A stretch of 64,000 nucleotides of DNA from Haladaptatus cibarius D43 (GTDB taxonomy: Archaea > Halobacteriota > Halobacteria > Halobacteriales > Haladaptataceae): contig NZ_JDTH01000006.1 in NCBI RefSeq assembly GCF_000710615.1, positions 62,001-126,000 on the forward strand, given 5' to 3'. The translations under genes and the position numbers were made by a program. Positions 1 through 64,000 of this stretch are shown piece by piece. The notes beneath the pieces were generated by a model. The model saw nothing but the letters and a program-made list of their open reading frames with translations. It did no database searches and was not told where the DNA came from. Each line of letters opens with the position of its first letter. Position 1 is the first letter of the stretch.

Positions 1-1
1 A

Positions 2-430
2 GAGGAAAACGACACCAGCATCGTCATGATAGACGGTATCGACGGCTACAAACTCTCGCTTCGGGACGACAACGAACGCGTGTTGGTGCGAAAACTCCAC
101 TCGCTCTGCCGATATCTGAAAAACATGGGCGTCACCGTCATCCTCGTGGACGAAATCGACACCATCACCGGCGAGTTCCAAGCCACGGAGGCGGGAATCA
201 GCTATCTCGCGGACAATATCATTTTCCTCCGCCACCTCGAAGTGACGGGCGAGATGCGCAAGGCCATCGGCGTGTTGAAAAAGCGGACGAGCGACTTCGA
301 ACGCACGCTTCGCGAGTTCGAAATCACCGAGCATGGACTCAAAGTCGGAGAACCGCTGACCCAACTCAACAGTGTCCTCTCGGGTTCTCCGGAGGTGGCG
401 CAACAGCCATCGGAGTCGTACAATGGGTGA
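2..430 (+). CDS. KaiC-like RecA-superfamily ATPase, C-terminal part (5' end outside window)
   Basis: Reading frame enters from the left edge and ends at TGA 428-430, so only the last 142 residues are visible. The start shows a hydrophobic beta strand ending in acidic residues (VMIDGIDG), compatible with the Walker B strand of a RecA fold. It is followed by a helix, a second strand (VTVILVDEID), and a C-terminal segment with basic residues (RKAIGVLKKRTSDFE) that matches the end of archaeal KaiC/GvpD-type ATPases. The Walker A motif is upstream of the window. Such proteins in haloarchaea are usually signalling ATPases rather than clock components. It overlaps the next gene, a receiver-domain protein, by 8 bp, so the two are probably cotranslated and functionally linked. 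Confidence 0.75.
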   Translation, partial: EENDTSIVMIDGIDGYKLSLRDDNERVLVRKLHSLCRYLKNMGVTVILVDEIDTITGEFQATEAGISYLADNIIFLRHLEVTGEMRKAIGVLKKRTSDFERTLREFEITEHGLKVGEPLTQLNSVLSGSPEVAQQPSESYNG

Positions 431-800
431 GGCGGCCCTTATCCTCGCACTCGGGAAACAAGAGCGGAACCTCGAACTGCTCGCCGGACTGCTCGAAAAC
501 GGTGGTTACGATGTCGAAATTGCGACGAGTATGTCCGAGTTCGACGAATTGCTCTCCGTTCGGGACGACGTGGCACTTGCCGTCCTCGACGTTGACGGCT
601 TTACTGAGGACATCTGGAAGCGCTGTGAGCAACTCAACGACCGCGACATTCCGATGCTCGTCCTCGCCGCACAGATTCCGCCCGCAATGCGCCAGAAGGC
701 GGTCAGCAGGGGGGCACAGACGATTCTCGAAAAGCCGGTGGACAAAGCGGATTTGCAGGCGACGATACGCGGACTGATGGAATACATCCGAATGAACTGA
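423..800 (+). CDS. Single-domain response regulator (receiver domain)
   Basis: 125 aa, the size of a stand-alone CheY-like receiver. The start ATG at 423 lies inside the last codons of the KaiC-like gene, in a different frame. The alternating hydrophobic strands fit a receiver fold: ALILALG at the N-terminus, VALAVLDVDGF in the middle with the presumed phospho-accepting Asp, and TILEKPVDK near the end with the conserved Lys-Pro. The acidic pair expected after strand 1 is weak (GKQERN), so phosphorylation is uncertain and it could be a pseudo-receiver. Cotranscription with a KaiC-like ATPase suggests a phosphorelay or scaffold role. No output domain is present. Confidence 0.7.
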   Translation: MGEAALILALGKQERNLELLAGLLENGGYDVEIATSMSEFDELLSVRDDVALAVLDVDGFTEDIWKRCEQLNDRDIPMLVLAAQIPPAMRQKAVSRGAQTILEKPVDKADLQATIRGLMEYIRMN

Positions 801-1237
801 GGTCGGGTGAGGAGACACCGGTGGAGTTGCCGAATTTTTTCGTTTCGAGCGGAACGAGGCCGCGGACGTGCTGATTTCTGTGAAAAAGCGATTTTCGGTG
901 GGGGCAAACCGATGACGAGTAGAGTTTGTCCGGCGACGATTGGGGTGGGGGAGGGCCGAAGCGTCAGCGGGGGGTTCAGGGGGACGGCTGGAGGTTCGGT
1001 GGCAGGCTGGACTCCAGTGCAACCGGAGTCCAGCGAGGGCCAAGGGGGAACCAACGCAGTTGGGTATCGTCGGGGCGGACAGGTGGGGGAGGGGATGCTA
1101 CGTCGTCATCAGTTACTGCTTCGTAGGGTACCTAATTCAGCACTACCACGAAACTACCGACCGTATCAAAACTACACACAGTATCAAAACCATCTATACT
1201 ATTCTGACTGGCGATTGTTTTCGGGGTAGTTACCCTG
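801..1237. other. Non-coding G-rich interval with a strong hairpin
   Basis: No convincing gene. From about 940 to 1100 the plus strand is full of G runs (for example at 941-955, 969-974 and 1082-1094), which could form quadruplexes. A 10-bp perfect stem (1006-1015 pairing with 1025-1034, nine-base loop) lies inside it. The right part (1130-1237) is less G-rich and sits downstream of the minus-strand regulator gene ending at 1238. It may be a 3' UTR, a terminator region or an unrecognised RNA. I could not match it to RNase P or SRP RNA. Confidence 0.5.
1006..1034 (+). repeat. Inverted repeat (10-bp stem, 9-base loop)
   Basis: GCTGGACTCC at 1006-1015 is exactly complementary to GGAGTCCAGC at 1025-1034. 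It lies in the G-rich non-coding interval and could be part of a structured RNA or a terminator. Confidence 0.6.
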
Positions 1238-1978
1238 CTATAGTTTATGTCGGAATGCACGAAGCACGTCTCGACCCGTTTCGGTCAGCGTGACCTGCTT
1301 TTGCCGACCGACTTTCGAGACATCGACGTAGCCATCCTCGGCGAGTGGGTCAACGATGTTGGCGTTCAACAGCGCGAACTTCGCTTTGTCGTTCGCCGGA
1401 CTGCTCTCCGAGATGAACGACAGATTCGCACTCTCGGCGTAGTCGATGATGTCCTTTTTCTTCGGGGTGTAGACCTCCGTATCCACCTCTTCCAAATAAT
1501 CCATTACGGCGACTTGGTCGCGCGACGGCGATTCGATGGGATAGGTCGGAAGCACTTCTTCGCCGACGTAGCCGTAGCTCTGTCGTTCGTCTCGGTCTTG
1601 ATGTGCGTATCCCTCCGGTTGGACGTAGTACGCCGTGGCGTCCGTCGCCATGCAGGCGATGGCCGCGCCGACCGCGGAGAGTTTCGACCCGCTCGAAACG
1701 TTCACGCGCACGATGTCGTCTACGTGGTCGGAGACGAGCGTCGTGACGACGCCGAGAACGTCGTAGATGTCGAGCAAATCGACGGCCTCGCTTCGAACGT
1801 CGATTCCCTCATCCACCAAAACGGATTTCAGTTCGTCGTGATATGTTGGGCGCTCGCTCGCCGGGCCGTCGTGTTCGAGAAGATAGAGAACATCGACACC
1901 GTGTTCTCGGACTGGTTCGACGATTCTGTCGTATTCGTATCCGAGCGGCGCGATGTGAACCTCGTCGATGGATTGCAT
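1238..1978 (-). CDS. HFX_2341/DUF6293-type regulator: CARF-like domain plus winged helix
   Basis: 246 aa. The N-terminal part (about residues 1-130) has Rossmann-like features of the CARF type: VHIAPLGYEYDRIVEPV at the start and a glycine/serine-rich VNVSSGSKLSAVGAAIA segment where a nucleotide ligand would sit. The C-terminal part (about 165-246) looks like a winged helix ending in a basic wing (VGRQKQVTLTETGRDVL). I recognise this as the haloarchaeal HFX_2341 family, thought to be ligand-sensing transcription factors. CARF domains elsewhere sense cyclic oligoadenylates or related nucleotides, but the ligand here is unknown. No CRISPR-cas gene is nearby. It is downstream of, and in the same direction as, the DUF58 operon, separated by 58 bp. 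Confidence 0.75.
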   Translation of the reverse strand: MQSIDEVHIAPLGYEYDRIVEPVREHGVDVLYLLEHDGPASERPTYHDELKSVLVDEGIDVRSEAVDLLDIYDVLGVVTTLVSDHVDDIVRVNVSSGSKLSAVGAAIACMATDATAYYVQPEGYAHQDRDERQSYGYVGEEVLPTYPIESPSRDQVAVMDYLEEVDTEVYTPKKKDIIDYAESANLSFISESSPANDKAKFALLNANIVDPLAEDGYVDVSKVGRQKQVTLTETGRDVLRAFRHKL

Positions 1979-2036
1979 TACTCGGTCGTTCGCCTCCGAC
2001 TCGTTAAATCCACTGGATAGTGTGGTTCATTCTGCG

Positions 2037-3515
2037 CTACTCGTCTTCGTTTCCGAGGAGGAGGGAGAACGCAACGACCGCCACGAGAAGCAGTGCCAGC
2101 GCGAGATAGCCACGCCACGTCTCCGTCGGAAGCGAGATGGGGCCGACGAACGAGAGGACGGCAACCGCCAGTCCGACGCCCACGCCAGCGACGAGAAGCA
2201 CGCCGGTCGCGTGGACGACTTCGCCGCGGCGAGTGTCCGCTTCCCAACCGATTTGGAGGTTGATTTCCGCCGCGTGGTCGCCAACGTCTCGAACTACGAG
2301 TGCGGCGGCGACACCGCAGAAGACGACGACCGGTGCCGCCCCGAGTTCTGCCGCGACGAGCGCCGCGATGAATAGGGTCGCTCCGCCGAGCGCGTACCCG
2401 CTCGCCGAATCGAGGCTGACCCACGGTTGCACGAACGACACGGCGACGACTTGCAGAACGATAAACGCGAGCAGTATTCCGCCGACGCCAGCGATGAGAA
2501 CCGATGCCGGGCCGAACTGTTCGACCAGCGCTCCCGGTTCGATGGTTGCGACCGCCGAACCGAACGACGGCACGAGAATCGACCCCGCACCAAGCAGTCC
2601 CGCGAGGACGACGACGGCGATACCGCCCGCGGAGAAAGCGATTGCTTGCGGCGGTCTGTCGCCCGCCCACGCGATGACGACGTGTTGAACAGTTCGCACC
2701 GCAAGCACTCCCAGTTCGAACAGCAAGAACGCCGCCAACGGGACGTGAAGCACGCCGGAACGCAGAAGGGTGCGAATCACGTCGCCGAATATCGACAGCG
2801 AGACGAGAAGCGCCTCGAAAAACGACGGCCCCCACGCCGAGGAGGCGACGATAACCTGCATCCCGAGGAACATCCAGTACGGCGTCGGCACCGTTTCGAG
2901 TCGGACATCGAGCGGTTCGAGCACCCGCTTTTTGAGTTTCTTTCCTTCGGTGAGCCACTCGTCCAGTATCGGGACGACCCAGTGGAGGAGTTCGATGACG
3001 ACCAATCCGGCGACTTGCAAACTGATGAGGCGAGCGAGGTCGCTTGACGTGCTGACCGTGACGGCTATCGTACTGACAACTTCACCGAACGTCCGGAATG
3101 CTCCCGCGTGGATTCCCCCGGCGACGACCAGTCCGACGAACAGCACGGCGATGGAGCGCCGGAGCATGAGATAGAGGGGAAACCCGGCGACCGAAGTGAG
3201 CGTCGTCGTCGCGTTGAGCGCGACCGCCGTCACGCACAGTCCGAGCAGGAGCGCGAACAGCGGCGGGTTGCCGAACACCGCACTCGCCGTGAGCAACAGC
3301 ACACCGGAGACGATTGCGATGCTTCCGGCCGCTCGGAACTCGTTCGCCGACGACTGGACGCCGTTCGTGCCGAGCGAGATGCAGAGCGCCCCCGCGAGTC
3401 CCATCAAAACGCTAGCGAGATTTCCGGTCACCCAGCCGAGGACGAACACCATGTAAGCGGCAATAACGGTTGCGAGCGCCCCGCCGAACCGGGTCGAACC
3501 GTGCGTGGTGTTCAT
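2037..3515 (-). CDS. DUF7519-type multi-pass membrane protein
   Basis: 492 aa from ATG 3515, chosen because it gives an ATGA overlap with the upstream DUF58 stop. An alternative ATG three codons earlier exists at 3524. The sequence is mostly hydrophobic, with about 12 to 14 predicted membrane spans and a charged loop near residues 190-215 (EGKKLKKRVLEPLDVRLE). I recognise it as the haloarchaeal family usually encoded next to DUF58 and DUF4129 proteins. It is the last gene of a four-gene operon. Its function is not established; a role in assembling or monitoring envelope proteins together with DUF58 is inferred from the genomic association. The MoxR ATPase that often completes these operons is absent. 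Confidence 0.65.
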   Translation of the reverse strand: MNTTHGSTRFGGALATVIAAYMVFVLGWVTGNLASVLMGLAGALCISLGTNGVQSSANEFRAAGSIAIVSGVLLLTASAVFGNPPLFALLLGLCVTAVALNATTTLTSVAGFPLYLMLRRSIAVLFVGLVVAGGIHAGAFRTFGEVVSTIAVTVSTSSDLARLISLQVAGLVVIELLHWVVPILDEWLTEGKKLKKRVLEPLDVRLETVPTPYWMFLGMQVIVASSAWGPSFFEALLVSLSIFGDVIRTLLRSGVLHVPLAAFLLFELGVLAVRTVQHVVIAWAGDRPPQAIAFSAGGIAVVVLAGLLGAGSILVPSFGSAVATIEPGALVEQFGPASVLIAGVGGILLAFIVLQVVAVSFVQPWVSLDSASGYALGGATLFIAALVAAELGAAPVVVFCGVAAALVVRDVGDHAAEINLQIGWEADTRRGEVVHATGVLLVAGVGVGLAVAVLSFVGPISLPTETWRGYLALALLLVAVVAFSLLLGNEDE

Positions 3516-4789
3516 GCCGACCACCTCGCTTGACTCTTCGAAATCGCAGCGGCGAGTGGGTCGTCGGGCGACCAGTCCACAACGCGCAACCCGCCCTTTC
3601 GAACCTCACTAAGCCGTTCCCGTCGTGCAAGGTGTGCGACCGACCCGCCGGGGGTTTCGGTCGCCGTCACGTCCGGACAGACGACGGTCACCGCATGACC
3701 GTAAGCGTCGAGGCGCTTTGCAGCATCCACGGCTTCGTCGTCGGCCATCGGCGAGAGAAACACCACTTGCGTCTCCGACCCGAGCCGTTTCCGAATTTTC
3801 TGCAGTTTGCGTCGTGCCATCTCTTGTTTTCGTTTCGCGCTGAACAGGCCGCTTCCGGACGGAACCGAACTCGGCGTCGGAACGTCTTCCAGTTCCGACC
3901 GAACGCGCACGGCCTGTTCTCTGCCGCCACTCGGTGAGAGATACATCTGCTGTTTGCCGTACACCGAAACGCCGACGCGGTTGTTCTCCCGAACGAGTGA
4001 CGTTGCGATTCGCTTTGCGGCGTACACCGAGAGGTCGATTGCGTCCGGTTCGCCGCTCCGCCGCGCGATGCTGGCCTCCGAGCGAGCATCCACGAGCAGG
4101 AGGACGGACGCAGACCGACTTTCGCGGAAGTTCACCGTCGTCAACTCCTGTGTTCGCGCGAACCGCTTCCAATCGATTCGACTCATCGGGTCTGCTGGCT
4201 GATACTCCCGCGTCGAATGAAATTCGAGTCCTTCACCGCTCGCGTCGGTCGTAATGTGCCCCGGTGAAGCGGTCGTCTGAGCGCGGAGCGGAACGTCCTC
4301 GACGAACGTATCGCAGGTGATGGTCGTCTCGACCGTTCGCTTTTCGCGTTTCTCTTCGGTGCCGCTAATCGACTGGGCAACCAGCGTTGTCGGTTCGAAC
4401 TCGTGCGCGCCGCGACGAGTCCGAATCGTGTACGAGAACGAAATCTCTTCGTCGGCACCGAGACTCGTTCCGTGGCGGGGCGAGCCATCGACCACGGCCA
4501 GTCGTTCCGGAACGCCGTCCACGATTCTGAGGTCGGGAATCGCCGATTCGCCGACGTTGCGGACGGTGAGGGTAACTGTGACTTTTTCGCTCGGGCGCGG
4601 CGACCGCTCGCTCACCTCGCGGTCGAGTTCGACCGCGAGCGTCGGCGCGCTGGTTCCGAGTCGGTACGCCGTGTACGCGAATCCGACGACCGACGAGAGG
4701 AGGATGGTGGCGTTTCCGGTAACCACACCCGCCGCCCCGGCGAGCAGGGCGACCGTCATTCCGGCGTCGAACTGCGGGCCGCGACTCAT
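3512..4789 (-). CDS. DUF58 domain protein (vWA-like fold)
   Basis: 425 aa from ATG 4789, which overlaps the upstream stop as ATGA. Two N-terminal membrane helices (about residues 8-42) are followed by a beta-rich extracytoplasmic segment, then the DUF58 core with the family signature IDWKRFARTQEL near the middle. The next strand (ASVLLLVDARSE) occupies the position of the metal-binding vWA strand. The frame remains open upstream of 4789, giving a much longer ORF, but the first-helix pattern and the ATGA overlap favour the short form. DUF58 proteins generally work with a MoxR AAA ATPase in a chaperone-like system for envelope or redox proteins, yet no MoxR gene is present here. Confidence 0.85.
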   Translation of the reverse strand: MSRGPQFDAGMTVALLAGAAGVVTGNATILLSSVVGFAYTAYRLGTSAPTLAVELDREVSERSPRPSEKVTVTLTVRNVGESAIPDLRIVDGVPERLAVVDGSPRHGTSLGADEEISFSYTIRTRRGAHEFEPTTLVAQSISGTEEKREKRTVETTITCDTFVEDVPLRAQTTASPGHITTDASGEGLEFHSTREYQPADPMSRIDWKRFARTQELTTVNFRESRSASVLLLVDARSEASIARRSGEPDAIDLSVYAAKRIATSLVRENNRVGVSVYGKQQMYLSPSGGREQAVRVRSELEDVPTPSSVPSGSGLFSAKRKQEMARRKLQKIRKRLGSETQVVFLSPMADDEAVDAAKRLDAYGHAVTVVCPDVTATETPGGSVAHLARRERLSEVRKGGLRVVDWSPDDPLAAAISKSQARWSA

Positions 4790-5445
4790 CGCGACCCTCC
4801 GTCGTCTGTTTCCAACTCGGTAACGGCGCGTTCGGCCCCTCGGTCGAACGTTTCGCCCTGCGTCCAATCGACGATTCTGGTTCGGAGCGGAATATCGGAA
4901 TGCGGCGCGCCGAGGAAGGAGGCGGCACGCGGGTCGTCCGTCCACGACCCGTCTTTCAACGCCTGCTTCGCGTCGGATTCGCTGTATCCTCGCTCTGTGA
5001 GCATCTGAATCGCGGCGTTCCGAACGTGTTTGCGTGCGGTCGCGCGGCGACTGCGGCGCTTTCTGGACGGTAGTTCGAGGTTGCCTTGGAGTTCGAGTGC
5101 GTCGTCCACGTCGGCCCCGCTGGTTCGATGTTCGTAGTAGTAGGCGATTTCGGGTTCTCGTCGCGGTTTCCACACTGACTTCTCTTTTTCCGTCACCTCG
5201 CCTCTGACCGACCAGAGACCCAACACCCCCGCTACTCCTGCGATGACTATAATCGGCAACGGGGCGGCAATCCAGCCGACCAGCGGCCTGATGATCGACT
5301 CCGGAATCGCCCACGGTGCGAAAATCACGACAAAAGCGAGCGAGAGCGAGCCGACGCCGATGCCGAACAGCAGTTGCTCTCGGCTTATCGATTCGGACAG
5401 TAGATGGCGGATTCGTTGGCTCGCCCGGCCCAGATGGCGCATCAC
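4786..5445 (-). CDS. DUF7269-type membrane protein of the DUF58 operon
   Basis: 219 aa with two membrane helices near residues 25-50 and 57-80, then a cytosolic part. The motif YYYEHRTSGADVDDALELQ is followed by a basic segment (RKRRSRRATARKHVRNAAI) and a short helix resembling a degradation or recognition motif (ERGYSESDAKQALKDGSW). It overlaps both neighbours by four bases (ATGA at each junction), so expression is tightly coupled to DUF4129 and DUF58. I recognise the gene as a small haloarchaeal family that keeps this position. Its biochemical role is unknown. Confidence 0.65.
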   Translation of the reverse strand: MMRHLGRASQRIRHLLSESISREQLLFGIGVGSLSLAFVVIFAPWAIPESIIRPLVGWIAAPLPIIVIAGVAGVLGLWSVRGEVTEKEKSVWKPRREPEIAYYYEHRTSGADVDDALELQGNLELPSRKRRSRRATARKHVRNAAIQMLTERGYSESDAKQALKDGSWTDDPRAASFLGAPHSDIPLRTRIVDWTQGETFDRGAERAVTELETDDGGSR

Positions 5446-6533
5446 GCGTCATCACCGTCCCGGAATCGCTCGATTTTATCGAGCGCGGCGCGAGCGATAG
5501 TGGTTCGCTCTCCCGACGACGGATAGCTTCCGTATCGAACCTCGCGGAAGGCGTCGGTCAACTGTCGAACGGCGTCGGTCGGGAATCCGCGGTTGATGGC
5601 CGTTCGAGCGAACTCCTCCGGCGTTGCGGCCCGGCGATTGCGAACGCGGAGGTGTTCGGTCATGTTCTCCCACGCTTCTTCGATGTCCGGCGGGCCGACT
5701 TTTTCGGGTTCCGCCGTCGCGGTGTCCGATTCCGTCTCGGTCGATTCGGGTTCTTTCTTCGACGTTTTGCTCCCGAATTCCGGCAGATTCGGTCGGGAGA
5801 AGAGGCTCGGTACCGACAGCAGTCCCGAACCAACCGAGCCAAGAGCGAGGAACGCTCCGCCGAATCCGCGGCCGATGGCGGTGGCTGTCTTGCCGACCGC
5901 CGACCCGAATCCGGTCAGTGCGACCGACAGGCCGCTTCCGAACTCGGACAGGAGGGTCGCCGTGTCGTCGACGAATCGAGGGACGGAGGCCGAAAATCCG
6001 ATAACGAGGCTCATCGTTCGCGCCGGAATCCCGGAGACGAACGCACTGATTGGTTCGCCACTGATCGTGATGGGAATGAGGCCGGAACCGCCGATTTCGA
6101 AGGTTCCTCGGCGGAACCCGATTCCGACAAAGAAGGCGGTGAGAACGCCGAGTACGGATAAAACGGCAGTTATCGATTCGAGGACATCGAGTCCACGGGC
6201 GGGGTCGTTCTCCGACGACTGCGAACCTCCTGCTGTCGTCGTTTCTCCGTCTTCGTCGGAACTGCTGTCGCTCGATTCATCAGTTTCCGTCGTTGTCGAA
6301 TCTTTCGACTCGGTAACCGTTTCCTGTTCGTCCGGCAAATCGCTGTCGAACGACCCGCTTCCCGGACTGTAGAAGGGATTTGCATACGATTCACTCGACC
6401 CGTCTGCGCGACCGTCGTCCCCCGCACTGGTCGGATACGAACCGAATCCGGTTGCGGGAAACAACGACGCCGCGAAGACGACTGCGAGGACACAGAGGGC
6501 AGTGAGGGCGACACGGCGACGCTTGGAGTTCAC
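5442..6533 (-). CDS. DUF4129 domain protein, secreted or membrane anchored
   Basis: 363 aa. It begins with a basic N-terminus and a hydrophobic helix (about residues 8-27) that acts as signal or anchor, then a low-complexity Ser/Thr/Asp/Glu-rich linker (about 45-115). Two membrane segments follow, and the C-terminal DUF4129 region (about 275-363) is marked by RRAATPEEFARTAINRGFP and TDAFREVRYGSYPSSGER. In bacteria and archaea DUF4129 is typically fused or adjacent to transglutaminase-like and DUF58/MoxR proteins. This is the first gene of the minus-strand operon, and its promoter must lie in the 91 bp separating it from the divergent M48 protease gene. Confidence 0.75.
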   Translation of the reverse strand: MNSKRRRVALTALCVLAVVFAASLFPATGFGSYPTSAGDDGRADGSSESYANPFYSPGSGSFDSDLPDEQETVTESKDSTTTETDESSDSSSDEDGETTTAGGSQSSENDPARGLDVLESITAVLSVLGVLTAFFVGIGFRRGTFEIGGSGLIPITISGEPISAFVSGIPARTMSLVIGFSASVPRFVDDTATLLSEFGSGLSVALTGFGSAVGKTATAIGRGFGGAFLALGSVGSGLLSVPSLFSRPNLPEFGSKTSKKEPESTETESDTATAEPEKVGPPDIEEAWENMTEHLRVRNRRAATPEEFARTAINRGFPTDAVRQLTDAFREVRYGSYPSSGERTTIARAALDKIERFRDGDDA

Positions 6534-6624
6534 TAAGTGGGTGGTTATCCGTCATCACAGAAATATCTTGCTTCCTGACTGATCAGAAGTCGGAACCAAC
6601 ATTCATGTATGCTGACCGCGACGA

Positions 6625-7668
6625 ATGAAATACGACATGTCACGCGACCCCGCCCTGACTCGGCGAATCTTCGCCACCCTTTCGCTCGTCCTGCTCGCAG
6701 ATTTGGCACTCGTCGCCTGCGGTGCGTTCCTCCTTCGCCCGTGGCTCTTCCCCCTCGTCGAAAGCGCGCCCGCCGGTTTAGGATGGCTCGTTCTCGTCTT
6801 CCCTGCAACCGTAATTCTCGTCTGGGCGCAACTGCGCTACGCCCGCCGGGAGGCGCTCGCGGAAGTCGATGCGAGCGTCGTCACCGCCGACGAATATCCG
6901 AACCTCACCGCCCGAATCCGCCGTCTCGCCAGCGGGACGGACGTTCCGGTTCCGACCGTCGCTGTCACCGAGACCCCCGTCCCGAACGCATTTACGGTCG
7001 GTGGGCCGCGAAGCGCGACCATCGTCGTTTCGACCGGACTGCTCGAATCGCTCGGTGAGAACGAACTAGACGCCGTCCTCGCGCACGAACTCGCACACAT
7101 CAAAAATCGGGATGCGATGGTGATGACGCTCGCGACGTTCGTCCCGTCGCTCGCGGGCGACTACTCCCTGCTCCGCGACCTCGGACTGAGTCAGTCCGCA
7201 CGATACACGGTGTGGGCCGTCGCGCTCGCCCTGCTTTACGTTCCGAGCGCCACCGTCATCGATGCGCCGCTTTTCAGCCTCCAGTACACTCTGCTGTTCG
7301 GCCTGCTCGTCGCGTGTCTCGTCCTGTTCGGCGGCGTCGCACTGGGTATCGTGGCGATGCCGGTCGTCTCGCTCGCCAGTCGTCTCTCACACGACCGGGA
7401 GTTCATCGCCGACCGCGCGGGTGCGGTTCTCGCTGGGAGTCCGGCGTCGATGGCCTCCGCGCTCCGGACGCTGACCGAGGATGGCGAAACGGCGCCGGAA
7501 CAAGACGCTCGCGCGGTCGGCGGCGTTCGGCAACTCTGTTTCTTGCCCGGTGGATTCGGGAAAGAAACGGGCGACAGCGACCTCGAATCGCTTCCGATTT
7601 CGATGCAAACCCATCCGTCCACCGACGAGCGAATCGCTAGTCTGCGGGCGTTGGAAGCCGAAAACTGA
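6625..7668 (+). CDS. M48 family membrane metalloprotease (HtpX-like)
   Basis: 347 aa. Two N-terminal membrane helices (about residues 14-70) precede the catalytic domain. The zinc motif HELAH lies at residues 154-158 (ligands His154 and His158, catalytic Glu155). The third ligand is probably Glu259 in SHDREFIADRAG. Two more hydrophobic stretches between about 190 and 240 make this a four-span HtpX-type protease that cleaves misfolded membrane proteins. An ATG four codons downstream (6637) is an alternative start. It is divergently transcribed from the DUF58 operon, a pairing that hints at shared envelope quality control. A haloarchaeal paralogue designation cannot be assigned from sequence alone. 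Confidence 0.85.
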   Translation: MKYDMSRDPALTRRIFATLSLVLLADLALVACGAFLLRPWLFPLVESAPAGLGWLVLVFPATVILVWAQLRYARREALAEVDASVVTADEYPNLTARIRRLASGTDVPVPTVAVTETPVPNAFTVGGPRSATIVVSTGLLESLGENELDAVLAHELAHIKNRDAMVMTLATFVPSLAGDYSLLRDLGLSQSARYTVWAVALALLYVPSATVIDAPLFSLQYTLLFGLLVACLVLFGGVALGIVAMPVVSLASRLSHDREFIADRAGAVLAGSPASMASALRTLTEDGETAPEQDARAVGGVRQLCFLPGGFGKETGDSDLESLPISMQTHPSTDERIASLRALEAEN

Positions 7669-7729
7669 TTCGTCGATTCGGGAACCCCGATTCCGAACTG
7701 CCTCTTCTGGAATCTCTACTCTGGATTGT

Positions 7730-7897
7730 CTATTCTGCGGTCGTCGTTTCAGCGGGTGACCGGTCGGGTTCGAAAAACCAGTACACTGCTATCCCTATCG
7801 CCGCTTCGAGCGGCCCGATGAAAATCGCAGACAGCATGAAGAAAAAGTATGCTGCCATTCCCAGATGGTCGGCAAGCGTGGAATCAGTGTTACCCAT
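7730..7897 (-). CDS. Small membrane protein, 55 aa
   Basis: Short ORF starting MGNTDSTLADHLGM and ending in a polar acidic tail. A hydrophobic stretch runs from about residue 15 to 42 with a Gly-Pro-Leu-Glu kink in the middle, suggesting two short helices or a hairpin. An AT box reading GGATATATACA on the minus strand at 7924-7934 lies about 32 bp before the ATG, typical of haloarchaeal leaderless or short-leader promoters, which supports real expression. It is divergent from the beta-propeller gene. I do not recognise a family, and no function can be proposed beyond a membrane location. Confidence 0.55.
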   Translation of the reverse strand: MGNTDSTLADHLGMAAYFFFMLSAIFIGPLEAAIGIAVYWFFEPDRSPAETTTAE

Positions 7898-7923
7898 TGC
7901 TATCTTCTAATTGTAGGACATCT

Positions 7924-7934
7924 TGTATATATCC
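7924..7934 (-). promoter_or_regulatory. Putative TATA box of the 55-aa membrane protein gene
   Basis: AT-rich box (minus-strand GGATATATACA) centred about 32 bp before the ATG at 7897, matching archaeal TATA spacing for a leaderless or nearly leaderless transcript. Confidence 0.45.
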
Positions 7935-8042
7935 TTCGACGGTGAGTTATGTTCAAATACGAAATATACATTGGACGACGACGGGTGAATTTGAGTTGAT
8001 AAATGGGAATAATATTATCGATTGACTGATTACCCTCCGAAA

Positions 8043-9212
8043 ATGTTCGCCGACCCTCCATCACCGAACGCCAACCTCTCGCGCCGACAACTGCTCGGTG
8101 CCGGTGGTTTCGCCGCCCTCGGCGCGTGGTACGTCCGTCCCTCGGTGTTCACGGACGAACTGTTACTCGATTCGACGGTGCCGGACGACGCGTGGCCGAT
8201 GGCCGGTCGAACCCCATCCCGGTCGGGATACGCATCCTCGTCGAACGCGCCGACGAACGAGGTGCGCGCTATCTGGCAAACCGACGTCGGTGACCCCGGT
8301 TTCTACCTTTCTGTAATCGTCCGCGACGACACGGTTTACACGACGACGCGAAACGAGTTGGTCGCGCTCGACGCCGAGCGGGGAACCGAACGCTGGCGGT
8401 TCGGAAAGGAATTTATACAGGGCGGCCCAGTCGCTATCGATGGTGGAGCATGCTACAGCGCAGGAGTCAGCCTGTACGCCGTCGCCGGTGGTCGTGACAA
8501 CTGGAAGTTCAAGACGACCAGTAGCTTCAGCGAAATCCTGCCCGTCGGAAATACGATTTTTATCCCAGCATCCGACGGGAATTCGGACGTTCTCGCCGCC
8601 CTCGACGCGGGGAGCGGGATTCCACGCTGGAAAACCACTCCGGGATGGCTTCCCCTCGCCTACGCGAACGACGTTCTCGTCGGCACCGGTGGTTCGGGGT
8701 CGGTCGTGGTGGGACTCGACGCGAAAACCGGCGACAAACTGTGGGAACTGTCCAGAGTCGGATTACCCGGTAACGTTTCCTCGCCGCTTCGTTTCGGCCC
8801 CGTTATCGCAAACGGAACGCTCTTTGGCGGCAGCGAAACGCTCTACGCGGTGGATATTCAGGACGGGTCAGTACAGTGGTCTGCCGACGCGGCCGGGCCG
8901 TGGATGGCGAGTGACGGAGACGCCGTCTACCGCGCCCGAGACGGCCACATTGTCGCGCTCAACGCGTCCGACGGTAGTATGCGCTGGGAAACGTCGGCCA
9001 ACGCGTTGACCGTCGTTTCCGGCCTCGCAGTCACGGACGACGCGATTTACGTCGGCGTCGATTCCGGCGTGGTCGCACTGGACAACGAAACCGGCGACGA
9101 ACTGTTCGCGTTTCGTTCGGATTCGGCAGGCGGCGGTGGGCCGCCTGCCGTCGTCGGAAACAGAGTGTACGTCGGCATCGGCGAAACGATAGTTGCGCTG
9201 GAGGAAGCATGA
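8043..9212 (+). CDS. Tat-exported PQQ-type beta-propeller protein
   Basis: 389 aa from ATG 8043; a TTG at 8022 in the same frame is a weaker start. The N-terminus has a twin-arginine motif (SRRQLLGAGG) and a hydrophobic core, so it is exported folded by Tat. The rest is a series of PQQ/BamB-like blades, recognisable from repeated units such as LVALDAERGTERWRFG, VVGLDAKTGDKLWEL, LYAVDIQDGSVQWS and IVALNASDGSMRWET, about eight in all. Such propellers bind partners or ligands; true PQQ dehydrogenase activity is unlikely without a dedicated active site. Its stop overlaps the start of the next membrane protein gene (ATGA), so the two probably work together at the cell surface. Confidence 0.85.
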   Translation: MFADPPSPNANLSRRQLLGAGGFAALGAWYVRPSVFTDELLLDSTVPDDAWPMAGRTPSRSGYASSSNAPTNEVRAIWQTDVGDPGFYLSVIVRDDTVYTTTRNELVALDAERGTERWRFGKEFIQGGPVAIDGGACYSAGVSLYAVAGGRDNWKFKTTSSFSEILPVGNTIFIPASDGNSDVLAALDAGSGIPRWKTTPGWLPLAYANDVLVGTGGSGSVVVGLDAKTGDKLWELSRVGLPGNVSSPLRFGPVIANGTLFGGSETLYAVDIQDGSVQWSADAAGPWMASDGDAVYRARDGHIVALNASDGSMRWETSANALTVVSGLAVTDDAIYVGVDSGVVALDNETGDELFAFRSDSAGGGGPPAVVGNRVYVGIGETIVALEEA

Positions 9213-9661
9213 CGAGCGAGAACACAGCAAGCGCAAACGATGCAAGTGAAGATGGGGTCATCCGTCGCGTCAGCACTGCACTCGACAAACCACTCTGTAT
9301 CTTCGGTATTTGGTGGTGCCTGTCCATCTCAGTCAGCAGTTTTCTCTCCCTCTTTCTCGATGCGTGGTTCGCTCACCCGCTCCCGCTCTCTTCGATGGCG
9401 TTCGCGCAAATCGGAGCGCTCTTCGCCGCCGTTCTGTTCGTCGCGTACCGCCCCGATGTCGGGTACGGAAAAACGTTCACGTTTAGTGTCGCTTCACTGG
9501 TCGGTTTTGTCGTCCTCAGCTTTGCTACCGGAGGCGAATTGTTCCCCAATTCGAACGTTTCCGGGTCGCTGTACCCCGCCCTCGACATCGCGCTTCTGTC
9601 GATAGCCGCGACTCTGTTCGGCTACGCGCTGGTTTTGCGGCCGATCGAATCGCCGGACTGA
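9209..9661 (+). CDS. Four-helix membrane protein of unknown function
   Basis: 150 aa. A polar N-terminus of about 27 residues is followed by four hydrophobic segments (around residues 28-50, 60-82, 90-108 and 122-143). The pairs of helices are joined by a short basic turn (YRPDVGYGK) and a Gly/Asn-rich loop. The start overlaps the stop of the beta-propeller gene by four bases, indicating translational coupling and probably a membrane partner for that exported protein. I do not recognise the family. Confidence 0.65.
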   Translation: MTSENTASANDASEDGVIRRVSTALDKPLCIFGIWWCLSISVSSFLSLFLDAWFAHPLPLSSMAFAQIGALFAAVLFVAYRPDVGYGKTFTFSVASLVGFVVLSFATGGELFPNSNVSGSLYPALDIALLSIAATLFGYALVLRPIESPD

Positions 9662-9689
9662 TTCGACCGACCGGTTCGAAAAACGAGTC

Positions 9690-10973
9690 CTATTTCGAGA
9701 GTGCCGTGGCTCCGGCGAAAACGACCGCTCCGGCCATCACGACGGCGAGCAGGCCGAACGCGGCGGCGAATCCGGCGGTATCAGCAATGACGCCGACGAT
9801 TGCGGGGGCAATCGCACCGACACCCATCAGCAGGGTTCGAACGAGTCCGAGGCCGCCGCCAGCCACGTCGCCCGGAATCGTCGCCGATAGATAGGCCCCG
9901 CGAATCGGACGAAAGCCGTGACTGCCGAGTCCGAACGCGACGACAATCGCACCGAGGACGAGCGCGCTCGCCTGCCCGACGACGACCAGCGTCCCGAGTG
10001 CCGCCGCCGCAACCGCGAGAACCGCGATGGTGAGCGGCAGTCGTCCGATTCGGTCGGAGAGATCGCCCGTAACGATTTGGACGAAACTCACGGCGAACAG
10101 CGCGCTGTAGACCAAGGATGCGGTTCCGTCGGTCAGTCCGTTCTCGGTGAGATACAGGGGGAGGAACGCGACCACGCCGTTGTACGCGAAGCCGAAGCAG
10201 AGCGTCACCCCGACGAACAGCGAGAACCGACGGCTCTGGAACAGCGAGAGATACCGTCTGAAGCCGATATCCGTCTCCCCGTCTGCTCTCGAATTTGATT
10301 CCGAATCGACGCGATTCGGGCTGTTGGTGTCGTCTGCGTTTTCGGCACTGTCGGCGCTCCCAGCGCTGTCTGCGTCGTTACCCCCGTCCGTCGTCCGCCG
10401 TGGAACGTGCGAAAACACCCCGCCGGCGAGTGCAACCCCCACAACTGCGCCGACGAGGAAGAGCGCGTGCCAGTTTCCGGCGTCGGTTACGATGACGACT
10501 GCGGTGGGTGCCGCAACGCCGCCGAACGCGCCGAGGGTGTCGAACAGGCCGAGCGCACGCCCGGTTTTGTTCGGATACACGCGCGAGAGCAACCTGATGG
10601 AGACGGTCTTGTGAACGCCCGTTCCGAGGCCGATGAGGAGCATTCCGCCGAGGAGAACGACCAGCGGCGCGGAAATCCCGAGTACCAGCGCGCCGCTAGC
10701 CGCGACCACCGCACCGGCCACGATGACCTGTACGGCCCCGAAACGGTCGGCGAGGATGCCGCTCGGAAACTGCATGAGCGAGTAGCCTATCATCATCGCG
10801 GTGAACGCGGTTCCCAGAAATGCGTTCGAAACGCCGAACTCCGTCTGGTAGACGGGAAACAGGGCCGGAAGCGCGTATCGGAGAAACTTCGCTAAAAACC
10901 AAATTCCGGCGGTCAACAACAGCGTGTCGTAGTGGAAAACGCGCGAAAATCGACCGGACACACCAGTTGCCAT
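9690..10973 (-). CDS. MFS transporter
   Basis: 427 aa from ATG 10973 (MATGVSGRF...); an in-frame ATG further upstream at 11036 would add 21 polar residues with no membrane signal. Twelve hydrophobic segments in two halves of six. The loop between helices 2 and 3 reads GILADRFG, and the equivalent loop in the second half reads GDLSDRIGR, both variants of the MFS motif A. The central loop is an odd low-complexity stretch of Ser, Asp, Asn and Ala (about 200-240). Substrate cannot be predicted. It converges with the membrane protein gene ending at 9661. Confidence 0.85.
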   Translation of the reverse strand: MATGVSGRFSRVFHYDTLLLTAGIWFLAKFLRYALPALFPVYQTEFGVSNAFLGTAFTAMMIGYSLMQFPSGILADRFGAVQVIVAGAVVAASGALVLGISAPLVVLLGGMLLIGLGTGVHKTVSIRLLSRVYPNKTGRALGLFDTLGAFGGVAAPTAVVIVTDAGNWHALFLVGAVVGVALAGGVFSHVPRRTTDGGNDADSAGSADSAENADDTNSPNRVDSESNSRADGETDIGFRRYLSLFQSRRFSLFVGVTLCFGFAYNGVVAFLPLYLTENGLTDGTASLVYSALFAVSFVQIVTGDLSDRIGRLPLTIAVLAVAAAALGTLVVVGQASALVLGAIVVAFGLGSHGFRPIRGAYLSATIPGDVAGGGLGLVRTLLMGVGAIAPAIVGVIADTAGFAAAFGLLAVVMAGAVVFAGATALSK

Positions 10974-11216
10974 CACCCTACTGCACTCCGTTCGACCGAT
11001 AAAAAGTGGACGGAATCGGCGATACAGACCGTTCACGGGAAATACAGACGTTTACGGGGAATACAGACCACTCACGGGAAATAACGAGCGATAGAACGCC
11101 TCTCGTATCTATTCCTTATCGCGTAAACCACTTAAATGGAACATGAAATTCCTTTTCCACGTATTCCTGACAGCGAAGCATTTGCCCGTCCATCGCCAAG
11201 GGTGCTCGGGGGAGCT

Positions 11217-11774
11217 ATGACAGACGCAGTTATCGTCATCGACATGCTGAACGACTTCGTAACGGGGGAAATCGCCGCGGAGCGGGCACAGCGGATTATC
11301 CCGACGCTCGACCGACTCACCGGCGCGGCTCGGGAACACGGTATTCCGGTCATCTACGCGAACGACGCCCACCGCCCCGAGGATTTCGAACTCGACGTTT
11401 GGGGACTCCACGCGATGCGAGGAACCGAAGGCGCGGAGGTGATTCCTGAACTCGAACCCGAATCCGGCGACCACGTGTTCGAGAAGCGAACCTACGATGC
11501 GTTCTACGAAACCGGATTGGACAAACACCTCCGAAGCCTCGGTGTTGACCGAGTCGTGTTGACTGGACTCCACACGAACATGTGCATTCGCCACGCCTCC
11601 GCCGCGGCATTCTTCCGCGGGTATCCCATTCTCGTTCCGGAAGACTGCGTCGATGCCTTCACCGAGGACGACCACCGCAGTGGACTTCAGTATCTCGACG
11701 ATGTGTACAACGCCGAACTGACGACCGCCGCCGAACTCATTAGCGAGTGGGAACGCGACGAGGACGCGAACTGA
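11217..11774 (+). CDS. Isochorismatase-family cysteine hydrolase, nicotinamidase-like
   Basis: 185 aa from ATG 11217. This start is preceded by a G-rich Shine-Dalgarno-like GGGGGAG and removes an unlikely 27-residue extension. Catalytic triad residues are visible as Asp9 (VIVIDMLNDF), Lys90 (FEKRTYDAF) and Cys123 (HTNMCIRHA). Asp50, His52 and His65 match the metal site of nicotinamidases (DAHRPEDFELDVWGLH). The likely reaction is nicotinamide to nicotinate plus ammonia in NAD salvage, but other amide substrates are possible within this family. It stands alone, between MFS and DUF998 genes. Confidence 0.8.
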   Translation: MTDAVIVIDMLNDFVTGEIAAERAQRIIPTLDRLTGAAREHGIPVIYANDAHRPEDFELDVWGLHAMRGTEGAEVIPELEPESGDHVFEKRTYDAFYETGLDKHLRSLGVDRVVLTGLHTNMCIRHASAAAFFRGYPILVPEDCVDAFTEDDHRSGLQYLDDVYNAELTTAAELISEWERDEDAN

Positions 11775-11866
11775 TTCCTTCGTCGTTCGCGCACGGAACT
11801 AGAATCGACCGTCTGTTGTGAATTTCCAATCAGTACACCTATTTCGGCTCCGTTTCACAGTTCTCC

Positions 11867-12484
11867 ATGAACGGAGTGATTCACCGATATGAGCGGGTTT
11901 TTCAGCGTTCGACGTTCGCCCGTTTCGGTGCCGTCGGTCTCCTCATCGTTTACGGAACGCTCATTTCGACAATCGCGCTGTCGCCCACGTTTCAGTGGAC
12001 GGGCAGTGCGCTCTCCGACCTCGGTGCAGTCGGTGCGGATAGAAGTTGGCTGTTCAACGGTGGCTTGATTGTTGGCGGTGCCTTCCTGTCCCTATTCGCG
12101 TTTGGCGTCTTCTCGAACAGCGAGCATTGGGGCAAACAGGTAGGTTCCGTGCTTCTCACGCTAGCATACGTGCTGAGCGTTTTCGTCGGTCTGTTTCCGT
12201 ATCCACAGCCACAGCACACGCCGATTGCGCTCGCCCAGTTCGTCCTGATTCCGGTCGGATTGCTGACTTTCGGTGTCGAAAGCGTCCTTCGCGGTGCTTC
12301 GGGGCTTGGTGGAATCGCACTCGCTCTTGGAACAATCGCCGTCGCCGGTAATCTCTGGCTGTTTAGCGTCGTTTCGGCGGGTTCCGAAGCGATTGCCTTA
12401 CCGGAATTCGCCGTCGTCTTTCCGCTCGACAGTTGGGCGATGGTGATGGTTTGGCGACAGTACCACGGAAAATCGGCGCAGTAG
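11867..12484 (+). CDS. DUF998 family membrane protein
   Basis: 205 aa with about six membrane spans. The DUF998 signature is visible after the first helix as ALSDLGAVGADRSWLFNGG, followed by a second glycine-rich helix. DUF998 proteins are widespread integral membrane proteins whose function has not been established. The gene converges on the small HMA protein gene with 13 bp between stop codons. Confidence 0.8.
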   Translation: MNGVIHRYERVFQRSTFARFGAVGLLIVYGTLISTIALSPTFQWTGSALSDLGAVGADRSWLFNGGLIVGGAFLSLFAFGVFSNSEHWGKQVGSVLLTLAYVLSVFVGLFPYPQPQHTPIALAQFVLIPVGLLTFGVESVLRGASGLGGIALALGTIAVAGNLWLFSVVSAGSEAIALPEFAVVFPLDSWAMVMVWRQYHGKSAQ

Positions 12485-12497
12485 TCGCTAGACTTCA

Positions 12498-12707
12498 CTA
12501 CTGTTCGCTCGCGCTGAACCCGAGCGCGTTGACTCGTTCGACAAGCAAACTCGGATTGACGTTACCCCTGACTTCTACCGTTCCTTCGACGTGGTTTGCG
12601 TTGACCTGCTGGACGCCATCCTCGTGTTTCAGTTCGTGCTGAATCGTGTCTTCACAGCCGTTACACATCATATCCTCGACCATGAACTGCGTCGTTTCGG
12701 TTGCCAT
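12498..12707 (-). CDS. HMA-domain metallochaperone (CopZ-like)
   Basis: 69 aa from ATG 12707; two in-frame ATGs upstream (12740, 12749) would extend it into what looks like leader sequence. It is a single heavy-metal-associated domain with beta-alpha-beta-beta-alpha-beta pattern. The metal motif is MMCNGCED, a CxxC centre expected to bind Cu(I) or another soft metal, and the typical end ALGF is present. It probably delivers copper to a P-type ATPase or transcription factor. It is divergent from a Tat lipoprotein resembling metal-binding P19/Tp34 proteins, so this may be a small copper or iron handling locus. Confidence 0.85.
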   Translation of the reverse strand: MATETTQFMVEDMMCNGCEDTIQHELKHEDGVQQVNANHVEGTVEVRGNVNPSLLVERVNALGFSASEQ

Positions 12708-12961
12708 GGTTCCGGAACATCGTTCAGCAGTGATTTCCATAACTGTCACGGCTAATCTATTTATTTTCCACTAACTCCTTTAGAACGAACTTCGGAGCTT
12801 CGACAGGCCCAACAGTCAGCGGTGCCTAACACTCTCGAAGACGATTGTCCGAGCGAAATCAGTCAGACCCCGATAAAACTGGGCCAGCAATTTCGATAGT
12901 GGCGGCGGATTCGACTCGTGAACCAACATCCTCATTCGAACACTCACACAACTACCTTCCA

Positions 12962-14026
12962 ATGAACCGACGAACGTTTCTCCGCACCGGTACGGCACTG
13001 GCAGGAGGAACCGCTCTCACGGGTTGTCTCGAATCACTCGGATTCAGGACACAGTCCGCGTGGCGCGACCCTCCTATCGTCGAAAACCGTCCCGACGCCG
13101 TCTACTACCCCGCCTACATGGAAGGCATGGAGATGTACGGGATGGCCAAAGACGGTGATTTCCGTTTCGCGCTGATGTACTCCTACCCCCACCGGTTCTG
13201 GAACGTCACCGGCCAGTCGAACAACAAGGTTCCCGTTCAGTCGGACGACTCCCTCCATCTCATGATTTCACTTTGGGACGCGAAGACGAACACCGTCGTT
13301 CCGGCGGACATGCAGTTGACGATTACGAAAGACGGCGAAACGGTCGATGACCGAGCGCCGTGGCCGATGCTGTCCCAGACGATGGGGTTCCACTACGGGG
13401 ACAACGTCACGCTCGACGGCAACGGTTCGTACACCGCAACGGTGGCTGTCGGGTCGATAGGCGCGCGCCGAACCGGGGACTTTGCCTCTCGATTGGACGG
13501 CGGCGCGTCCACGACCATCGACTTCGATTTCGATACGGAGCAGATTTACGACGTGGAGTATCGAGAAATCGGCGAAAAACAGGGTTCCCGCGATGCCATC
13601 GAACCGATGATGGAAAACGTTCCTGCGGGTCGGGCACCCGACCCGAAGAAACTGCCGGGCACCGTCGTCGGAACGAAATCCTCCGGAGATGCTGATTTCG
13701 TCGTAACGGTCGTCGAACCGTCGAACCGGTTCACCGACAGTGACAAATCATATCTCGCAGTATCGCCGCGAACGCCGTACAACCGAATCGTGCTTCCGCG
13801 ACTGTCGCTTTCGATGGAACTCCTGCGAAACGACAACACGATTTCTACGGGGTCGATCGCCCCCGCGCTCGACCCGGAACTCGACAATCACTACGGAACC
13901 GCCGTCGAGGACATCCAGTCCGGTGACACCCTTCGGTTGACAATCGATTCACCACCGCAGGTTGCCCGCCACGATGGCTACGAGACGGCGTTCATGGAGA
14001 TGCCGCCGATGGAGTTCACCGTCTGA
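12962..14026 (+). CDS. Tat lipoprotein, P19/Tp34-like metal-associated protein (DUF7350-like)
   Basis: 354 aa from ATG 12962, which places a perfect Tat motif (RRTFLRTG) and lipobox (LTGC) at the N-terminus. The mature protein contains AYMEGMEMYGMAKDGDFRF, a Met/Glu-rich segment resembling the copper-binding start of P19/Tp34 periplasmic iron-uptake proteins. Two further beta-rich parts follow, with TMGFHYGDNV in the middle and PPMEFTV at the end. I believe this matches the haloarchaeal DUF7350 group. The divergent neighbour is an HMA chaperone, which supports a metal role. The long in-frame extension upstream (to 12845) lacks a signal and is rejected. Confidence 0.65.
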   Translation: MNRRTFLRTGTALAGGTALTGCLESLGFRTQSAWRDPPIVENRPDAVYYPAYMEGMEMYGMAKDGDFRFALMYSYPHRFWNVTGQSNNKVPVQSDDSLHLMISLWDAKTNTVVPADMQLTITKDGETVDDRAPWPMLSQTMGFHYGDNVTLDGNGSYTATVAVGSIGARRTGDFASRLDGGASTTIDFDFDTEQIYDVEYREIGEKQGSRDAIEPMMENVPAGRAPDPKKLPGTVVGTKSSGDADFVVTVVEPSNRFTDSDKSYLAVSPRTPYNRIVLPRLSLSMELLRNDNTISTGSIAPALDPELDNHYGTAVEDIQSGDTLRLTIDSPPQVARHDGYETAFMEMPPMEFTV

Positions 14027-14156
14027 ATCTCTTTTTTGAACTTCGAAGTAGCATCCCACGGATTCGCTCGACAACCGAGCGAACCTGTCCAAAACGGGTT
14101 TTCACGAAACGACTCCTCATCAAACAAGTCCTCGCAATACGACTTTCCACGACACC

Positions 14157-15572
14157 TCACGACACGAACGCCGGGTTTGCCGTTGGAAGCGAGATGAGCC
14201 ACAAACTGATGACGGTGTAGGCAATCATGACGACGACGAAGGGATACTGGCTTCGAACCGCCTGGATTCGACTCGGAAACGTCGCGTAGGCTTCCGCGTG
14301 CGCGAACCAGACCGAGAGCACGTGGCCGGCGAGAATGAACGCGATGGTAAGCGCGCCGAACCACCCCGGAAGGGTCAACACGAGTGGGTTCGCTGGCGGC
14401 GAGAACGGCGAAACCACCGAGTTGATGAACGACGGAAGCAGCGAGACGAAAAAGCCGAAGTAGTGTGCAAGGTGGTACCCCGCGGCGATGGCCAACAGGG
14501 GCGGCGCAAACTGGACGGCCATCGTTCGCGGCGTGAGGTAGGTTTCACCGGTTTTTCGGGCGAACTGTGCTGCCAGCCGGAAGGCTCCGAGGAAGAGCAG
14601 GTAGCCCCCGACGAACAGCACGGCGTAGACAACGAGCGGCGGGAGTCCCCATCCGACGACAGTCCTAACGAACTCGACGCCGGTCGTCGTCGTGACGAAC
14701 CCGCTGAACGTGAGTTCCCAAATCAGCGCGACGACGAACGCGATGTCGGCCCGACTGGACACGATTCCGGATTCGGGGAGATCGAACCCCGGCGGACGGA
14801 GCGTGATACCGTTTTCCGACCAGTTGAGCGGCCCGACGCTTCCGTAGAACCGGAACGTCACCGACAGCGGGTCGGCGTTGGAAAACCACGATTTCGGCGT
14901 GTAGACGAGCGCTCCGGCGAGCGTGACGACGGAATACGCGCAAATCGCGGTTGCGAGCAAAGCCGGTTCCTTGTTGACCGGCGTCACCGTCTCTAGCCAC
15001 ACGAGGGCCAGCAGTCCGACGACTGCTGGCCATCGCCCGATGCGGCTCGGATACTGACGGTTGAGGGTGGGAAGCAGTTCGGCTATCGTCCGCCACGGGT
15101 TCAGGGCGGGCCAGACGTTTCCGACGAGGTAGACGAACATCGTCAACCCCGCGCGAACCCCCGCGAACACGAGGATGACAGCGGCGTTCGCGGTCGGAAC
15201 CTGCGGCCCGACGAGCCCCCGATAGACGATTATTACCAGCCCGGCGACACCGATGAACCGAGCGAGATAGCGGATTCCCTGCCGAAGCGGCAGTCCTGTC
15301 GAAACCGGTTTCCGCCAGTCGTGAACCGACCGAATGAACTCCCGGTCGGTGACGACGCTCGCCAAGAGGGCAGACGCGCCGATTACCGCGCCGCCGGTTG
15401 CCAAGTACAACCACTGCGGTACTGCAAGTGTTCCGCTCGAAGCGTCGGAAAGCCCAACGGCCGCGTTGCTCGCAATGACGACGTCGATGAGCGTCAGGCC
15501 GAAGAGACACCCGAGTATGGCGCTTCCGAGCGACCGGGCGGTCGCGTGCCAAGGAGACTCGTTTCTGGCCAT
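14157..15572 (-). CDS. Conserved integral membrane protein, about 12 spans
   Basis: 471 aa from ATG 15572 (MARNESPWHAT...). Strongly hydrophobic throughout, with about 12 membrane helices. A recognisable internal motif is GNVWPALNPWRTIAELL, followed by a helix ending WLETVTPVNKEPALLA. Similar NPWRT-containing membrane proteins occur in actinobacteria, where some carry dubious enzyme names, so I do not transfer a function. It converges with the metal-associated Tat lipoprotein gene (131 bp between stops, with a T-rich run at 14030-14037 that could terminate it). Confidence 0.6.
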   Translation of the reverse strand: MARNESPWHATARSLGSAILGCLFGLTLIDVVIASNAAVGLSDASSGTLAVPQWLYLATGGAVIGASALLASVVTDREFIRSVHDWRKPVSTGLPLRQGIRYLARFIGVAGLVIIVYRGLVGPQVPTANAAVILVFAGVRAGLTMFVYLVGNVWPALNPWRTIAELLPTLNRQYPSRIGRWPAVVGLLALVWLETVTPVNKEPALLATAICAYSVVTLAGALVYTPKSWFSNADPLSVTFRFYGSVGPLNWSENGITLRPPGFDLPESGIVSSRADIAFVVALIWELTFSGFVTTTTGVEFVRTVVGWGLPPLVVYAVLFVGGYLLFLGAFRLAAQFARKTGETYLTPRTMAVQFAPPLLAIAAGYHLAHYFGFFVSLLPSFINSVVSPFSPPANPLVLTLPGWFGALTIAFILAGHVLSVWFAHAEAYATFPSRIQAVRSQYPFVVVMIAYTVISLWLISLPTANPAFVS

Positions 15573-15651
15573 CGAATATGGATAGTTCGTGGCGCACTGC
15601 TGTTGTAGTTGTCGAAGGAACATCCGGCGTGACGGTTCGTTCGTCGTTCCG

Positions 15652-16293
15652 CTACAGTCGGTCGTACTCCACCGACAGCGTTCCGTTGGTCCGCTTTTCG
15701 GCCCAGATGATACCGTCCGCTTTTTGGCGGAGTGCCGTCAGCGTTTCCTCATCGTGTGCCGCAAAATCGATGTCTAGCAGCGTACAGCCGAAATCGGTGG
15801 ATTCCCCCGTGACCGAATCGACGAACCGAGACGCCTGTTCGAGGGTCGTGTCGGCTAGAATCGAACTGAACGACGAAACGAGCAAATGTCGCCTCCCATC
15901 CCGGTGAGAGAGAACGTCGTCCAGTTCCGAGATTGCGAGCGACGTTCGAGTTACGTCGCCGTGTCGCGGCGTGTAGATGGTCGGCGTCGGTTGATACACC
16001 ACTGTGAGACTCTCGTGTTTCGATGTCGTATCCACGATTCCGAGTGCGGGCAATCTACTTCGTTCGTCCGGAATGTATTTGGTGGTGAGCGTCTCGGCGG
16101 ACAGTTCCGTCGTTACGAGGCTGATGGAGTCCGATTCACTCCGACATCGTTCGAGCAACCACAATCCGAGAAGGGTTCGGTGGTGTTCTACCGACCCCGT
16201 GAGGAGAAAAACCGCTTCCGAATCGATCATCGACGGGAGGTCGTCAACGATGGTCTCCTCGAAATAGGAGTCGATAGGGTTGGATGTGGTCAT
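15652..16293 (-). CDS. Degenerate KaiC/RecA-like protein (DUF7504-like)
   Basis: 213 aa from ATG 16293. The fold pattern is that of a RecA/KaiC ATPase: a strand and turn where Walker A should be (VFLLTGSVEHHRTLLGLWLLERC), later a strand ending in serine (HLLVSSFSSILADT) and another ending in Asp (CTLLDIDFA). The glycine-lysine P-loop is absent, so ATP binding is probably lost. Haloarchaea encode many such proteins, often near sensor kinases, and they are thought to be regulatory. It is upstream of, and in the same direction as, the NPWRT membrane protein gene, about 80 bp apart. Confidence 0.55.
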   Translation of the reverse strand: MTTSNPIDSYFEETIVDDLPSMIDSEAVFLLTGSVEHHRTLLGLWLLERCRSESDSISLVTTELSAETLTTKYIPDERSRLPALGIVDTTSKHESLTVVYQPTPTIYTPRHGDVTRTSLAISELDDVLSHRDGRRHLLVSSFSSILADTTLEQASRFVDSVTGESTDFGCTLLDIDFAAHDEETLTALRQKADGIIWAEKRTNGTLSVEYDRL

Positions 16294-16923
16294 CGTTTCC
16301 TTGCTAGTTGGAACGCTGTGGCGGATGGAACGTGTCGAATACGGTGGCAACCCCGCCCGACGATTGCTTCCACTCTCGCCGTTTTCGTCGCGGCGTTCAA
16401 CGGTTCCACATCAACCGACTTTTCAAGCACTGCACCGTATTCCGAAGATGGAAGGCATTTCATGGGTAGAGATGCATACTGTTCGCACTGCAATCTCGCC
16501 GAAGGATGCGTGCTGACCGGGCGCCTTCGGAAGAAAGAAAGGTCGAACCGAACTGTCTAGGCGTCTTTTCGACATCGTATATAACTTTCGTCAAATCGGA
16601 ACTGTCGCCTGCAGTATGGCAACTCTGTAACCACTCTTCGAGGGATTCCGTAGGTGCCGCCGACCGACGCTTTTGTCGAATCGTTCGGAGTATAATCGTC
16701 TGATGATATATGTGCCGACGATATTTTTGTCCTGACTGCGAGCATACAGTACTCCGCACGACGGTTCCGAATCCTTTTTGGGATATTTCCGCAACTAGTG
16801 AGAGATGAATACGAATAGAACGCGCTCTCGATTCTCTCTTGTTGTTCCCGTGACGAATCTCACAGAACCGACGAGTTACACTGATTCGGTGAGGGCGACG
16901 AGACGAGCATCTGCTCGGAAACG
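16294..16923. other. Intergenic interval without a supported gene
   Basis: Several short overlapping frames are open on both strands between 16440 and 16800, but none shows a domain, codon bias or promoter that would favour it. The promoters of the divergent genes at 16293 (minus) and 16924 (plus) must lie here. It may be a decayed gene. Confidence 0.4.
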
Positions 16924-18204
16924 ATGGTGAGGCTGCTCCCGAAACGTCTGCACGAGGCCGTCGAGCGACTGTCCACCCGACTTGAGAGAGCGGTCGGCGG
17001 TCAGTACGTCGTCATCGGTGCGGTCATCGTCAGCACGTTCTTCATCGGCTTCGGCGGTGGCGTGATTTTTCCCATCTTACCGAACCTCGGTGCAGTTCTC
17101 GGTATCTCCCCGTTTCTGGTCGGGATAATTCTGAGCGCGAATCGGTTCTCGCGGCTCCTTGCAAACGCACCGGCTGGGAGTCTCGTAGACCGAATCGGAA
17201 CGAGAAAGCCGTTCGTCATCGGGATGTTCGTGCAGGGATTCGCCACCTTTGGGTACGTGTTCGCCATGCTCGCTCCGATTCCGGAAGCGTGGTTCATGGC
17301 GGCTCGGCTCCTCTGGGGCGTCGGGAGCGCGCTCGTCTTTGCGACCGCGTACACGATTGCCGCCGACGTCAGCGACGGCGGCTCGCGCGGGGCGAACATG
17401 GGACTCATCAGAGGCGGCGTCCTCTTCGGATTTCCGACTGGAGTGGTGATAGGCGGCGTCGTAAGCGAACTCTCCGGAACCGTCGTCGCCTTCGCCGTCG
17501 CCACCGTCTTCGCCTTTTTCGCCAGCATCGTCGCCTACGTGACGGTTCCCGAAACGCACGTCGAGGGTGGAATAGACAAGTCGGTCAAGCCGTGGGACAT
17601 CAACACGAGTCTCCCAGCGCTCACGGTCGGTTTAGTGAATTTCGCCGTCTTGTTCGTCTACATCGGTGCGCTGTTCGCCACGCTCGTCGTCTTTCTCGAC
17701 CAGAATCAGCTCAGCGTCTTCGGGTTCGACGCGCAGGGGTCATCGGGCATTTTCATGGGTATCACCGTCGTCGCCGCGGGCGTCTCGATGTACTTCGGCG
17801 GCTACGTGAGCGATCGCAAGCAGTCGCGCGTCCCGATACTCCTCTGTTTTTTAACTGCCACGTCGCTCGGATTCGTTCTCTTTACCTTCGCGGATTCGAT
17901 ACCGACGCTGGTTGTCGCCTGTCTGTTCGTCGGTATCGGACAGGGCGGAACGAGCGGGCCGCTGATGGCGCTGTTGGGCGACCTCGTACCCGACGGTGAG
18001 ATGGGGCGCGCCGTGGGAACGAACAACGTCTTCGGCGATATTGGCGGCGGATTCGGCCCAATTGTTACGCTTCCGCTGGTCGAGAGTATCGGCTTCGAGC
18101 CTATCTACCTCTCCTGTGCGGCCCTCCCACTCGTAGCGGCGATTATCCTCCTCGGCGGCGTCCACCGGGAAACTGGCGACTTTCTCCCGAGTGTCGAATC
18201 GTGA
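16924..18204 (+). CDS. MFS transporter
   Basis: 426 aa with 12 predicted helices. The motif A equivalent after helix 2 is AGSLVDRIGTRKP, and helix 4 begins with the arginine pattern AARLLWGVGSALVF. The second half contains GGYVSDRKQSRVP. The cytosolic N-terminal segment is basic and amphipathic. The substrate is unknown; the type resembles drug or small-metabolite exporters. A separate DUF6498 gene follows in the same direction after 162 bp. Confidence 0.85.
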   Translation: MVRLLPKRLHEAVERLSTRLERAVGGQYVVIGAVIVSTFFIGFGGGVIFPILPNLGAVLGISPFLVGIILSANRFSRLLANAPAGSLVDRIGTRKPFVIGMFVQGFATFGYVFAMLAPIPEAWFMAARLLWGVGSALVFATAYTIAADVSDGGSRGANMGLIRGGVLFGFPTGVVIGGVVSELSGTVVAFAVATVFAFFASIVAYVTVPETHVEGGIDKSVKPWDINTSLPALTVGLVNFAVLFVYIGALFATLVVFLDQNQLSVFGFDAQGSSGIFMGITVVAAGVSMYFGGYVSDRKQSRVPILLCFLTATSLGFVLFTFADSIPTLVVACLFVGIGQGGTSGPLMALLGDLVPDGEMGRAVGTNNVFGDIGGGFGPIVTLPLVESIGFEPIYLSCAALPLVAAIILLGGVHRETGDFLPSVES

Positions 18205-18366
18205 CCCTACGACACTGTCTTTTTGTTTCTATGTCCGTGGTGTTCCGAAATCCCACAGCAACTGGCGCATTCACTGCATGAGGGCGTACAGGTTGGATTT
18301 GTTTAGCGGCGTTCGTGGGGAGAGATGTATTGTCTTTATCACCATTCCAACAAGCTGAAGTTAGGG

Positions 18367-19155
18367 ATGGCAGATACCCGCAGAGACGGAAGTGTCTCTT
18401 TCGGCGACTTCTTCCCGGTTCTCGTCGCCAATGCGCTCCCGTTCGCTGGCCTCGTGCTCCCCAACAGTGGTGTTCGCCTTCATTCGGTGTACCTCCTGTA
18501 CTGGTTCGAACTGTTGACGCTGTTTCTCGTCTACTGTGGCTGTGCCCTGTTCGCACAGCAAGAGCAGACCGTCGAGAACCTGTATGACAACAGTGTGTTC
18601 GATTCGCTCCCCTCGATACAACTCCATCGAGCGCTCCCCGCAGTCCATCTTCGAAACGTGGGGTTCGTCGGACGAGGAGCACTCGTCATGTGTGTTTGTC
18701 TGCTCTGTGCCGGTGTACTGATTCTCAGCACGCTTGCGCCACACGACTCGATTCTCTCGTGGCTCTCGACCCTCACGAATCCCATCGCGTTCGTATCGGC
18801 ACTGGGAATCGTGATTGCACACCTCACGTATGCCTATCGGAACTACTTTCGACCACGTCGATATAGGGATTTATCGCCCGATGAGGTTCTCACGCCACCG
18901 TTTTACTTTACGGGACTGTTCTGCGTCGTTACCTTCGCGTGGATTTTGGCGTTCGCGTTCGTCGGTGCGTTCTTTCTCAGCGCAACCTCCCGACCGGTTG
19001 CCGAGGTCGTCACGGGAGCCATCCTCTTCGGCGGGTTCGTGCTCTCGAAGCTCTGGCTCGAATGGGTGCGATTTCAGGCCGAACACGCCGTAGAGCCTAG
19101 CGGCCTCGCTGCATGTTTGGTGCCTTCCTCGCTGCGGTCGATGTTCCCAGAGTAA
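18367..19155 (+). CDS. DUF6498-type membrane protein, short form
   Basis: 262 aa from ATG 18367 (MADTRRDGSVSFGD...). The N-terminal helix VLVANALPFAGLVLP and the YLLYWFELLTLFL helix are shared in pattern with the protein at 60784 (VLLANLLPLAGVLWL and VYALELLFLF). The downstream YRNYFRPRRYRDLSPDEV also parallels YSYIRRGQYADLSPYAVVE of that protein. This copy ends after about six helices and lacks the C-terminal PH-like portion of the longer paralogue. Function unknown. A strong terminator hairpin follows the stop codon. Confidence 0.7.
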   Translation: MADTRRDGSVSFGDFFPVLVANALPFAGLVLPNSGVRLHSVYLLYWFELLTLFLVYCGCALFAQQEQTVENLYDNSVFDSLPSIQLHRALPAVHLRNVGFVGRGALVMCVCLLCAGVLILSTLAPHDSILSWLSTLTNPIAFVSALGIVIAHLTYAYRNYFRPRRYRDLSPDEVLTPPFYFTGLFCVVTFAWILAFAFVGAFFLSATSRPVAEVVTGAILFGGFVLSKLWLEWVRFQAEHAVEPSGLAACLVPSSLRSMFPE

Positions 19156-19178
19156 CCCCAATCTCGAATCGAGGGCGA

Positions 19179-19206
19179 GATGGGGGTACCCTCCCCCATC
19201 GTTTTA
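19179..19206 (+). terminator. Hairpin terminator after the DUF6498 gene
   Basis: GATGGGGG at 19179-19186 pairs with CCCCCATC at 19193-19200 and is followed directly by GTTTTA, 24 bp after the stop at 19155. This has the form of an intrinsic terminator. Confidence 0.6.
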
Positions 19207-19643
19207 CTGGAAACGGTGTGTTAACGCATAGTATCGCCAAGAGTAGTCGAAACTGAAAATCAGTTTGGTGCACAGGACAGGTTCCGAATTCGACAATCGG
19301 TTTTTCTCGACACATTCCAGACGACCAGCAGCGAGTTTGGCGCTCATCGAAGTATCATCGAATATCTTCCCGATTCCGGGGAAGAGTTCACTACGATGTG
19401 GACTGTCTTGGAGTTAGACTTCGAAGCATTCGATCTGTATTAACTCATCATGCACACGTGGCGGCTCTGACTTTCTATTTCTGTACTCTGATTTCTCTAT
19501 TCATGTATTATTTATAGATATGACACCTACAATAAGGTGGTCTGGCCATTAAGTAGCTATTGTAATATTCCCAAAAGTAAAAACAATTTTTCCATCATAG
19601 AGAGGTAAAGCTATATATCACTAGTTTGTGCATCTCAAGTGTG
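19207..19643. other. AT-rich intergenic region before the ABC importer operon
   Basis: No gene seen. The right half (from about 19480) is markedly AT-rich and ends with the importer promoter. A small inverted repeat, CTTCCC then GGGAAG with seven bases between, lies at about 19365-19383. Confidence 0.5.
19613..19618 (+). promoter_or_regulatory. Putative TATA box of the Liv-type operon
   Basis: TATATA within CTATATATCA, centred 28 bp before the ATG at 19644. This spacing fits a leaderless archaeal transcript and supports the chosen start of the binding protein. Confidence 0.6.
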
Positions 19644-20936
19644 ATGATACCAAATAGCATAGAAAATGCAAGCAGGAGAACGTTTCTCAAGTTTGCTGGC
19701 GCTAGTGGACTCACCGCCACAGCCGGCTGCCTCGGGTTCGGCGGGAGCGGTGGTTCGGATACAATCGTCTTCGGACAGCCTGCAGCGCAGACCGGCCAGT
19801 GGGATTTTCTCCAGCCTGGCGTCTCTCAGGCTACTGACGTCGCCGTCGAGGGTATCAACAGCGCTGACGGACCGTTGGATTCCCAATTAGAGGTCGTTCG
19901 ACGTGACACCGCGGTCAACCCACAGGAGGCTCGGTCTGTGGTTACCCAACTGCTCGATAACGACGATGCGGTGGCTCTTCTCGGGCTGTTTTCTAGCGAA
20001 ATCAACCCACTGTTCAACTTTTTGCAAGAACAACAGACACCCATCGTGACGCCATGGCCCGGTTCAAATTTCCTCGATACCCGGGGCGGTGACAAAGGCA
20101 CCTCGGAAAATATCGACGACGATGAGTGGCTCTGGCGAACCGTTATTAGCGATACCGTTCACACGGCCGGTGCTGCAAAGCGTGCACTCGAACAGGATCA
20201 CACCACGATTGGTGTAATAAATGGAACCACGGAAGGAGCACGAAGCTGGGCTGATGGCTTCATCACGTCATACGAGAACGGTGGCGGAACGGTCGCAAAC
20301 CAAGTCGAGGTCAGCCAAGGAGAGTCGAGCTACCAGTCTGCCCTCGACCGCTTGTTTGGAACTGAGTTTAGCGCATTTGCCGTGAGCATCCCGCTGGAAG
20401 ATGCAATCACGCTCCTCTCCGATTGGGCCGACGGCGGTTACGGGCGGCAACCGATTCTCTCAGACCCACTCTCGCAAAATGAACTCGCCAAACAGGTCGG
20501 TGGCGATCTGAACGGTGCATGGGCCGCTAGTCCCGGTCAGTCTGGCCCGAACTACGATACGTTTCTCGAAGCCTATGAGGGTGCAGGTGACGCCGAACTG
20601 AACGCGTGGACTGCTCCAGCGTGGGATGCGATTCAAGTTACTGCATTAGCCGTCGAGAGAGCGGGTGAAGCGAGTGCAGAAGCAATCGAACGAAATCTTG
20701 GGCCGGTTACCCGCGGTGACGGCACCGAAGTTGCCACGTTCGCCGAGGGGAAAGAAGCGTTAGGAAACGACGAAGAGATCGTTTACCGCGGTGCGGCAAC
20801 ATTTATGAGCTTCACCAACTTCGGTAATGTGTTTGGATCGGTGAGTATCAACACAGCACAGGATGGGACGTTCGCCGAGCAGGAGGTCATACCGGCAGAA
20901 GACCTGCGCGAGTTCGTTAGCGAAGATCAATACTAA
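19644..20936 (+). CDS. ABC importer substrate-binding lipoprotein (Liv/urea/amide type)
   Basis: 430 aa from ATG 19644, placed by the TATA box. A Tat motif (SRRTFLKFAG) and lipobox (TAGC) at the N-terminus show export and lipid anchoring. The mature part follows the type I periplasmic-binding fold used by branched-chain amino acid, urea and short-chain amide importers: FGQPAAQTGQW at the first strand, VVTQLLDNDDAVALLGLFSS around the first ligand loop, and the typical WDAIQVTALAVERAG near the C-terminus. The ligand cannot be read from sequence. It leads a five-gene importer operon and is followed by an oxidase-like flavoprotein, hinting at an amino acid, amine or amide substrate. Confidence 0.85.
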   Translation: MIPNSIENASRRTFLKFAGASGLTATAGCLGFGGSGGSDTIVFGQPAAQTGQWDFLQPGVSQATDVAVEGINSADGPLDSQLEVVRRDTAVNPQEARSVVTQLLDNDDAVALLGLFSSEINPLFNFLQEQQTPIVTPWPGSNFLDTRGGDKGTSENIDDDEWLWRTVISDTVHTAGAAKRALEQDHTTIGVINGTTEGARSWADGFITSYENGGGTVANQVEVSQGESSYQSALDRLFGTEFSAFAVSIPLEDAITLLSDWADGGYGRQPILSDPLSQNELAKQVGGDLNGAWAASPGQSGPNYDTFLEAYEGAGDAELNAWTAPAWDAIQVTALAVERAGEASAEAIERNLGPVTRGDGTEVATFAEGKEALGNDEEIVYRGAATFMSFTNFGNVFGSVSINTAQDGTFAEQEVIPAEDLREFVSEDQY

Positions 20937-20938
20937 AT

Positions 20939-21853
20939 ATGGGACTTGCACAGAACATCATCTTTGGCCTCGTAACTGGTTCATACATCGCAATCGCCGC
21001 AATCGGGTTCACCCTCATATACGGGATTGTGAACATGATAAACTTCGCCTACGGCGAGTATCTCACTATCGGGGCATTCGTCGGCGTCGTCACCGCTGGT
21101 ATGCTCCCGATGCCGCTCCCAATCGCGGTCTTCGTTGCAATGGTTGCGAGCGGTGCTGTGAGCCTCGTTCTCGCTCGGCTGTTTTTCACTCCGATCAACG
21201 AAACCGGGCCCGTGCCGATGCTGTTGACGTCAATCGGATTGGGACTGGTGCTACGGAACGGTATCCGCCTGACTGCCGGGCGAAGTGGCCGTTACTTTGA
21301 CACCGAAGTAGCGACGTTCAGAATGGAGAACTTGCCGGAGCTTTCAGTTGGGTCGGTGAATCTACTCGGTGACCTCTTCATCACCACCCAGCAGCTTTTG
21401 GTTATCGGAAGCGCAGTCGTCGTCTTCCTCGGGTTGCACACACTGCTGACACGGACGGACGTCGGTATCGCGATGCGAGCGATGGGCGACGACGAAAATT
21501 TAGCCCGCGTCCGTGGCATCGACACGCAGATGATTCGGGATAGCGTCTGGGTGCTGGCCGGAGTACTTGCGGGTCTAGCAGGAGTCCTTATCGGTGTCCA
21601 GACAAGTGTCAGTGCCGGAACTGGCTTCAATCACATTCTACAGATACTGTCCGCTGCCATTCTTGGTGGTGCTGGGAGTCCATACGGTGCCATTGCGGGG
21701 TCGTACGTTATCGGCCTCATGCTGGCACTGTCGGTGGCGTTCCTCCCCGCGGGAATGACTGGCATTTCGTCAGCGATTGCATTCCTCGTTCTGGTGGTTG
21801 TTCTGCTAGTCAAGCCGAGTGGTATCGCGGGACAGGAGGTACGAGAAGCATGA
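20939..21853 (+). CDS. ABC importer permease, LivH type
   Basis: 304 aa, eight hydrophobic helices. The beginning, GLVTGSYIAIAAIGFTLIYG followed by NMINFAYGEYLTIGAF, is the LivH/UrtB signature. Near the C-terminus AAILGGAGSPYGAIAG is the loop that contacts the ATPases. The start is two bases after the binding-protein stop, and its stop overlaps the start of the second permease (ATGA). Confidence 0.9.
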   Translation: MGLAQNIIFGLVTGSYIAIAAIGFTLIYGIVNMINFAYGEYLTIGAFVGVVTAGMLPMPLPIAVFVAMVASGAVSLVLARLFFTPINETGPVPMLLTSIGLGLVLRNGIRLTAGRSGRYFDTEVATFRMENLPELSVGSVNLLGDLFITTQQLLVIGSAVVVFLGLHTLLTRTDVGIAMRAMGDDENLARVRGIDTQMIRDSVWVLAGVLAGLAGVLIGVQTSVSAGTGFNHILQILSAAILGGAGSPYGAIAGSYVIGLMLALSVAFLPAGMTGISSAIAFLVLVVVLLVKPSGIAGQEVREA

Positions 21854-22893
21854 GTGTTGCCGACCGTCTCCCCAAAAGCGATTCAGAAAGAGCACTCCTC
21901 TTTGGAGGTATCTGCATCGTATTGGGGGCGCTACTCACGCTCACCCCGTTACGTACGACGCTTCCGAGCGGACTCTACGTCTTTTTCGAGGTTGGAATAC
22001 TGTTCGTTATCTACGGAATACTAGTGCTGGGACTCAACCTCCAGTACGGCCACACAGGACTCGTCAATTTCGGTCACGTGGTCTTTTTCGCCGTCGGCGC
22101 ATATACCGTGGCGATGTTGTCGGCCCAAGATACCTTCGCCGGTATCGGATTAGGATTCCCGTGGCCGCTGACGCTAGTCGTCGGCGTCGTCGCTGCGGCA
22201 CTACTCGGTGCTATCGTTGGCGCTACCTCTCTCCGTCTGCGAGACGATTTTCTCGCCATCGCAACGCTTGCGACCGCGGAAATATTTCACACGTTGTTCA
22301 TCAATTTCCGCGGAATATTCGGCGGTAACGTCGGTATTCTTGGTGTGCCACAGCCAGTAAAAGAGTTTGCTGGCGATGCTGATACCACGTTGCTAGCGAC
22401 ACTCCTTCTCATTGGCGGTTTCGCTGCGCTCACCTTTACTGTCGTCACCCGGTTGACCGACGCACCGTATGGCCGGGTGTTACGGGCCATCCGAGCGGAC
22501 GAACTGGTTACGCGGTCGGTTGGCAAGGCTACGTTCACCTACAAGATGCAATCGTTCGTCTACGGTGCCGCACTTGCGGGACTTGCTGGCGGTCTGTTCG
22601 CACTCTACAACGGTGCGGTCGCTCCGGGGTATTTCACCATTCAGGTAACGGTGACCGTCTGGATTGGAATGCTACTCGGTGGTGCCGCTAACAACCGCGC
22701 GGTGTTGGCAGGGCTTGCGATTATCATGGGGCTTCGCCTGCTATCACGGTTCGCGCTCGGCGTTGCGCCAGTGTCCGCTGACGCATTTGCGTCCATTCGA
22801 CTCGTCGTCGTCGGCATGATACTGATAATCGTTATTCGCTACCGGCCAGCTGGCATTTGGGGCAACGCGAAAGAGTTGGGGGTGGATTCGTGA
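21850..22893 (+). CDS. ABC importer permease, LivM type
   Basis: 347 aa, about ten helices. The LivM signature is visible in LGLNLQYGHTGLVNFGHVVF near residue 60 and again as RLRDDFLAIATLATAEI near residue 125. The coupling segment KMQSFVYGAALAGLAGGL and the ending GMILIIVIRYRPAGIWG are also typical. It forms a heterodimeric channel with the LivH-type protein. The stop codon overlaps the GTG start of the first ATPase gene (GTGA). Confidence 0.9.
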   Translation: MSVADRLPKSDSERALLFGGICIVLGALLTLTPLRTTLPSGLYVFFEVGILFVIYGILVLGLNLQYGHTGLVNFGHVVFFAVGAYTVAMLSAQDTFAGIGLGFPWPLTLVVGVVAAALLGAIVGATSLRLRDDFLAIATLATAEIFHTLFINFRGIFGGNVGILGVPQPVKEFAGDADTTLLATLLLIGGFAALTFTVVTRLTDAPYGRVLRAIRADELVTRSVGKATFTYKMQSFVYGAALAGLAGGLFALYNGAVAPGYFTIQVTVTVWIGMLLGGAANNRAVLAGLAIIMGLRLLSRFALGVAPVSADAFASIRLVVVGMILIIVIRYRPAGIWGNAKELGVDS

Positions 22894-23645
22894 CGCTACT
22901 CGACGTCGAGGGTCTTAGTAAGGAGTTCGGTGGCCTTCGCGCCCTCGACGAACTGTCTACCTCCATCGAACGTAACGAGCTCGTCGGTGTGATGGGACCA
23001 AACGGTGCAGGGAAATCAACGTTCTTTAACTGCATCAGTGGCGTCGTCCCCCCCGACGATGGACAGGTCACCTTCGATGGCGAGGAGATTACTGGTGACT
23101 CGCCCGAGTCGCTCGCCCAAGCCGGACTCGTTCGAACCTTCCAGCATACGCGGGAACTAGAAACGATGACGGTTCGAGACAATGTACGGCTCGCCGCACC
23201 CGGCCAACGTGGGGAGCGTACCATTCCCGCACTGTTGCAGACTGGGTCGATGCAGGAGCAAGAACAGAGGGTTCGTCGTCGCGCAGACGAACTGATCGAC
23301 GCGTTTGAACTCGACCATCTCGCTGACGAGTACAGCAGTAATCTCTCGGGTGGGCAGCGAAAGCTCCTCGAAATGGCTCGGGTGCTGATGCTCGACCCGG
23401 AACTCCTCTTACTGGATGAACCCTTTGCGGGAGTGAATCCGACGCTGACTCAAGAAATCGCCGACCGTATTCGTGACCTCAACGACGAAGGAATGACCAT
23501 CGTCATCATCGAACACGAACTCGAAACGCTGACCGAACTGGTTGACCGTCTAATCGTGCTTGAACAGGGACGCCTTCTCGTGGAAGGCGTTCCCGAGGAA
23601 GTGCTGTCCGACGAGCGTGTCATCGAAGCCTACCTTGGAGAGTAA
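22890..23645 (+). CDS. ABC importer ATPase, LivG type
   Basis: 251 aa from GTG 22890, chosen because it overlaps the LivM stop and gives the normal N-terminus (VTLLDVEGLSKEFGG). Walker A is GPNGAGKST, the signature is LSGGQRKLLEMAR, Walker B is LLLLDEPFAGVNP, and the switch His is in IIEHELETL. The LivG hallmark VRTFQHTREL follows the Q-loop region. It pairs with the LivF-type ATPase encoded 112 bp further on, with a small ORF in between. Confidence 0.92.
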   Translation: MTLLDVEGLSKEFGGLRALDELSTSIERNELVGVMGPNGAGKSTFFNCISGVVPPDDGQVTFDGEEITGDSPESLAQAGLVRTFQHTRELETMTVRDNVRLAAPGQRGERTIPALLQTGSMQEQEQRVRRRADELIDAFELDHLADEYSSNLSGGQRKLLEMARVLMLDPELLLLDEPFAGVNPTLTQEIADRIRDLNDEGMTIVIIEHELETLTELVDRLIVLEQGRLLVEGVPEEVLSDERVIEAYLGE

Positions 23646-23647
23646 CA

Positions 23648-23761
23648 ATGGATATACAACACACTGACGAACGTGCTGAACCGCGACTGCAGTCACCGTC
23701 CATTTACTGCTGGCAGTATGCGCCCAGTATCTCCCAATCGAAAACGGAGATGGTCGCATGA
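23648..23761 (+). CDS. 37-codon ORF between livG- and livF-type genes
   Basis: Begins with ATG two bases after the LivG stop and ends with TGA overlapping the LivF ATG as ATGA, so it fills almost the whole gap. It encodes MDIQHTDERAEPRLQS then a short hydrophobic-aromatic patch with Tyr-Cys-Trp and a polar end. Translation through it would couple the two ATPase genes. No family is recognised. It could be a true microprotein, a translational bridge, or chance. Confidence 0.4.
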   Translation: MDIQHTDERAEPRLQSPSIYCWQYAPSISQSKTEMVA

Positions 23762-24462
23762 CGTTGCTTGACGTTTCACAACTCGACGCTGGCTACGGCG
23801 ACCTGCAGATACTCTCCGACATTGACCTCGACGTCGAAGCTGGCGAATACGTTACCATCGTCGGGCCAAACGGTGCTGGAAAGTCCACGGCGATGAAAGC
23901 CGTTTTTGGCATTGCTGACCGTCTCGGCGGTAGTATAACCTTCGATGGAACGGATATTTCCGATTTGCCGCCCGAATCGGTCATTGATCAAGGGTTGAGC
24001 TATGTCCCCCAAACGGCCAACATCTTTCCCTCACTAACCGTGACGGAGAACCTCCGACTGGGGGCCTACATCCTCGACGACATTCCTGAAGAGCGCCGTC
24101 AAGCGGTCTTCGACCGTTTTCCGATTCTCGCTGAACGTCTCGACCAGCGGGCCGGAACGATGTCCGGCGGCCAACAGCAGATGCTTGCAATGGGCTGTGC
24201 ACTGATGCTTGACCCAGACCTCCTCTTGCTTGACGAACCCTCGGCCGGTCTTGCACCGGATCTCGTCACGGAGATGTTCGACCGTGTGGACGCAGTCAAC
24301 GAGGCTGGAACGGCCATTTTAATGGTCGAGCAGAACGCCAAGGAAGCGTTGCGTCGCTGTGACCGTGGCTACGTGCTGGCACAAGGAGAGAATCGCTACG
24401 AAGGTTCCGGGAATGAACTGCTCAACGACGAGGAGGTTCGTAGACAGTTTCTTGGTGGCTGA
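23758..24462 (+). CDS. ABC importer ATPase, LivF type
   Basis: 234 aa. The N-terminus MTLLDVSQLDAGYGDLQIL is the LivF hallmark. Walker A is GPNGAGKST, the Q-loop region reads YVPQTANIFPSLTV, the signature is MSGGQQQMLAMG, Walker B is LLLLDEPSAGLAP, and the end of the catalytic core is LMVEQNAKEAL. It completes the importer. The downstream flavoprotein gene starts 105 bp later and may be read from the same transcript. Confidence 0.92.
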   Translation: MTLLDVSQLDAGYGDLQILSDIDLDVEAGEYVTIVGPNGAGKSTAMKAVFGIADRLGGSITFDGTDISDLPPESVIDQGLSYVPQTANIFPSLTVTENLRLGAYILDDIPEERRQAVFDRFPILAERLDQRAGTMSGGQQQMLAMGCALMLDPDLLLLDEPSAGLAPDLVTEMFDRVDAVNEAGTAILMVEQNAKEALRRCDRGYVLAQGENRYEGSGNELLNDEEVRRQFLGG

Positions 24463-24567
24463 CCGTTCCAAATTGCTGTTTTATCCACCCTCTCTCCCTT
24501 ACCAACTGCTATCGTGACATATGCCCACAGTAAACTTATTTCGCTTCGGAATACTGTGTCTGTACAT

Positions 24568-25716
24568 ATGGACGTCATCGTTATCGGCGGAGGGATTGTC
24601 GGCCTATCATCCGCATATTACCTTGCACAAGCGGGTATGGACGTTACTCTTTGTGAAAAGGGTTCTATCGGCATGGAAAGCACCGCCCGCTCTGCTGGCG
24701 GTATCAGGATGCAGTTCTCGACTGACATCAATGCCCGTTTGTCAGTGGCGAGCCGAGAAGTCTGGGATACGTTCACCGAGGAGTTCGGGGTTGACATCGC
24801 ATATCGGAAGTCCGGCTATCTCTTCCTTGCACGGACTGAGGAGACAGCGACGCAGTTCCGTGAAAACGTGGCAATGCAGAACTCCCTCGGTATCGAAAGC
24901 GAGTACCTCTCACCGTCGGCGGCTACCGACTACTGTCCGGGCCTTCGTTCGAATCGTTTCGTTGGCGCAACCTACAATGCGACGGACGGCTATGCGGACC
25001 CAAATCTCGCAGTGCAGGGATATGCGACGAAGGCACGTGAACTCGGCGTCGATATTCGAACGAAAACTGTCGTCCGGGATGTCCTCACCGACGAATCGGG
25101 TGTCACCGGAGTCGAGACGGACGCTGGAAAACTCGATGCGGATTACGTCGTCAACGCTTCCGGTGCATGGGCGGCGAACCTCGCTTCGATGGCGGGAGTT
25201 GACCTGCCGATTCACCCCCGGCGGCGACAGATAGCGATAGTCGACCCGACACAGCCGATTCCAGAAGATCATCCGTTGACCATCGACCTCGACACTGGGT
25301 CGTATTTCCGTCCGGAACGAGATGGAGCCGCAATCGTCGGCGGTCATTTCGATGACGAGGACACCAACGTAGACCCAGACGCCTACTCGGATTCGATGGC
25401 CATCGAGTGGGCAGCCACTGCTGTCGAACACGCGGCGGACTACACGGCGTACTTCGACGGCGATTCACGCATCCGGAGGGGATGGGCGGGATTGTACGCA
25501 GTGACGCCCGATCACCACCCTATCATCGAAGAAACCATCCCCGGATTTGTTACTGCTGCTGGGTTTTCAGGCCACGGTTTCCAGCATGCTCCGGCGACTG
25601 GGCAGTTGGTCGCCGAACTGTGCGTCGATGGCAACGCTTCGCTTGTCGATATCGACTCACTGTCGAGTCGTCGTTTCGAACGTGGGAGCGAGTTCGTCGA
25701 ACGAAACGTCGCCTGA
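24568..25716 (+). CDS. FAD-dependent amino acid/amine oxidase family protein (DAO type)
   Basis: 382 aa from ATG 24568 (MDVIVIGGGIVGLSSAYYLAQ). The dinucleotide-binding GxGxxG and the following acidic strand end (TLCEKG) are intact. The segment ESTARSAGGIRMQF and the C-terminal GLYAVTPDHHPIIEE plus GFSGHGFQHAPATGQ are typical of the sarcosine/glycine oxidase and dimethylglycine-dehydrogenase-like subfamily. The substrate is likely a secondary amine or an amino acid, fitting its position just behind the Liv-type importer. It converges on the phosphate permease gene with only 6 bp between stops. Confidence 0.85.
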   Translation: MDVIVIGGGIVGLSSAYYLAQAGMDVTLCEKGSIGMESTARSAGGIRMQFSTDINARLSVASREVWDTFTEEFGVDIAYRKSGYLFLARTEETATQFRENVAMQNSLGIESEYLSPSAATDYCPGLRSNRFVGATYNATDGYADPNLAVQGYATKARELGVDIRTKTVVRDVLTDESGVTGVETDAGKLDADYVVNASGAWAANLASMAGVDLPIHPRRRQIAIVDPTQPIPEDHPLTIDLDTGSYFRPERDGAAIVGGHFDDEDTNVDPDAYSDSMAIEWAATAVEHAADYTAYFDGDSRIRRGWAGLYAVTPDHHPIIEETIPGFVTAAGFSGHGFQHAPATGQLVAELCVDGNASLVDIDSLSSRRFERGSEFVERNVA

Positions 25717-25722
25717 ATCGGT

Positions 25723-26934
25723 CTAACTGAAGAGCGGAACGAACTCGAACAACAGATACGCAGAGACTGTCGCAATCCCCGGAACGATGTTCTGCATGGC
25801 GATAACGCGGGCAGTCGTCCACGGTTTGTACAGTGCATCGACGGCAGGGAGTGGGTTGCTATCCGCTTCAGTAGCCGACGAGGTGTGAGTCTCTTTCTTT
25901 CTGGCTTCATCAATCGTCGGTGTGTCTTCAGTGTCTACAGCAAGTGCACCGCTCGTGATTCCCGGTGGTCCTTCTTCTATCATCGTCGAGCGCCGAGTGT
26001 ACTCTTTCACACGCGTAGCACGACCCCAGCCAAGCCCGACGATACTCATTGTCGAAACGATGACGATACTAGCAGGGATTCCCAGCGCTGAAAGGATGGT
26101 GATGAGTGTGGAACTCACGACTGCCACGACCAATGCCGCGAGCAGAGGCATATCGGTAAGCTCGTTCCCCATCGTATCTATCGTTCGTCGAGCAATCGTA
26201 AACGCACCTACTGCGATGGCAGCCCCCGCAATCAGAATCCCATAGTTCATCTCAATCGCACCGCTGCCGACGAGTGGGGCGATTGCATTCGCCATATTCG
26301 ATGCACCGGCCGAAAATGCGGTATAACAGGCGACGGCGAGAACCAACAGGGTACCGACGAACTCTCGCATCGTCGTGTTCGGGCCCAGCGCTGGCCGGAC
26401 AATCCAGCCCGAGCGTTCGATATGAATCAGTGCACCCTTGGTCTGCGTGATGGCAAACCAGTCGAGAAGAGTGGGGTACCAGTATCGACCGATAACAGCA
26501 CTCACCCAAAAAGCAATTACCGGCGAGACGAGCCACCACGAGATAATCTCCCCCATCACTGTCCAGTTCAGTGCATCCGTTGCGAGGCCGAGGCCAGCAA
26601 TCGTGCCGACACCAGTCATCGAGGTCGAGGCAGGAACACCGACGATGTTCGAGAGAAAGAGCGCGAGTCCGATGAAAAAGAGCACTGCGATACTCGCTTC
26701 GAGCGTGAAAAACCGACTTGGAACGATTTTATCACCCATCGTGTTGATAACATTACGCCCAACTGTCCAGCCGCCGACAAGTGCACAGATGCTCATGAGA
26801 GATGCAGCCCCGAGTTTCGAAATGGTTTGACTTCCGACTGCTGGGCCGAACGCAACGCCCGTGTTCGAACCGCCGACATTAAACCCGACAAAAATTGCGA
26901 CAGCAAGCCCGACGACAAAGAGTATCTCTACCAT
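25723..26934 (-). CDS. Inorganic phosphate transporter, PiT family
   Basis: 403 aa, about ten helices in two related halves, the PiT (PF01384) pattern. The N-terminal repeat reads GFNVGGSNTGVAFGPAVGSQ and the second repeat GASNMANAIAPLVGSG, both corresponding to the GANDVANA signature of sodium or proton phosphate symporters. A soluble acidic loop lies at about residues 310-370, then a final helix. The haloarchaeal version uses a serine where many PiT proteins have the aspartate of the signature. No phoU gene is adjacent. Confidence 0.88.
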   Translation of the reverse strand: MVEILFVVGLAVAIFVGFNVGGSNTGVAFGPAVGSQTISKLGAASLMSICALVGGWTVGRNVINTMGDKIVPSRFFTLEASIAVLFFIGLALFLSNIVGVPASTSMTGVGTIAGLGLATDALNWTVMGEIISWWLVSPVIAFWVSAVIGRYWYPTLLDWFAITQTKGALIHIERSGWIVRPALGPNTTMREFVGTLLVLAVACYTAFSAGASNMANAIAPLVGSGAIEMNYGILIAGAAIAVGAFTIARRTIDTMGNELTDMPLLAALVVAVVSSTLITILSALGIPASIVIVSTMSIVGLGWGRATRVKEYTRRSTMIEEGPPGITSGALAVDTEDTPTIDEARKKETHTSSATEADSNPLPAVDALYKPWTTARVIAMQNIVPGIATVSAYLLFEFVPLFS

Positions 26935-27125
26935 AGATAAACCAGGTGAGATCGTTTGTTAAGTCCTTTGTCAAGGTCTAATCAGTATTTTTCTGGTGTT
27001 TCTCTCAGGTTGGCTTTCTTTTGGAATGGCTCACTTTCTCCCCAACCGAATCAATTTTATTGGTACAGTACAACTGCGGTTGTTGAAAATTATATCTGTC
27101 TGCTGTTGTTGAAAGTTCTGCCAGT

Positions 27126-27728
27126 CTACCGTTGCTGGGAGTCCTTCCATTCAGCGCAATCGACGCGCTGATACAGATTTCGAAGAAGTCCGTCTCCGAA
27201 TACGAGGACGAGAACCGCACCGAGAAGGTTGAACACGAAGTCGTGAATGACATCCGACCTGCCGTAGGACACCAGTATCGGTTGGAAACCGAAGCGCTCC
27301 GCGACCATGTGGATGATGTACTCCATGAGTTCCCACAGGCTGCCGATACCGACGATGGTGGCGAGAACGCGCGGGCGGGGATTACGGCCCTCGCGGCGCG
27401 AAGCGGCGTAGACGAGTCCACTGAGAAGCGTCGAGGAATGGGTGTGAGTGAGATGATCCCACCACCACACGTCGTCGTATGGCCCGAGCATCCCGACAGA
27501 ATGAGTGAGCATCGCGGTATTCGAATACAGACGTTGCCACGGCCTGAACGTAACGTCGTACCGTCGTTCGATGATGTCTGGGAGGCAGGTCGCCGCGAGC
27601 GCGATGGCCGCGTTGACGACTGCCCCCGGATTCCGGCGACGAAGCCCCTCGATGAACACGAACCCAATCGCATATCGAAGTCCCTGCTCGACCGTCTTTG
27701 TCCCTTCCGTCTGCGTGTTCGTAGTCAC
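27126..27728 (-). CDS. DUF2238/YjdF-like membrane protein
   Basis: 200 aa with about five helices. The motif DVWWWDHLTHTHSSTLLSG in the middle and SLWELMEYIIHMV further on resemble the conserved WDxxxH and W-E-x-x-E/Y positions of DUF2238-type membrane proteins. The C-terminal helix starts SDVIHDFVFNLLGA with Asp-x-x-x-Asn. The conserved His and acidic residues in membrane segments suggest a catalytic or metal-binding site, but function is unknown. The gene stands between the phosphate permease and asparaginase genes on the minus strand. Confidence 0.55.
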   Translation of the reverse strand: MTTNTQTEGTKTVEQGLRYAIGFVFIEGLRRRNPGAVVNAAIALAATCLPDIIERRYDVTFRPWQRLYSNTAMLTHSVGMLGPYDDVWWWDHLTHTHSSTLLSGLVYAASRREGRNPRPRVLATIVGIGSLWELMEYIIHMVAERFGFQPILVSYGRSDVIHDFVFNLLGAVLVLVFGDGLLRNLYQRVDCAEWKDSQQR

Positions 27729-27861
27729 GTGTACCGAGTATCATTGTAACGGCAACGACAAATAGATTTGTGCCGTCTCGTCGGATCGTGGGTTCTCTGC
27801 CAGTACCAGAACGATTTGAGACGGTTGGATCGAATCTATCGCTCCGCGCGGCGACTGCCTG

Positions 27862-28854
27862 CTACTGGATTTCGTAACCGGAGAAGTACCGCCGTACTTG
27901 AGACGCCTCATCGACGTGCTGTAGAACCACGCGCAGTTTGAGTCGTGCCTTGTGCGCTGGAAGGTCATCACCGTGTATCGCTCCGTAGTCCGCGAGGGTT
28001 TGGCCACCGCCGTCGGTTCCGTACACCGCTGCCGTCGAACCGGCGTAACACCGTGACGTGACGACGACGGGAACGCCAGCCGAAACCGCCTGTTCGATGG
28101 CATTGCCTACTGCTGCGGTCGTGTTCCCTAAGCCGGTTCCCTCGACCACCAGTCCATCGACTCCGGCGTCGAGTGCGTCTTCGATTTGGTCACCGCCGAC
28201 CCCCACACCGGATGTAACCATTCGAACGTCGATGTCCGATGGTTCGCCAGTTCCATCGAGAGTGACCGAGTAGCTTCCGGGTTCTCGGTACCACCGAACC
28301 GCACCTCGGGTGGTTACCGCAACCGGCCCTTTCTCGGGTGATTCAAAAGCGTCGAGCTTTCGCGTGTGTCGCTTCGTCACGTCACGGGCCGCGTGCAGTT
28401 CTTCGTCGAACGCGATGTAGACGCCGCCCGAATTTCGGATTCGGTCGTCGGTAAGCACTCGAACCGCCGTGAAGAGGTTTGCCGGGCCATCTGGACTGAC
28501 TTCGTCCGGGCGTCGTTGTGCGCCGGAAAAGACGACCGGAACACCGACATCGAGAGTTAAATCGAGGTAGTATGCCGACTCTTCCATCGTGTCGGTACCG
28601 TGGGTGACGAGGATGCCGTCGGCATCGTCCTCGACGGCCCCTTCTATCGCCTGTCGAAGTTCCTCCAGCGTCGGAATATCCATGTCGAAACTCGGTCGTT
28701 GGGCGACTTCGCGCACGTCGAGGTCTGCGTAGTCTGCGAGCTGTGGGACAGCTTCGACGAGCGCTTCGCTATTTTTGCTCGGTTTCGCTCCGCCCGTCTC
28801 GTCGGTGCTGGCGATGGTGCCGCCGGTTCCGAGTATCGTAATCGTCTGGGCCAT
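27862..28854 (-). CDS. ansA: Asparaginase-family amidohydrolase
   Basis: 330 aa from ATG 28854 (MAQTITILGTGGTIAST). The first catalytic threonine is in GTGGTIAS and the second in VTHGTDTMEES, the two hallmarks of bacterial-type L-asparaginases, and the substrate loop RRPDEVSPDGPANL is also conserved. The usual reaction is L-asparagine to aspartate plus ammonia. The in-frame extension upstream of 28854 is discarded, as it overlaps the intergenic promoter. The gene is divergent from the deacetylase gene, with tandem repeats between them. Gene symbol assigned by family only. Confidence 0.87.
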   Translation of the reverse strand: MAQTITILGTGGTIASTDETGGAKPSKNSEALVEAVPQLADYADLDVREVAQRPSFDMDIPTLEELRQAIEGAVEDDADGILVTHGTDTMEESAYYLDLTLDVGVPVVFSGAQRRPDEVSPDGPANLFTAVRVLTDDRIRNSGGVYIAFDEELHAARDVTKRHTRKLDAFESPEKGPVAVTTRGAVRWYREPGSYSVTLDGTGEPSDIDVRMVTSGVGVGGDQIEDALDAGVDGLVVEGTGLGNTTAAVGNAIEQAVSAGVPVVVTSRCYAGSTAAVYGTDGGGQTLADYGAIHGDDLPAHKARLKLRVVLQHVDEASQVRRYFSGYEIQ

Positions 28855-28919
28855 AGGGTAGTCATCGGCTCGTCGCCACAATAGTCTGTTTCTGCGTCGA
28901 AATCGTGTTTGTACTGTAC

Positions 28920-28950
28920 TACGAGTGGAACTTATTGCAGTACGAGTGGA
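28920..28950. promoter_or_regulatory. Tandem 10-bp repeats, 21 bp apart, in a divergent promoter region
   Basis: TACGAGTGGA occurs at 28920-28929 and again at 28941-28950, exactly two helical turns apart. It lies between the asparaginase gene (start 28854, minus) and the deacetylase gene (start 29004, plus). This spacing is what a dimeric regulator bound on one DNA face would use. Confidence 0.45.
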
Positions 28951-29003
28951 GCTCGTGGTTTGGCATACTTCTAAGGACGTTCGAACCGTCCTCTCTTCTT
29001 CAA

Positions 29004-29903
29004 ATGAGTGATATTGACGTCGCAATCGGCATCGACGCTGACTGTGTGGCAGGCTGGCTCGGGTCGTATGGTGGGGAAGATTCGCCCGCAGACCTCTCCC
29101 GAGGTATCTCGGCGGGAAAGGAAGGCATTCCTCGACTCGTCCAACTCTTCGAAGACGAAAACGTCGATACGTCGTGGTACATCCCCGGCCACACGATTGA
29201 AACGTTCCGTGATGAAGTCGAGGCCGTCGCGGCAGGCGGGCACGAAATCGGCATTCACGGCTATTCTCACGAGAATCCGACCGACCTCGACCGCGAACAG
29301 GAGGACACGATAATCGAAGCGTCCATCGATCTCATCAAGGACGTCACGGGAGAGCGACCTGCTGGTCACCGTGCCAGTTGGTGGGAGTACAGCGAGAACA
29401 CGCCCGAACTCGTGGAGAAACACGATTTCCTCTACGACAGCAGTCTGATGGAGACGCAGTTCGAACCGACGTGGATGCGGACGGGCGATTCGTGGAAGAA
29501 GATACAGTACGACCAGTCCCCCGAGACGTGGATGGAACCCTACCAGTACGGTGAGGAAACCGACGTCGTGGAAATCCCCATCAGTTGGTATCGAGACGAC
29601 ATCCCGCCGATGCTGTTCGTCAAACAGCCGAACTACCACGCAGGCTACAAAGACCCCGCGATGCTGTACGAACAGTACTACAAGCGGCAGTTCGACTTTC
29701 TCTACAATCGCCGCAAAGCGGGCGTGTACACGCTGACAATTCATCCCGACCTTCACGGCCTTCCACACATGATACCCCACCTTGAGGAGTTCATTCAGTA
29801 CGTGAAGGGGCACGAGAACGTCGAAATAAAGACGCTCGAAGAAATCGCGCACAAGTTCAAGGACGACCCGTCGGTGTACGAAAGCAAAGGGGAGTATGTA
29901 TAA
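29004..29903 (+). CDS. PuuE/NodB-like polysaccharide-deacetylase-family hydrolase
   Basis: 299 aa from ATG 29004. The NodB-fold motifs are visible: an Asp-containing first motif (IGIDADCVAGWLGS) and the HEIGIHGYSHENP motif with the two metal histidines, then RPAGHRASWWEYSENT. This subgroup includes not only sugar deacetylases but allantoinase PuuE and cyclic-imide hydrolases, which open ureide or imide rings. The absence of a signal peptide and the presence of M20 carbamoylase, amidohydrolase and asparaginase genes nearby favour an intracellular imidase or allantoinase-like role over cell-wall deacetylation. The exact substrate cannot be determined. Confidence 0.75.
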   Translation: MSDIDVAIGIDADCVAGWLGSYGGEDSPADLSRGISAGKEGIPRLVQLFEDENVDTSWYIPGHTIETFRDEVEAVAAGGHEIGIHGYSHENPTDLDREQEDTIIEASIDLIKDVTGERPAGHRASWWEYSENTPELVEKHDFLYDSSLMETQFEPTWMRTGDSWKKIQYDQSPETWMEPYQYGEETDVVEIPISWYRDDIPPMLFVKQPNYHAGYKDPAMLYEQYYKRQFDFLYNRRKAGVYTLTIHPDLHGLPHMIPHLEEFIQYVKGHENVEIKTLEEIAHKFKDDPSVYESKGEYV

Positions 29904-30463
29904 ACTGACGATAGGTGTATAATGGACGTTCGAGGGTGCTGAAACGCCGACAGCCAAAACACCGCTCGAACCGTCTCCGGACTTCTTATAGTACCGACGT
30001 CAAAAAGATATCTCTCCCGAGTAACCTATCTTTGAGAGGTATTAAACTCATATGGTATGCTATATTAATAGTCGGTTCAAAATACTACTAATTTATTTTG
30101 TACCTCCCAACTTCACGGTGGGGTACAAATATTACGATCACTGCAATCGACAGTTGGAATCATCGATTTCAAGCACCCAGATAGTAACGATTCGAACAGT
30201 ACGGACGGAAAAACGCGCGTTTTTGCTGCCAGTCACGTTTCAGCGACACTGCTGACTACGGAAAATGAAAGAGTAAGTAGAGGCAATCTCCATTGCAGTT
30301 AGTTCATAATGAATCTGACTAATAGAAGGATCTAAAAGTTGAACTGTATGTAAAACTATAATATTTAAATTATCCTACTGTTTGTCCAACGCCCGTTGGA
30401 TAATCGTACTGTGCTGGGACTCTTTAGCGACGAGAGCGATTCTGAAGCGGGGCCGACTTTTCA
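29904..30463. other. AT-rich intergenic region with several palindromes
   Basis: No convincing gene; a 67-codon ORF at 30052-30255 looks random. Structured sites include a hairpin TTTGTACC (30097-30104) with GGTACAAA (30122-30129), a perfect 16-bp palindrome A5-CGCGCG-T5 at 30209-30224, and TCCAACG/CGTTGGA around 30383-30398. The last may terminate the minus-strand amidohydrolase transcript. Base composition is clearly more AT-rich than the genes on either side. Confidence 0.5.
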
Positions 30464-31753
30464 TTAGGAGTCTACGGTTGCAATCGTTTTGAGCAGGACA
30501 TCGACGGCGATTCGGACGGACGTTTCGTCGATGTCGAAATTCGGAGTGTGATGACCGTTTGGGTGGTCACTGCCGATTCCGACGTATGTGGCTTTTCCAC
30601 CGTTTTCTTGCACTCGCTGAATCAAGAAGGATGCGTCTTCGCTCGCGCCGAATCGCTCCCGTTTCGAGACGTTCGTCACTCCTTTGACTGTCGCCGCAGC
30701 ATCGGAAACGGCGGTTATCATCTCATCGTCGGCTTCGAACGTCGTCGTCTTTCCGTACGTCTCGATGTCGTATTCCACTTCGTGCATCGCTGCCGAGTGA
30801 GCCACGATGTGCCTTGATTTCTCCATCATGTAATCGTTGACAGCGGTCGTTTCGCCCCGAACTTCGATTATCAGTTCCGCATGGTCGGAGATAACGTTCT
30901 GTCCGTTCGGCGAAGAAACCTTTCCGACGTTTACTCTGGATGCGCCGTCGCTGTGGCGGGGTATCGCGTAGAGATTCTGTATCGCAGTCATCGCCGCTTG
31001 GAGCGCGTTCGACCCCTTCTGTGGTGCATTTCCGGCGTGTGCGGATTGACCGGTAAATCGAACGAGGAATTTGCAGTTACAGAGCGGTCGGTCGTACCCT
31101 GCGATGATCGTCCCCGTTTCGTTGCCGAGGCCCAGATGCAACGCCGCGAAATAATCGACATCGTCTACGTGACCGCTTTTACTCATGGGAATCGCCCCAC
31201 GGCCGCCTTCCTCTGCGGGCTGGAAGAACAGCTTAAGTGTCCCATCGAACGCAGACTCTCCGATTTCGCGTGCAATGCCGATTCCGATGGCTGTGTGCCC
31301 GTCGTGCCCGCAGGCGTGCATTTCCTTCGAGTGGCGGCTGACGAATCCATCGCGCATCGGAGCGTGGGTGTCGTCGCGTGTTTCCACTATTTCCAGCGCG
31401 TCCATATCGACGCGGATGCCAACCACTGGCCCGGTGGCGTCGCCGTAGGTTCGTTCGGCCACGAGTCCGGTGCTGTTGCCCATCTGCTTTAGTACTTCTT
31501 CGGGGGCACTTTCATCGCTAGCACGGGCGCGCGCCGCGGCAATTTCGTCCTCGTCCGGAACGCCAAGCCGTTGCTCCACTGCTAACGCTTCCTCGCCGAG
31601 GTGGAGCGTGAAACCCAGCCGACCGAGTTCAGTTGCGACGAGTGCCGTGGTTCGAAACTCCTTCCATCCGACTTCCGGATGCGCATGTAAATCTCGACGT
31701 ATCTCTACGAGTGACGCCGTTCCGTCCCATACTGAATCCTCGTTTTCCATCAT
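30464..31753 (-). CDS. M20D-type amidohydrolase (aminoacylase / N-acyl amino acid hydrolase-like)
   Basis: 429 aa. The metal-binding signature MHACGHDGHTAIGIG is intact, as are the glutamate-rich AEEGGRGAIPMSK segment and the late EDASFLIQRV and SDHPNGHHTPNFD segments typical of M20D enzymes (IAA-amino acid, hippurate or N-acyl amino acid hydrolases). It hydrolyses an amide to an amino acid plus a carboxylate. The gene lies 39 bp downstream of the sodium symporter gene on the same strand, so transporter and hydrolase probably form one operon. Two adjacent ATGs at the start make the exact first codon ambiguous by one residue. Confidence 0.85.
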   Translation of the reverse strand: MMENEDSVWDGTASLVEIRRDLHAHPEVGWKEFRTTALVATELGRLGFTLHLGEEALAVEQRLGVPDEDEIAAARARASDESAPEEVLKQMGNSTGLVAERTYGDATGPVVGIRVDMDALEIVETRDDTHAPMRDGFVSRHSKEMHACGHDGHTAIGIGIAREIGESAFDGTLKLFFQPAEEGGRGAIPMSKSGHVDDVDYFAALHLGLGNETGTIIAGYDRPLCNCKFLVRFTGQSAHAGNAPQKGSNALQAAMTAIQNLYAIPRHSDGASRVNVGKVSSPNGQNVISDHAELIIEVRGETTAVNDYMMEKSRHIVAHSAAMHEVEYDIETYGKTTTFEADDEMITAVSDAAATVKGVTNVSKRERFGASEDASFLIQRVQENGGKATYVGIGSDHPNGHHTPNFDIDETSVRIAVDVLLKTIATVDS

Positions 31754-31792
31754 TGTTGTTTTGGTGATCAGATACTTTTGGTAAAGCCAATT

Positions 31793-33316
31793 TCAGTCTA
31801 CGTCAGACACGACACCGTCGTCCGACGGTCGTTCGTTCATCGCCTGTCGGGTCTTCTGTTTGAGATTATCGAGGTTGTGTTTTTCCGCGGCCTCCAGCAC
31901 TCGTTCGTACTCGGGCTCCTGCATGAGCGAAATCCCGAAGAACAGGAATATCGAAATCGGAAGCCCGACGAAGATTGGATGCAGTCCCATGAACTCGGCG
32001 GTGTCCGCAAACCATCCCGCCCACCACCACGCGACCGTGAGGCCAGCACCGAAGGCGATGCTCCAGAAGGCTGCGTCAGAAGTTCCGCGTGGCCAGTAAA
32101 ACGCGGCGAGCCACGGCACGAGAACACCACCGGTCAACGCGACTGCACCGAAGACGATGAGGTCGATGATGCCGGGGACGACGAGCGCAAGTGCGAGCGA
32201 GAGCATCATCAGGCCAAGCACGGCAACCCGTGATGCTTGTTGCTGTTTGTCACTGCCAGCGTCCGGGTTCATGTACCGAAGGTAGATGTCCTCGACGAAG
32301 TTCGATGCACCGGAGAGCAGAAAGCTGTCGCCGCTGCTCATGACAGCAGCCGCGAGCGCCGCGAGGAGAATTCCGGCGAGCCACGTCGGGAGGATATCAA
32401 CCGCCATCGTCGGCATCAAGAGCTGTGAGTCCGCAATCGAGGGGTACATCACGATACCCATCGCACCGACGATGAGTGGAACCGGAATGTAGGCGAATCC
32501 GATGATGCCGTTGAGGGTCGTTCCGACGAAGCCATCACGAGGGCTTCGTGCCGACATTACGCGTTGGAGATACCCCTGTCGGACGAGCATGCTCGGAACG
32601 AGCGTCACGACGTAGCCAGCGATGAGCGTCCATTCCATCGCAAAGAGGTCAAACGCCTGTGGTGCGCGCTGGGTCACTTCGGCGGTCATCGTCGAGACGC
32701 CACCGAACTCGAAGATGCCGAGTATCGCCAGCATCCATAACCCGACGAAGAGAATGATTCCCTGAACGAAGTCTGTCCACATGACGGCGGCCATTCCACC
32801 GAGGATAGTGTATGCGGTGATGACGAGCGCACCGAGGATGGCTGCCTGCTCGATAGTGATGATATCACCGAGGAGGAAGCTGATGATAGTCCCTGCCGCC
32901 AACCACTGTGCTCCGAGTGTACTGACGAACCGGAGGATATAGAACGGTAATGCGATGAATCGCGTCTTCCCGTCGTAGCGGTCTTCCAGCATCGCCGGAA
33001 TTGTAATGTTCGACGTCTTTGGGAGTTTGTGCCCGAGAAGCACCGCCACGACGAAGAAACTCGCAAGCGAAATACCAAAGCTCCAGAACGCCGTGATACT
33101 TTGCCCATCGTACGTCGATGCCGACAGCCCGATGGTTCCGCCTGCACCGATTGCCGTTGCGAAAAACGACAGCGCGACGAGGTACCACGGAGCACCTTTT
33201 CCTGCGAGGAAGAAATCTTCGAGGTCTTTCATCCCTTTCTTATGGAAGTATACGCCGATTGCCAACATCCCGATGATGTATGCAACGACAATGCCTGCTA
33301 TGTATGACCGTAACAT
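31793..33316 (-). CDS. Sodium:solute symporter (SSS family)
   Basis: 507 aa from ATG 33316, which sits about 30 bp after a TATAAATAG box and removes a 30-residue unlikely extension. About 13 helices. It has the SSS hallmarks: DFFLAGKGAPWYLVALSFFATAIGAG after helix 1, and GGMAAVMWTDFVQGIILFVGL in the middle. It is a Na+-coupled importer of small organic solutes such as ureides, amino acids or pantothenate. It is cotranscribed with the M20D amidohydrolase and divergent from an M20 carbamoylase gene. Confidence 0.88.
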   Translation of the reverse strand: MLRSYIAGIVVAYIIGMLAIGVYFHKKGMKDLEDFFLAGKGAPWYLVALSFFATAIGAGGTIGLSASTYDGQSITAFWSFGISLASFFVVAVLLGHKLPKTSNITIPAMLEDRYDGKTRFIALPFYILRFVSTLGAQWLAAGTIISFLLGDIITIEQAAILGALVITAYTILGGMAAVMWTDFVQGIILFVGLWMLAILGIFEFGGVSTMTAEVTQRAPQAFDLFAMEWTLIAGYVVTLVPSMLVRQGYLQRVMSARSPRDGFVGTTLNGIIGFAYIPVPLIVGAMGIVMYPSIADSQLLMPTMAVDILPTWLAGILLAALAAAVMSSGDSFLLSGASNFVEDIYLRYMNPDAGSDKQQQASRVAVLGLMMLSLALALVVPGIIDLIVFGAVALTGGVLVPWLAAFYWPRGTSDAAFWSIAFGAGLTVAWWWAGWFADTAEFMGLHPIFVGLPISIFLFFGISLMQEPEYERVLEAAEKHNLDNLKQKTRQAMNERPSDDGVVSDVD

Positions 33317-33341
33317 TCCTACAGACACGGTTTCACCATCA

Positions 33342-33350
33342 CTATTTATA
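33342..33350 (-). promoter_or_regulatory. Putative TATA box of the symporter operon
   Basis: Minus-strand TATAAATAG, about 30 bp before the chosen ATG at 33316. Supports a short 5' leader and the choice of start. Confidence 0.55.
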
Positions 33351-33504
33351 CTTTTCTTCCCTCCAATGATAGGTGAACTAACTAATAATATAGAACATTT
33401 ATCCATTTTTTACTGATTTTCTACCTCAATTGTTTTATTCTAGAATACAACATATCCGACTGGTTTGAGAAAGACACAAATACACACCCTTTGTCGCTCG
33501 GACT

Positions 33505-34755
33505 ATGCAGATAGATGCAGAGCGTCTCCAGCGTGACCTAGAGACGAACGCACAGTTCGGTTCGGTTGCTGTCGATGACGGACACGCACGAACGGTGTTG
33601 ACGGGAACTGATGCAGACGAACGTGCCCGGGACTATTTCGTCCGCCGACTTCGGGAAGCGGAGATGGACGTTCGAATCGACGCAGTCGGAAATATCGTCG
33701 GGCGGTGGGTTCCAGAAACCGCAAATCCCGATTCGAAAGCCGTCGCCACGGGGAGCCACCTCGATTCGGTTCCCGAAGGTGGGATTTTCGATGGCCCGCT
33801 CGGCGTGTACGCCAGTCTCGAAGCAGTTCGTGCGATGCAGGACGCAAACCTCCCCGTCGGTCGTCCGATTGAAGTTGTCTGTTTCACCGAGGAGGAAGGA
33901 CAACGATTCGGCGTCGGTGCGTTAGGTTCGGCGGTCGTGACGGAATCGCTGTCCATCGACGATGCACACGCGCTCACCGATGAAGACGGGACGACCCTCG
34001 AAACCGCGCTCGATTCGATTGGTTTTCTGGGCGACGGTCGAATCCGACCGGAAAAATGGGATTCGTGGCTGGAACTGCATATCGAGCAGGACACACGGCT
34101 TGAAGCCGAGAGTACCTCGATTGGGGTCGTCACGGCGATTACGGGTATCGCGCGCTGTGCCGTTAGTATCGTCGGCGAGGCGAACCACGCGGGGACGACG
34201 TCGATGGCCGAACGAACGGACGCGCTCGCCGCGGCGAGTACCGTTGTCAACGAAGTCGAAACGGCGGCGATTCAGCTCACCGAGAAAGACGCGCCAACGG
34301 CCGTCGCAACGGTCGGGTCGCTCGATGTGTCGCCGAACGCACCGAATGTCGTTCCCGGACGAGTCGATTTCACCGTGGACATCAGGGACGTTTCTCATGA
34401 ATCAATGCTAGAACTCATCGACCACGTCCGTGCTAGTTTGAACCGCGTAGAGGCGGAGCGTACCGTCGAAACGTCGTTTTCCCTGCCGCGACATCGGAAC
34501 CCGAGAAAGATGAGCGAACGGTGTCGGCAAGCAGTTCACGAGACTGCAACCGAGGCCGAAATTTCCGCTATCGACCTTCACTCCGGGGCAGCCCACGACA
34601 CGATGCGGCTAGAACCGTTCACCGACGTTGGGTTGCTTTTTGCACCTTCTCAGGACGGAATCTCTCATAATCCACTTGAATGGACGAATTGGGAAGATTG
34701 CGCCGACAGTGCCGAAGTACTCGCCGGTTCCCTCTTCAGCCTTTCAAACGGATAG
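33505..34755 (+). CDS. M20 hydantoinase/carbamoylase-family amidase (allantoate amidohydrolase-like)
   Basis: 416 aa. Family residues are clear: ATGSHLDSVPEGGIFDGPLG holds the metal ligands His and Asp, CFTEEEGQRFGVGALGS the catalytic Glu pair, LELHIEQDTRLEAE the binding helix, and LHSGAAHDTMRL the late His and Asp. Known members remove carbamoyl groups from N-carbamoyl amino acids, ureidopropionate or allantoate. Together with the PuuE-like ring-opening enzyme this forms a plausible two-step ureide or imide route. It is divergent from the sodium symporter, followed by an IclR regulator in the same direction. Confidence 0.88.
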   Translation: MQIDAERLQRDLETNAQFGSVAVDDGHARTVLTGTDADERARDYFVRRLREAEMDVRIDAVGNIVGRWVPETANPDSKAVATGSHLDSVPEGGIFDGPLGVYASLEAVRAMQDANLPVGRPIEVVCFTEEEGQRFGVGALGSAVVTESLSIDDAHALTDEDGTTLETALDSIGFLGDGRIRPEKWDSWLELHIEQDTRLEAESTSIGVVTAITGIARCAVSIVGEANHAGTTSMAERTDALAAASTVVNEVETAAIQLTEKDAPTAVATVGSLDVSPNAPNVVPGRVDFTVDIRDVSHESMLELIDHVRASLNRVEAERTVETSFSLPRHRNPRKMSERCRQAVHETATEAEISAIDLHSGAAHDTMRLEPFTDVGLLFAPSQDGISHNPLEWTNWEDCADSAEVLAGSLFSLSNG

Positions 34756-35129
34756 ATTCACGTCTCGTATTGGTTACTTTATGTCGTACATCCGATTATT
34801 CGCCTTGCACTTACTCACCAGTGCCGACGCTGGCAATCAATTTTTCGGATTCTTACCTCGAAAACGCTTGAAGTGGTAGTTTTCACCGCTTTTCCGGCGA
34901 CTCACGGTTGTGAACACGTATCACTGCAGTTCTCACAATTCTATGTATGGGAAACAAACTTATTTCTCCCTTACACCTCCTGTAAGCTGCCGTCAGTCAC
35001 AGTATCGATAGCACATCGAGATGCCGCGATGTTTATATCTGCTCGATACGGCTCAATAGCGCTTATGCTGGAACCAACGATTTCCACGATATGGAAACGC
35101 CTATGTGCTCGGCGTATTTGGGTGTGTGT
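34756..35129. other. Intergenic region upstream of the first IclR gene
   Basis: 374 bp with no supported gene. It carries the promoter of the IclR gene; several AT-rich stretches occur but no repeat or palindrome stands out. Confidence 0.45.
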
Positions 35130-35945
35130 ATGACACACTCACCCGGCGACGAGGGGTCGACACAAAGCCTCAAAACGGTAACGACGACGTTCGATATAAT
35201 CGATGCACTCGAATCGCTCGCTGGTGCGGGTGTGACGGAACTGGCGGACCATCTCGATATCTCCAAGAGTGCCGTGTATAAACATCTGTACACGCTGAAA
35301 GAGCGAAAGTACGTCGTGAAGGACGGCAACGACTATCGACTCAGTCTCCAGTTTCTCCTTTTGGGAGAGCACGTTCGAAACCAGAATCCGCTCTTCCGCA
35401 TCGGTAAGCCGGAAATCGAGAAATTGGCGGACGAAACTGGGGAGTACGCACATCTGACGACGGAGCAACACGGTCTTGGAATCAATCTCTGTAAGATTCG
35501 CGGTGAACACGCCGTCGGAACTGACTACCAAATTGCAAAAAAACAGCGTGCGAACTATCTTCACTCGATGGCAACGGGGAAGGCTATTCTCGCGTTTCTT
35601 CCGGAAGAGCGAGTGAACTGGATAATCGACCGGTATGGCCTCCCTGAGATGACCGATTCGACACTCACTGACCGTGAAACGCTGTTCGAATCCCTCGCAG
35701 AGATTCGAGAACAGGGATACGCAGTCAACGATGGTGAGGAAGTCGAGGGTCTTCGTGCCGTCGGTGCCCCGATTCACGACCGGGACAAGTCTGTTCTCGG
35801 TGCGCTGAGCGTATCAGCACCGAAAACACGGCTCAGTGGTGACCAATTCCGCAAACACATTCCGGAGTTGGTGACTCGAACGGCGAACGTCATCGAGGTT
35901 AATCTAAATATGGTCGAACGCTCTTCGGATATCGGTTCGCTCTAA
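35130..35945 (+). CDS. IclR family transcriptional regulator (first copy)
   Basis: 271 aa from ATG 35130. N-terminal winged helix (SLKTVTTTFDIIDALESL then GVTELADHLDISKSAVYKHL) and a C-terminal effector domain with RGEHAVGTDYQIAKK and GKAILAFLPEERV. In haloarchaea IclR proteins often activate sugar or organic-acid catabolism genes. Its position between the M20 carbamoylase gene and a convergent second IclR gene suggests that it controls the amide/ureide genes to its left. The convergent gap contains two copies of a palindromic 25-bp element. Confidence 0.9.
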   Translation: MTHSPGDEGSTQSLKTVTTTFDIIDALESLAGAGVTELADHLDISKSAVYKHLYTLKERKYVVKDGNDYRLSLQFLLLGEHVRNQNPLFRIGKPEIEKLADETGEYAHLTTEQHGLGINLCKIRGEHAVGTDYQIAKKQRANYLHSMATGKAILAFLPEERVNWIIDRYGLPEMTDSTLTDRETLFESLAEIREQGYAVNDGEEVEGLRAVGAPIHDRDKSVLGALSVSAPKTRLSGDQFRKHIPELVTRTANVIEVNLNMVERSSDIGSL

Positions 35946-35946
35946 C

Positions 35947-35971
35947 ATTACAAAACTAATTCTGTAATGGA
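35947..35971. repeat. 25-bp palindromic element, copy 1
   Basis: CATTACAAAACT, five variable bases, TGTAATGG. The outer CATTACA and TGTAATG arms are inverted repeats. An almost identical copy lies 92 bp to the right, with only the central five bases different. Both are in the gap between convergent IclR genes. Confidence 0.6.
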
Positions 35972-36037
35972 TATTCACATTTCTAGTCTTCACACGAAGT
36001 ACTCATCTATTGATGTAAAACTGCTCTTCGAACAATC

Positions 36038-36063
36038 CATTACAAAACTTGTCTTGTAATGGT
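36038..36063. repeat. 25-bp palindromic element, copy 2 (26-bp perfect arms)
   Basis: CCATTACAA at 36038-36046 and TTGTAATGG at 36055-36063 are perfect inverted repeats with an 8-base spacer. It shares all but the central five bases with copy 1 at 35947. It could be an operator, a bidirectional terminator, or a small mobile repeat. Confidence 0.6.
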
Positions 36064-36126
36064 CCGTTGATGCATTCCATGAGTGGATCTACCACGCTAC
36101 GTTTAGCGATACAAAACATACGAAAC

Positions 36127-36888
36127 CTATCTGTAGGAGAGATTGATGCTGATGACGTTTGCGGCTCGCATGACCATATCGGGGACGGTTGACTCCAGAT
36201 GTTCGTCGCGCATCCTACTCGCGGGGCCAGCAACGCTTACAGCGCCACGAACGGTGCCGTCGTTCGTGATAACCGGTGCCGCAACGCACCGAATCCCTTC
36301 GGCCCGTTCTTCCATGTCGAGTGCGTATCCCTGTTCACGAATACGCTCCAAATCATCGAACAGTTCCTCGCGTGTCGAGACGGTGTGCTTCGTACTCGGT
36401 TCGAGGCCGTGGCTCTCGATGATTGCTTCGACGCGGTCTTTCGGCATGTGTGCGAGAATGGCCTTCCCGAGTCCTGTCTGGTGTAGATAGACGCGAGAAC
36501 CGATCCCTGTGTCGAGCGACAGTGCGTTTTCTCCTTCTGCGCGATAGAGGTAGATTCCACGTCCGTGTTCTTCGACGAGAATATTGCCGAGTTCGCCCGT
36601 TTCCTCGGCGAGTTTGTCCACTTCCGGCATTCCCACCTCGTAAATTTTGTGCTGGTTTTTTATCTGTTCGCCGAACTCGAAAAATCGAAGCCCCAATCGG
36701 AATTGGGTTCCGTCTTTCACGACCAGTTCGTTCTCTTCGAGCGTCGTTAGGTGGTTGTGAACCGTTCCCTTCGTAATATCGAGGTGGTTCGAAAGTTCGG
36801 TCACTCCAGCCCCATCCAACTCGGCCACCTTTTTCAGGATTGTGGCGGTGGTTTCCACGGCCTTTACCGGGTTTTTTGCGCGTCCCAT
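36127..36888 (-). CDS. IclR family transcriptional regulator (second copy)
   Basis: 253 aa from ATG 36888 (MGRAKNPVKAVETT...). Winged helix GVTELSNHLDITKGTVHNHL and effector domain with EGENALSLDTGIGSRVYLH, GKAILAHMPKDRV and IREQGYALDMEERAEGIRC. It is clearly paralogous to the first IclR. Its promoter region carries GTTTAG-N5-CTAAAC, 34 bp before the ATG, and the same palindrome lies before the divergent SDR operon. This is the expected arrangement for an autoregulated local regulator of the ribose-type catabolic genes, as with XacR-like IclR activators of pentose degradation. Confidence 0.9.
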   Translation of the reverse strand: MGRAKNPVKAVETTATILKKVAELDGAGVTELSNHLDITKGTVHNHLTTLEENELVVKDGTQFRLGLRFFEFGEQIKNQHKIYEVGMPEVDKLAEETGELGNILVEEHGRGIYLYRAEGENALSLDTGIGSRVYLHQTGLGKAILAHMPKDRVEAIIESHGLEPSTKHTVSTREELFDDLERIREQGYALDMEERAEGIRCVAAPVITNDGTVRGAVSVAGPASRMRDEHLESTVPDMVMRAANVISINLSYR

Positions 36889-36921
36889 GTCATTCGACGG
36901 GAGGGCCAACCACAAAAAAGT

Positions 36922-36940
36922 TGTTTAGTGATTCTAAACA
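36922..36940. promoter_or_regulatory. Candidate IclR operator 1 (19-bp palindrome)
   Basis: TGTTTAG, TGATT, CTAAACA. Perfect 7-bp inverted arms with a 5-base spacer, 34 bp before the second IclR start, so it probably lies in that gene's promoter. A core match occurs at 37108. Confidence 0.65.
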
Positions 36941-37107
36941 TATCGTTGCGCTAACTGTACACTGTATATTTGATTGTTTACGGACGTGCGAGTGTGTAGA
37001 AATTTTCTACAGTCGCCCTTGTGAGTTCTAACGCTTCTATGGAGTCGAAAGCAATCGAAATTAGGGAGGTATGATTTTCGTTCGCTGCGAGCTAGCCGCG
37101 AAAAACG

Positions 37108-37124
37108 GTTTAGCAGGACTAAAC
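37108..37124. promoter_or_regulatory. Candidate IclR operator 2 (17-bp palindrome)
   Basis: GTTTAG, CAGGA, CTAAAC. The same six-base arms and spacer length as the site at 36922, now 66 bp before the SDR start and just upstream of its TATA-like CTTTTACATG (37152-37161), a position that suits an activator. Confidence 0.65.
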
Positions 37125-37189
37125 GCAACGGCGAAAAACGCTCGGCGAAAGCTTTTACATGTGGTGTCTCAGATACTCCTGTGCCGAAT

Positions 37190-37981
37190 ATGGACTATGA
37201 ACTAGATGCAAATGTAGCTCTCGTCACAGCATCGAGTAGCGGCCTCGGAAAGGCGTCGGCGAAAGCCCTCGCGGCCGAGGGTGCGAACGTCGTCATCAAC
37301 GGTCGAAACGAAGACCGTCTCGCGGAAGCCGAAGACGATGTTCGGGCAGTCGCCGAGGGCGACGTGCTCGCCGTGCAAGGCGACCTGACGAACTACGACG
37401 ATATTGAACACCTCGTCGAACGCACCGTCTCCGAGTTCGGCGGAATCGACCACCTCGTAACCAATGCCGGTGGCCCACCGAGCGGCCCGTTCATGGAACT
37501 GGACGACGAGGATTGGTACGGCGCGTTCGACCTCCTCGTGATGAGCGTCGTTCGCCTCGTCCGCGAGGCGGCCCCGCATCTTCGCGAGGACGGTGGCGGA
37601 ACCATCGTCACGATAACCTCTCGAAGCGTCAAAGAGGCGATTCCGTCGCTCGTGCTCTCGAACGCCGTTCGCATGAGCGTCATCGGCCTCGAAAAGACCC
37701 TCTCGAAGGAACTTGCGCCGGAAATCCGGTCGAACGCGGTTCTCCCGGCACCGCACGAGACGGCTCGCCAGCAGGAACTCATTCAGGCTGCCGTCGATAG
37801 AGGGGAGTACGACAGTTACGAGGAGGGCCTCGACGCGAAGGGTGACATCAACCCACTCGGTCGTATCGGCGACCCGATGGAACTCGGTGACGCCGTCGCG
37901 TTCCTCTCCTCGGAGCAGTCGAGTTTCATCAACGGCGTTGCCATCCCCATCGACGGCGGACAGGGCGCGTCCAACCTGTAG
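37190..37981 (+). CDS. SDR-family dehydrogenase-like protein with atypical active site
   Basis: 263 aa from ATG 37190. The Rossmann glycine motif is TASSSGLGKASAKALA, and the region is followed by NAGGPPSGPF as in classical SDRs. The catalytic Tyr-x-x-x-Lys, however, reads Ser-Asn-Ala-Val-Arg in the aligned position (LVLSNAVRMSVIGLEKTL), so the usual Tyr and Lys are missing; Ser and Asn positions are partly kept. A C-terminal INGVAIPIDGG loop is normal. Related SNAVR-type SDRs are widespread. It is the first gene of the operon, two bases before the next gene. Whether it oxidises a sugar, a keto-acid intermediate, or nothing is unresolved. Confidence 0.8.
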   Translation: MDYELDANVALVTASSSGLGKASAKALAAEGANVVINGRNEDRLAEAEDDVRAVAEGDVLAVQGDLTNYDDIEHLVERTVSEFGGIDHLVTNAGGPPSGPFMELDDEDWYGAFDLLVMSVVRLVREAAPHLREDGGGTIVTITSRSVKEAIPSLVLSNAVRMSVIGLEKTLSKELAPEIRSNAVLPAPHETARQQELIQAAVDRGEYDSYEEGLDAKGDINPLGRIGDPMELGDAVAFLSSEQSSFINGVAIPIDGGQGASNL

Positions 37982-37983
37982 CC

Positions 37984-38805
37984 ATGACACGACTTGCACG
38001 AACAATCGACGGTAGACCTATGCTCGGCGATGACGACGGATTCGTTCCGCTTTCGTCCGCCGACCCATCGCTCACGACGATTCGTGACGCCCTTCCGCTC
38101 GCCGCGACGGGCGACCTGCCGACGCCGGACGAAGCGTCGGCGAGCCGCGTTCCCGAACGACACCTTTCGTTCGCCGCGCCGCTCGAACGCCCCGGAAAAC
38201 TGTGGGGAATCGGACTGAACTACGCCGACCACGCGTCGGATTTGAACGAAGACAGCCCGACGGAGCCTGCGAGCTTTATGAAACCCGCGACGGCAGCCAC
38301 CGGCCCTGAGGGGTCGATTCGGCTTCCGCCGCGGGACATCACGAACCGCGTGACCGCGGAGGCAGAACTTGCGTTGGTTATCGGCCAGACGTGTTCCAAC
38401 GTGGACGAAGCCGACGTTGACGACGTTATCGCCGGATACGTCCCCGTCATCGATATGACCGCAGAAGACATCTTGGAGCGAAATCCGCGCTTTTTGACCC
38501 GGTCGAAAAGTTTCGACTCGTTTCTCGTCTTCGGCCCGTCGTTGGTCACGACCGACCAAGTCGGTTCGCTGGACGAACTCTCCGTTAGAACAGTCGTCAA
38601 CGAGGAAGTCGCCGCGGAAAACCGGATTCGGAACATGATGGCGACGCCGCGCGAACTCGTGGCGTTCCACTCGAACGTCATGACGCTCGAACCGGGCGAC
38701 GTTATTTCGACCGGAACGCCCGGTGCGAAACACATCGTTCCCGGCGACAGCGTCAGAGCCGAAGTCGAACGCGTCGGCACCGTCAGTTCGGACGTGGTCG
38801 GATGA
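37984..38805 (+). CDS. Fumarylacetoacetate hydrolase family protein (candidate 2-keto-3-deoxypentonate dehydratase)
   Basis: 273 aa. FAH-fold motifs include KLWGIGLNYADHASD, the metal-site Glu segment EAELALVIGQ, VIDMTAEDILERNPRF and the late GDVISTGTPG. FAH-family members hydrolyse acylpyruvates or dehydrate 2-keto-3-deoxy sugar acids. In haloarchaeal pentose degradation the 2-keto-3-deoxypentonate dehydratase belongs to this family, and the enolase-superfamily dehydratase next door would supply that substrate. The assignment is therefore by context. It starts two bases after the SDR stop. Confidence 0.75.
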   Translation: MTRLARTIDGRPMLGDDDGFVPLSSADPSLTTIRDALPLAATGDLPTPDEASASRVPERHLSFAAPLERPGKLWGIGLNYADHASDLNEDSPTEPASFMKPATAATGPEGSIRLPPRDITNRVTAEAELALVIGQTCSNVDEADVDDVIAGYVPVIDMTAEDILERNPRFLTRSKSFDSFLVFGPSLVTTDQVGSLDELSVRTVVNEEVAAENRIRNMMATPRELVAFHSNVMTLEPGDVISTGTPGAKHIVPGDSVRAEVERVGTVSSDVVG

Positions 38806-38874
38806 GGTTCGAACGTCACTCAAACGTCAGAAAGATTTTAGACACCCTGTGCGCCACATCATAACACACCACCC

Positions 38875-39978
38875 ATGAAAATAGCAGAAGTAGAGAGTTT
38901 CGCCGTATCGATTCCGCTGAAAGAACCCGTCGCCTTCGCAACTCGCGTCGTGGAAGAACGCGACCACGCCATCGTGTACGTCCGAACGGAGGACGGCACC
39001 GAGGGCGTCGGATACTCCCTCGGCTACGGCGGTGCCGACGTCATTGCAAAGGCCGTAGAAAGCGTTCTCGCGCCGATGGTCGAAGGCGAAGACCCCCGTG
39101 ACACGTCTCGCCTCTGGAGCGAGATGTTCGACGCCACGGTGCAAATAGGTCGAAAGGGCGTGATGGTGCGGGCCATCTCCTGCATCGACACAGCCCTCTG
39201 GGACATCAAGGCGAAAGCCGCCGGAATGCCCTTGTACAAACTGCTCGGCGGGCACGCCGACGAAGTCCCGGCATACGCCAGCGGCGGTTACTACCGCGAA
39301 GGGAAGGGCCTCGAAGGCCTCCGCGAGGAGATGGAAACCTACGTTGACCGCGGTCACGACGTGGTCAAAATGAAAGTCGGGCGAAAATCGCTGGAGGAGG
39401 AAGTCGAGCGAGTTCGCGTCGCCCGCGAAGCTATCGGCCCGAACCGAACGCTCCTCATGGACGCGAACGGCAAGTGGAAGAACAAACAGGAAGCCGTCCG
39501 CGCCTGCCGTGCGTTCGAAGAGTACAACCCGTACTTCATCGAGGAACCGGTGATGCCCGACAGCCTCGACCTCTACCGCGAGGTCAACGAATCGCTCGAC
39601 TACGCCGTCGCGGGCGGCGAACTGGAGTTCAACCGCTACGGTTTCGCCGACCTGCTCCGCGAGGACGCCGTCGAAATCATCCAACCCGACGTGACGGTCG
39701 TCGGCGGCGTCACCGAGTGGATGCGCGTCGCCGACATGGCCGCGTGTCACGACATTCCGGTCGCACCGCACTACAACTGGGATCTGCACATCCAACTGCT
39801 CGCCGCCATCGAAAACGGCCTCTGGATAGAGTACTTCTACCGCGACTCGGACGTGAAGGCGTTCGACGACGTGTTGACGTACCCGGTCGAACCGGAAGAC
39901 GGGATGATACAACTCCCACAGCGTCCCGGTCACGGCGTCGAACTCGAACGGGACGCCCTCGAAGAGTTCCGAATCTGA
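38875..39978 (+). CDS. Mandelate racemase/enolase-superfamily sugar-acid dehydratase (candidate ribonate/pentonate dehydratase)
   Basis: 367 aa. Active-site elements are complete: KMKVG gives the KxK motif near residue 165, metal ligands are in LLMDANGKW (Asp), YFIEEPV (Glu) and VAGGELEF (Glu), and the distal base region is VAPHYNWDLHIQ (His). This is a mandelate-racemase-type enolase. In haloarchaea the xylonate/arabinoate (and reportedly ribonate) dehydratases belong to this superfamily. Its product, a 2-keto-3-deoxypentonate, would go to the adjacent FAH-family enzyme. It follows the FAH gene after 69 bp and may have its own promoter. Confidence 0.8.
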   Translation: MKIAEVESFAVSIPLKEPVAFATRVVEERDHAIVYVRTEDGTEGVGYSLGYGGADVIAKAVESVLAPMVEGEDPRDTSRLWSEMFDATVQIGRKGVMVRAISCIDTALWDIKAKAAGMPLYKLLGGHADEVPAYASGGYYREGKGLEGLREEMETYVDRGHDVVKMKVGRKSLEEEVERVRVAREAIGPNRTLLMDANGKWKNKQEAVRACRAFEEYNPYFIEEPVMPDSLDLYREVNESLDYAVAGGELEFNRYGFADLLREDAVEIIQPDVTVVGGVTEWMRVADMAACHDIPVAPHYNWDLHIQLLAAIENGLWIEYFYRDSDVKAFDDVLTYPVEPEDGMIQLPQRPGHGVELERDALEEFRI

Positions 39979-40033
39979 GTAGAGCGGTTCCGACGCCAAC
40001 CGATTACGCAAAAATTCGAATGTGCGGACGCCG

Positions 40034-40759
40034 TTACAGTTCGTACCGTTCGCCGGGCGATAGTTCGGCGATAGTCGGCGCGTTTTCCCCTGCCCGGTCT
40101 GCGAGTTCGACGGCGAACTCTTCGACTTCGTCGCTCCCCGGAACGTAGTGAACCGGAATCACGGTTTCAGTGTCCAACCATCCGGCGGCGACGGCGGCGT
40201 CACGGGGCGGAAGCGGGGCGAGGTCGCCCGGCGCGCTCCCGACAGGGAGCATCACGGTGTCCGGTTCGTTTAGCTCGACGAACAGTTCGAGGTCGCTGAA
40301 CAACGACGTGTCCCCGGCGTAGTAGAGGCTCGCGTCGGGAAAGTCGAACTGAAATCCGAGCGGCATCCCCGACAGTCGTTGCCCGTCCGATTCGAAGTAC
40401 GAGAGATGGCGGGTTTCGAGCACGCGCACCTCGACGCCGAACAGTTCGAACGCGTTGCCCCAGATGACTCGTTCCACGTTTGCTTCTGGAACACCCTCGG
40501 TTACGAGATGGTCGGCGACTGCAGGTTCGGTGTAGACCGTTGCACCCGATTCCGCCGCGATTTCGACGGTGTCCCCGAGATGGTCGTAAGCACCGTGTGT
40601 GACGAAGATTGCGTCTATATCCTCGAAATTCGACACCGTTTCGTCGCTCCATTCGGGTTCGAGAACCCACGGGTCAACGAGTATTCGAACGTCTCCATCC
40701 GTCACTTCGAACGACGAGAGGCCGTAGTACGTGAGGCTGGCCGGTTCTGCTGACGACAT
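40034..40759 (-). CDS. Metallo-beta-lactamase-fold enzyme, UlaG/UPF0173-like (candidate pentonolactonase)
   Basis: 241 aa. The fold is seen in LTYYGLSSFEVTDGDVRILVDPWV, the metal motif FVTHGAYDHLGD, and later YYAGDTSLFSDLE and VIPVHYVPGS. The usual HxHxDH is HGAYDH, so the second histidine is replaced by alanine and metal binding may be altered. UlaG is a lactonase acting on ascorbate-6-phosphate, and a metallo-beta-lactamase-fold lactonase would fit the step between sugar dehydrogenase and dehydratase. The gene is divergent from the extended-SDR dehydrogenase gene with 117 bp between starts, so they probably share regulation. Confidence 0.7.
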   Translation of the reverse strand: MSSAEPASLTYYGLSSFEVTDGDVRILVDPWVLEPEWSDETVSNFEDIDAIFVTHGAYDHLGDTVEIAAESGATVYTEPAVADHLVTEGVPEANVERVIWGNAFELFGVEVRVLETRHLSYFESDGQRLSGMPLGFQFDFPDASLYYAGDTSLFSDLELFVELNEPDTVMLPVGSAPGDLAPLPPRDAAVAAGWLDTETVIPVHYVPGSDEVEEFAVELADRAGENAPTIAELSPGERYEL

Positions 40760-40876
40760 AGCTTCCCCTCTTTTCCCCGGTTACAATACTGTTCCGGCGT
40801 TGACCGGCATGTCCAATTTCGATGACACTGACCTGAACACTTTTGTGAGGTGCCGATAAACGGGTTGCTACAGCAC

Positions 40877-41710
40877 ATGACCACAAACGTCCTACTGACG
40901 GGTGCGTTCGGGCGTGTCGGCACGGCCATCATCGACCACCTCGCAGACAGAGATGAGTACGAGTTCACGTATCTCAACCGGTCGGAACGAGAGGAATACG
41001 ACACGTTCGTCGCGGACGTTTCGAACTACGAGGAGATGCGTCCGGCCTTCGACGACCAAGATGCGGTTATCCACCTCGCTGGCTACCCGGAAACCGACGG
41101 TACGTGGGAACAGATACTACAAAACAACATCATCGGGATGCAGAACACGCTCCAAGCCGCCAGAGACGCGGAGGTGCCGAAGTTCATCTTCGGTTCCACC
41201 AATCACGTCGTCGGCATGTACGAAGCGGAGTTCGCACCCGAACTATACGAACCCGGTTTCGACCTGCTGGTTGACCAAGATTCACCCCGGCGTCCAGACT
41301 CCTACTACGGAACCTCGAAATCGTTCGACGAAGACCTCGGTCGGTACTACGTCGAGAACTACGACTACCCAGAGCAGTTCTACTCGCTTCGGATCTGCTC
41401 GGTTCGCCACGAGGAGTACGACCACCCCTACGGCGACGCAGAACACGGCGCAGACGAAGGAGAGTGGGAGCGAGGTAGTCCAGAATACGATCTGAAAGTC
41501 GCGCGGATGAAGGCGATGTGGCAGTCCCGCCGCGACCTCGCTCAGCAAGTCGATTGCTGTCTGCGAGACGACGACGTGGAATACGACGTATTCTTCGGCG
41601 TCAGCGACAACGACCGCCGATGGTTCAGCATCGAACACGGACGGGACGTTATCGGATACGACCCGCAGGACAACGGCGAGGAGTGGGACGCGCCGCCGGA
41701 GGGGAACTAA
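40877..41710 (+). CDS. Extended-SDR NAD(P)-dependent sugar dehydrogenase (candidate ribose dehydrogenase)
   Basis: 277 aa from ATG 40877 (MTTNVLLTGAFGRVG). The glycine motif is TGAFGRVGTAI, the strand after it contains Asn-Arg for cofactor recognition (TYLNRSERE), and the catalytic pair is in SYYGTSKSFDED (Tyr-x-x-x-Lys). The type matches the uronate-dehydrogenase-like group that includes haloarchaeal L-arabinose dehydrogenase and glucose-6-phosphate dehydrogenase Azf. As I recall, a haloarchaeal ribose dehydrogenase belongs there too. Its stop codon directly precedes the nucleoside hydrolase ATG, which makes ribose from nucleosides the most economical substrate. Confidence 0.8.
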   Translation: MTTNVLLTGAFGRVGTAIIDHLADRDEYEFTYLNRSEREEYDTFVADVSNYEEMRPAFDDQDAVIHLAGYPETDGTWEQILQNNIIGMQNTLQAARDAEVPKFIFGSTNHVVGMYEAEFAPELYEPGFDLLVDQDSPRRPDSYYGTSKSFDEDLGRYYVENYDYPEQFYSLRICSVRHEEYDHPYGDAEHGADEGEWERGSPEYDLKVARMKAMWQSRRDLAQQVDCCLRDDDVEYDVFFGVSDNDRRWFSIEHGRDVIGYDPQDNGEEWDAPPEGN

Positions 41711-42661
41711 ATGACGAAGAAACTGCTCCTCGACGTTGACCCCGGAATCGACGACGCGCTTGCGATTCTGATGGCGCTCGGAAACGACGATGTGGAAGTC
41801 GTCGGCCTGACCACGGTCATGGGGAACACGACCATCGAGAACACAACGAACAACGCCCTCGCACTGCTGGAGTTCGTGGACAGAACCGACATTCCCGTCG
41901 CGGAGGGTGCAGGCCGTCCGTTTGCGGATGAACTCGTGATGGCCGAATACGTCCATGGGCCGGGCGGCGTGCCGGAAACCGTTCGTGAGGCGCTTCCTGA
42001 CCCGTCCACTGACCCCATCGACCAGCATGCCGCCGACTTCATCCTCGAACAAGCGGAGAAGTACGGCGACGACCTCACAATCGCCGCGGTCGGCCCCCAA
42101 ACGAACGTCGCGCTGGCGATGGCGAAAGACCCGACGCTTCCAGATACCGTCGCGGACATCTACCAGATGGGCGGCGCGCTGAAGACGACGGGGAACATCA
42201 CGCCGCAGGCGTCCTTTAATTTCTACGTCGATGCCGCCGCCGCGGCCCGCGTCGTGCAGGACGGGTGGCCGACCGTCGTCGGCCTCGATGTAACTGAACC
42301 GGCGCATCTCCCGCCAGAGGCGCAGAAGCGCTTCCGCGGACGGGGTTCGCTCGGCGACGTTATCGCGGACATCCTCGAATACAAGGCACAGGGGCCGGAC
42401 GGAACGGTCGCCGAAGGTGGTTCCATCACGAGTGACGCGGTTGTCTTGGCAGGTTTCCTCGGCAACCCGCTGACCTACGAGGATGCCTACGTGGAAATCG
42501 ACACGACGGACGGGCCGTCGAACGGCGCGACCGTCTACGACGAACACGGCGTCTACGAGAAACAGCCGAACTGCACCGTCGCGCTCGATGTGGACATCGA
42601 GCGCTGTCGTGAGGTCATCATGTCGAACTTAGAGAAGCTACTGCCCGAGGGAGACGCATGA
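41711..42661 (+). CDS. Nucleoside hydrolase 1
   Basis: 316 aa. The calcium-site motif LLLDVDPGIDDALAIL at the N-terminus and the second signature NITPQASFNFYVDAAAAARV identify the inosine-uridine nucleoside N-ribohydrolase family, which splits ribonucleosides into base and ribose. A late ASP-rich and GPSNGATVYDEHGVYE segment closes the active site. It begins immediately after the sugar dehydrogenase stop and overlaps the next gene by four bases (ATGA). It is paralogous to the protein at 46590, with two segments nearly identical at the nucleotide level but a divergent 222-bp middle. Confidence 0.9.
   Translation: MTKKLLLDVDPGIDDALAILMALGNDDVEVVGLTTVMGNTTIENTTNNALALLEFVDRTDIPVAEGAGRPFADELVMAEYVHGPGGVPETVREALPDPSTDPIDQHAADFILEQAEKYGDDLTIAAVGPQTNVALAMAKDPTLPDTVADIYQMGGALKTTGNITPQASFNFYVDAAAAARVVQDGWPTVVGLDVTEPAHLPPEAQKRFRGRGSLGDVIADILEYKAQGPDGTVAEGGSITSDAVVLAGFLGNPLTYEDAYVEIDTTDGPSNGATVYDEHGVYEKQPNCTVALDVDIERCREVIMSNLEKLLPEGDA
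42155..42262 (+). repeat. Block A shared with 47034-47141 (nucleoside hydrolase paralogues)
   Basis: 108 bp aligned without gaps to the same reading frame at 47034-47141, with seven mismatches by eye, six of them synonymous. The flanking middle segment of the two genes is only about one third identical in protein. This suggests recent gene conversion. Confidence 0.7.
42485..42559 (+). repeat. Block B shared with 47364-47438 (nucleoside hydrolase paralogues)
   Basis: 75 bp with three mismatches to the second paralogue at 47364-47438. It lies exactly 222 bp after block A in both genes, showing colinear mosaic structure. Confidence 0.7.
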
Positions 42662-43110
42662 ATCGAATACTTGCCGTCGTTAAGCCGACGGACACGGATG
42701 TGGAACTGCTCGAAGAGGCTGGCGCGGTCGCCGCGGGAACGGGCGTCGAGGTAGTCGTCCTCGCGCTCGTGTCGGAGGGAAGCGAGGATGCGTCGGTGGA
42801 CTCGATACGGCAGTGGGACGGCTTCGACGCCACCAAAACCGACGAAACGGCGGAAACCGTCAATCGATTTGCGGAGTACCTCGGGAGTCAGATTCTCGAC
42901 CCGTTCGGGGTCGAGTATCTCGCCGTCGGCGAGCGAATCGAAACCACCCGACCGTCGAGCAAAATCATCGACGTCGCGGAAAACCACGACTGTGACCACG
43001 TCTACGTCAGCAACCGCGGTCGGTCGCCGACTGGAAAGGCACTGTTCGGTGACACGACCCAGTCTGTGATTCTGAACTTCGACGGGTTCGTCACGGTGCG
43101 AACTGCGTAA
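42658..43110 (+). CDS. Universal-stress-protein-like single-domain protein
   Basis: 150 aa. Alternating strands at the start (RILAVVKPTD, GVEVVVLALV) and the end (CDHVYVSNRGRSPTGKALFG followed by SVILNFDGFVTV) match a UspA fold, with the G-x2-G-x9-G-type ATP loop degenerate (RGRSPTGKALFGD). It starts within the nucleoside hydrolase stop (ATGA) and ends the operon before the ECF S-component gene. Its role is unknown; the fixed position between nucleoside hydrolase and importer suggests that it may bind a nucleotide or nucleoside-derived ligand. Confidence 0.65.
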   Translation: MNRILAVVKPTDTDVELLEEAGAVAAGTGVEVVVLALVSEGSEDASVDSIRQWDGFDATKTDETAETVNRFAEYLGSQILDPFGVEYLAVGERIETTRPSSKIIDVAENHDCDHVYVSNRGRSPTGKALFGDTTQSVILNFDGFVTVRTA

Positions 43111-43245
43111 CACGGTACGAATCGCATACGGTACGAATAGCGTAAGGACGAAAACGCGCTCACGGTTCCGAATGGAAACGAGGCTTTGGTCGGTTACCCT
43201 CGGGTGAATCGGTCGATTCCTCTCCCGAGGTGGAAGAACCAAACA

Positions 43246-43254
43246 TTTAATAGG
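43246..43254 (+). promoter_or_regulatory. Putative TATA box for the ECF operon
   Basis: TTTAATAGG located about 34 bp before the ATG at 43284, in an AT-rich patch otherwise uncommon here. Fits a promoter for the ECF importer operon. Confidence 0.4.
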
Positions 43255-43283
43255 GGTTATCTCACACTCATTCATGGTACATA

Positions 43284-43913
43284 ATGTCAAGCACAGGTGC
43301 CACGACTAGTACGAGTCGTATCGAACGGTTTCGTGAAAACGTTTCGGAGGATTTCACGACGACAACGTGGGTGCTCATTCCATTGGGTATCGGCATCAAC
43401 GCAATCGGCGGATTCATCGCAAGTACGCTGAAGCTCCCGCTGTTTTTGGACAACATCGGGACGATGCTCATCGGCATCCTCGCCGGACCGTGGGCGGCTG
43501 CGCTGACCGGTGCCCTCGCGAATCTCATTCAAGCGATGCTCGGAAACCCGGTTCAACTTGCGTTCATGCCGGTTCCGGTCGCTATCGGCCTTGTTACGGG
43601 ATTTCTAGCTCGCAGAGGGTGGTTCGACAGCGTGAAGAAGACGATTGTTCCGGCCATCGTCCTCACCGTCGTGGCCACCATCATCGCGACGCCCATCGTC
43701 GTCCTCGTGTTCGGCGGCGTCACCAGTTCAGGAACGAGTTTGGTCACTGCGACACTCGTTGCGACGGGTCGAAGCCTCGTCGAAAGCGCGGCCACCGCAC
43801 AGTTCGCCGTCGAGTTCGTGGACAAAGGTGGGTCGGCCTTCATCGCCTACTTCATCGGAAAGTCGGTTCCGTCCCGATACCTCCCGCCACAGGGGCAAGA
43901 TATATATTCGTAG
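43284..43913 (+). CDS. ECF importer S component (substrate-binding membrane subunit)
   Basis: 209 aa, about six helices. After a short polar N-terminus, LIPLGIGINAIGGFIAS and the loop LPLFLDNIGTMLIGILAGPWAAALTG are characteristic of S components of energy-coupling-factor importers. The end FIAYFIGKSVPSRYLPP is cytosolic. It determines specificity. Its place between two nucleoside hydrolases and beside the sugar-oxidation genes implies a nucleoside or ribose substrate, but no signature for a known vitamin S family is recognised. Confidence 0.8.
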   Translation: MSSTGATTSTSRIERFRENVSEDFTTTTWVLIPLGIGINAIGGFIASTLKLPLFLDNIGTMLIGILAGPWAAALTGALANLIQAMLGNPVQLAFMPVPVAIGLVTGFLARRGWFDSVKKTIVPAIVLTVVATIIATPIVVLVFGGVTSSGTSLVTATLVATGRSLVESAATAQFAVEFVDKGGSAFIAYFIGKSVPSRYLPPQGQDIYS

Positions 43914-44003
43914 TTGGTTCAAGAAAAGGTATGCAACGGAGTTGTGTGGGTTACAATCACCTCTGTCATATGAGGTACATATCAATGCACAAGGAATACA
44001 TCA

Positions 44004-44783
44004 ATGCCTGATTCGGATACCTCGATATACCAACCCGGCGAGAGCATACTGCACAGAATGAATCCGGTGACGGAAATCGTGCTTGCAACCTGTCTCTCGT
44101 TGGTGGTGTTCATCGTCGGCGACTACCGAATCCCGCTCGCGCTGGCGCTCGTTTTGATCGGGTTCGTGTTCGTCGCACGAGTGCACGGCCTCCTCCTCAA
44201 ACTGTACGGAGCAGTTGCCGTGCCGTTCGCGTTCTTCTTGCTCCTCATTCAGGGCATTCTGCTCAGGCCAGCAGACCCGACGGCGTTGTACACGTTCGGT
44301 TCGATAACCGTTTGGGAGTCGGGCTTCGAGCAGGCACGACTGATATTCCTGCGAATCAGCGTCCTCATACTGGCGTTCCTGTTGTTCGCCACGACGGCAC
44401 AGCCACAACGGATGCGTATCGCTCTCATGGAGAAGGGGGTGCCGAGCAAACTCGCATACGTGTTCATCGCATCGCTCCAGATAATCCCGGAAATTCGAGA
44501 TAGAGCAGGGGCCATCTCGGAAGCACAGCAGGCACGTGGACTCGACACCACGGCGGACGTTCGGACGCGCCTTTCGTCCATCGTCGCGCTGTTGGCCCCC
44601 CTGCTCATCAGTACGCTCATCGTCGCAAACACGCGAGCGTTGGCGCTCAACGCCCGCGGATTCCAATCTGAAGGACCACGGACGTACCTGTACGAGGTTT
44701 CCGACCCGACGGGCGAGCGCGTTCTGCGATACCTCGGTGGCGTTGCAGTTATCGCGGCAATCGGATGGAGGATTCTCATATGA
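44004..44783 (+). CDS. ECF importer T component (EcfT)
   Basis: 259 aa, about six to eight helices. The family signature is in FIASLQIIPEIRDRAGAISEAQQARGLDTT near residues 150-182, containing an A-x-x-A-R-G coupling helix, and a second coupling helix ends NARGFQSEGPRTYLYE. It links the S component to the ATPase. The gene ends with an ATGA overlap onto the ATPase gene. Confidence 0.85.
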   Translation: MPDSDTSIYQPGESILHRMNPVTEIVLATCLSLVVFIVGDYRIPLALALVLIGFVFVARVHGLLLKLYGAVAVPFAFFLLLIQGILLRPADPTALYTFGSITVWESGFEQARLIFLRISVLILAFLLFATTAQPQRMRIALMEKGVPSKLAYVFIASLQIIPEIRDRAGAISEAQQARGLDTTADVRTRLSSIVALLAPLLISTLIVANTRALALNARGFQSEGPRTYLYEVSDPTGERVLRYLGGVAVIAAIGWRILI

Positions 44784-46519
44784 GTTTGATAGAACTACAC
44801 GACGTAACGTTTCAGTACGGCACCCAACCTGACGACGAATACGCCGTCAACGACATCGATTTCAGTATCGAAGAGGGCCAGTTCGTCGGAATCACGGGAC
44901 AGAGTGAGGCAGGGAAGGCGACCCTCTGTCGGCTCATCTCCGGGCAGATTCCCCACTTCTACCACGGTGACCTCTCGGGAACGATCACCGTCGAAGGGGC
45001 TTCGACGGTCGAATCGACCGTCGGCGACCTTTCGAAGAAAATCGGATTCGTCTTCGAAAACCCCTACGACCAGCTTACGGGAGCGACCTCGACCGTCCTC
45101 GAAGAGGTCGCGTTCGGACTCGAAAGCCACGGTCTTACACGCGACGAAATGCGCGACCGGGCACGTGACAGCCTCGCCGCAATCGGGGTCGAAGACCTCG
45201 CTGACCGGAACCCGATGCAACTCTCCGGTGGGCAGTGCCAGCGCGTCGCCATCGCATCCGTCATCGCAATGCAACCTGACGTGATGGTTCTCCGGCAACC
45301 CACGGCACAGCTCGACCCGGAGGGAACCGAAGAGGTGTTCGACGTTGTCGGGTCGATGAACGAGGACGGATACACCATCGTGATGGTCAGCCAAGAGATA
45401 GAGCGATTGGTTCCCCACCTCGACCGACTCGTCGTGATGGACGACGGTACAATCCGGTTCGACGGACGGCCGGACAACGTTCTCGTCCGGGCAATCGAGG
45501 AGGGGCTTCCAATCCCCGTTCCCGACCCTGTCGAAATCGGACACCGACTCCGTGACGCCGGAACCGTCTCGGCCGACGAACCGATTCCGGTGACGGAGTC
45601 CGGTTGTCTGTCGGAACTCCGCCGTGTCGGCAACGGTCGGCTTCTCGGAAGCAAAACGGACGGCGGGCACAGCGCTTCGCCGCGCGACGAACCTCTCGAC
45701 GAGACGGCCGACATCGTCCTCGATGAATTGCATCATCAGTACCCAAGCGGTGTCAAGGCGCTTCGCGGCGTCTCCTTCTCGCTCGATGACGGCTGTGTCT
45801 GTCTCATCGGTCAAAACGGTGCGGGAAAATCCACGTTGGTAAAGCACCTGAACGCGCTCCTCGAACCGACCGAGGGAGTTGCGTACATCCGTGGTGCGAA
45901 CACGAGCGAACACACCACGGCCGAACTCGCCCACGAGGTTGGCCTGAGCTTTCAGAATCCGGACGACCAACTCTTCCACAGCACCGTCGAAGAGGAGATA
46001 CAGTATGGCCCACGAAACCTCGACTTTGACGACGAAAAAGTGACGGAAACGACCGAACAGGCGCTACAATTGCTCGGATTAGACGAACGGCGGAACGAGA
46101 ATCCGTACGACTTCGGCGAACCGTGGCGCAAGCGAGTCGCAGTGGCGTCCATCGTTGCGATGGACACGCCGATAGTCGTCCTCGACGAACCGACGAGCGG
46201 ACAGGACGCGCCGGGATACGAACGGCTTGGACACGCCGTCGATACCCTCGCCGACCAGGGAAAACTCGTCGTCATCATCACGCACGACATGGATTTCGTG
46301 CGCGAGCACGCAGACCGAACTGTTCTCCTCGCAGAAGGACAGGTCATCGCGGACGGCGATACACGCGACGTGTTGGGCGATGCCGAAACGCTCTCTCGCT
46401 CGAACGTCCATCCGCCGACGGTGACGCGACTGAGTCTCGAACTCGGCGTCGGTTCGCTCCTCTCCGTCGAGGAGTTACTGGACGCCATCGGCGTTTCGAC
46501 GGACGGTACATCGCCGTAG
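44780..46519 (+). CDS. Fused double ATPase of the ECF importer, asymmetric active sites
   Basis: 579 aa from ATG 44780. NBD1 (about residues 1-240) has GQSEAGKAT (Lys46 but Ala47), the intact signature LSGGQ (148-152), yet its Walker B reads VMVLRQPT with Arg172 and Gln173 in place of Asp and Glu, and its switch His is Gln205. NBD2 (about 315-545) has an intact GQNGAGKST (Lys350), VVLDEPT (Asp469, Glu470) and a switch His (THDMDF), but its signature is FGEPW (445-449) instead of LSGGQ. In the head-to-tail dimer only the NBD2 Walker site facing the NBD1 signature would hydrolyse ATP. It completes the ECF importer. Confidence 0.9.
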   Translation: MSLIELHDVTFQYGTQPDDEYAVNDIDFSIEEGQFVGITGQSEAGKATLCRLISGQIPHFYHGDLSGTITVEGASTVESTVGDLSKKIGFVFENPYDQLTGATSTVLEEVAFGLESHGLTRDEMRDRARDSLAAIGVEDLADRNPMQLSGGQCQRVAIASVIAMQPDVMVLRQPTAQLDPEGTEEVFDVVGSMNEDGYTIVMVSQEIERLVPHLDRLVVMDDGTIRFDGRPDNVLVRAIEEGLPIPVPDPVEIGHRLRDAGTVSADEPIPVTESGCLSELRRVGNGRLLGSKTDGGHSASPRDEPLDETADIVLDELHHQYPSGVKALRGVSFSLDDGCVCLIGQNGAGKSTLVKHLNALLEPTEGVAYIRGANTSEHTTAELAHEVGLSFQNPDDQLFHSTVEEEIQYGPRNLDFDDEKVTETTEQALQLLGLDERRNENPYDFGEPWRKRVAVASIVAMDTPIVVLDEPTSGQDAPGYERLGHAVDTLADQGKLVVIITHDMDFVREHADRTVLLAEGQVIADGDTRDVLGDAETLSRSNVHPPTVTRLSLELGVGSLLSVEELLDAIGVSTDGTSP

Positions 46520-46589
46520 AATCGACCTCGAAGTACCACTCACGCAAGACGCAACCACACAGCCACACTAACACAATCACACGATACAC

Positions 46590-47528
46590 ATGAATACGAA
46601 ACTACTGCTGGACGTAGACCCCGGAAACGACGACGCTATCGCACTGTTCATCGCACTTGCCGACGACGACGTTGATGTCGTCGGCATCACGACGGTGGCG
46701 GGCAACACGACGGTGGACAACGCGACACGAAACACGCTGTCCCTCCTCGAACTGGTCGATAGAACGGACGTTCCCGTTGCGAAGGGCGCGGGCCGTCCGC
46801 TCGCGGACGAACTGGAGATGGCAGAACACGTCCACGGGCCGGACGGCCTCCCCGAGGTGGTCAGAGAGGGCCTTTCCGAGCCATCGACCGAGACGATAGA
46901 CCAGCACGCCGTCGATTTCATCATCGAACAGGCACACGAACACGGCGAGGACTTGACCATCGCGGCGCTCGGGCCGCAGACCAACCTCGCCTTGGCGCTC
47001 GCAAAGGAACCATCGCTTTCCGAGATGGTCGGCGACATCTATCAGATGGGTGGCGCGCTGAAGACGACGGGGAACGTCACGCCGCAGGCGTCCTTTAACT
47101 TCTACGTCGATGCCGCCGCCGCGGCCCGTGTCGTGCAAGATGCGAATCCGAAAGTCGTCGGCCTCGACGTGACGGAACACGTCTACGTGGACACGGAAGA
47201 TATTCTGGAACTCGCCGAGGAGGCGGCCCCCCTTCCCACGATGGCCGCCATTCTGGAGTTCAGTATCGAGGAAGTTCGCTCGAAGTTCGGGCACGACGGT
47301 GGACTGGCGAGCGATGCGGTCGTTCTGGCCGACATCGTCAACGACGCGCTCGACTTCGAAGACGCCTACGTGGAAATCGACACGACGGGCGGGCCGTCGA
47401 ACGGCGCGACCATCTACGACGAACACGGCGTCTACGAAAACCCACCGAACTGCGAGGTAGCGCTCGGTGTGGATGGAGACGCGTACCAGCGCACGGTTCT
47501 CGAAAGTCTTCGTACATTCGTTGAGTAA
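46590..47528 (+). CDS. Nucleoside hydrolase 2
   Basis: 312 aa. LLLDVDPGNDDAIALF holds the calcium-binding aspartates, and VTPQASFNFYVDAAAAARV the substrate segment, as in nucleoside hydrolase 1. The last segment, GPSNGATIYDEHGVYE, is also shared. The middle part (about residues 186-258) is quite different from the paralogue, so its base or sugar preference may differ. It follows the ECF ATPase gene by 70 bp and closes the cluster. The gene is a natural partner for the importer: imported nucleosides would be cleaved to base and ribose. Confidence 0.88.
   Translation: MNTKLLLDVDPGNDDAIALFIALADDDVDVVGITTVAGNTTVDNATRNTLSLLELVDRTDVPVAKGAGRPLADELEMAEHVHGPDGLPEVVREGLSEPSTETIDQHAVDFIIEQAHEHGEDLTIAALGPQTNLALALAKEPSLSEMVGDIYQMGGALKTTGNVTPQASFNFYVDAAAAARVVQDANPKVVGLDVTEHVYVDTEDILELAEEAAPLPTMAAILEFSIEEVRSKFGHDGGLASDAVVLADIVNDALDFEDAYVEIDTTGGPSNGATIYDEHGVYENPPNCEVALGVDGDAYQRTVLESLRTFVE
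47034..47141 (+). repeat. Block A of the nucleoside hydrolase 2 copy
   Basis: 108 bp partner of 42155-42262, same reading frame, seven mismatches by eye. See the paired entries in nucleoside hydrolase 1. Confidence 0.7.
47364..47438 (+). repeat. Block B of the nucleoside hydrolase 2 copy
   Basis: 75 bp partner of 42485-42559 with three mismatches. Distance from block A is 222 bp in both copies. Confidence 0.7.
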
Positions 47529-47650
47529 CGCGAGTTAACGTCGCTCGCTTTCCGTCTGAATCGTGCTACTGACATAGCTACAGAAAGGATATACTAAATC
47601 GATAAAGTGGAAACTACTTATAATTGTACAATTGCGCAGGTAGCGTATTA

Positions 47651-47881
47651 ATGTTTGGTTGGAGTTCCGGTCGGAACGAAAAACTCGCTCTTCGACTTAG
47701 CGACGCGCGAATCGTCTGCAACTTGTGTGGTCGATCATATCCGGTGACGGCCCTCTCGAAGTTGGCGTCTGTGAGTGCGAACGGTACGTATTGTCGTCGC
47801 ACACAGTATGGAAATTTGTATATAACTGCGCACCCAACAATCGGTAAATGGAATCGACACAGCAGACGCAACCGCAGGTAG
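47651..47881 (+). CDS. Small Cys-motif protein upstream of the SMC-like gene (possible)
   Basis: 76 aa. ATG 47651 lies 29 bp after a TATA-like TTATAATT (47618-47625), which fits a leaderless gene. It contains ARIVCNLCGRSYP with a CxxC and a later Cys, so it could bind zinc with a partner. Its last 34 bp overlap the SMC-like start in a different frame, and the SMC gene's own TATA box lies inside it, which casts some doubt. Codon usage is not decisive. Confidence 0.35.
   Translation: MFGWSSGRNEKLALRLSDARIVCNLCGRSYPVTALSKLASVSANGTYCRRTQYGNLYITAHPTIGKWNRHSRRNRR
47819..47825 (+). promoter_or_regulatory. Putative TATA box of the SMC-like gene
   Basis: TATATAA centred 26 bp before the ATG at 47848, optimal spacing for a leaderless haloarchaeal transcript. 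Confidence 0.6.
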
Positions 47882-49809
47882 AGGTTTCCGCACACAACAT
47901 CGGCGGAATTGACCGGACTGCCGTTACCTTCTCTCCGGGTGTGACTATCCTCACTGGTCGAAACGCGACGAACCGAACGTCGTTCCTCCAAGCCATCATG
48001 GCGGCGCTCGGCAGTGAGCGAGCCTCGGTCAAGGCTGATGCCGACGAAGGATCGGTCGAACTCTCCATCGGTGACGAAACCTACACACGAACGCTCACCC
48101 GGAAAAACGGCACTATTGCAACGAGCGGCGACCCGTATCTCGACGACGCGGAACTCATCGATCTCTTTTCATTCTTGCTCGAATCGAACGAAGCGCGACG
48201 CGCGGTCGCGCGGGGAGACGACCTCCGGAATCTCATCATGCGTCCCGTCGATACCGAAGCGATTCAGACGGAAATCGAGCGACTCACTGCCGAGAAACGT
48301 CGCATCGACGACGAACTGGAGGAGTTGGAGTCGCTCGGTCAAACGCTTCCGACGCTCGAAGAGAAGCAAGCCCGATTGGCGAACGAAATCGAAGCGAAAC
48401 GAGCAACGCTCGAAGCGAAAGAAGCAGAGCTAGAAGCGGCGGATGCTGACCTCGGTGAGACTCGTGCGGAACAAAGCGAACTGGAATCGAAGTTGGAGAC
48501 GCTTCGTGAAACGCGGTCACATCTGGAAGACATTCGGTTCAAAATCGGAACGGAAGAGGACAGTATCGAAGCATTACAGAACGAACTCGCCGAACTCGAA
48601 GACGAGCAAGCCGACCTCTCCGACGTCTCGACCGACACGGTTTCGGAATACGACCAGCGACTGGGAACGCTCCGCGAACGCAAACAACAGCTCAATTCGG
48701 TCGTGAGCGAACTGCAGACGATTATCCAGTTCAACGAGGAGATGCTCGGCGGGACCAATCCAGATATTCGCGCTGCACTCCAGTCGGAAGCCGAAACGGG
48801 CGGCGAGAACGGGTCAGTTACCGACCAACTCGTCGCCGAAACGGAGACCGTCGTCTGCTGGACGTGTGGAACGGACGTCGAAAAGCAGACAATCGAATCG
48901 ACGATCGACCAACTTCGAACGTTTCGTCAAGAAACGCTCGACGAACGCAGTGATCTGAGCGCCGAGATTGACGACCTCGAAGCGGAGAAAGCAGAACTCG
49001 AAACGAAACGACAGAAACGGGATAGCATCGAACAGCGTAGAAAACAACTCGAAACCGAACTCGACGACCGGAACGCCCGACTCGACGACCTCCGCGACGA
49101 ACGCGCCAGCGTAACCGGCGACATCGAAGCGCTCGAAGAGACGGTCGAGGAACTCGAACAGGAAGATTACAGCCAGCTACTCGACTTGCATCGTGAGGCG
49201 AATCAACTCGAATTCGAACTGGAGCGGCTCGAAACTGACCTCGAAGACGTGGAATCAGAACGTTCGAATATCGAAGATAAACTGTCCGAAAAGGAAAAAC
49301 TGGAAGACCGACGAGCCGAGATTCGAGACGAATTGGCAGACCTCCGGACGAGAATCGAGCAGATCGAAGCCGACGCCGTAGAGGAGTTCAACGAACATAT
49401 GGCGCGCATGCTCGACCTGCTCGACTACGAAAACCTCGAACGGATTTGGATAGAACGCACGGAGCGAACTGTTCGTGAGGGTCGGCGGAAAGTTACCAAA
49501 AGCGTGTTCGAACTGCATATCGTCCGGAGTACGGAGTCCGGTGCAACCTACGAGGATACGATAGACCATCTCAGCGAGAGCGAACGGGAAGTCACCGGCC
49601 TCGTGTTTGCGCTTGCGGGGTATCTCGTTCACGAAGTGTACGACCACGTTCCGTTCATCCTTCTCGACTCGCTCGAAGCAATCGACTCGAACCGTATTGC
49701 GAGACTCGTGAACTATTTCAGCGACTATGCGGGGTATCTCGTGGCTGCACTGCTACCGGAGGACGCCGCCGCGCTCGACGACGAGTACGAGCGCGTCGCC
49801 GAAATCTAA
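47848..49809 (+). CDS. Archaea-specific SMC/Rad50-like coiled-coil protein
   Basis: 653 aa. A nucleotide-binding head begins with VSAHNIGGIDRTAVTFSPG. The Walker A position reads GRNATNRTS (37-45), in which the usual second Gly and Lys are Asn and Arg. Long heptad-rich coiled coils (about 130-320 and 345-520) flank a zinc-hook-like CWTC (Cys337, Cys340) similar to Rad50. The C-terminal head has LSESEREVTGLVFAL in the signature position and FILLDSLEAID in the Walker B position, with Ser where Glu is normal. I recognise it as the haloarchaeal SMC-related group; some relatives affect cell shape. ATP hydrolysis is uncertain. Confidence 0.8.
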   Translation: MESTQQTQPQVEVSAHNIGGIDRTAVTFSPGVTILTGRNATNRTSFLQAIMAALGSERASVKADADEGSVELSIGDETYTRTLTRKNGTIATSGDPYLDDAELIDLFSFLLESNEARRAVARGDDLRNLIMRPVDTEAIQTEIERLTAEKRRIDDELEELESLGQTLPTLEEKQARLANEIEAKRATLEAKEAELEAADADLGETRAEQSELESKLETLRETRSHLEDIRFKIGTEEDSIEALQNELAELEDEQADLSDVSTDTVSEYDQRLGTLRERKQQLNSVVSELQTIIQFNEEMLGGTNPDIRAALQSEAETGGENGSVTDQLVAETETVVCWTCGTDVEKQTIESTIDQLRTFRQETLDERSDLSAEIDDLEAEKAELETKRQKRDSIEQRRKQLETELDDRNARLDDLRDERASVTGDIEALEETVEELEQEDYSQLLDLHREANQLEFELERLETDLEDVESERSNIEDKLSEKEKLEDRRAEIRDELADLRTRIEQIEADAVEEFNEHMARMLDLLDYENLERIWIERTERTVREGRRKVTKSVFELHIVRSTESGATYEDTIDHLSESEREVTGLVFALAGYLVHEVYDHVPFILLDSLEAIDSNRIARLVNYFSDYAGYLVAALLPEDAAALDDEYERVAEI

Positions 49810-49896
49810 GCAGATCGTTCCAACTGTCCTCTTTTTAGACAGGAGTTCTACAGCGAACGGATTGACTTATGTCACAGCCGTCGGTGACTTCTACAC

Positions 49897-50541
49897 ATGG
49901 TTTCTGGTGTCCACGCACAACTTGAGGTACGCGGTGCGGAGGGCTGTCCCGCGTCCTTGGTGAGCGAGGAGTGTACGGTTGAATCCGTGACGATCAGCCA
50001 GCACAGCACGCCGGAAACGACGGCTGTCGTCGGAGAAGTGACGGTAGACCATGCGGACGACGAACGGACGGAACTACAACACGTGGACGAAGTGTTCGCC
50101 GACGATTCGAAATCGGTGTATCGGTACAGTCACTCGAACGGCGACTGTCCGTGTTCACGCGTTCCAAAACACGGGTGTCCCATCCGTGAGCTTCGTGTCG
50201 ATTCTGGACGACTCGTGTTCTCGTTTATCGCACCGAATCTCGAAACGCTTCGGGAGGTCGTTTCGGATTTGCAGGGGCGTTGTGCTGGCGTCACGGTTCG
50301 CCGTCTCACGCAATCCGAGTCCCTCGACGATACGCAGTCGTTACTGTTCGTAGACCGGACTGCGTTCACGGAGCGACAGTACGACGTCCTCCGAACCGCC
50401 CATCGGATGGGATATTTCGAATCACCGAAAGAATCGAACTCCGAAGCGGTTGCCGACGCGTTGGGAATCTCGGTGGCGACGTTCGTCGAACATCTCTCGG
50501 TCGCCCAGACGAAACTGCTGGAACAACTATTGACGGATTGA
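49897..50541 (+). CDS. HTH-10 (Bat-type) transcriptional regulator
   Basis: 214 aa. The N-terminal sensory part (about 1-150) contains a Cys-rich stretch CPCSRVPKHGCP that could bind a metal or sense redox state. The C-terminal HTH-10 domain reads FTERQYDVLRTAHRMGYFESP with ADALGISVATFVEHLSVAQ, the bacterio-opsin-activator class. Position next to a truncated hemoglobin and metal transporter genes, with four cysteines in the sensory part, suggests control of metal or redox response. Confidence 0.85.
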   Translation: MVSGVHAQLEVRGAEGCPASLVSEECTVESVTISQHSTPETTAVVGEVTVDHADDERTELQHVDEVFADDSKSVYRYSHSNGDCPCSRVPKHGCPIRELRVDSGRLVFSFIAPNLETLREVVSDLQGRCAGVTVRRLTQSESLDDTQSLLFVDRTAFTERQYDVLRTAHRMGYFESPKESNSEAVADALGISVATFVEHLSVAQTKLLEQLLTD

Positions 50542-50695
50542 GTCGTCCTCTTCGCCCCTCGAAAAATCGTGTTTCGGACTGTGTCCACGTACCGTGCGAT
50601 ATGCCGATTGATAACTCATGACGTGGGATTAAATAAACCCAAATGTACTAGCACCAGTTCGTATCTCGCCGCGACGACGACAGTGAAACGACGCA

Positions 50696-51055
50696 ATGAC
50701 ACGAACGATTTATCGAGAAATCGGCGGCCGGGACGCGGTCGAAACAGTCGTCACCGATTTTTACGACCGAGTGTTGGCGGACGACCAGCTTGCATCGTAC
50801 TTCGACGGAATGGACATGAACGAACTGTACGCCCATCAAGTTCAGTTCATCAGTGCCGTCACTGACGGCCCGGCCGACTATACGGGCGACAACATGCGCG
50901 AAGCACACGCGCATCTCGATATTGACGAAGATGATTTCGACACCGTCGGCCAGTATCTCGAAACAGCACTTCGGGAGAACGGCGTCGAAGACGACAATGT
51001 AGAAGCGATTATGGCCGAAGTCGTTTCCCTCAAAGAACCGATTCTCGGTCGATAG
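50696..51055 (+). CDS. Group I truncated hemoglobin
   Basis: 119 aa, the normal size. YREIGGRDAVETVVTDFYDRVLAD is the N-terminal signature, the distal-side residue is in YAHQVQF, and the proximal haem ligand is His71 in NMREAHAHL, equivalent to His70 of cyanobacterial GlbN. It would bind O2 or NO and could detoxify NO. The gene stands between two Bat-type regulators and membrane and metal genes. Confidence 0.9.
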   Translation: MTRTIYREIGGRDAVETVVTDFYDRVLADDQLASYFDGMDMNELYAHQVQFISAVTDGPADYTGDNMREAHAHLDIDEDDFDTVGQYLETALRENGVEDDNVEAIMAEVVSLKEPILGR

Positions 51056-51165
51056 TGGCCACTGTACCGACGACTAAAATCTCGAAGCCATAACACCGTT
51101 TCTCACTCACCGATGTTGTGACCCAATCAGTCAGGTAAAAGTAGCTCGCTCGCTAAAATCCACTA

Positions 51166-52359
51166 ATGTCATCGAAACGGCGTCGTCCGCGAGATGAAGC
51201 TATCCGTGGACGCTCCCACTGCGGAGCATTCCGTCCGCTCTCTGCGTTCGTCCTCGTCGTCGTCATGCTCGCTCACACTCCCGTCGTTTCCGCACACGGT
51301 GCGACTGCAACCGGCGGACTCGCCCACGGACATGGAACCTTTCTCGCTCTCGGCGGACTCGGAGTTATCGCCGCCACCATCGCCTTCAAGCGAATCGGTC
51401 GTATCTCGCCGACGGCCGCACTCTCCGGGGTATTTGTCGGACTCGTTATGACTGCACTCGGTGCAATCCTCTTCGAAGCGCTGTCGCCGGAAACCACCTA
51501 TTCAGGGGCCTCCATGCCTTTTCCGCGGTCGTGGTACCTCCCAATGGCGCTCTCGGTGGGGTTCTTGGTTATCGTGGCGAGCCTCGTCATCGGCCGACTT
51601 CGGTGGCCGACGCGACCTCGTTACTCCTTCCTCGGCATTCTAGCGGGACTGTGGATTGCGTATCCGTACCTTCTTCCCGGCAACGCCAGTGACTCGCATC
51701 CGCTCGGATACGCTATCGTTCTGGGAACACCCATCCTCGTCGGGTACGTCGTCTGGAAAGACGTGGGGATTGTGATTCGTGCGGTTCTTCGTGACCGGGC
51801 CGCCCGCTGGTTTGGCATCGGTGTCGGTGTCGTCGTTGCCCTCTTTTTCGTCTCTATTACGGGCTATCTCTCGTTTTTCCCGGAAGAAGGCCTCCCACAC
51901 GAACGGGTGATTGTCGTTCTTCCTGCAATTTATCAACTCGTGACGTGGCCCACACTCGAAATGTATCTCCCTCACATCCCACTCTTCGTCGCAATTTCAC
52001 CCGGACAACTCATCGTTGTCGGATTGTTGAGCACGCTTGTCGGACTGAATGCCGCCGTAATCGCCCGTCATTGGCGCGTCGAGGAACAAGCGGGAATGAC
52101 ACAGAGCACCGCTGGGGCCGGTGCAATCGTCGGTTCGTGTACGTGTGGTTGCTGTGGTCCGCTCGTCGCCAAAGTCGCCGTGTTGTCCGCGGGGCCTTCC
52201 ATCGCGGCCCCACTGTACTGGGTGTTCGTCGATACGGCCTCGCCACTCAGCGCGCTGTTCATCGTTGCGAGCATCGTCCTGTTCGTCGGCAGTCTCGTCT
52301 ACTCGGTCGAAACGGCGCGCCAATCCGGAGAATCGACGGCCGTTATCCCTGCCGATTGA
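51166..52359 (+). CDS. Membrane protein with signal-like N-terminus and CTCGCCGP motif
   Basis: 397 aa, about ten helices. A basic N-terminus is followed by a hydrophobic signal-like helix and a His-rich segment (AHGATATGGLAHGHG). Near residue 330 it has SCTCGCCGPLVAKVAVLSAG: three cysteines within four positions plus two more, a plausible metal or thiol site in the membrane. The gene lies directly after a truncated hemoglobin and before a Bat-type regulator and a Zn/Cd-type P-ATPase, so a metal or redox function is inferred. I do not recognise the family. Confidence 0.6.
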   Translation: MSSKRRRPRDEAIRGRSHCGAFRPLSAFVLVVVMLAHTPVVSAHGATATGGLAHGHGTFLALGGLGVIAATIAFKRIGRISPTAALSGVFVGLVMTALGAILFEALSPETTYSGASMPFPRSWYLPMALSVGFLVIVASLVIGRLRWPTRPRYSFLGILAGLWIAYPYLLPGNASDSHPLGYAIVLGTPILVGYVVWKDVGIVIRAVLRDRAARWFGIGVGVVVALFFVSITGYLSFFPEEGLPHERVIVVLPAIYQLVTWPTLEMYLPHIPLFVAISPGQLIVVGLLSTLVGLNAAVIARHWRVEEQAGMTQSTAGAGAIVGSCTCGCCGPLVAKVAVLSAGPSIAAPLYWVFVDTASPLSALFIVASIVLFVGSLVYSVETARQSGESTAVIPAD

Positions 52360-52543
52360 ATCGTAGAAGGCTTCGGGGAAGGAAGGTCGAAATAATCGCT
52401 CGGATTCGATTGTCACTGGTTGGTCGAATCAGCGATTGATATGAATCGTCCACCCTGTGCAGGTAGGGGCGTACCACCAGTGGACGAAGAAAGGAAAAGT
52501 GGTCATCAACGGGTTCATACTGCTTTCCCTTCTAAATGACAGT

Positions 52544-53290
52544 ATGCGTGAACTCGTCTTCACTCTCGAATATGCGCCGGAAACCAACGCCGTTGCGGAC
52601 ATCCTCACTGCCAATCCGGAGACGAAGATTCGTTCCCTCTCCTGCCACGTCTCTCCTAACAATCTGTGGCGCGTCGATTACGTCACCGGTGGTCGAAGTG
52701 CACTCGACGACCTCGCGGAAACCGTCGCCAGCGCCGAATATTATACCGACTGTCTGGCCCGCCGTGACTGCGAAGCCGACTGGGAAACCCAAACTCTCGA
52801 CCGTACCGAGGACGCACTCGTCCTCTACTCCTATTGGTCACGCACGCCCTCCTGCACTTCCATCCCCCACCTCGCACTCGACCACTTCGGGAACGGACTT
52901 ATCTTCCAGACGACGTGGGTTGGACACCGGTACGAGTGGCGAATCATCGCCCCCGACGATACTACCTATCACGCCTTCCGGACTGCAATCGAAAACGAAA
53001 TCGACGACACCACGGGTGTCACCTTCGTCCGGGTCGGCGATGCGGATGACGCCACTCCGGATGACGGTGAATCCTCGTTGACACCCGAACAGGATGCGGC
53101 CATGCGGGCCGCCGTCGAACACGGCTACTACCAGACGCCCCGGGAAATCGAAACCTACGAACTCGCTGAGAAACTCGGTATCCCCGGTTCGACGCTCTCC
53201 TACCGACTCCGCCGTGCCGAAGCGCAACTAGCCGAAGCCTACGTTACCGACCACTCCTCGTCTGCCCACCTATCGTCCCCCGATACCTGA
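52544..53290 (+). CDS. HTH-10 (Bat-type) transcriptional regulator
   Basis: 248 aa from ATG 52544 (MRELVFTLEYAPETN); a longer form from 52457 is less likely. The sensory part contains TPSCTSIPHLALDHFG and the C-terminal HTH-10 reads LTPEQDAAMRAAVEHGYYQTP with AEKLGIPGSTLSYRLRRAEAQ. It is 58 bp before the P-type ATPase gene and in the same direction, so it is the best candidate for the regulator of that exporter. Confidence 0.85.
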   Translation: MRELVFTLEYAPETNAVADILTANPETKIRSLSCHVSPNNLWRVDYVTGGRSALDDLAETVASAEYYTDCLARRDCEADWETQTLDRTEDALVLYSYWSRTPSCTSIPHLALDHFGNGLIFQTTWVGHRYEWRIIAPDDTTYHAFRTAIENEIDDTTGVTFVRVGDADDATPDDGESSLTPEQDAAMRAAVEHGYYQTPREIETYELAEKLGIPGSTLSYRLRRAEAQLAEAYVTDHSSSAHLSSPDT

Positions 53291-53348
53291 GTGGAGTTGG
53301 TGCACACCAACTCAAGGGATTTGTCATCCGGGTTCGTCCGTCCGCACA

Positions 53349-55910
53349 ATGACTACGGACACAGCTGGTTCGGATAGTATCGAATCCCGAACCGTGAAGC
53401 TCACCGTGCCGGGGATGGATTGCCCCTCTTGTGCGGAGAAAATCGTCAATAGCGTCTCGGAACGTGACGGCGTCGTCACCGTCGAACCGCAGGTCATGAC
53501 CGGCACCGTTCACATCGAATATCTCCCTGAAACCGTCGCAGTGAATTCTCTCGTCGAACGTGTGCAGGCGGCTGGCTACGACGTCGAGGCACGCGACGAC
53601 CTCCAAACTGAACGATTCGACGTGCCGACGATGGACTGTGCGTCCTGTGCTGGTAAGATAGAGAACGCCCTCGATTCCGTCGCGGGGATTCAGGAACGCG
53701 AGACGCTTCCGACGACCGGAACCGTCATCGTCACCTACGACTCCGGACGAACTTCTCGCCCCGACCTCGTCGCGGCCATCGAGAGTGCGGGATACACCGT
53801 CGGAGAGACCGAGCCAGATACAACAGAGGAAGACCTCGCGGAGGAGAACCGGGCACGAGACGTGTGGCTGAGTTCCCGTGCGCTCAAAACGTGGCTCGGC
53901 GGTGGGTTACTGCTTCTCGGACTTGGACTAGAGTTTTTACTGTCGGGACTCGACGTGACGCTCGTCGCATTCCTTGGGCGCGAATTCGGCACTGCCGAAC
54001 TGTTCTACTTCGTCGGTGCGGTTGTGAGCGGCCAGGAAATCCTCCGAAACGGATACTACTCCGTGCGAACGCGCTCGCTAGACATCGACCTTCTGATGAG
54101 CCTCGGCATCCTCGGTGCAATTATTGCGAGCGTCGCCTTCGGCGAGGCTCTCTACCTCGAAGCCGGGATGCTCGCCGTGCTGTTCAGCATCGCCGAGTTG
54201 ATGGAGGAGTACGCGATGGATCGCGCCCGCTCCTCGCTCCGTGAGCTAATGGATCTCTCGCCGACGACTGCGACTGTCCGCAGGGACGGCGAGGAGACGA
54301 CCGTCCCGGTGGGGGAACTGCGCGTGGGCGACCGCGTCGTCGTGCGCCCCGGCGACCGTATCCCCGCCGATGGTACGGTCGCCGAGGGCGAGAGCGCGGT
54401 CAATCAGGCTCCAATCACGGGCGAGAGCGTCCCCGTGGACAAGGCGGACGGCGACGAGGTGTATGCCGGGACGATCAACGAGGAAGGGTATCTCGAAGTG
54501 GCGATTACGGCAGAGGCCGAGGATAGCACGCTTGCGCGTATCATCGAACTGGTTGAGGACGCACAGCGGGACAAGACCGACCACGAGCAGTTCGTCGACC
54601 GATTCGCCAGCCAGTACACTCCAGTGGTTGTCACGCTGGCCGTTCTCACCGCCACCGTGCCACCGCTTCTCATCAGCGGTCGCGTCTCGTTCGACATCGT
54701 CGGTCAGTCGCTCGTGTTCGTCGGCGACTGGGCGACGTGGTTCAAGCATGGGTTGGCACTCCTCGTACTCGCGTGTCCGTGTGCGCTGGTCATCAGCACG
54801 CCGGTCAGTGTCGTTTCCGGAATCACGAGCGCCGCGAAGAACGGCGTACTCATCAAGGGTGGGAGACATCTCGAATCGGTCGGGACGGTACAGGCCGTCG
54901 CGTTCGACAAGACGGGGACGCTCACGCATGGTCAACTCACCGTGACCGATGTCGTTCCGGCCAGTGGCGAGTCGCAAGAGTCGGTGCTGTCCGCGGCGGC
55001 GAGTCTGGAAGCGCGAAGCGAACACCCCATCGCGGAGGCAATCGTGGAGGCCGCTGACGAGGCGGGTGTCGAAACCGACGATATCTCCGCGTTCGAGAGC
55101 CTGACTGGGAAAGGTATTCGAGCCGAACTAGACGACGAGACGTACTTCGTCGGGAAGCCAGCGTTGTTCGAGGAACTGGGTTTCTCCCTCGACACCGTCC
55201 GTGTCATGTCTGACGGTGGCGTCGCGGTCGAAGATTCCGACAGTCACGATGCTCCCGCCGTTGGTAGTAGGGAAATCGAAGACTTGCAGGCCGACGGGAA
55301 GACCGTCATCCTCGTCGGAACCGAGCAACGGATTGCGGGCATCGTCGCGGTGGCGGATGAAGTACGCCCGGAGGCGAAGCAAGCGGTTGCCCGACTCCAC
55401 GAACTCGGTGCCGAGCGCGTCGTGATGCTGACCGGCGACAACGAAGTGACGGCACGAGCAGTCGGTGAGATGGCGGGCGTCGATGCGGTGCGTGCCGAAT
55501 TGTTACCTGCCGATAAAGCCGAGACGGTGGCAACACTCGGTGAGGAGTTCGATGGGGTGATGATGGTCGGCGACGGGGTCAACGACGCACCAGCGCTTGC
55601 GACTGCGACCGTCGGCGTTGCGATGGGTGCGGCGGGGACTGATACGGCAGTTGAGTCGGCAGACGTCGCACTGATGGGAGATGAACTGTCGAAACTCCCG
55701 TATCTCTACACGCTGTCGAAGAAGGCAAACGGTGTCATTCGGGAGAACATCTGGATCAGCATCGGTGTGAAGGCGTTGTTGGCCATCGGGGTGCCCCTCG
55801 GATTGGTGAACGTCGCAGTCGCCGTTGTCGTCGGCGATATGGGGACGAGCCTCGGTGTAACAACGAACGCACTCCGATTGTCGAGCATCGAATCCGACGA
55901 TTTCGAGTAG
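53349..55910 (+). CDS. P1B-type heavy-metal ATPase, PIB-2 (Zn/Cd/Pb) features
   Basis: 853 aa. Two N-terminal HMA domains with CPSC (Cys25, Cys28) and CASC (Cys97, Cys100). Core motifs are ACPCALV in the metal-binding helix (Cys476, Cys478), DKTGT (Asp520 is phosphorylated), SEHPIAEA and GDGVNDAPA. The last two helices carry Lys808 in GVKALL and Asp830 in VVGDMGTSLGVTTNALRL, the residues that define ZntA-like Zn/Cd/Pb exporters rather than CopA. The HMA cores also match. It probably exports Zn or Cd. A Bat-type regulator gene lies just upstream. Confidence 0.92.
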   Translation: MTTDTAGSDSIESRTVKLTVPGMDCPSCAEKIVNSVSERDGVVTVEPQVMTGTVHIEYLPETVAVNSLVERVQAAGYDVEARDDLQTERFDVPTMDCASCAGKIENALDSVAGIQERETLPTTGTVIVTYDSGRTSRPDLVAAIESAGYTVGETEPDTTEEDLAEENRARDVWLSSRALKTWLGGGLLLLGLGLEFLLSGLDVTLVAFLGREFGTAELFYFVGAVVSGQEILRNGYYSVRTRSLDIDLLMSLGILGAIIASVAFGEALYLEAGMLAVLFSIAELMEEYAMDRARSSLRELMDLSPTTATVRRDGEETTVPVGELRVGDRVVVRPGDRIPADGTVAEGESAVNQAPITGESVPVDKADGDEVYAGTINEEGYLEVAITAEAEDSTLARIIELVEDAQRDKTDHEQFVDRFASQYTPVVVTLAVLTATVPPLLISGRVSFDIVGQSLVFVGDWATWFKHGLALLVLACPCALVISTPVSVVSGITSAAKNGVLIKGGRHLESVGTVQAVAFDKTGTLTHGQLTVTDVVPASGESQESVLSAAASLEARSEHPIAEAIVEAADEAGVETDDISAFESLTGKGIRAELDDETYFVGKPALFEELGFSLDTVRVMSDGGVAVEDSDSHDAPAVGSREIEDLQADGKTVILVGTEQRIAGIVAVADEVRPEAKQAVARLHELGAERVVMLTGDNEVTARAVGEMAGVDAVRAELLPADKAETVATLGEEFDGVMMVGDGVNDAPALATATVGVAMGAAGTDTAVESADVALMGDELSKLPYLYTLSKKANGVIRENIWISIGVKALLAIGVPLGLVNVAVAVVVGDMGTSLGVTTNALRLSSIESDDFE

Positions 55911-55988
55911 CGATACTTTCGGCAACCGTTCTCCCGTGGGACGGAAGCGCGGACACGGGACAGCTATCTGCTGTCTTCCTCCGCGGCG

Positions 55989-57338
55989 TCAGTCCGCTTG
56001 TTCGGACTGTCCTCGGAATGCGCCTCGGACACTCGCGTTCGTGTGCTTGAGGAGGTCACGAAGACTTCCGGAGCGGGAGATGAACAACCCAAGACCGAGG
56101 ACGATGTAGACTCCGGTAAAGACGTACAGGATGAGAAGACTGAGATCTGCGGCAGTCGCTCCCGCGTATGTCTGAATCACGTAGAACTCGGCGCCGACCT
56201 GCGAGACGAACAGGACGAGCAGGGCGATTGCCTCGCGGGCACTAATTTCGAAGTTCGCTAGGATGGCGATGGCGAAGAAGCTCTGTGCAGCGGTTATCCA
56301 TATCTCGGCGGCTTGCTTCTGGTCGAACGAGAGCGTCCCGATGTGTCCCGCAGCAATCGAATACACGATGGCGAGCGTCCCAATGAGGAGCGTCCATTGG
56401 TTGAGCTTCGAGGAGATGAGTGCGTTGAACCCGGCGGTCGAGCGCGCCTTATTGACGAGGTACGCGACGACGATGAGTTCGGGACTCTCACTCGCCAGCG
56501 GCGCGAGCCACTGAATCATGAAAAAGGACGGGATACCGAAATCGGTTCCGAGTTCCTCAAGACCTAGTGCAAACGGATGAACCGCCTCGAAGATGACCGC
56601 TCCCGAAAAGACAAACAAGAACAGTACGACTGCGATTCGTGGTGCTTTCGCGTACTTTTGGAAGTACGCTGGAACGCCGACGTGCGCGTCGGTTTCTTCG
56701 ACATCGCCACGAACGACGATGCCAATGTAGAGGGCGTACAGTCCCACGAGGACGAGGGTGTCCACGATTCCGATGCCGCCACCCAGCGGGATGAAAAACG
56801 CGTAGGCAGTGGCGGCGAGCAAGAATGCGATTTCGAGAGATATTTCGCGGTCGATACTGACTGCGTCAGCGAGGAATCCATCGCGGTGGATGACGGCCAA
56901 ATCGGTCGCCCGCCTCGCTCGGTAAATCGTAAAGAGTGCGATACCGGACCATCCAAGCCCGATAAGGATGCGGTTTGCACCGGTCATGTTTGCGATTGCG
57001 AGGTTGGCCGATTCCATCCCACGACTGGTTCCCTCAAACGCCCCAGCGTTCCACGCGTACAGTGCGTCAACCGCGTACTCGGGCGCGACGGCGAGCACAG
57101 CGAGGACGGCGATGGCGAACGCGGTCGGAACGTCCTTTTCTGCTGTTTCTGCTCCCCACGCAAGCAGAAAGGCGGCGCCGAGGATTGCGAGTCCGCCGAC
57201 GAAAACGGCGGTTAGCGGGATGATATTTGTTTTCGGGTCGAGGTGAAAACCGTGCGTGACGAACAACGCGATGAACGGAAGCGTCAGGAGTAATGCACCA
57301 CAGACCGCGACGAGCGGGTGTTGGAAGCGTTTATACAT
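55989..57338 (-). CDS. Sodium/calcium exchanger-family protein (CaCA)
   Basis: 449 aa, about 11 to 12 helices in two related halves. The two alpha-repeats are visible: VLAVAPEYAVDALYAW in the first half and MIQWLAPLASESPELIVVAYL in the second, both carrying the catalytic acidic residue followed by a Pro-Glu pattern. It would exchange Na+ (or H+) for Ca2+ or a related cation. Its proximity to the PIB-2 ATPase makes this a cation-homeostasis section. Promoter elements would lie in the gap to 57658. Confidence 0.88.
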   Translation of the reverse strand: MYKRFQHPLVAVCGALLLTLPFIALFVTHGFHLDPKTNIIPLTAVFVGGLAILGAAFLLAWGAETAEKDVPTAFAIAVLAVLAVAPEYAVDALYAWNAGAFEGTSRGMESANLAIANMTGANRILIGLGWSGIALFTIYRARRATDLAVIHRDGFLADAVSIDREISLEIAFLLAATAYAFFIPLGGGIGIVDTLVLVGLYALYIGIVVRGDVEETDAHVGVPAYFQKYAKAPRIAVVLFLFVFSGAVIFEAVHPFALGLEELGTDFGIPSFFMIQWLAPLASESPELIVVAYLVNKARSTAGFNALISSKLNQWTLLIGTLAIVYSIAAGHIGTLSFDQKQAAEIWITAAQSFFAIAILANFEISAREAIALLVLFVSQVGAEFYVIQTYAGATAADLSLLILYVFTGVYIVLGLGLFISRSGSLRDLLKHTNASVRGAFRGQSEQAD

Positions 57339-57658
57339 GGCTCACCTCGGTCGAAGAGATTGATAGAACGTTCAATGAACTCTCGATGCGCTCGTTTCTG
57401 TCTTCGAATAGACCTGTTTTCATGTATATCGAACCATGCGATAGACAGTCAAAAATCACAAGATAACCGGTAGAACCCTCAGAACGGGTAGGAGAGGACA
57501 CGAATGGACGATATTCCCTATTAATCGGGGGCGGTTCGAATGTGGCGGTGTCAGCGTCTCAAAGGCACGGTCTGGACATTTGACGGTACAACGCGACCGT
57601 CGGGACGGTATCTGCCATGGGGGCCTCGAAGTTTTCACTCTAAATCCACTACGTTCGT
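57339..57658. other. Intergenic region
   Basis: 320 bp with no supported gene; carries the promoter of the exchanger gene on the minus strand. A short palindrome GAACGTTC occurs near 57366. The leftward DUF1508 gene ends at 57659. Confidence 0.4.
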
Positions 57659-57847
57659 TCAGTTCGAGACGACGACTTGTGCGTCCGGTGCGCTGGCTTT
57701 TACGCTCCGTATCCCACGTTGTGCACCCTGTTTAGATGCATATCCTTCCCCGCTGTCCGCGATGATGTTTCCGTTCGAAGCGACAAGTCGCCACCGCCAT
57801 TCGTCGGCGGCGTCTTGGTACAGTTCGAATATCGGCTCTTTCGGCAT
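57659..57847 (-). CDS. HVO_2922 / DUF1508 (YegP-type) small protein
   Basis: 62 aa. The signature FELYQDAADEWRWRLVASNG and GYASKQGAQRGIRSVK give the YegP/DUF1508 fold, one repeat long, as in haloarchaeal HVO_2922. The sequence is small, acidic and cytosolic. Function unknown; in bacteria members have been linked to stress responses. Confidence 0.85.
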   Translation of the reverse strand: MPKEPIFELYQDAADEWRWRLVASNGNIIADSGEGYASKQGAQRGIRSVKASAPDAQVVVSN

Positions 57848-57995
57848 ATCTCAGCGTAGTAGTTGAGTAGTAGTAACGGTACTCATTTTTTCGACCTTTT
57901 TCCGGAGAATCAGACACTGGTTCGGTCGGGGGCCAGTATCGGTACGATTGGGACATCAGTAGACACAATACCAGTCGTTGCAATCAACCACACGA

Positions 57996-59599
57996 ATGTC
58001 TCTCAAGGCCCGTCTGGGTGTGTTCTTCAGCATTGACGGGAAGGGCGACAGGTTGGAGAACGACGGGTTCTGGCTTTCGATTGCCGTAACCGTTGGTGTT
58101 GGCGTGTATTTGGCGTATCTCGCGCTGTGCCCGTTTCCAGCGCACGGAGCGGGATTGTACCTCGCAATCGCGGAGCAGATTAGCGCACACGGCTACCGAC
58201 TACCCGAAACGATTCCACATTACACCGCAGAGGGAGTCCCGTTCGCATATCCACCGTTGCTGTTTTACGTGATTGCCGTTCTCCGCGACACGTTCGGTAT
58301 CGACCCGGTTTCACTCACGCGATATGTACCGAGATTCATCACCGTCGTGTATCTGATTCCGTACTACTACCTTGGGAAAGAGATTCTCGAATCGCCATCG
58401 CAAGCAGGTACCGCCACGGTACTGCTCGCCGTAACGCCGGTCGTTCTCAAGTGGCATCTCGCAGCAGGCGGCATCGTTCGCGCGGCGGCGTTTCTACTCG
58501 TTCTCACTGGCCTGTACACTGGCATACGAACGTTCAAACGAAAGAATCGGCGATAGCTCATTCCGTCCATCGCGCTATTTTCGCTCACCATACTCACTCA
58601 TCCCGTCTACACGACGCTCTTCGGTCTGAGCTACCTCCTCATGGTCGGCTTCTTTGACCGGTCGTGGACGGGGTTGGGACTCGGTGCGTCGGTTGCGATA
58701 GGTGGTGCCGCACTGGCGTCCCCGTGGTGGTGGCACGTCGCTTCGACGCATGGATTATCGATATTCACCGCAGCAGCGGGAACACACGACGGACTCGGCG
58801 GTGGATTCGCCCGCCTCTTCGATTCGTTCGTCGGGCCGTTGCTGTCCAGCACCCAATGGCCGTTCTATCTCCTCTCGGTCGCTGGCGTCTCGTTTTTGGT
58901 TCGACGGCGGCGATTGTTCATCTCCGTTTGGATGGCTCTGACGGGATACCTCTTCACTCAAAATCGACTGTTGTACGTCGCAGGAGCGATGGCGGCGGCA
59001 GTGTTCGTTTGCGAGGTCTGTCTTCCGGTCGTCAGGGAGCAGGTACGAATCGATAACCGGGGACGATATATCCTCTTTTCCTGCTCGTACTGGTCGTCGG
59101 TTCGACCCTCGGCTTCGGTGTCTTGACGACGGGCGATACTGACGCCAAAGCCGAAAGTCGAGTGGAAACGCTCCTTCCCGAACCGTATATGAACCAACAC
59201 GACGAACACGCCATGGGATGGGTGAAGCGCCATACTGCCCCGTCGTCACGGTTCGTAGTACTCGGCGACGCCGCGGAACTGTTTCCGTTCGTGACTCAGC
59301 GGACAAGCCTCGCGAGTCCGTGGGGTGTCGAGTGGAAAGGCAATACCCAGTTCGAGCGACAAAAGAAGCTGTACGACTCGACGTCGGCTTGCACGACCGC
59401 TGATTGTCTTACGCAGTCGCTTCAGAACGCACATCTACGGCCGGATTACGTGTCCGTTCCGAAAGGCCACTACACGATACGGCGGGACGACCACGTCCAG
59501 CCATCACGGATGCGTCGCTCATTAGTAAAGTCGCCGAACTATTCACTCGCGTTCGAAAATCGGAACGTGATGATATACCGGGTGAGTGCTCTCGATTGA
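57996..59599 (+). pseudogene. Broken multi-pass glycosyltransferase-like membrane gene
   Basis: Frame opens at ATG 57996 with membrane helices (WLSIAVTVGVGVYLAYLAL and later VIAVLRDTFGIDPV). It is stopped by an in-frame TAG at 58554-58556, after which the same frame continues with hydrophobic sequence (SIALFSLTILTHPVYTTLFG) to about 59060. A second lesion, a one-base shift between about 59056 and 59080, moves the reading into another frame, where LFLLVLVVGSTLGFGV and then a soluble C-terminal part run to the stop at 59599. The restored product would be about 534 aa and resembles oligosaccharyl or GT39-like glycosyltransferases. Either recent inactivation or sequencing errors. Confidence 0.7.
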
Positions 59600-59731
59600 T
59601 ACTCCGAACGAATCGGCTGGCGAGCCTGCCGTTGTAAGAATCCTCGGTGGAACGAAAAAGACGTAGAATGTGTTCCACGCTAGACGGATACAAACGCATT
59701 AACGCTTTCATCCCGTAGTTCTCGAAGGAAC

Positions 59732-60613
59732 ATGTACGAGGACATCCTTCTCCCATTCGACGGAAGCGACGGTGCTATAGACGTGCTCCATCACGGCAGT
59801 GCTATTGCACGATGGGCCGATGCGACTATCCACGTCCTCTTCGTGGCGGACACCACTCGTGACAGCGTTGTCACAATCGAAGGGCAGGTAATTGATGCAT
59901 TGGAAGACCAAGGAGAAGACATCGTCGAAGAGGCAGTGGCGGCCCTCAAAGACATCGGAATCGATCATAAAACCGATGTCATCCAAGGCAATCCCGCACC
60001 AACGATTGCCAACTATGCCGAACGATACGGTCACGACCTGATTATCATGCCAACACACGGCCGCACGGGTGTTTCTCGCTACCTCATCGGGAGTGTGACC
60101 GAAAAAGTCGTCCGTCTTTCTTCAGTGCCGGTACTAACGGCACGGATACAGCCTGATGAACGACTCGACTTCCCGTATGAAGACGTTCTCATTCCGACAG
60201 ACGGGAGTCGCGGTGCGACTCACGCTGCTCAACACGGCCTCTCGTTCGCGGCGGTTCTCGATGCAACCGTTCACGCGCTTTCAGTAGTGGACGAGACTTC
60301 GCTCGGATTCGACGTTCGCGATACGACTTCCGAAATGAGCGGCGAACAGGTCGCGAACAACGCCGTTGACGATCTTCTCTCCAAGGCGAAGACACATGGA
60401 GTCACAACCACTGTTTCCCACATTGCGCACGGGTCGCCGTTCGAGGAGATACTCAGCTATATTGAATCGAACGACATCGACGCTGTCGTCATGGGAACTA
60501 CGGGTCGGCGTGGAACGGATCGAATACTGTTTGGCAGTGTTGCCGAAAAGACGGTCAGGTCTGCCCCCGTTCCGGTTGTCACTGTCGGAGAGGGCGACGC
60601 AACCAAATCCTGA
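59732..60613 (+). CDS. Tandem universal stress protein (two UspA domains)
   Basis: 293 aa with two UspA domains, about 1-145 and 149-293. Each begins with a strand (YEDILLPFDGSDGAIDV and YEDVLIPTDGSRGATHA) and ends with the ATP-binding loop (MPTHGRTGVSRYLIGSVTEKV and MGTTGRRGTDRILFGSVAEKT), where the G-x2-G-x9-G(S/T) motif is intact in both. It probably acts as an ATP-binding stress factor. Confidence 0.9.
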   Translation: MYEDILLPFDGSDGAIDVLHHGSAIARWADATIHVLFVADTTRDSVVTIEGQVIDALEDQGEDIVEEAVAALKDIGIDHKTDVIQGNPAPTIANYAERYGHDLIIMPTHGRTGVSRYLIGSVTEKVVRLSSVPVLTARIQPDERLDFPYEDVLIPTDGSRGATHAAQHGLSFAAVLDATVHALSVVDETSLGFDVRDTTSEMSGEQVANNAVDDLLSKAKTHGVTTTVSHIAHGSPFEEILSYIESNDIDAVVMGTTGRRGTDRILFGSVAEKTVRSAPVPVVTVGEGDATKS

Positions 60614-60783
60614 TACGAGAGTCCGCTGATTCGGACGAATAGACGGCATACAGGCTAAAGAAAAGTTAGGACAATTGTGATTGGAAAAATCACGGCGCTT
60701 CAATTAGACAGGGATTCTGAAACCGGGATGCCGAGAATATCGTTTCGTCAGCTATATGATTTGATGATGCGATTGGGTAGCCA

Positions 60784-62205
60784 ATGTCGGCCACCCGGTA
60801 CGGCAATTCCCCGTCAACTGTAATCGAATTTCTCCCGGTTCTCCTCGCAAATCTGCTTCCGCTCGCAGGGGTGTTGTGGCTCGGGTGGAATCCCGAGACG
60901 CTTGCTGCCGTCTACGCGCTTGAGTTGCTGTTTTTGTTTCCCCTTGCGGGGGTGAAAGCGCTATTCGCGGGTAGGCCACCGGTTTCCGACCGTGGAAACG
61001 GCGTCGTCAGCGTCTCGGAGAGCGACCTCGTTGACAAACGCGGGAGTGTGACCATTCACGACCGCATTCCACCGATTTACCCGCGTACCGTTCCGTTCGC
61101 CACCGCAGTCGTCAGTGGTGGCGCATGGGTCGGCGTCTTCGTTATCGCACCACTGTCGGACGTTATCTCGATGATCGAGGTCTTCAGCCGTCCGGAGGTG
61201 CTCGTCAGCGTCGTCGCGCTACTTGTCGCTCAACTCGCCGAAACAGCTTACAGCTACATCAGACGCGGCCAGTATGCGGATCTCTCACCATACGCTGTCG
61301 TCGAAATTCCCGCTCGGCAAGGGTTCTTTCTCGCGTTCCTATTGTTTTTCGTCCTCGCGGCGGGAGCGACGTTTGTTCTCGTTGGATTCGTGTTCATGAA
61401 GGTGCTCTTCGAGTGGTCGGGCTTCCGTGCCGAATGCGGTGGTGGTGGGCGGCTCACTCGCTGGCTCTCCGGGCCAAACAGTGATTCGATGGTCGAGTCG
61501 GTGGCTGTACCCGAAGGGCAGTTCTCGACCGAGATTGACGCCGACCGACGTTCGGTCGTGGTGGCCGCAGTCTGGCGGACGATTACCACGACGGGGCCGT
61601 TCTACGTCACCATGACCGGAATCGTCTGGGTCGCATCAGTCGCCTTTCTCAGCGAGGGAGAAGTCTCGCTAACTCTCTGGCTCGGGGTTGGCCTCGTCGC
61701 AGTTCTTCTGTTTGGAATCATGCTCGCTGGTGACATTGTGGAGGATGTGCTCACGAGTGGTTGGATGACGTACCGCCGTACCGGCGACCAACTCGTCGCC
61801 TACGACCGGCTGACCGACGAGTTACAGTGGGTAACGCCAGTGGATGTCCTTCGCGACGCTGAAGTCGTGAAAAATCGGCCCTCCGACCGGTACTTCAGGA
61901 CACGAACCATTACCGTGACGACGGGATGGGGAAACGACGAAACCGAACGCACGCTCGGGCCGGTCAGCGACCCGGAGCTATTCGTCGAGACGTTCGACAT
62001 TCCGATTCGTTCGACCGACCTCTCACCGCTCAACCGATGGTTCGCTGGTGTCGCGGTCGCTTCGGGTATCTTCATCCTGGTTGGCGCTGTCGCCTTGGTC
62101 GTCACGTCGTTCGGTTCTCCCGGTAGTTGGCTCTTCGTGGCATTTCTGTTTCCATTCTTTACCGCCATCCCGATGGGCTTCTGGAAACTCGCACACTCAT
62201 ATTAA
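60784..62205 (+). CDS. DUF6498-type membrane protein, long form
   Basis: 473 aa. N-terminal membrane part with LLANLLPLAGVLWLGWN and YALELLFLFPLAGVKALF, a middle section with more helices, and a soluble PH-like domain (about 325-410, TSGWMTYRRTGDQLVAYDRL) before two last helices. The first half is paralogous to the 262-aa protein at 18367. I recognise the DUF6498 family, function unknown. The duplicated pair in one window suggests an accessory expansion. Confidence 0.7.
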   Translation: MSATRYGNSPSTVIEFLPVLLANLLPLAGVLWLGWNPETLAAVYALELLFLFPLAGVKALFAGRPPVSDRGNGVVSVSESDLVDKRGSVTIHDRIPPIYPRTVPFATAVVSGGAWVGVFVIAPLSDVISMIEVFSRPEVLVSVVALLVAQLAETAYSYIRRGQYADLSPYAVVEIPARQGFFLAFLLFFVLAAGATFVLVGFVFMKVLFEWSGFRAECGGGGRLTRWLSGPNSDSMVESVAVPEGQFSTEIDADRRSVVVAAVWRTITTTGPFYVTMTGIVWVASVAFLSEGEVSLTLWLGVGLVAVLLFGIMLAGDIVEDVLTSGWMTYRRTGDQLVAYDRLTDELQWVTPVDVLRDAEVVKNRPSDRYFRTRTITVTTGWGNDETERTLGPVSDPELFVETFDIPIRSTDLSPLNRWFAGVAVASGIFILVGAVALVVTSFGSPGSWLFVAFLFPFFTAIPMGFWKLAHSY

Positions 62206-62414
62206 CTATAGTTGTTACAATAGATTTTAACGGATCTGAATTCTTTCACCTATCTACTTATTGTAGCTGGACTATCTATCTCTGCTTACGCAGACGGCTT
62301 TGGTATGAATGCGTTCTGGCCCCTCCCTGTTTTCCTCTGCCAGTTGCAATGAACCAGTGACGTATCTCGCCGAGAATGGGTTACTGTTTTCAGCTATCGC
62401 TCTCTACTCCTCGT

Positions 62415-62843
62415 ATGAGCGACAAGATTGACAGCACCTTCGATCGGCTCATGCGCCCACTCCTCTACGTGATGAGCTTCGTCTACGTCGTCACTGGGGT
62501 GCTCCATTTCGTTGTACCGAAGGTTTACGCCCGCATCATTCCGCCACAGTTTCCTCGACCAGTTTTTCTCGTCTACTTTTCCGGTCTTGCCGAGGTCGTC
62601 CTCGGAATCGGCGTGCTGTTCCAGCGAACGCGCCGTCAGTCCGCGTGGGGACTCATCGCACTCCTAGTCGCTGTCTTCCCGTCGAACGTCTACATGGCGA
62701 GAAACGAGATACTACCGGATGGTGTGCCTGACTGGGCCAACGGCATCGCTCGGGTTGCGCTATGGGTGCGTCTCCCGTTCCAAGGTGTGCTCATCCTTTG
62801 GGCGTGGTGGTACACGCGCGTGGGGTCTGGAAATGGGGAGTAA
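62415..62843 (+). CDS. DoxX-family membrane protein
   Basis: 142 aa from ATG 62415. Four helices with the DoxX pattern: VMSFVYVVTGVLHFVVPKVYAR, then SGLAEVVLGIGVLFQ and ending in an aromatic-rich helix (GVLILWAWWYTR). DoxX-like proteins are often linked to sulfur or quinol oxidation but most have no known role. Confidence 0.75.
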   Translation: MSDKIDSTFDRLMRPLLYVMSFVYVVTGVLHFVVPKVYARIIPPQFPRPVFLVYFSGLAEVVLGIGVLFQRTRRQSAWGLIALLVAVFPSNVYMARNEILPDGVPDWANGIARVALWVRLPFQGVLILWAWWYTRVGSGNGE

Positions 62844-62940
62844 CAAGTGACGGCACCAATGCCGTACAAGTAGCGAAAGAGCGGTTTTGTGCAGCGGGGA
62901 TGCGTGTCAAGTAGGGATACGTCGCGATATTCAGCGATAC

Positions 62941-64000
62941 TCAGCGCTTCACGAGTTCGTAGGGGTCTGCCCCGTCAGGAAGTGGACTCTCATATTCGTG
63001 CCCGGCTAATCGCTCCTCGAACTCCATCCGGGCCTGCTTCCGGAGTTCTGGGTCTTCGAGTAAATCCGCGAGCGTCGCCGCAATCGTTTTCGAGGCGAAT
63101 TCCATTCCCGCGGTTCCCAGACTCTCTCCGGCTGCCACAGCTTGCCACGAGTGAGCGGGAGTCCCGACGGGCCACGTTGCGGCCCTGAATCGACCGAGCG
63201 GGACGTTCCACGAAACGTCGCCCGAATCTGTAGAGTAGGACCCGGTTCGCCCTTCATCAAGCGCATCGATAGATTCTGCGAATATCGCTTCCTCGCGGGC
63301 AACCTCGCGTTTCGGTTCGGGAATCTGCTGAAGGGAGTCTTCTACATCACCGAGCGTCTCGCGAAGTTCGGCTGCGAACTCGTCTTGTTCGCCGTCAAGC
63401 GGAAAATCGGCGTGTTCCATGTTCTCGCGGATTGCGTCGGCGATGGTATGATTCGGCAAGACGCCGTACATTCCGGAGGTCTTCGTCGCGTTGAGGTCTG
63501 TCCGGGTCATCTGGGCGGCGGCGTCGGCGATGTCACGAACCCACTCGGAGATTCGCTCGACCTCCTCGCGCTCGGGAGCGCGCACGAGATACTCCACGCT
63601 CGCGTCACCGGGGACGACGTTCGCCGCCGAGCCGCCGTTCTGGATGACGTAGTGGATGCGCGCGGCGTCGGACACGTGTTCACGCATGTACTCGACACCA
63701 GTGTTCAAAAGTTGCACCGCATCGAGCGCTGACCGACCGGATTCGGGCGAGGCCGCGGCGTGAGACGTTTCTCCGTGGAACGTGAAGTCGAACGCATCGA
63801 CTGCGAGACACGACCCTTTTCCGGGTGCATTGTACCAGCCGGGATGCCAGGAGACGACCGCGTCCACGTCGTCGAAGGCACCGTCACGAACCATATACAC
63901 CTTGCCGCCACCGGCCTCTTCGGCCGGCGTACCGAAGAAGACGACCGACCCAGACAGCTCGTTCTGTTCGATACCGCGTTTGACTGCGATGGCTGCGCCG
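62941..64000 (-). CDS. M20 amidohydrolase, AbgB-like (N-terminal part outside window)
   Basis: The reading frame comes in from the right edge and ends at 62941, so the first part is missing. The visible segment has FFGTPAEEAGGGKV, a catalytic Glu pair, VSWHPGWYN (metal-binding His), and VIQNGGSAANVVPGD typical of AbgB/p-aminobenzoyl-glutamate hydrolases. It hydrolyses an amide bond. Together with M20D, the carbamoylase and asparaginase this is the fourth amide hydrolase in the window. Confidence 0.85.
   Translation of the reverse strand, partial: GAAIAVKRGIEQNELSGSVVFFGTPAEEAGGGKVYMVRDGAFDDVDAVVSWHPGWYNAPGKGSCLAVDAFDFTFHGETSHAAASPESGRSALDAVQLLNTGVEYMREHVSDAARIHYVIQNGGSAANVVPGDASVEYLVRAPEREEVERISEWVRDIADAAAQMTRTDLNATKTSGMYGVLPNHTIADAIRENMEHADFPLDGEQDEFAAELRETLGDVEDSLQQIPEPKREVAREEAIFAESIDALDEGRTGSYSTDSGDVSWNVPLGRFRAATWPVGTPAHSWQAVAAGESLGTAGMEFASKTIAATLADLLEDPELRKQARMEFEERLAGHEYESPLPDGADPYELVKR

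Follow-up and report, generated by a model that had tools for sequence, protein, structure and literature searches.

A conserved haloarchaeal gene cluster for probable nucleoside catabolism with a putative oxidative route from ribose to pyruvate and glycolate

The window analysed, 64,000 nucleotides corresponding to positions 62,001-126,000 of contig NZ_JDTH01000006.1 of Haladaptatus cibarius D43, carries a gene cluster in the order IclR regulator; SDR, FAH and enolase-type dehydratase; MBL (antisense); Azf-like SDR, NH1 and Usp; ECF S, T and A-A'; and NH2. A first-pass annotation had placed this island at positions 36922-47528 of the window, and all the gene types that it listed, which are those just named, were confirmed by Pfam/NCBIfam. 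The improved starts of the SDR (37190), Azf (40877) and ECF-A (44780) genes were taken from annotated orthologues, as was the start of IclRb. The features are:

35091..35945, plus strand: IclRa, a second IclR-type regulator (NCBIfam IclR families, below cut-off)
36101..36117, no strand: one-mismatch palindrome copy GTTTAGCGATACAAAAC, just beyond the IclRb end
36127..36888, minus strand: IclRb, an IclR-family regulator (PF01614/PF09339; best NCBIfam model BhcR, below cut-off)
36923..36939, no strand: operator-like palindrome, copy 1, exact, 34 bp upstream of IclRb
37108..37124, no strand: operator-like palindrome, copy 2, exact, 65 bp upstream of the SDR start
37190..37981, plus strand: classical SDR, proposed 2-keto-3-deoxypentonate 4-dehydrogenase (PF13561; adjoins FAH)
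37984..38805, plus strand: FAH-superfamily protein, proposed 2,4-diketo-3-deoxypentonate hydrolase (PF01557; RhcF likeness)
38875..39978, plus strand: enolase-superfamily acid-sugar dehydratase (ENO), proposed ribonate dehydratase (PF13378/PF02746)
40034..40759, minus strand: UPF0173-type MBL-fold protein, possible ribonolactonase (PRK00685 just above cut-off)
40877..41710, plus strand: Azf/uronate-dehydrogenase-like extended SDR, proposed ribose 1-dehydrogenase (PF01370; NCBIfam Azf below cut-off)
41711..42661, plus strand: nucleoside hydrolase 1 (NH1) (PF01156)
42658..43110, plus strand: UspA-like protein (PF00582; place conserved in ECF-type clusters)
43284..43913, plus strand: ECF S component, proposed to bind nucleosides (PF12822 above cut-off)
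44004..44783, plus strand: ECF T component (PF02361)
44780..46519, plus strand: fused ECF ATPase A-A' (TIGR04520 and TIGR04521 above cut-off)
46590..47528, plus strand: nucleoside hydrolase 2 (NH2) (NCBIfam RihA/RihC-like, below cut-offs)

The IclR gene is thus present but lies at about 36127-36888 on the minus strand, just outside the range in which it had been placed. The genes of the 10.6-kb run are not all co-directional, the IclR and MBL (40034-40759) genes being antisense. Where many junctions of 0-4 bp had been reported, four were found (SDR-FAH, 2 bp; Azf-NH1, 0 bp; NH1-Usp, -4 bp; ECF-T/ECF-A, -4 bp) and the remaining junctions are 69-173 bp.

The palindrome GTTTAG-N5-CTAAAC has exactly two matches in the 3.93-Mb genome, both located between the IclR and SDR genes, and it is conserved in the orthologous loci. 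In the window, no palindrome above shuffled expectation was found upstream of Azf, ECF-S or NH2. IclRb is presumed to be the local regulator of the cluster. IclRa, which is convergent with IclRb and has a 56% homologue next to the corresponding catabolic core in Halocatena (locus L078), Halogranum rubrum (L086/L197) and one Haladaptatus (L038), is possibly part of the system as well.

When the neighbourhood was compared among related genomes, as had been proposed, the same gene order was found in Haladaptatus, Halogranum amylolyticum, two Halegenticoccus and Halomarina, which indicates that the grouping is not due to chance. In Halocatena and Halogranum rubrum the catabolic genes are retained and a CUT1-type ABC importer takes the place of the ECF importer, and the SDR, FAH, ENO, Azf and both NH genes stay together despite this swap. 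The ABC variant also includes nucleoside-deoxyribosyltransferase-like genes and, in Halocatena, a cytidine deaminase gene; no MBL copy was found next to the Halocatena cluster. The cluster is probably plasmid-borne, as in Haladaptatus relatives. In the ENO tree the proteins of nucleoside-type clusters fall within one supported clade, which we interpret as a single gain followed by two losses. The 63% ENO relatives were rejected as members of nucleoside clusters because their loci gave no match to NH, Azf or ECF-S at the cut-offs used; where the genes were read, these looked like TRAP-type transporter, LarA-like and second-enolase clusters, as judged by eye.

Elsewhere in haloarchaea the ECF module adjoins nucleoside hydrolase, adenine deaminase and PfkB genes. 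The first-pass proposal of a nucleoside feed therefore gains support from the persistence of the core with its hydrolases through the importer swap and from these ECF neighbours, and given also the conserved unit and the dedicated palindrome, a role of the cluster in nucleoside catabolism is well supported. As a fuller reading we favour, at slightly better than an even chance, an IclR-controlled nucleoside catabolic cluster in which ribose would be converted to pyruvate and glycolate by diketo-hydrolase ('Route III') logic.

The S, T and A-A' components of the ECF importer are all present together, and the neighbouring genes suggest nucleosides as its substrate. The nearest NCBIfam model for ECF-S is the CD3073 family (NF045596), with a score below cut-off; a search of the CD3073 literature returned nothing relevant, and no assigned substrate was found for this importer family. 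The first ATPase half of A-A' is degenerate (Walker B LRQP), which is common to the cluster-linked ECF copies, and the second half has intact Walker A and B motifs. In NH1 and NH2 the Asp-rich calcium motif DVDPGxDD (DVDPGIDD in NH1) and the final Asp are conserved, and the group I catalytic His, located directly before the last calcium-ligand Asp, is Ser in all cluster copies compared. One CU-NH isozyme has been described that also lacks the catalytic His (PMC8910321). The missing His counts against the favoured reading and, given that it is retained in the NHs beside ECF modules at other loci, it speaks for a different cargo. This would be either a special riboside, such as a modified nucleoside or nicotinamide riboside, or a glycoside of a sugar other than ribose, which would be imported and hydrolysed, with the sugar-acid module acting on its sugar. 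Such a cargo is also favoured by the ADP-ribosylglycohydrolase genes that adjoin related ECF modules and by the enolase, SDR and FAH homologues found in non-nucleoside clusters of many haloarchaea. Since enolase and Azf-like relatives occur in non-nucleoside clusters, the specificity for ribose rests on gene neighbourhood, which counts against the favoured reading. The cytidine deaminase and deoxyribosyltransferase-like genes of the ABC variant and the intact calcium sites argue in the opposite direction, however, and we regard a special riboside or glycoside as unlikely.

For the favoured reading, the gene content would fit an oxidative breakdown of ribose by a dehydrogenase, a possible lactonase and an enolase-type dehydratase. 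The nearest solved structures to the Azf-like SDR are uronate dehydrogenases, and in ENO the residues K165/K167, D196, E223, E249, D272 and H299 are invariant in 16 sequences, leaving the catalytic residues intact. In all ten MBL sequences compared (10/10) the metal motif is HGAYDH, not HxHxDH, so that one metal-site His is lost; this loss and the lack of a copy beside the Halocatena cluster count against the favoured reading. Another possibility is that the cluster mainly serves nucleobase salvage, with ribose passing through the phosphorylative pentose bisphosphate pathway and the oxidative genes being neighbours with another substrate. The cluster genes include no nucleoside phosphorylase, ribose-1-phosphate kinase or R15P isomerase. 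Other parts of the genome do carry members of these families, namely an R15P isomerase with a ribose-1-phosphate kinase close by on contig C1, and PNP/UDP-family phosphorylases, which match the known haloarchaeal route (PMC9700705). Given that the hydrolases yield free ribose and not ribose 1-phosphate, and that the oxidative genes remain linked to both NHs across the importer swap, salvage as the main role appears very improbable.

Our reading of the end of the pathway differs from that of the first-pass annotation, which had taken the FAH protein to be a dehydratase by analogy with Haloarcula and the final semialdehyde dehydrogenase to be absent from the window. The FAH protein, encoded by one of only two FAH-superfamily genes in the host genome, shows 35% identity over its full length to the haloarchaeal diketo-acid hydrolase RhcF, retains the catalytic His, has Asp in place of the catalytic Glu (hydrolase-type HxxD) and matches the NCBIfam DhyDRhmHlse model below cut-off, and the SDR gene adjoins FAH in nucleoside-type clusters. 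The surroundings of these clusters, read to a distance of about 10 kb, revealed no ALDH gene in any case. The host genome has no above-cut-off member of the haloarchaeal alpha-ketoglutarate semialdehyde dehydrogenase (KGSADH, 2,5-dioxovalerate dehydrogenase) family, the best NF052305 score being 403.5 bits against a cut-off of 750, whereas the family scored above cut-off in a control genome and in all of the nine further genomes searched. Given the RhcF-like FAH, the preceding SDR, the lack of a nearby ALDH and the KGSADH score in the host, a diketo-hydrolase end giving pyruvate and glycolate seems likelier than a Haloarcula-type end, and a semialdehyde dehydrogenase is probably not missing but unneeded.

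A Haloarcula-type end, with FAH as dehydratase followed by a semialdehyde dehydrogenase producing alpha-ketoglutarate, would correspond to the oxidative D-ribose route described in Haloarcula, which ends at alpha-ketoglutarate (PMC8551123), and 2-keto-3-deoxypentonate dehydratases are known among the FAH/MhpD-family proteins (PMC6336799). The host has other ALDH genes, and KGSADH family members are present in other cluster-bearing genomes, which counts against the favoured reading. Such an end would, however, leave the adjoining SDR without a function and sits poorly with the hydrolase-like FAH and the ALDH and KGSADH results, and we consider it quite unlikely. The diketo-hydrolase end has its own difficulty in the SDR, which has LSNxxR in place of YxxxK in 22/22 orthologues, so that the triad Tyr and Lys are not conserved. 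The characterised L-KDF 4-dehydrogenase works through Ser-Tyr-Lys (PMC11199699), and an SDR lacking the triad Tyr and Lys, as well as the Glu to Asp change in FAH, would count against this end.

In the proposed scheme, in which every substrate and reaction is deduced, nucleosides would enter through the ECF importer (in Halocatena and Halogranum rubrum, through the ABC importer) and be split by NH1 and NH2 into base and ribose. Oxidation of the ribose by the Azf-like dehydrogenase would give ribonolactone, whose ring would be opened to ribonate by the MBL protein or by water, and the enolase-type dehydratase would convert ribonate to 2-keto-3-deoxyribonate. The SDR would then oxidise this product at C4 and the FAH protein would cleave the resulting 2,4-diketo acid to pyruvate and glycolate. 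That all these parts form a complete hydrolytic-oxidative archaeal pathway, with an ECF nucleoside importer, His-less NHs and ribose converted to pyruvate and glycolate alongside the phosphorylative route in the same genome, is a tentative proposal to which we give a little less than an even chance.

If true, haloarchaea could use the nucleosides released by lysed cells by a second route, an oxidative one that needs no ribose phosphorylation and ends in pyruvate and glycolate, and nucleosides would become a substrate for the importer family. A search of largely open-access literature brought up no report that an ECF importer transports nucleosides or that ribose from nucleosides is degraded via ribonate, and this would be a nucleoside breakdown route unlike those described in archaea so far. 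Being so compact and present in several genera, the cluster lends itself to a direct test.

The 2,3-dehydration carried out by an enolase-type dehydratase is not possible with a 2-deoxyaldonate. The oxidative deoxyribose route (PMC6365646) was therefore rejected on this chemistry. The SDR-FAH-ENO set was also rejected as an L-rhamnose rhc cluster, given that the rhc partners in Haloarcula pelagica differ (mutarotase, AKR, SMP-30 and mannonate dehydratase) and that the rhc SDR shares only 31% identity with its counterpart in the window. The importer resembles CD3073-family ECF importers in combining S, T and A-A' components within a single module and differs from them in the S component scoring below cut-off and in the degenerate first ATPase half of cluster-linked copies. 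The haloarchaeal non-carboxylating pentose bisphosphate pathway is phosphorolytic and leads to DHAP and ethylene glycol (PMC9700705); it likewise brings nucleoside ribose into central metabolism in haloarchaea and has its marker genes elsewhere in this genome, whereas the cluster encodes hydrolases but lacks a kinase. Route III, the diketo-hydrolase route, is biochemically established in bacterial pentose and deoxyhexose metabolism, where it yields pyruvate and glycolate (PMC6336799). The cluster shares with it and with the haloarchaeal L-rhamnose rhc pathway the set of sugar-acid dehydratase, SDR and FAH-type hydrolase, but its substrate would be ribonate, its SDR lacks the canonical Tyr and Lys, and its FAH has Asp for Glu. 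With the Haloarcula ribose pathway, compared at the level of its published description, the cluster would have in common the conversion of free ribose to lactone and ribonate followed by an enolase-superfamily dehydratase, whereas the host KGSADH score is below cut-off, imported nucleosides would be the source of the ribose and the end would be diketo-hydrolase-like.

Every gene type named in the first-pass annotation was recovered in family searches of the window, which is carried by a contig of 324,664 bp (C6) in a haloarchaeal genome of 3.93 Mb with Haladaptatus as closest named relatives. The genes for the IclR regulator and the metallo-beta-lactamase-fold protein (MBL) are antisense, and the cluster is therefore a set of co-directional units and not one run. 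The genes of three of its products, a short-chain dehydrogenase/reductase (SDR), an Azf-like SDR and the fused ATPase of the ECF importer, were given the following start positions.

Start positions in the cluster and their basis
37190, start of the SDR gene (annotated orthologues)
40877, start of the Azf-like SDR gene (annotated orthologues)
44780, start of the ECF-A gene (annotated orthologues)

A hydantoinase/carbamoylase-family amidase (33505-34755), which scored above the cut-off of the allantoate amidohydrolase model and lies near an SSS symporter and an M20-type amidohydrolase, was left out of the cluster because it is retained in H. litoreus and absent from the other clusters. Immediately 3' of the cluster an SMC-like protein is encoded (47848-49809); on pHG3 of Haloferax gibbonsii an annotated archaea-specific SMC-related protein likewise adjoins a catabolic cluster.

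The neighbourhood gives good support to a role of the cluster in nucleoside catabolism, which we consider very likely. In the neighbourhood comparison an identical gene order was found in Haladaptatus species, Halogranum amylolyticum, Halegenticoccus soli, H. tardaugens and Halomarina sp. BND7. The clusters of Halocatena marina and Halogranum rubrum lack the ECF genes and retain a core that consists of the SDR, a FAH-superfamily protein (FAH), an enolase-superfamily acid-sugar dehydratase (ENO), the Azf-like SDR and the two nucleoside hydrolases (NH1 and NH2). This core is adjoined by a CUT1-type ABC importer, accompanied by nucleoside-deoxyribosyltransferase-like genes and, in Halocatena, also by a cytidine deaminase gene. 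Two Haladaptatus loci hold SDR-FAH-ENO alone. A quick tree built from 83 ENO sequences placed the cluster-linked members in one clade (13 rows, SH-aLRT 95); its best interpretation is that the nucleoside genes were gained once and lost twice.

ENO relatives of about 63% identity were found in a widespread haloarchaeal cluster (loci L089-L131, e.g. L123, L126 and L092) together with an SDR, a FAH and a second enolase-type gene, and with TRAP-type transporter, cupin and LarA-like genes as judged by eye; this is possibly a sugar-acid diketo-hydrolase cluster of unspecified substrate. Another locus, L196, carries relatives of the Azf-like protein (76%), the SDR (77%), the FAH (63%) and the IclR regulator (61%), no match for nucleoside hydrolase or ECF-S, and by eye a dipeptide-type ABC importer, and is perhaps the same core serving another substrate.

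Homologues of the ECF-S component (E <= 1e-20) were present in 11 of 392 haloarchaeal genomes, including the host. At L205, a locus outside this cluster type, the ECF module occurs with nucleoside hydrolase, adenine deaminase and PfkB genes; it adjoins a nucleoside hydrolase at L210, L212 and L214 and an adenine deaminase at L206. At L207 and L209, the loci covered by the PF03747 scan, the neighbour is an ADP-ribosylglycohydrolase, which the neighbours at L208 and L213 resemble by look; none of these three kinds of neighbour was found beside the module at L211. Taken together, the neighbours of the ECF modules in other loci favour nucleosides or related ribosides as the substrate of the importer. 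The first half of the fused ATPase (44780-46519) has LRQP in place of LDEP at Walker B, where most of the other cluster copies have LQQP, and LSGGQ is absent from the second half. The first-half LDEP is retained in ECF ATPases of the other loci compared. Judged from sequence, one ATP site of the fused protein looks dead.

It is a weak point of the proposed pathway that both NH1 and NH2 have serine at the position of the catalytic histidine of group I nucleoside hydrolases, and this histidine is present in the hydrolases adjoining ECF modules elsewhere; a CU-NH isozyme lacking it has been described (PMC8910321). Another weak point is the MBL protein, whose metal motif has lost one histidine in all copies compared.

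The palindrome GTTTAG-N5-CTAAAC has exactly two exact copies in the genome, both in the gap between the IclR regulator gene (IclRb) and the SDR gene. One-mismatch copies were found right after the end of IclRb and at two further sites elsewhere in the genome. In most orthologous clusters the palindrome, with at most two mismatches, also precedes the SDR gene, but it was not found upstream of that gene in Halocatena; in the window search no palindrome above shuffled expectation was seen upstream of the Azf-like, ECF-S or NH2 genes.

The predicted oxidation of ribose to 2-keto-3-deoxyribonate is plausible and, in our judgement, likely. For the remainder of the pathway, the first-pass annotation regarded the FAH as a dehydratase and the final semialdehyde dehydrogenase as missing. 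In such a pathway, continuing through alpha-ketoglutarate semialdehyde dehydrogenase (KGSADH, 2,5-dioxovalerate dehydrogenase), the FAH might act like the 2-keto-3-deoxypentonate dehydratases that are known among FAH/MhpD proteins (PMC6336799), and other cluster-bearing genomes could in principle employ a KGSADH of their own. Against it, the FAH is 35% identical over its full length to annotated RhcF (2,4-diketo-3-deoxy-L-rhamnonate hydrolase), with the catalytic histidine retained and the glutamate replaced by aspartate; a search of roughly 10 kb around the nucleoside-type clusters found no aldehyde dehydrogenase gene beside any of them; and the best host score for the haloarchaeal 2,5-dioxovalerate dehydrogenase family was 403.5 bits, below the cut-off of 750, which was exceeded in one control genome and in 9/9 other genomes searched. 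An SDR adjoining this type of hydrolase is the known arrangement of bacterial Route III, which yields pyruvate and glycolate (PMC6336799). A diketo-hydrolase end is thus probably the better of the two readings. A weak point of it is that in all 22 aligned SDR orthologues LSNxxR replaces the YxxxK of SDR enzymes, a feature also seen in related solved structures. A further weak point is that the host genome also carries marker genes of the phosphorylative route known from haloarchaea (PMC9700705).

Follow-up and report, generated by a model that had tools for sequence, protein, structure and literature searches.

The question raised by this locus is whether an importer of the ECF kind can run on a single ATP site. 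The window (the whole stretch of DNA analysed, 64,000 nucleotides of Haladaptatus cibarius D43 contig NZ_JDTH01000006.1) contains a gene for a fused ECF ATPase, which the first-pass annotation had described as built for a single catalytic site. The best NCBIfam models were ECF_ATPase_1 for residues 4-264 (TIGR04520; 210.9 versus a cut-off of 315) and ECF_ATPase_2 for residues 313-555 (TIGR04521; 215 versus 330), which makes the protein an ECF-type A1 plus A2 ATPase, although each half falls below its equivalog cut-off. An alternative in-frame ATG lies at 44765; the start at 44780 was retained. The gene shares a 4-base overlap with the T gene, whose product keeps both X-Arg-X coupling motifs (QARGL and NARGF), the Arg of both sites being present in 28/28 rows. 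The S component scored 130.9 bits against the CD3073 model NF045596, below the cut-off of 180, and is a relative of that family and not a member. With S, T, and fused A recognized in one gene cluster, the locus is a dedicated ECF importer, and all three genes are present at 26/26 haloarchaeal orthologue loci. The two nucleoside hydrolases listed in Table 1 occur at 10/10 of the closest loci, and the link is looser beyond this group (7/16 early-branching loci). From this gene context, the substrate is probably a nucleoside or its base.

Table 1. Genes of the importer cluster and nucleotide-binding motifs of the fused ATPase, with positions in the window.
Feature	Position	Strand	Basis or state
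NAD-dependent epimerase/dehydratase, Azf-like but below cut-off, conserved neighbour	40850..41710	+	
Inosine-uridine-type nucleoside hydrolase 1	41711..42661	+	
Universal-stress-family protein, conserved neighbour	42658..43110	+	
ECF S component, CD3073-like, 209 aa	43284..43913	+	PF12822, 40.7 bits, cut-off 30.7
ECF T component, 259 aa	44004..44783	+	CbiQ PF02361, 99.7 bits, above cut-off
Fused ECF ATPase EcfA1-EcfA2, 579 aa, one composite site degenerate	44780..46519	+	Translation
NBD1 Walker A GQSEAGKATL, residues 40-49	44897..44926	+	Site 1; K46 kept, Ser/Thr to Ala47
NBD1 Q-loop/Q-helix FENPYDQL	45053..45076	+	Site 1; Gln to Glu93
NBD1 signature MQLSGGQCQR, LSGGQ residues 148-152	45215..45244	+	Site 2; intact
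NBD1 Walker B VMVLRQPTAQLD, residues 168-179	45281..45316	+	Site 1; Asp-Glu to Arg172-Gln173
NBD1 switch region MVSQEIE	45383..45403	+	Site 1; His to Gln205
NBD2 Walker A GQNGAGKSTL, residues 344-353	45809..45838	+	Site 2; intact
NBD2 signature position YDFGEPWRKR, residues 443-452, FGEPW 445-449	46106..46135	+	Site 1; LSGGQ lost
NBD2 Walker B IVVLDEPTSGQD, containing VVLDEPTSGQD, D469 E470	46172..46207	+	Site 2; intact
NBD2 switch region IITHDMD, H502	46274..46294	+	Site 2; intact
Inosine-uridine-type nucleoside hydrolase 2	46590..47528	+	

Site 1 is defined here as the Walker motifs, Q-loop, and switch His of NBD1 together with the signature of NBD2, and site 2 as the Walker motifs of NBD2 together with LSGGQ of NBD1. 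Translation reproduced, in the same numbering, each residue reported in the first-pass annotation: in NBD1 an intact LSGGQ, Ala47 after the Walker Lys, R172/Q173, and Q205, and in NBD2 intact Walker A, Walker B, and His, with FGEPW at the signature. That list was correct but incomplete, since the change of the NBD1 Q-loop Gln to E93 (FENP) had been overlooked. As claimed, the losses by motif are complementary, all falling in one composite site and leaving the other complete. In site 1, the Walker Lys and A-loop aromatics remain; the residues that would bind Mg, the catalytic Glu, the Gln of the Q-loop, the His of the switch, and the signature opposite are gone. One composite site without both its catalytic Glu and its facing signature, paired with a complete one, constitutes a degenerate nucleotide-binding site, and these residues suggest that site 1 would be non-hydrolysing.

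This assignment assumes that the two NBDs pair head to tail, and the dimer prediction proposed earlier gave this result. The AlphaFold2 model of the fused ATPase, built from 28 alignment rows, the extra rows being single ABC proteins of several kinds, had a pLDDT of 87.8 and a pTM of 0.81; a run with 8 rows reached a pTM of 0.49, and the NBD arrangement was taken from the 28-row run instead. The ATP-bound fused DppD matched the model across both NBDs (residues 1-548, with 483 aligned at an rmsd of 3.1 and a Z of 31.3), the M. tuberculosis OppD/DppD matches being used for NBD arrangement only, and a whole-chain match to ABCB1 was also found. The predicted structure is a two-NBD, head-to-tail dimer in which the motifs meet as assumed. 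The nearest solved structures were EcfA1 for NBD1 and EcfA2/CbiO for NBD2.

Close homologues with canonical residues in both halves were sought among the 26 haloarchaeal orthologues, and none had an NBD2 LSGGQ or an NBD1 Q-loop Gln (0/26). The signature and Q-loop changes are fixed: the NBD2 LSxG is absent in 26/26, and the NBD1 Q-loop carries Glu in 26/26, versus Gln in 18/18 distant rows. The other replacements are graded and not universal; the NBD1 switch His is absent in 23/26 orthologues, the catalytic Glu in 11/26, and the Walker A Ser/Thr in 9/26, and the NBD1 Walker Lys is kept in all. Site 2 (K350, S/T351, Q392, D469, E470, H502, and the NBD1 LSGGQ) is intact in 26/26. The same replacements appear in proteins from separately sequenced genomes (L001-L004 and L125; 76-96% identity), with some variation among these close relatives, such as QQ for RQ in some and a switch His in L125. 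In a tree computed without the motif columns, a single loss of the NBD2 signature maps to the basal branch of the 26-row clade (SH-aLRT 100); NBD1 Walker B was lost in a 10-row subclade (SH-aLRT 100) and again in L123, and the Walker A Ser/Thr was lost once. The signature, Q-loop, and switch His were thus lost first (26 members), Walker B next (10), and the Walker A Ser/Thr last (9). Comparison of the window gene with five relatives gave dN/dS values of 0.050-0.132 for NBD1 and 0.063-0.137 for NBD2. The arrangement is kept by selection: the recurrence of the replacements and the absence of any loss in site 2 argue against chance, and the conserved site 2, the low NBD1 dN/dS, and the presence of S, T, and A at 26 loci argue against decay. 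Sequencing error and local decay are ruled out by the recurrence in relatives, the motif counts, and the low dN/dS.

A wider sample of 70 EcfA1+EcfA2 pairs was examined for the same motifs. In the 34 pairs with an LSxG signature in NBD2, the NBD1 Glu and His were both intact without exception, and both were intact in only 3 of the 36 pairs without it. Site 2 (NBD2 Asp-Glu, His, K[ST], and Gln, with NBD1 [LM]SGG) was intact in 70/70, in an uneven sample drawn from sequences similar to the window protein or to its relatives, which could have passed over a kind of pair lacking site 2. Left out of the 70 were L200 (truncated EcfA1), L176 (a near-copy of L191), and L178; L202 (E. coli) was read later, outside the count. 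One relative (G322) carries a second, frameshifted copy (L124), and its two pieces, as well as two pieces of a fragment (L134), were also left out. Joint loss of both halves of site 1 comprises few independent events, the signature having changed 4 times; because only 1 phylogenetically independent pair lies on well-supported branches (4 on all), no sign test is significant. The pattern also occurs in separate-gene ECF modules of Enterococcus, Lactiplantibacillus, Salmonella, and most E. coli, and separately in Halorussus/Rubrobacter and in Thermomicrobium. Fusion was considered as the cause of the asymmetry and rejected, since separate EcfA1 and EcfA2 genes show it (L191, L196, L197, L199, and L202) and many fused proteins are canonical: L180, L181, L183, L184, L158, and L005-L007 apart from the x in LSxG, L185 at all these motifs but the D-loop Asp, and L163 wholly. 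An early-stage pattern is found in an operon present in 3292/5426 complete E. coli genomes, so that a tractable host is available for its study.

Taken together, the reading we favour, with good confidence, is an ECF motor that hydrolyses ATP at one site and uses the other for binding or structure, with a nucleoside as the probable substrate. The same site is lost stepwise in relatives that range from Enterobacteria to archaea, and an importer of the ECF kind is therefore probably able to run on one ATP site. In the proposed cycle, the two NBDs would pair in the usual head-to-tail dimer, and hydrolysis would take place at site 2 only, through the NBD2 Walker A and B, Q-loop, and His and the NBD1 LSGGQ. 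Site 1 probably keeps its ATP, possibly free of Mg, or remains partly closed; it would serve as a hinge as each hydrolysis at site 2 draws the two coupling helices of T towards each other and lets them go again. This motion would expel and then recapture the S component. A precedent for such asymmetry is L. delbrueckii ECF-FolT2, in which turnover left ATP in EcfA and ADP in EcfA' (PMC10368641); EcfA is the EcfA1-type chain and the relative of NBD1. In the same source, E169Q in EcfA or E171Q in EcfA' alone caused severe growth defects in ECF-CbrT, which indicates that a canonical ECF needs both glutamates, and a one-site form must then have compensated. Gln173 of NBD1 is the same exchange as the engineered E169Q.

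The kept Walker Lys and A-loop aromatics, the constraint on NBD1 as strong as that on NBD2, and neighbours that point to nucleoside handling could also fit a regulatory pocket, in which site 1 would bind nucleotide or the imported nucleoside or base and switch the motor by trans-inhibition. We consider this unlikely, as a passive ATP clamp accounts for the same residues and PMC7756269 treats known degenerate sites as places where ATP is not hydrolysed rather than as substrate sensors. A broader proposal appears just as doubtful: an old and wide ECF subfamily with one hydrolysis per cycle (Enterobacteria, Lactobacillales, and haloarchaea), in which the EcfA2 signature was lost first and the EcfA1 site stepwise, the dead site of the window protein gating the motor as a sensor of nucleotides or nucleosides. 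Slightly less credible still is slow hydrolysis at site 1 through alternative residues, giving a two-site motor with unequal rates. The 16 earlier-branching orthologues mostly have the NBD1 Walker B Asp-Glu (Glu in 15/16) and may therefore still hydrolyse some ATP at site 1; in E. raffinosus, EcfA1 is complete at the motifs checked, and the signature of its partner is the only loss. In the window protein, however, neither Walker B acid remains, and the Ser/Thr of Walker A, the Gln of the Q-loop, and the switch His are missing as well. That the transporter is a relic with both sites effectively dead or its gene decaying is very improbable, for although six functional positions are altered and one relative has a frameshifted copy, dN/dS is low in both NBDs, site 2 is perfect in every orthologue, S, T, and A persist at all 26 loci, and the losses are ordered and confined to one composite site.

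For the favoured one-site motor, the closest known systems are the canonical ECF transporters (L. delbrueckii ECF-FolT2 and ECF-CbrT), which have the same S-T-A1-A2 parts and T coupling motifs. Both of their sites are canonical and both Walker B Glu are needed (PMC10368641), and ATP remains, in the turnover structure, at the EcfA1 site, the counterpart of the site degenerate here; by comparison, the EcfA1-type site of the window protein has a natural Glu-to-Gln exchange and five further losses. In L. delbrueckii, growth that depends on transport was abolished by removing either Glu, although only one site has hydrolysed its ATP in the turnover structure (PMC10368641). A subfamily naturally without the EcfA1 Glu, in which every stage of the loss is still represented by an extant member, makes it testable whether one or two hydrolyses are spent per expulsion of S. 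Also comparable are the QrtT/QueT ECF transporters, whose genes lie together with that of the nucleoside hydrolase QueK. They import a modified base or nucleoside in a pathway with a nucleoside hydrolase (PMC11130926). The S component here is CD3073-like, unlike QrtT/QueT.

Such an arrangement had been thought unfamiliar in ECF importers, and a search of the open-access literature, within the terms used, found no degenerate or one-site ECF ATPase and no nucleoside ECF; the sequences above nevertheless show it in other ECF modules. NupO of B. subtilis is part of a nucleoside importer. The analogy with CFTR and TAP drawn in the first-pass annotation holds for the site layout, but fused importers with one degenerate site are already published: the B. 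subtilis sugar and nucleoside importer ATPases RbsA and NupO carry two NBDs per chain and one site degenerate by signature and Walker changes (PMC11466899). These are Type II importers with binding proteins and not ECF, and there the second Walker A lacks Lys, a Walker loss in the opposite half of the chain. The degenerate NBS1 of CFTR, TAP, TM287/288, BmrCD, and Pdr5 combines altered NBD1 Walker or His residues with an altered NBD2 signature, as here, and the NBD2 signature is changed in all human degenerate sites (PMC7756269). Pdr5 loses the Walker Lys, which the fused ATPase keeps, and in all five, which are exporters or channels, the NBDs come with large TMDs of their own, unlike the ECF case. 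Degenerate sites, best known from exporters, thus arise repeatedly in ECF importers, and in this sample it is always the same site.

The fused ATPase of the window scored best against ECF_ATPase_1 over its first half (NBD1) and against ECF_ATPase_2 over its second half (NBD2), and the closest solved chains were EcfA1 and EcfA2/CbiO, respectively. The nearest named relative in the collection was Haladaptatus litoreus, with 96% identity in this protein. The T component gene lay directly upstream with a 4-base overlap, and the S component gene was also upstream. Genes for a Usp protein, an epimerase-like enzyme, and a pair of nucleoside hydrolases flanked the S-T-A set. A long coiled-coil protein, SMC/Rad50-like by eye, was encoded immediately downstream (window 47848-49809); its gene was kept beside the cluster in relative L001 and was in pieces in relative L004.

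Locations of the fused ATPase and of two related ECF features
Feature	Location	Strand	Source
Fused two-ABC-domain ATPase, 579 residues	window 44780-46519	+	translation
ECF operon (PPC-domain DNA-binding protein, S, T, A1, A2) adjoining epd	L202:1468-4544		E. coli strain D1
CD3073-like S component	L201:4456-5088		H. pallidirubidus plasmid

The first-pass annotation had described one complete and one dead composite site in this protein, and every residue it listed was confirmed in the translation. The standard head-to-tail rule for ABC proteins, as given in PMC7756269, was used to place each residue in a composite site. Site 1, formed by the NBD1 Walker, Q-loop, and His residues and the NBD2 signature, no longer had the Ser/Thr of Walker A, the Gln of the Q-loop, the His, the signature, or either acid of Walker B. 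Still present in NBD1 were the Walker Lys and the A-loop aromatics. Site 2, the converse combination with the NBD1 LSGGQ, showed no losses.

Searches of a haloarchaeal class sample matched 61 of 391 genomes at E 1e-60 or better; family-level searches, each with its own limits, matched 5/28, 8/170, 4/10, 4/18, 4/125, and 3/146 genomes. Together with named loci, the genome searches gave 26 intact orthologues including the window protein, the others being approximately 39-96% identical to it; they also gave fused EcfAs that were more distant, with 29-35% identity. Counted over 10 close orthologues, 16 earlier-branching orthologues, and 18 distant rows (one of them bacterial), the motif states formed a series. 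The distant rows all had canonical NBD1 motifs (18/18) and an NBD2 signature of the form LSxG, where x was not Gly and the first letter was Leu (15), Met (2), or Phe (1). In the earlier-branching orthologues, the signature was lost and the Q-loop residue was Glu in 16/16, the His was replaced in 14/16, the catalytic Glu was replaced in one (L123), and the Walker A Ser/Thr was kept in all 16. The close orthologues had replaced the Walker B Asp-Glu in 10/10 (Gln-Gln in seven, Arg-Gln in three), the Walker A Ser/Thr by Ala in 9/10 (L118 retains Ser), and the switch His in 9/10 (L125 has His). Site 2 was complete in all 26 orthologues.

Other haloarchaeal fused EcfAs (L139-L154) kept LSGGQ/E in NBD1, and the first Gly of their NBD2 signature was replaced by Lys, Val, Leu, His, or Ile, a milder asymmetry. 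Genome G322 carried a second fused-ATPase copy with a frameshift in NBD1 (L124, 6784-9284) besides its intact one.

On a maximum-likelihood tree built with the motif columns left out, the NBD2 signature changed once, at the base of the 26-row clade (SH-aLRT 100), Walker A once, Walker B twice, and the switch His four times. Nei-Gojobori dN/dS values of the window protein against relatives L001, L004, L002, L003, and L125 were 0.050, 0.055, 0.068, 0.104, and 0.132 for NBD1; 0.079, 0.063, 0.066, 0.120, and 0.137 for NBD2; and 0.166-0.584 for the linker. Other pairs gave higher values, up to 0.217 (NBD1) and 0.290 (NBD2) for L117 vs L118, with dS near saturation. Purifying selection on the degenerate half is as strong as on the catalytic half.

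Further ECF modules came from a search of a plasmid collection, in which 56 of 72,556 records matched at E 1e-40 or better, with its follow-up, and from L158, L163, L005-L007, and L188; canonical pairs of Enterococcus faecalis, Subdoligranulum, Acetoanaerobium, and B. subtilis (L192-L195) served as controls. Among separate EcfA1/EcfA2 proteins, the EcfA2 signature was lost in E. coli and Salmonella (LHSAQ/LHAAQ; LHSAQ in the E. coli operon L202), Lactiplantibacillus and Lactococcus (LSLSE), and E. raffinosus (LPYSK). EcfA1 was intact at the motifs checked in E. raffinosus, had the switch His replaced by Arg in E. coli and Salmonella (with the D-loop Asp also missing in L202), and carried Glu to Asp and His to Ser in Lactiplantibacillus and Lactococcus. 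At least 80% of the E. coli operon, from S to A2, was found in 3292 of 5426 complete genomes. Scanned with the CD3073 model (cut-off 180), the S components of E. raffinosus (104.4 bits), Lactiplantibacillus (88.1), and Salmonella (140.3) all matched below it. On an L. salivarius plasmid (L200:5315-5912), EcfA1 was apparently shortened, and the annotation placed a separate hypothetical protein after it.

A degenerate site 1 with an intact site 2 also occurred in a second group, comprising Halorussus, the second copy of Haladaptatus halobius, genome G063, and Rubrobacter, and in Thermomicrobium roseum. Loci L189, L190, L186, L188, and L179 represent this group of fused ATPases in Halorussus, Haladaptatus, and Rubrobacter; the gene upstream of L189, in the S position, had no match among NCBIfam models.

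Across 70 EcfA1+EcfA2 pairs, the losses went together. When the NBD2 signature was LSxG, the NBD1 Glu and His were both intact in 34/34 pairs and the Q-loop residue was Gln in 34/34; when it was lost, the Glu was lost in 19/36, the His was lost in 32/36, and the Q-loop residue was Glu in 32/36, with only three pairs (L122, L130, and L191) keeping both Glu and His. The NBD2 Asp-Glu, His, K[ST], and Gln and the NBD1 [LM]SGG were present in 70/70. Parsimony required a minimum of four changes for the signature, five for Glu, and eight for His, and a 31-row group joining the 26 orthologues to the Streptomyces, Enterococcus, Salmonella, and Lactobacillales pairs had a support of 94. Several long branches make deep placements unsure, and a phylogenetically independent test had no power, so the tree suggests, and does not prove, at least three separate origins.

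A structure model computed from 28 rows (pLDDT 87.8, pTM 0.81) aligned through both domains (residues 1-548) with fused DppD of M. tuberculosis in its ATP-bound form (rmsd 3.1 and Z 31.3 over 483 residues) and also with several states of ABCB1. Taken by itself, NBD2 aligned over 265 residues (rmsd 2.1) with EcfA2 from 8bms, a closed ECF module.

S and T genes were present at all 26 orthologue loci, with S downstream in L115 and at a distance in L122. The order epimerase, hydrolase 1, Usp, T, A, hydrolase 2 was found at 10/10 close loci, S lying between Usp and T at nine. Within the fetched flanks, a nucleoside hydrolase occurred at 7/16 earlier-branching loci, and the 16 distant haloarchaeal loci L139-L154 had none. 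Enterococcus raffinosus has the order S-T-A1-A2-nucleoside hydrolase, and in H. pallidirubidus an S component of the same type lies near two nucleoside 2-deoxyribosyltransferases. From these neighbourhoods we infer that the importer probably takes up a nucleoside or base. The fetched stretch around the H. pallidirubidus S component held no T or A genes, and this protein may rely on a shared module.

In canonical ECF transporters, sections of PMC10368641 and PMC12075633 describe ATP binding as closing the ATPases, driving the T coupling helices, and expelling S, with hydrolysis resetting the complex; under turnover, ATP was retained in EcfA and ADP was seen in EcfA' (PMC10368641). The L. delbrueckii EcfA E169Q primer encodes IILDQSTSM, which aligns with VLRQPTAQL of window NBD1; EcfA is thus the EcfA1 chain, and the ATP-keeping site therefore corresponds to the degenerate site of the window protein. 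In the simplest scheme, each cycle would take a single hydrolysis, at the NBD2 site, and site 1 would hold nucleotide or stay partly closed. The C-terminal Arg174 of the S component FolT2 stacks on ATP in EcfA (same source); S components of the window type have a C-terminal [VI]PxRY motif that may hold its counterpart, a lead only. Against the one-site scheme, a single Glu-to-Gln change in either L. delbrueckii ATPase cripples growth, according to PMC10368641, and earlier-branching orthologues could keep slow site-1 turnover.

The main value of these data lies in the graded loss series and the E. coli operon. In the open-access literature searched, we found no report of a one-site ECF transporter; exporters and channels are known to include one-site ABC proteins (PMC7756269), and one-site fused type II importers are represented by RbsA and NupO (PMC11466899).
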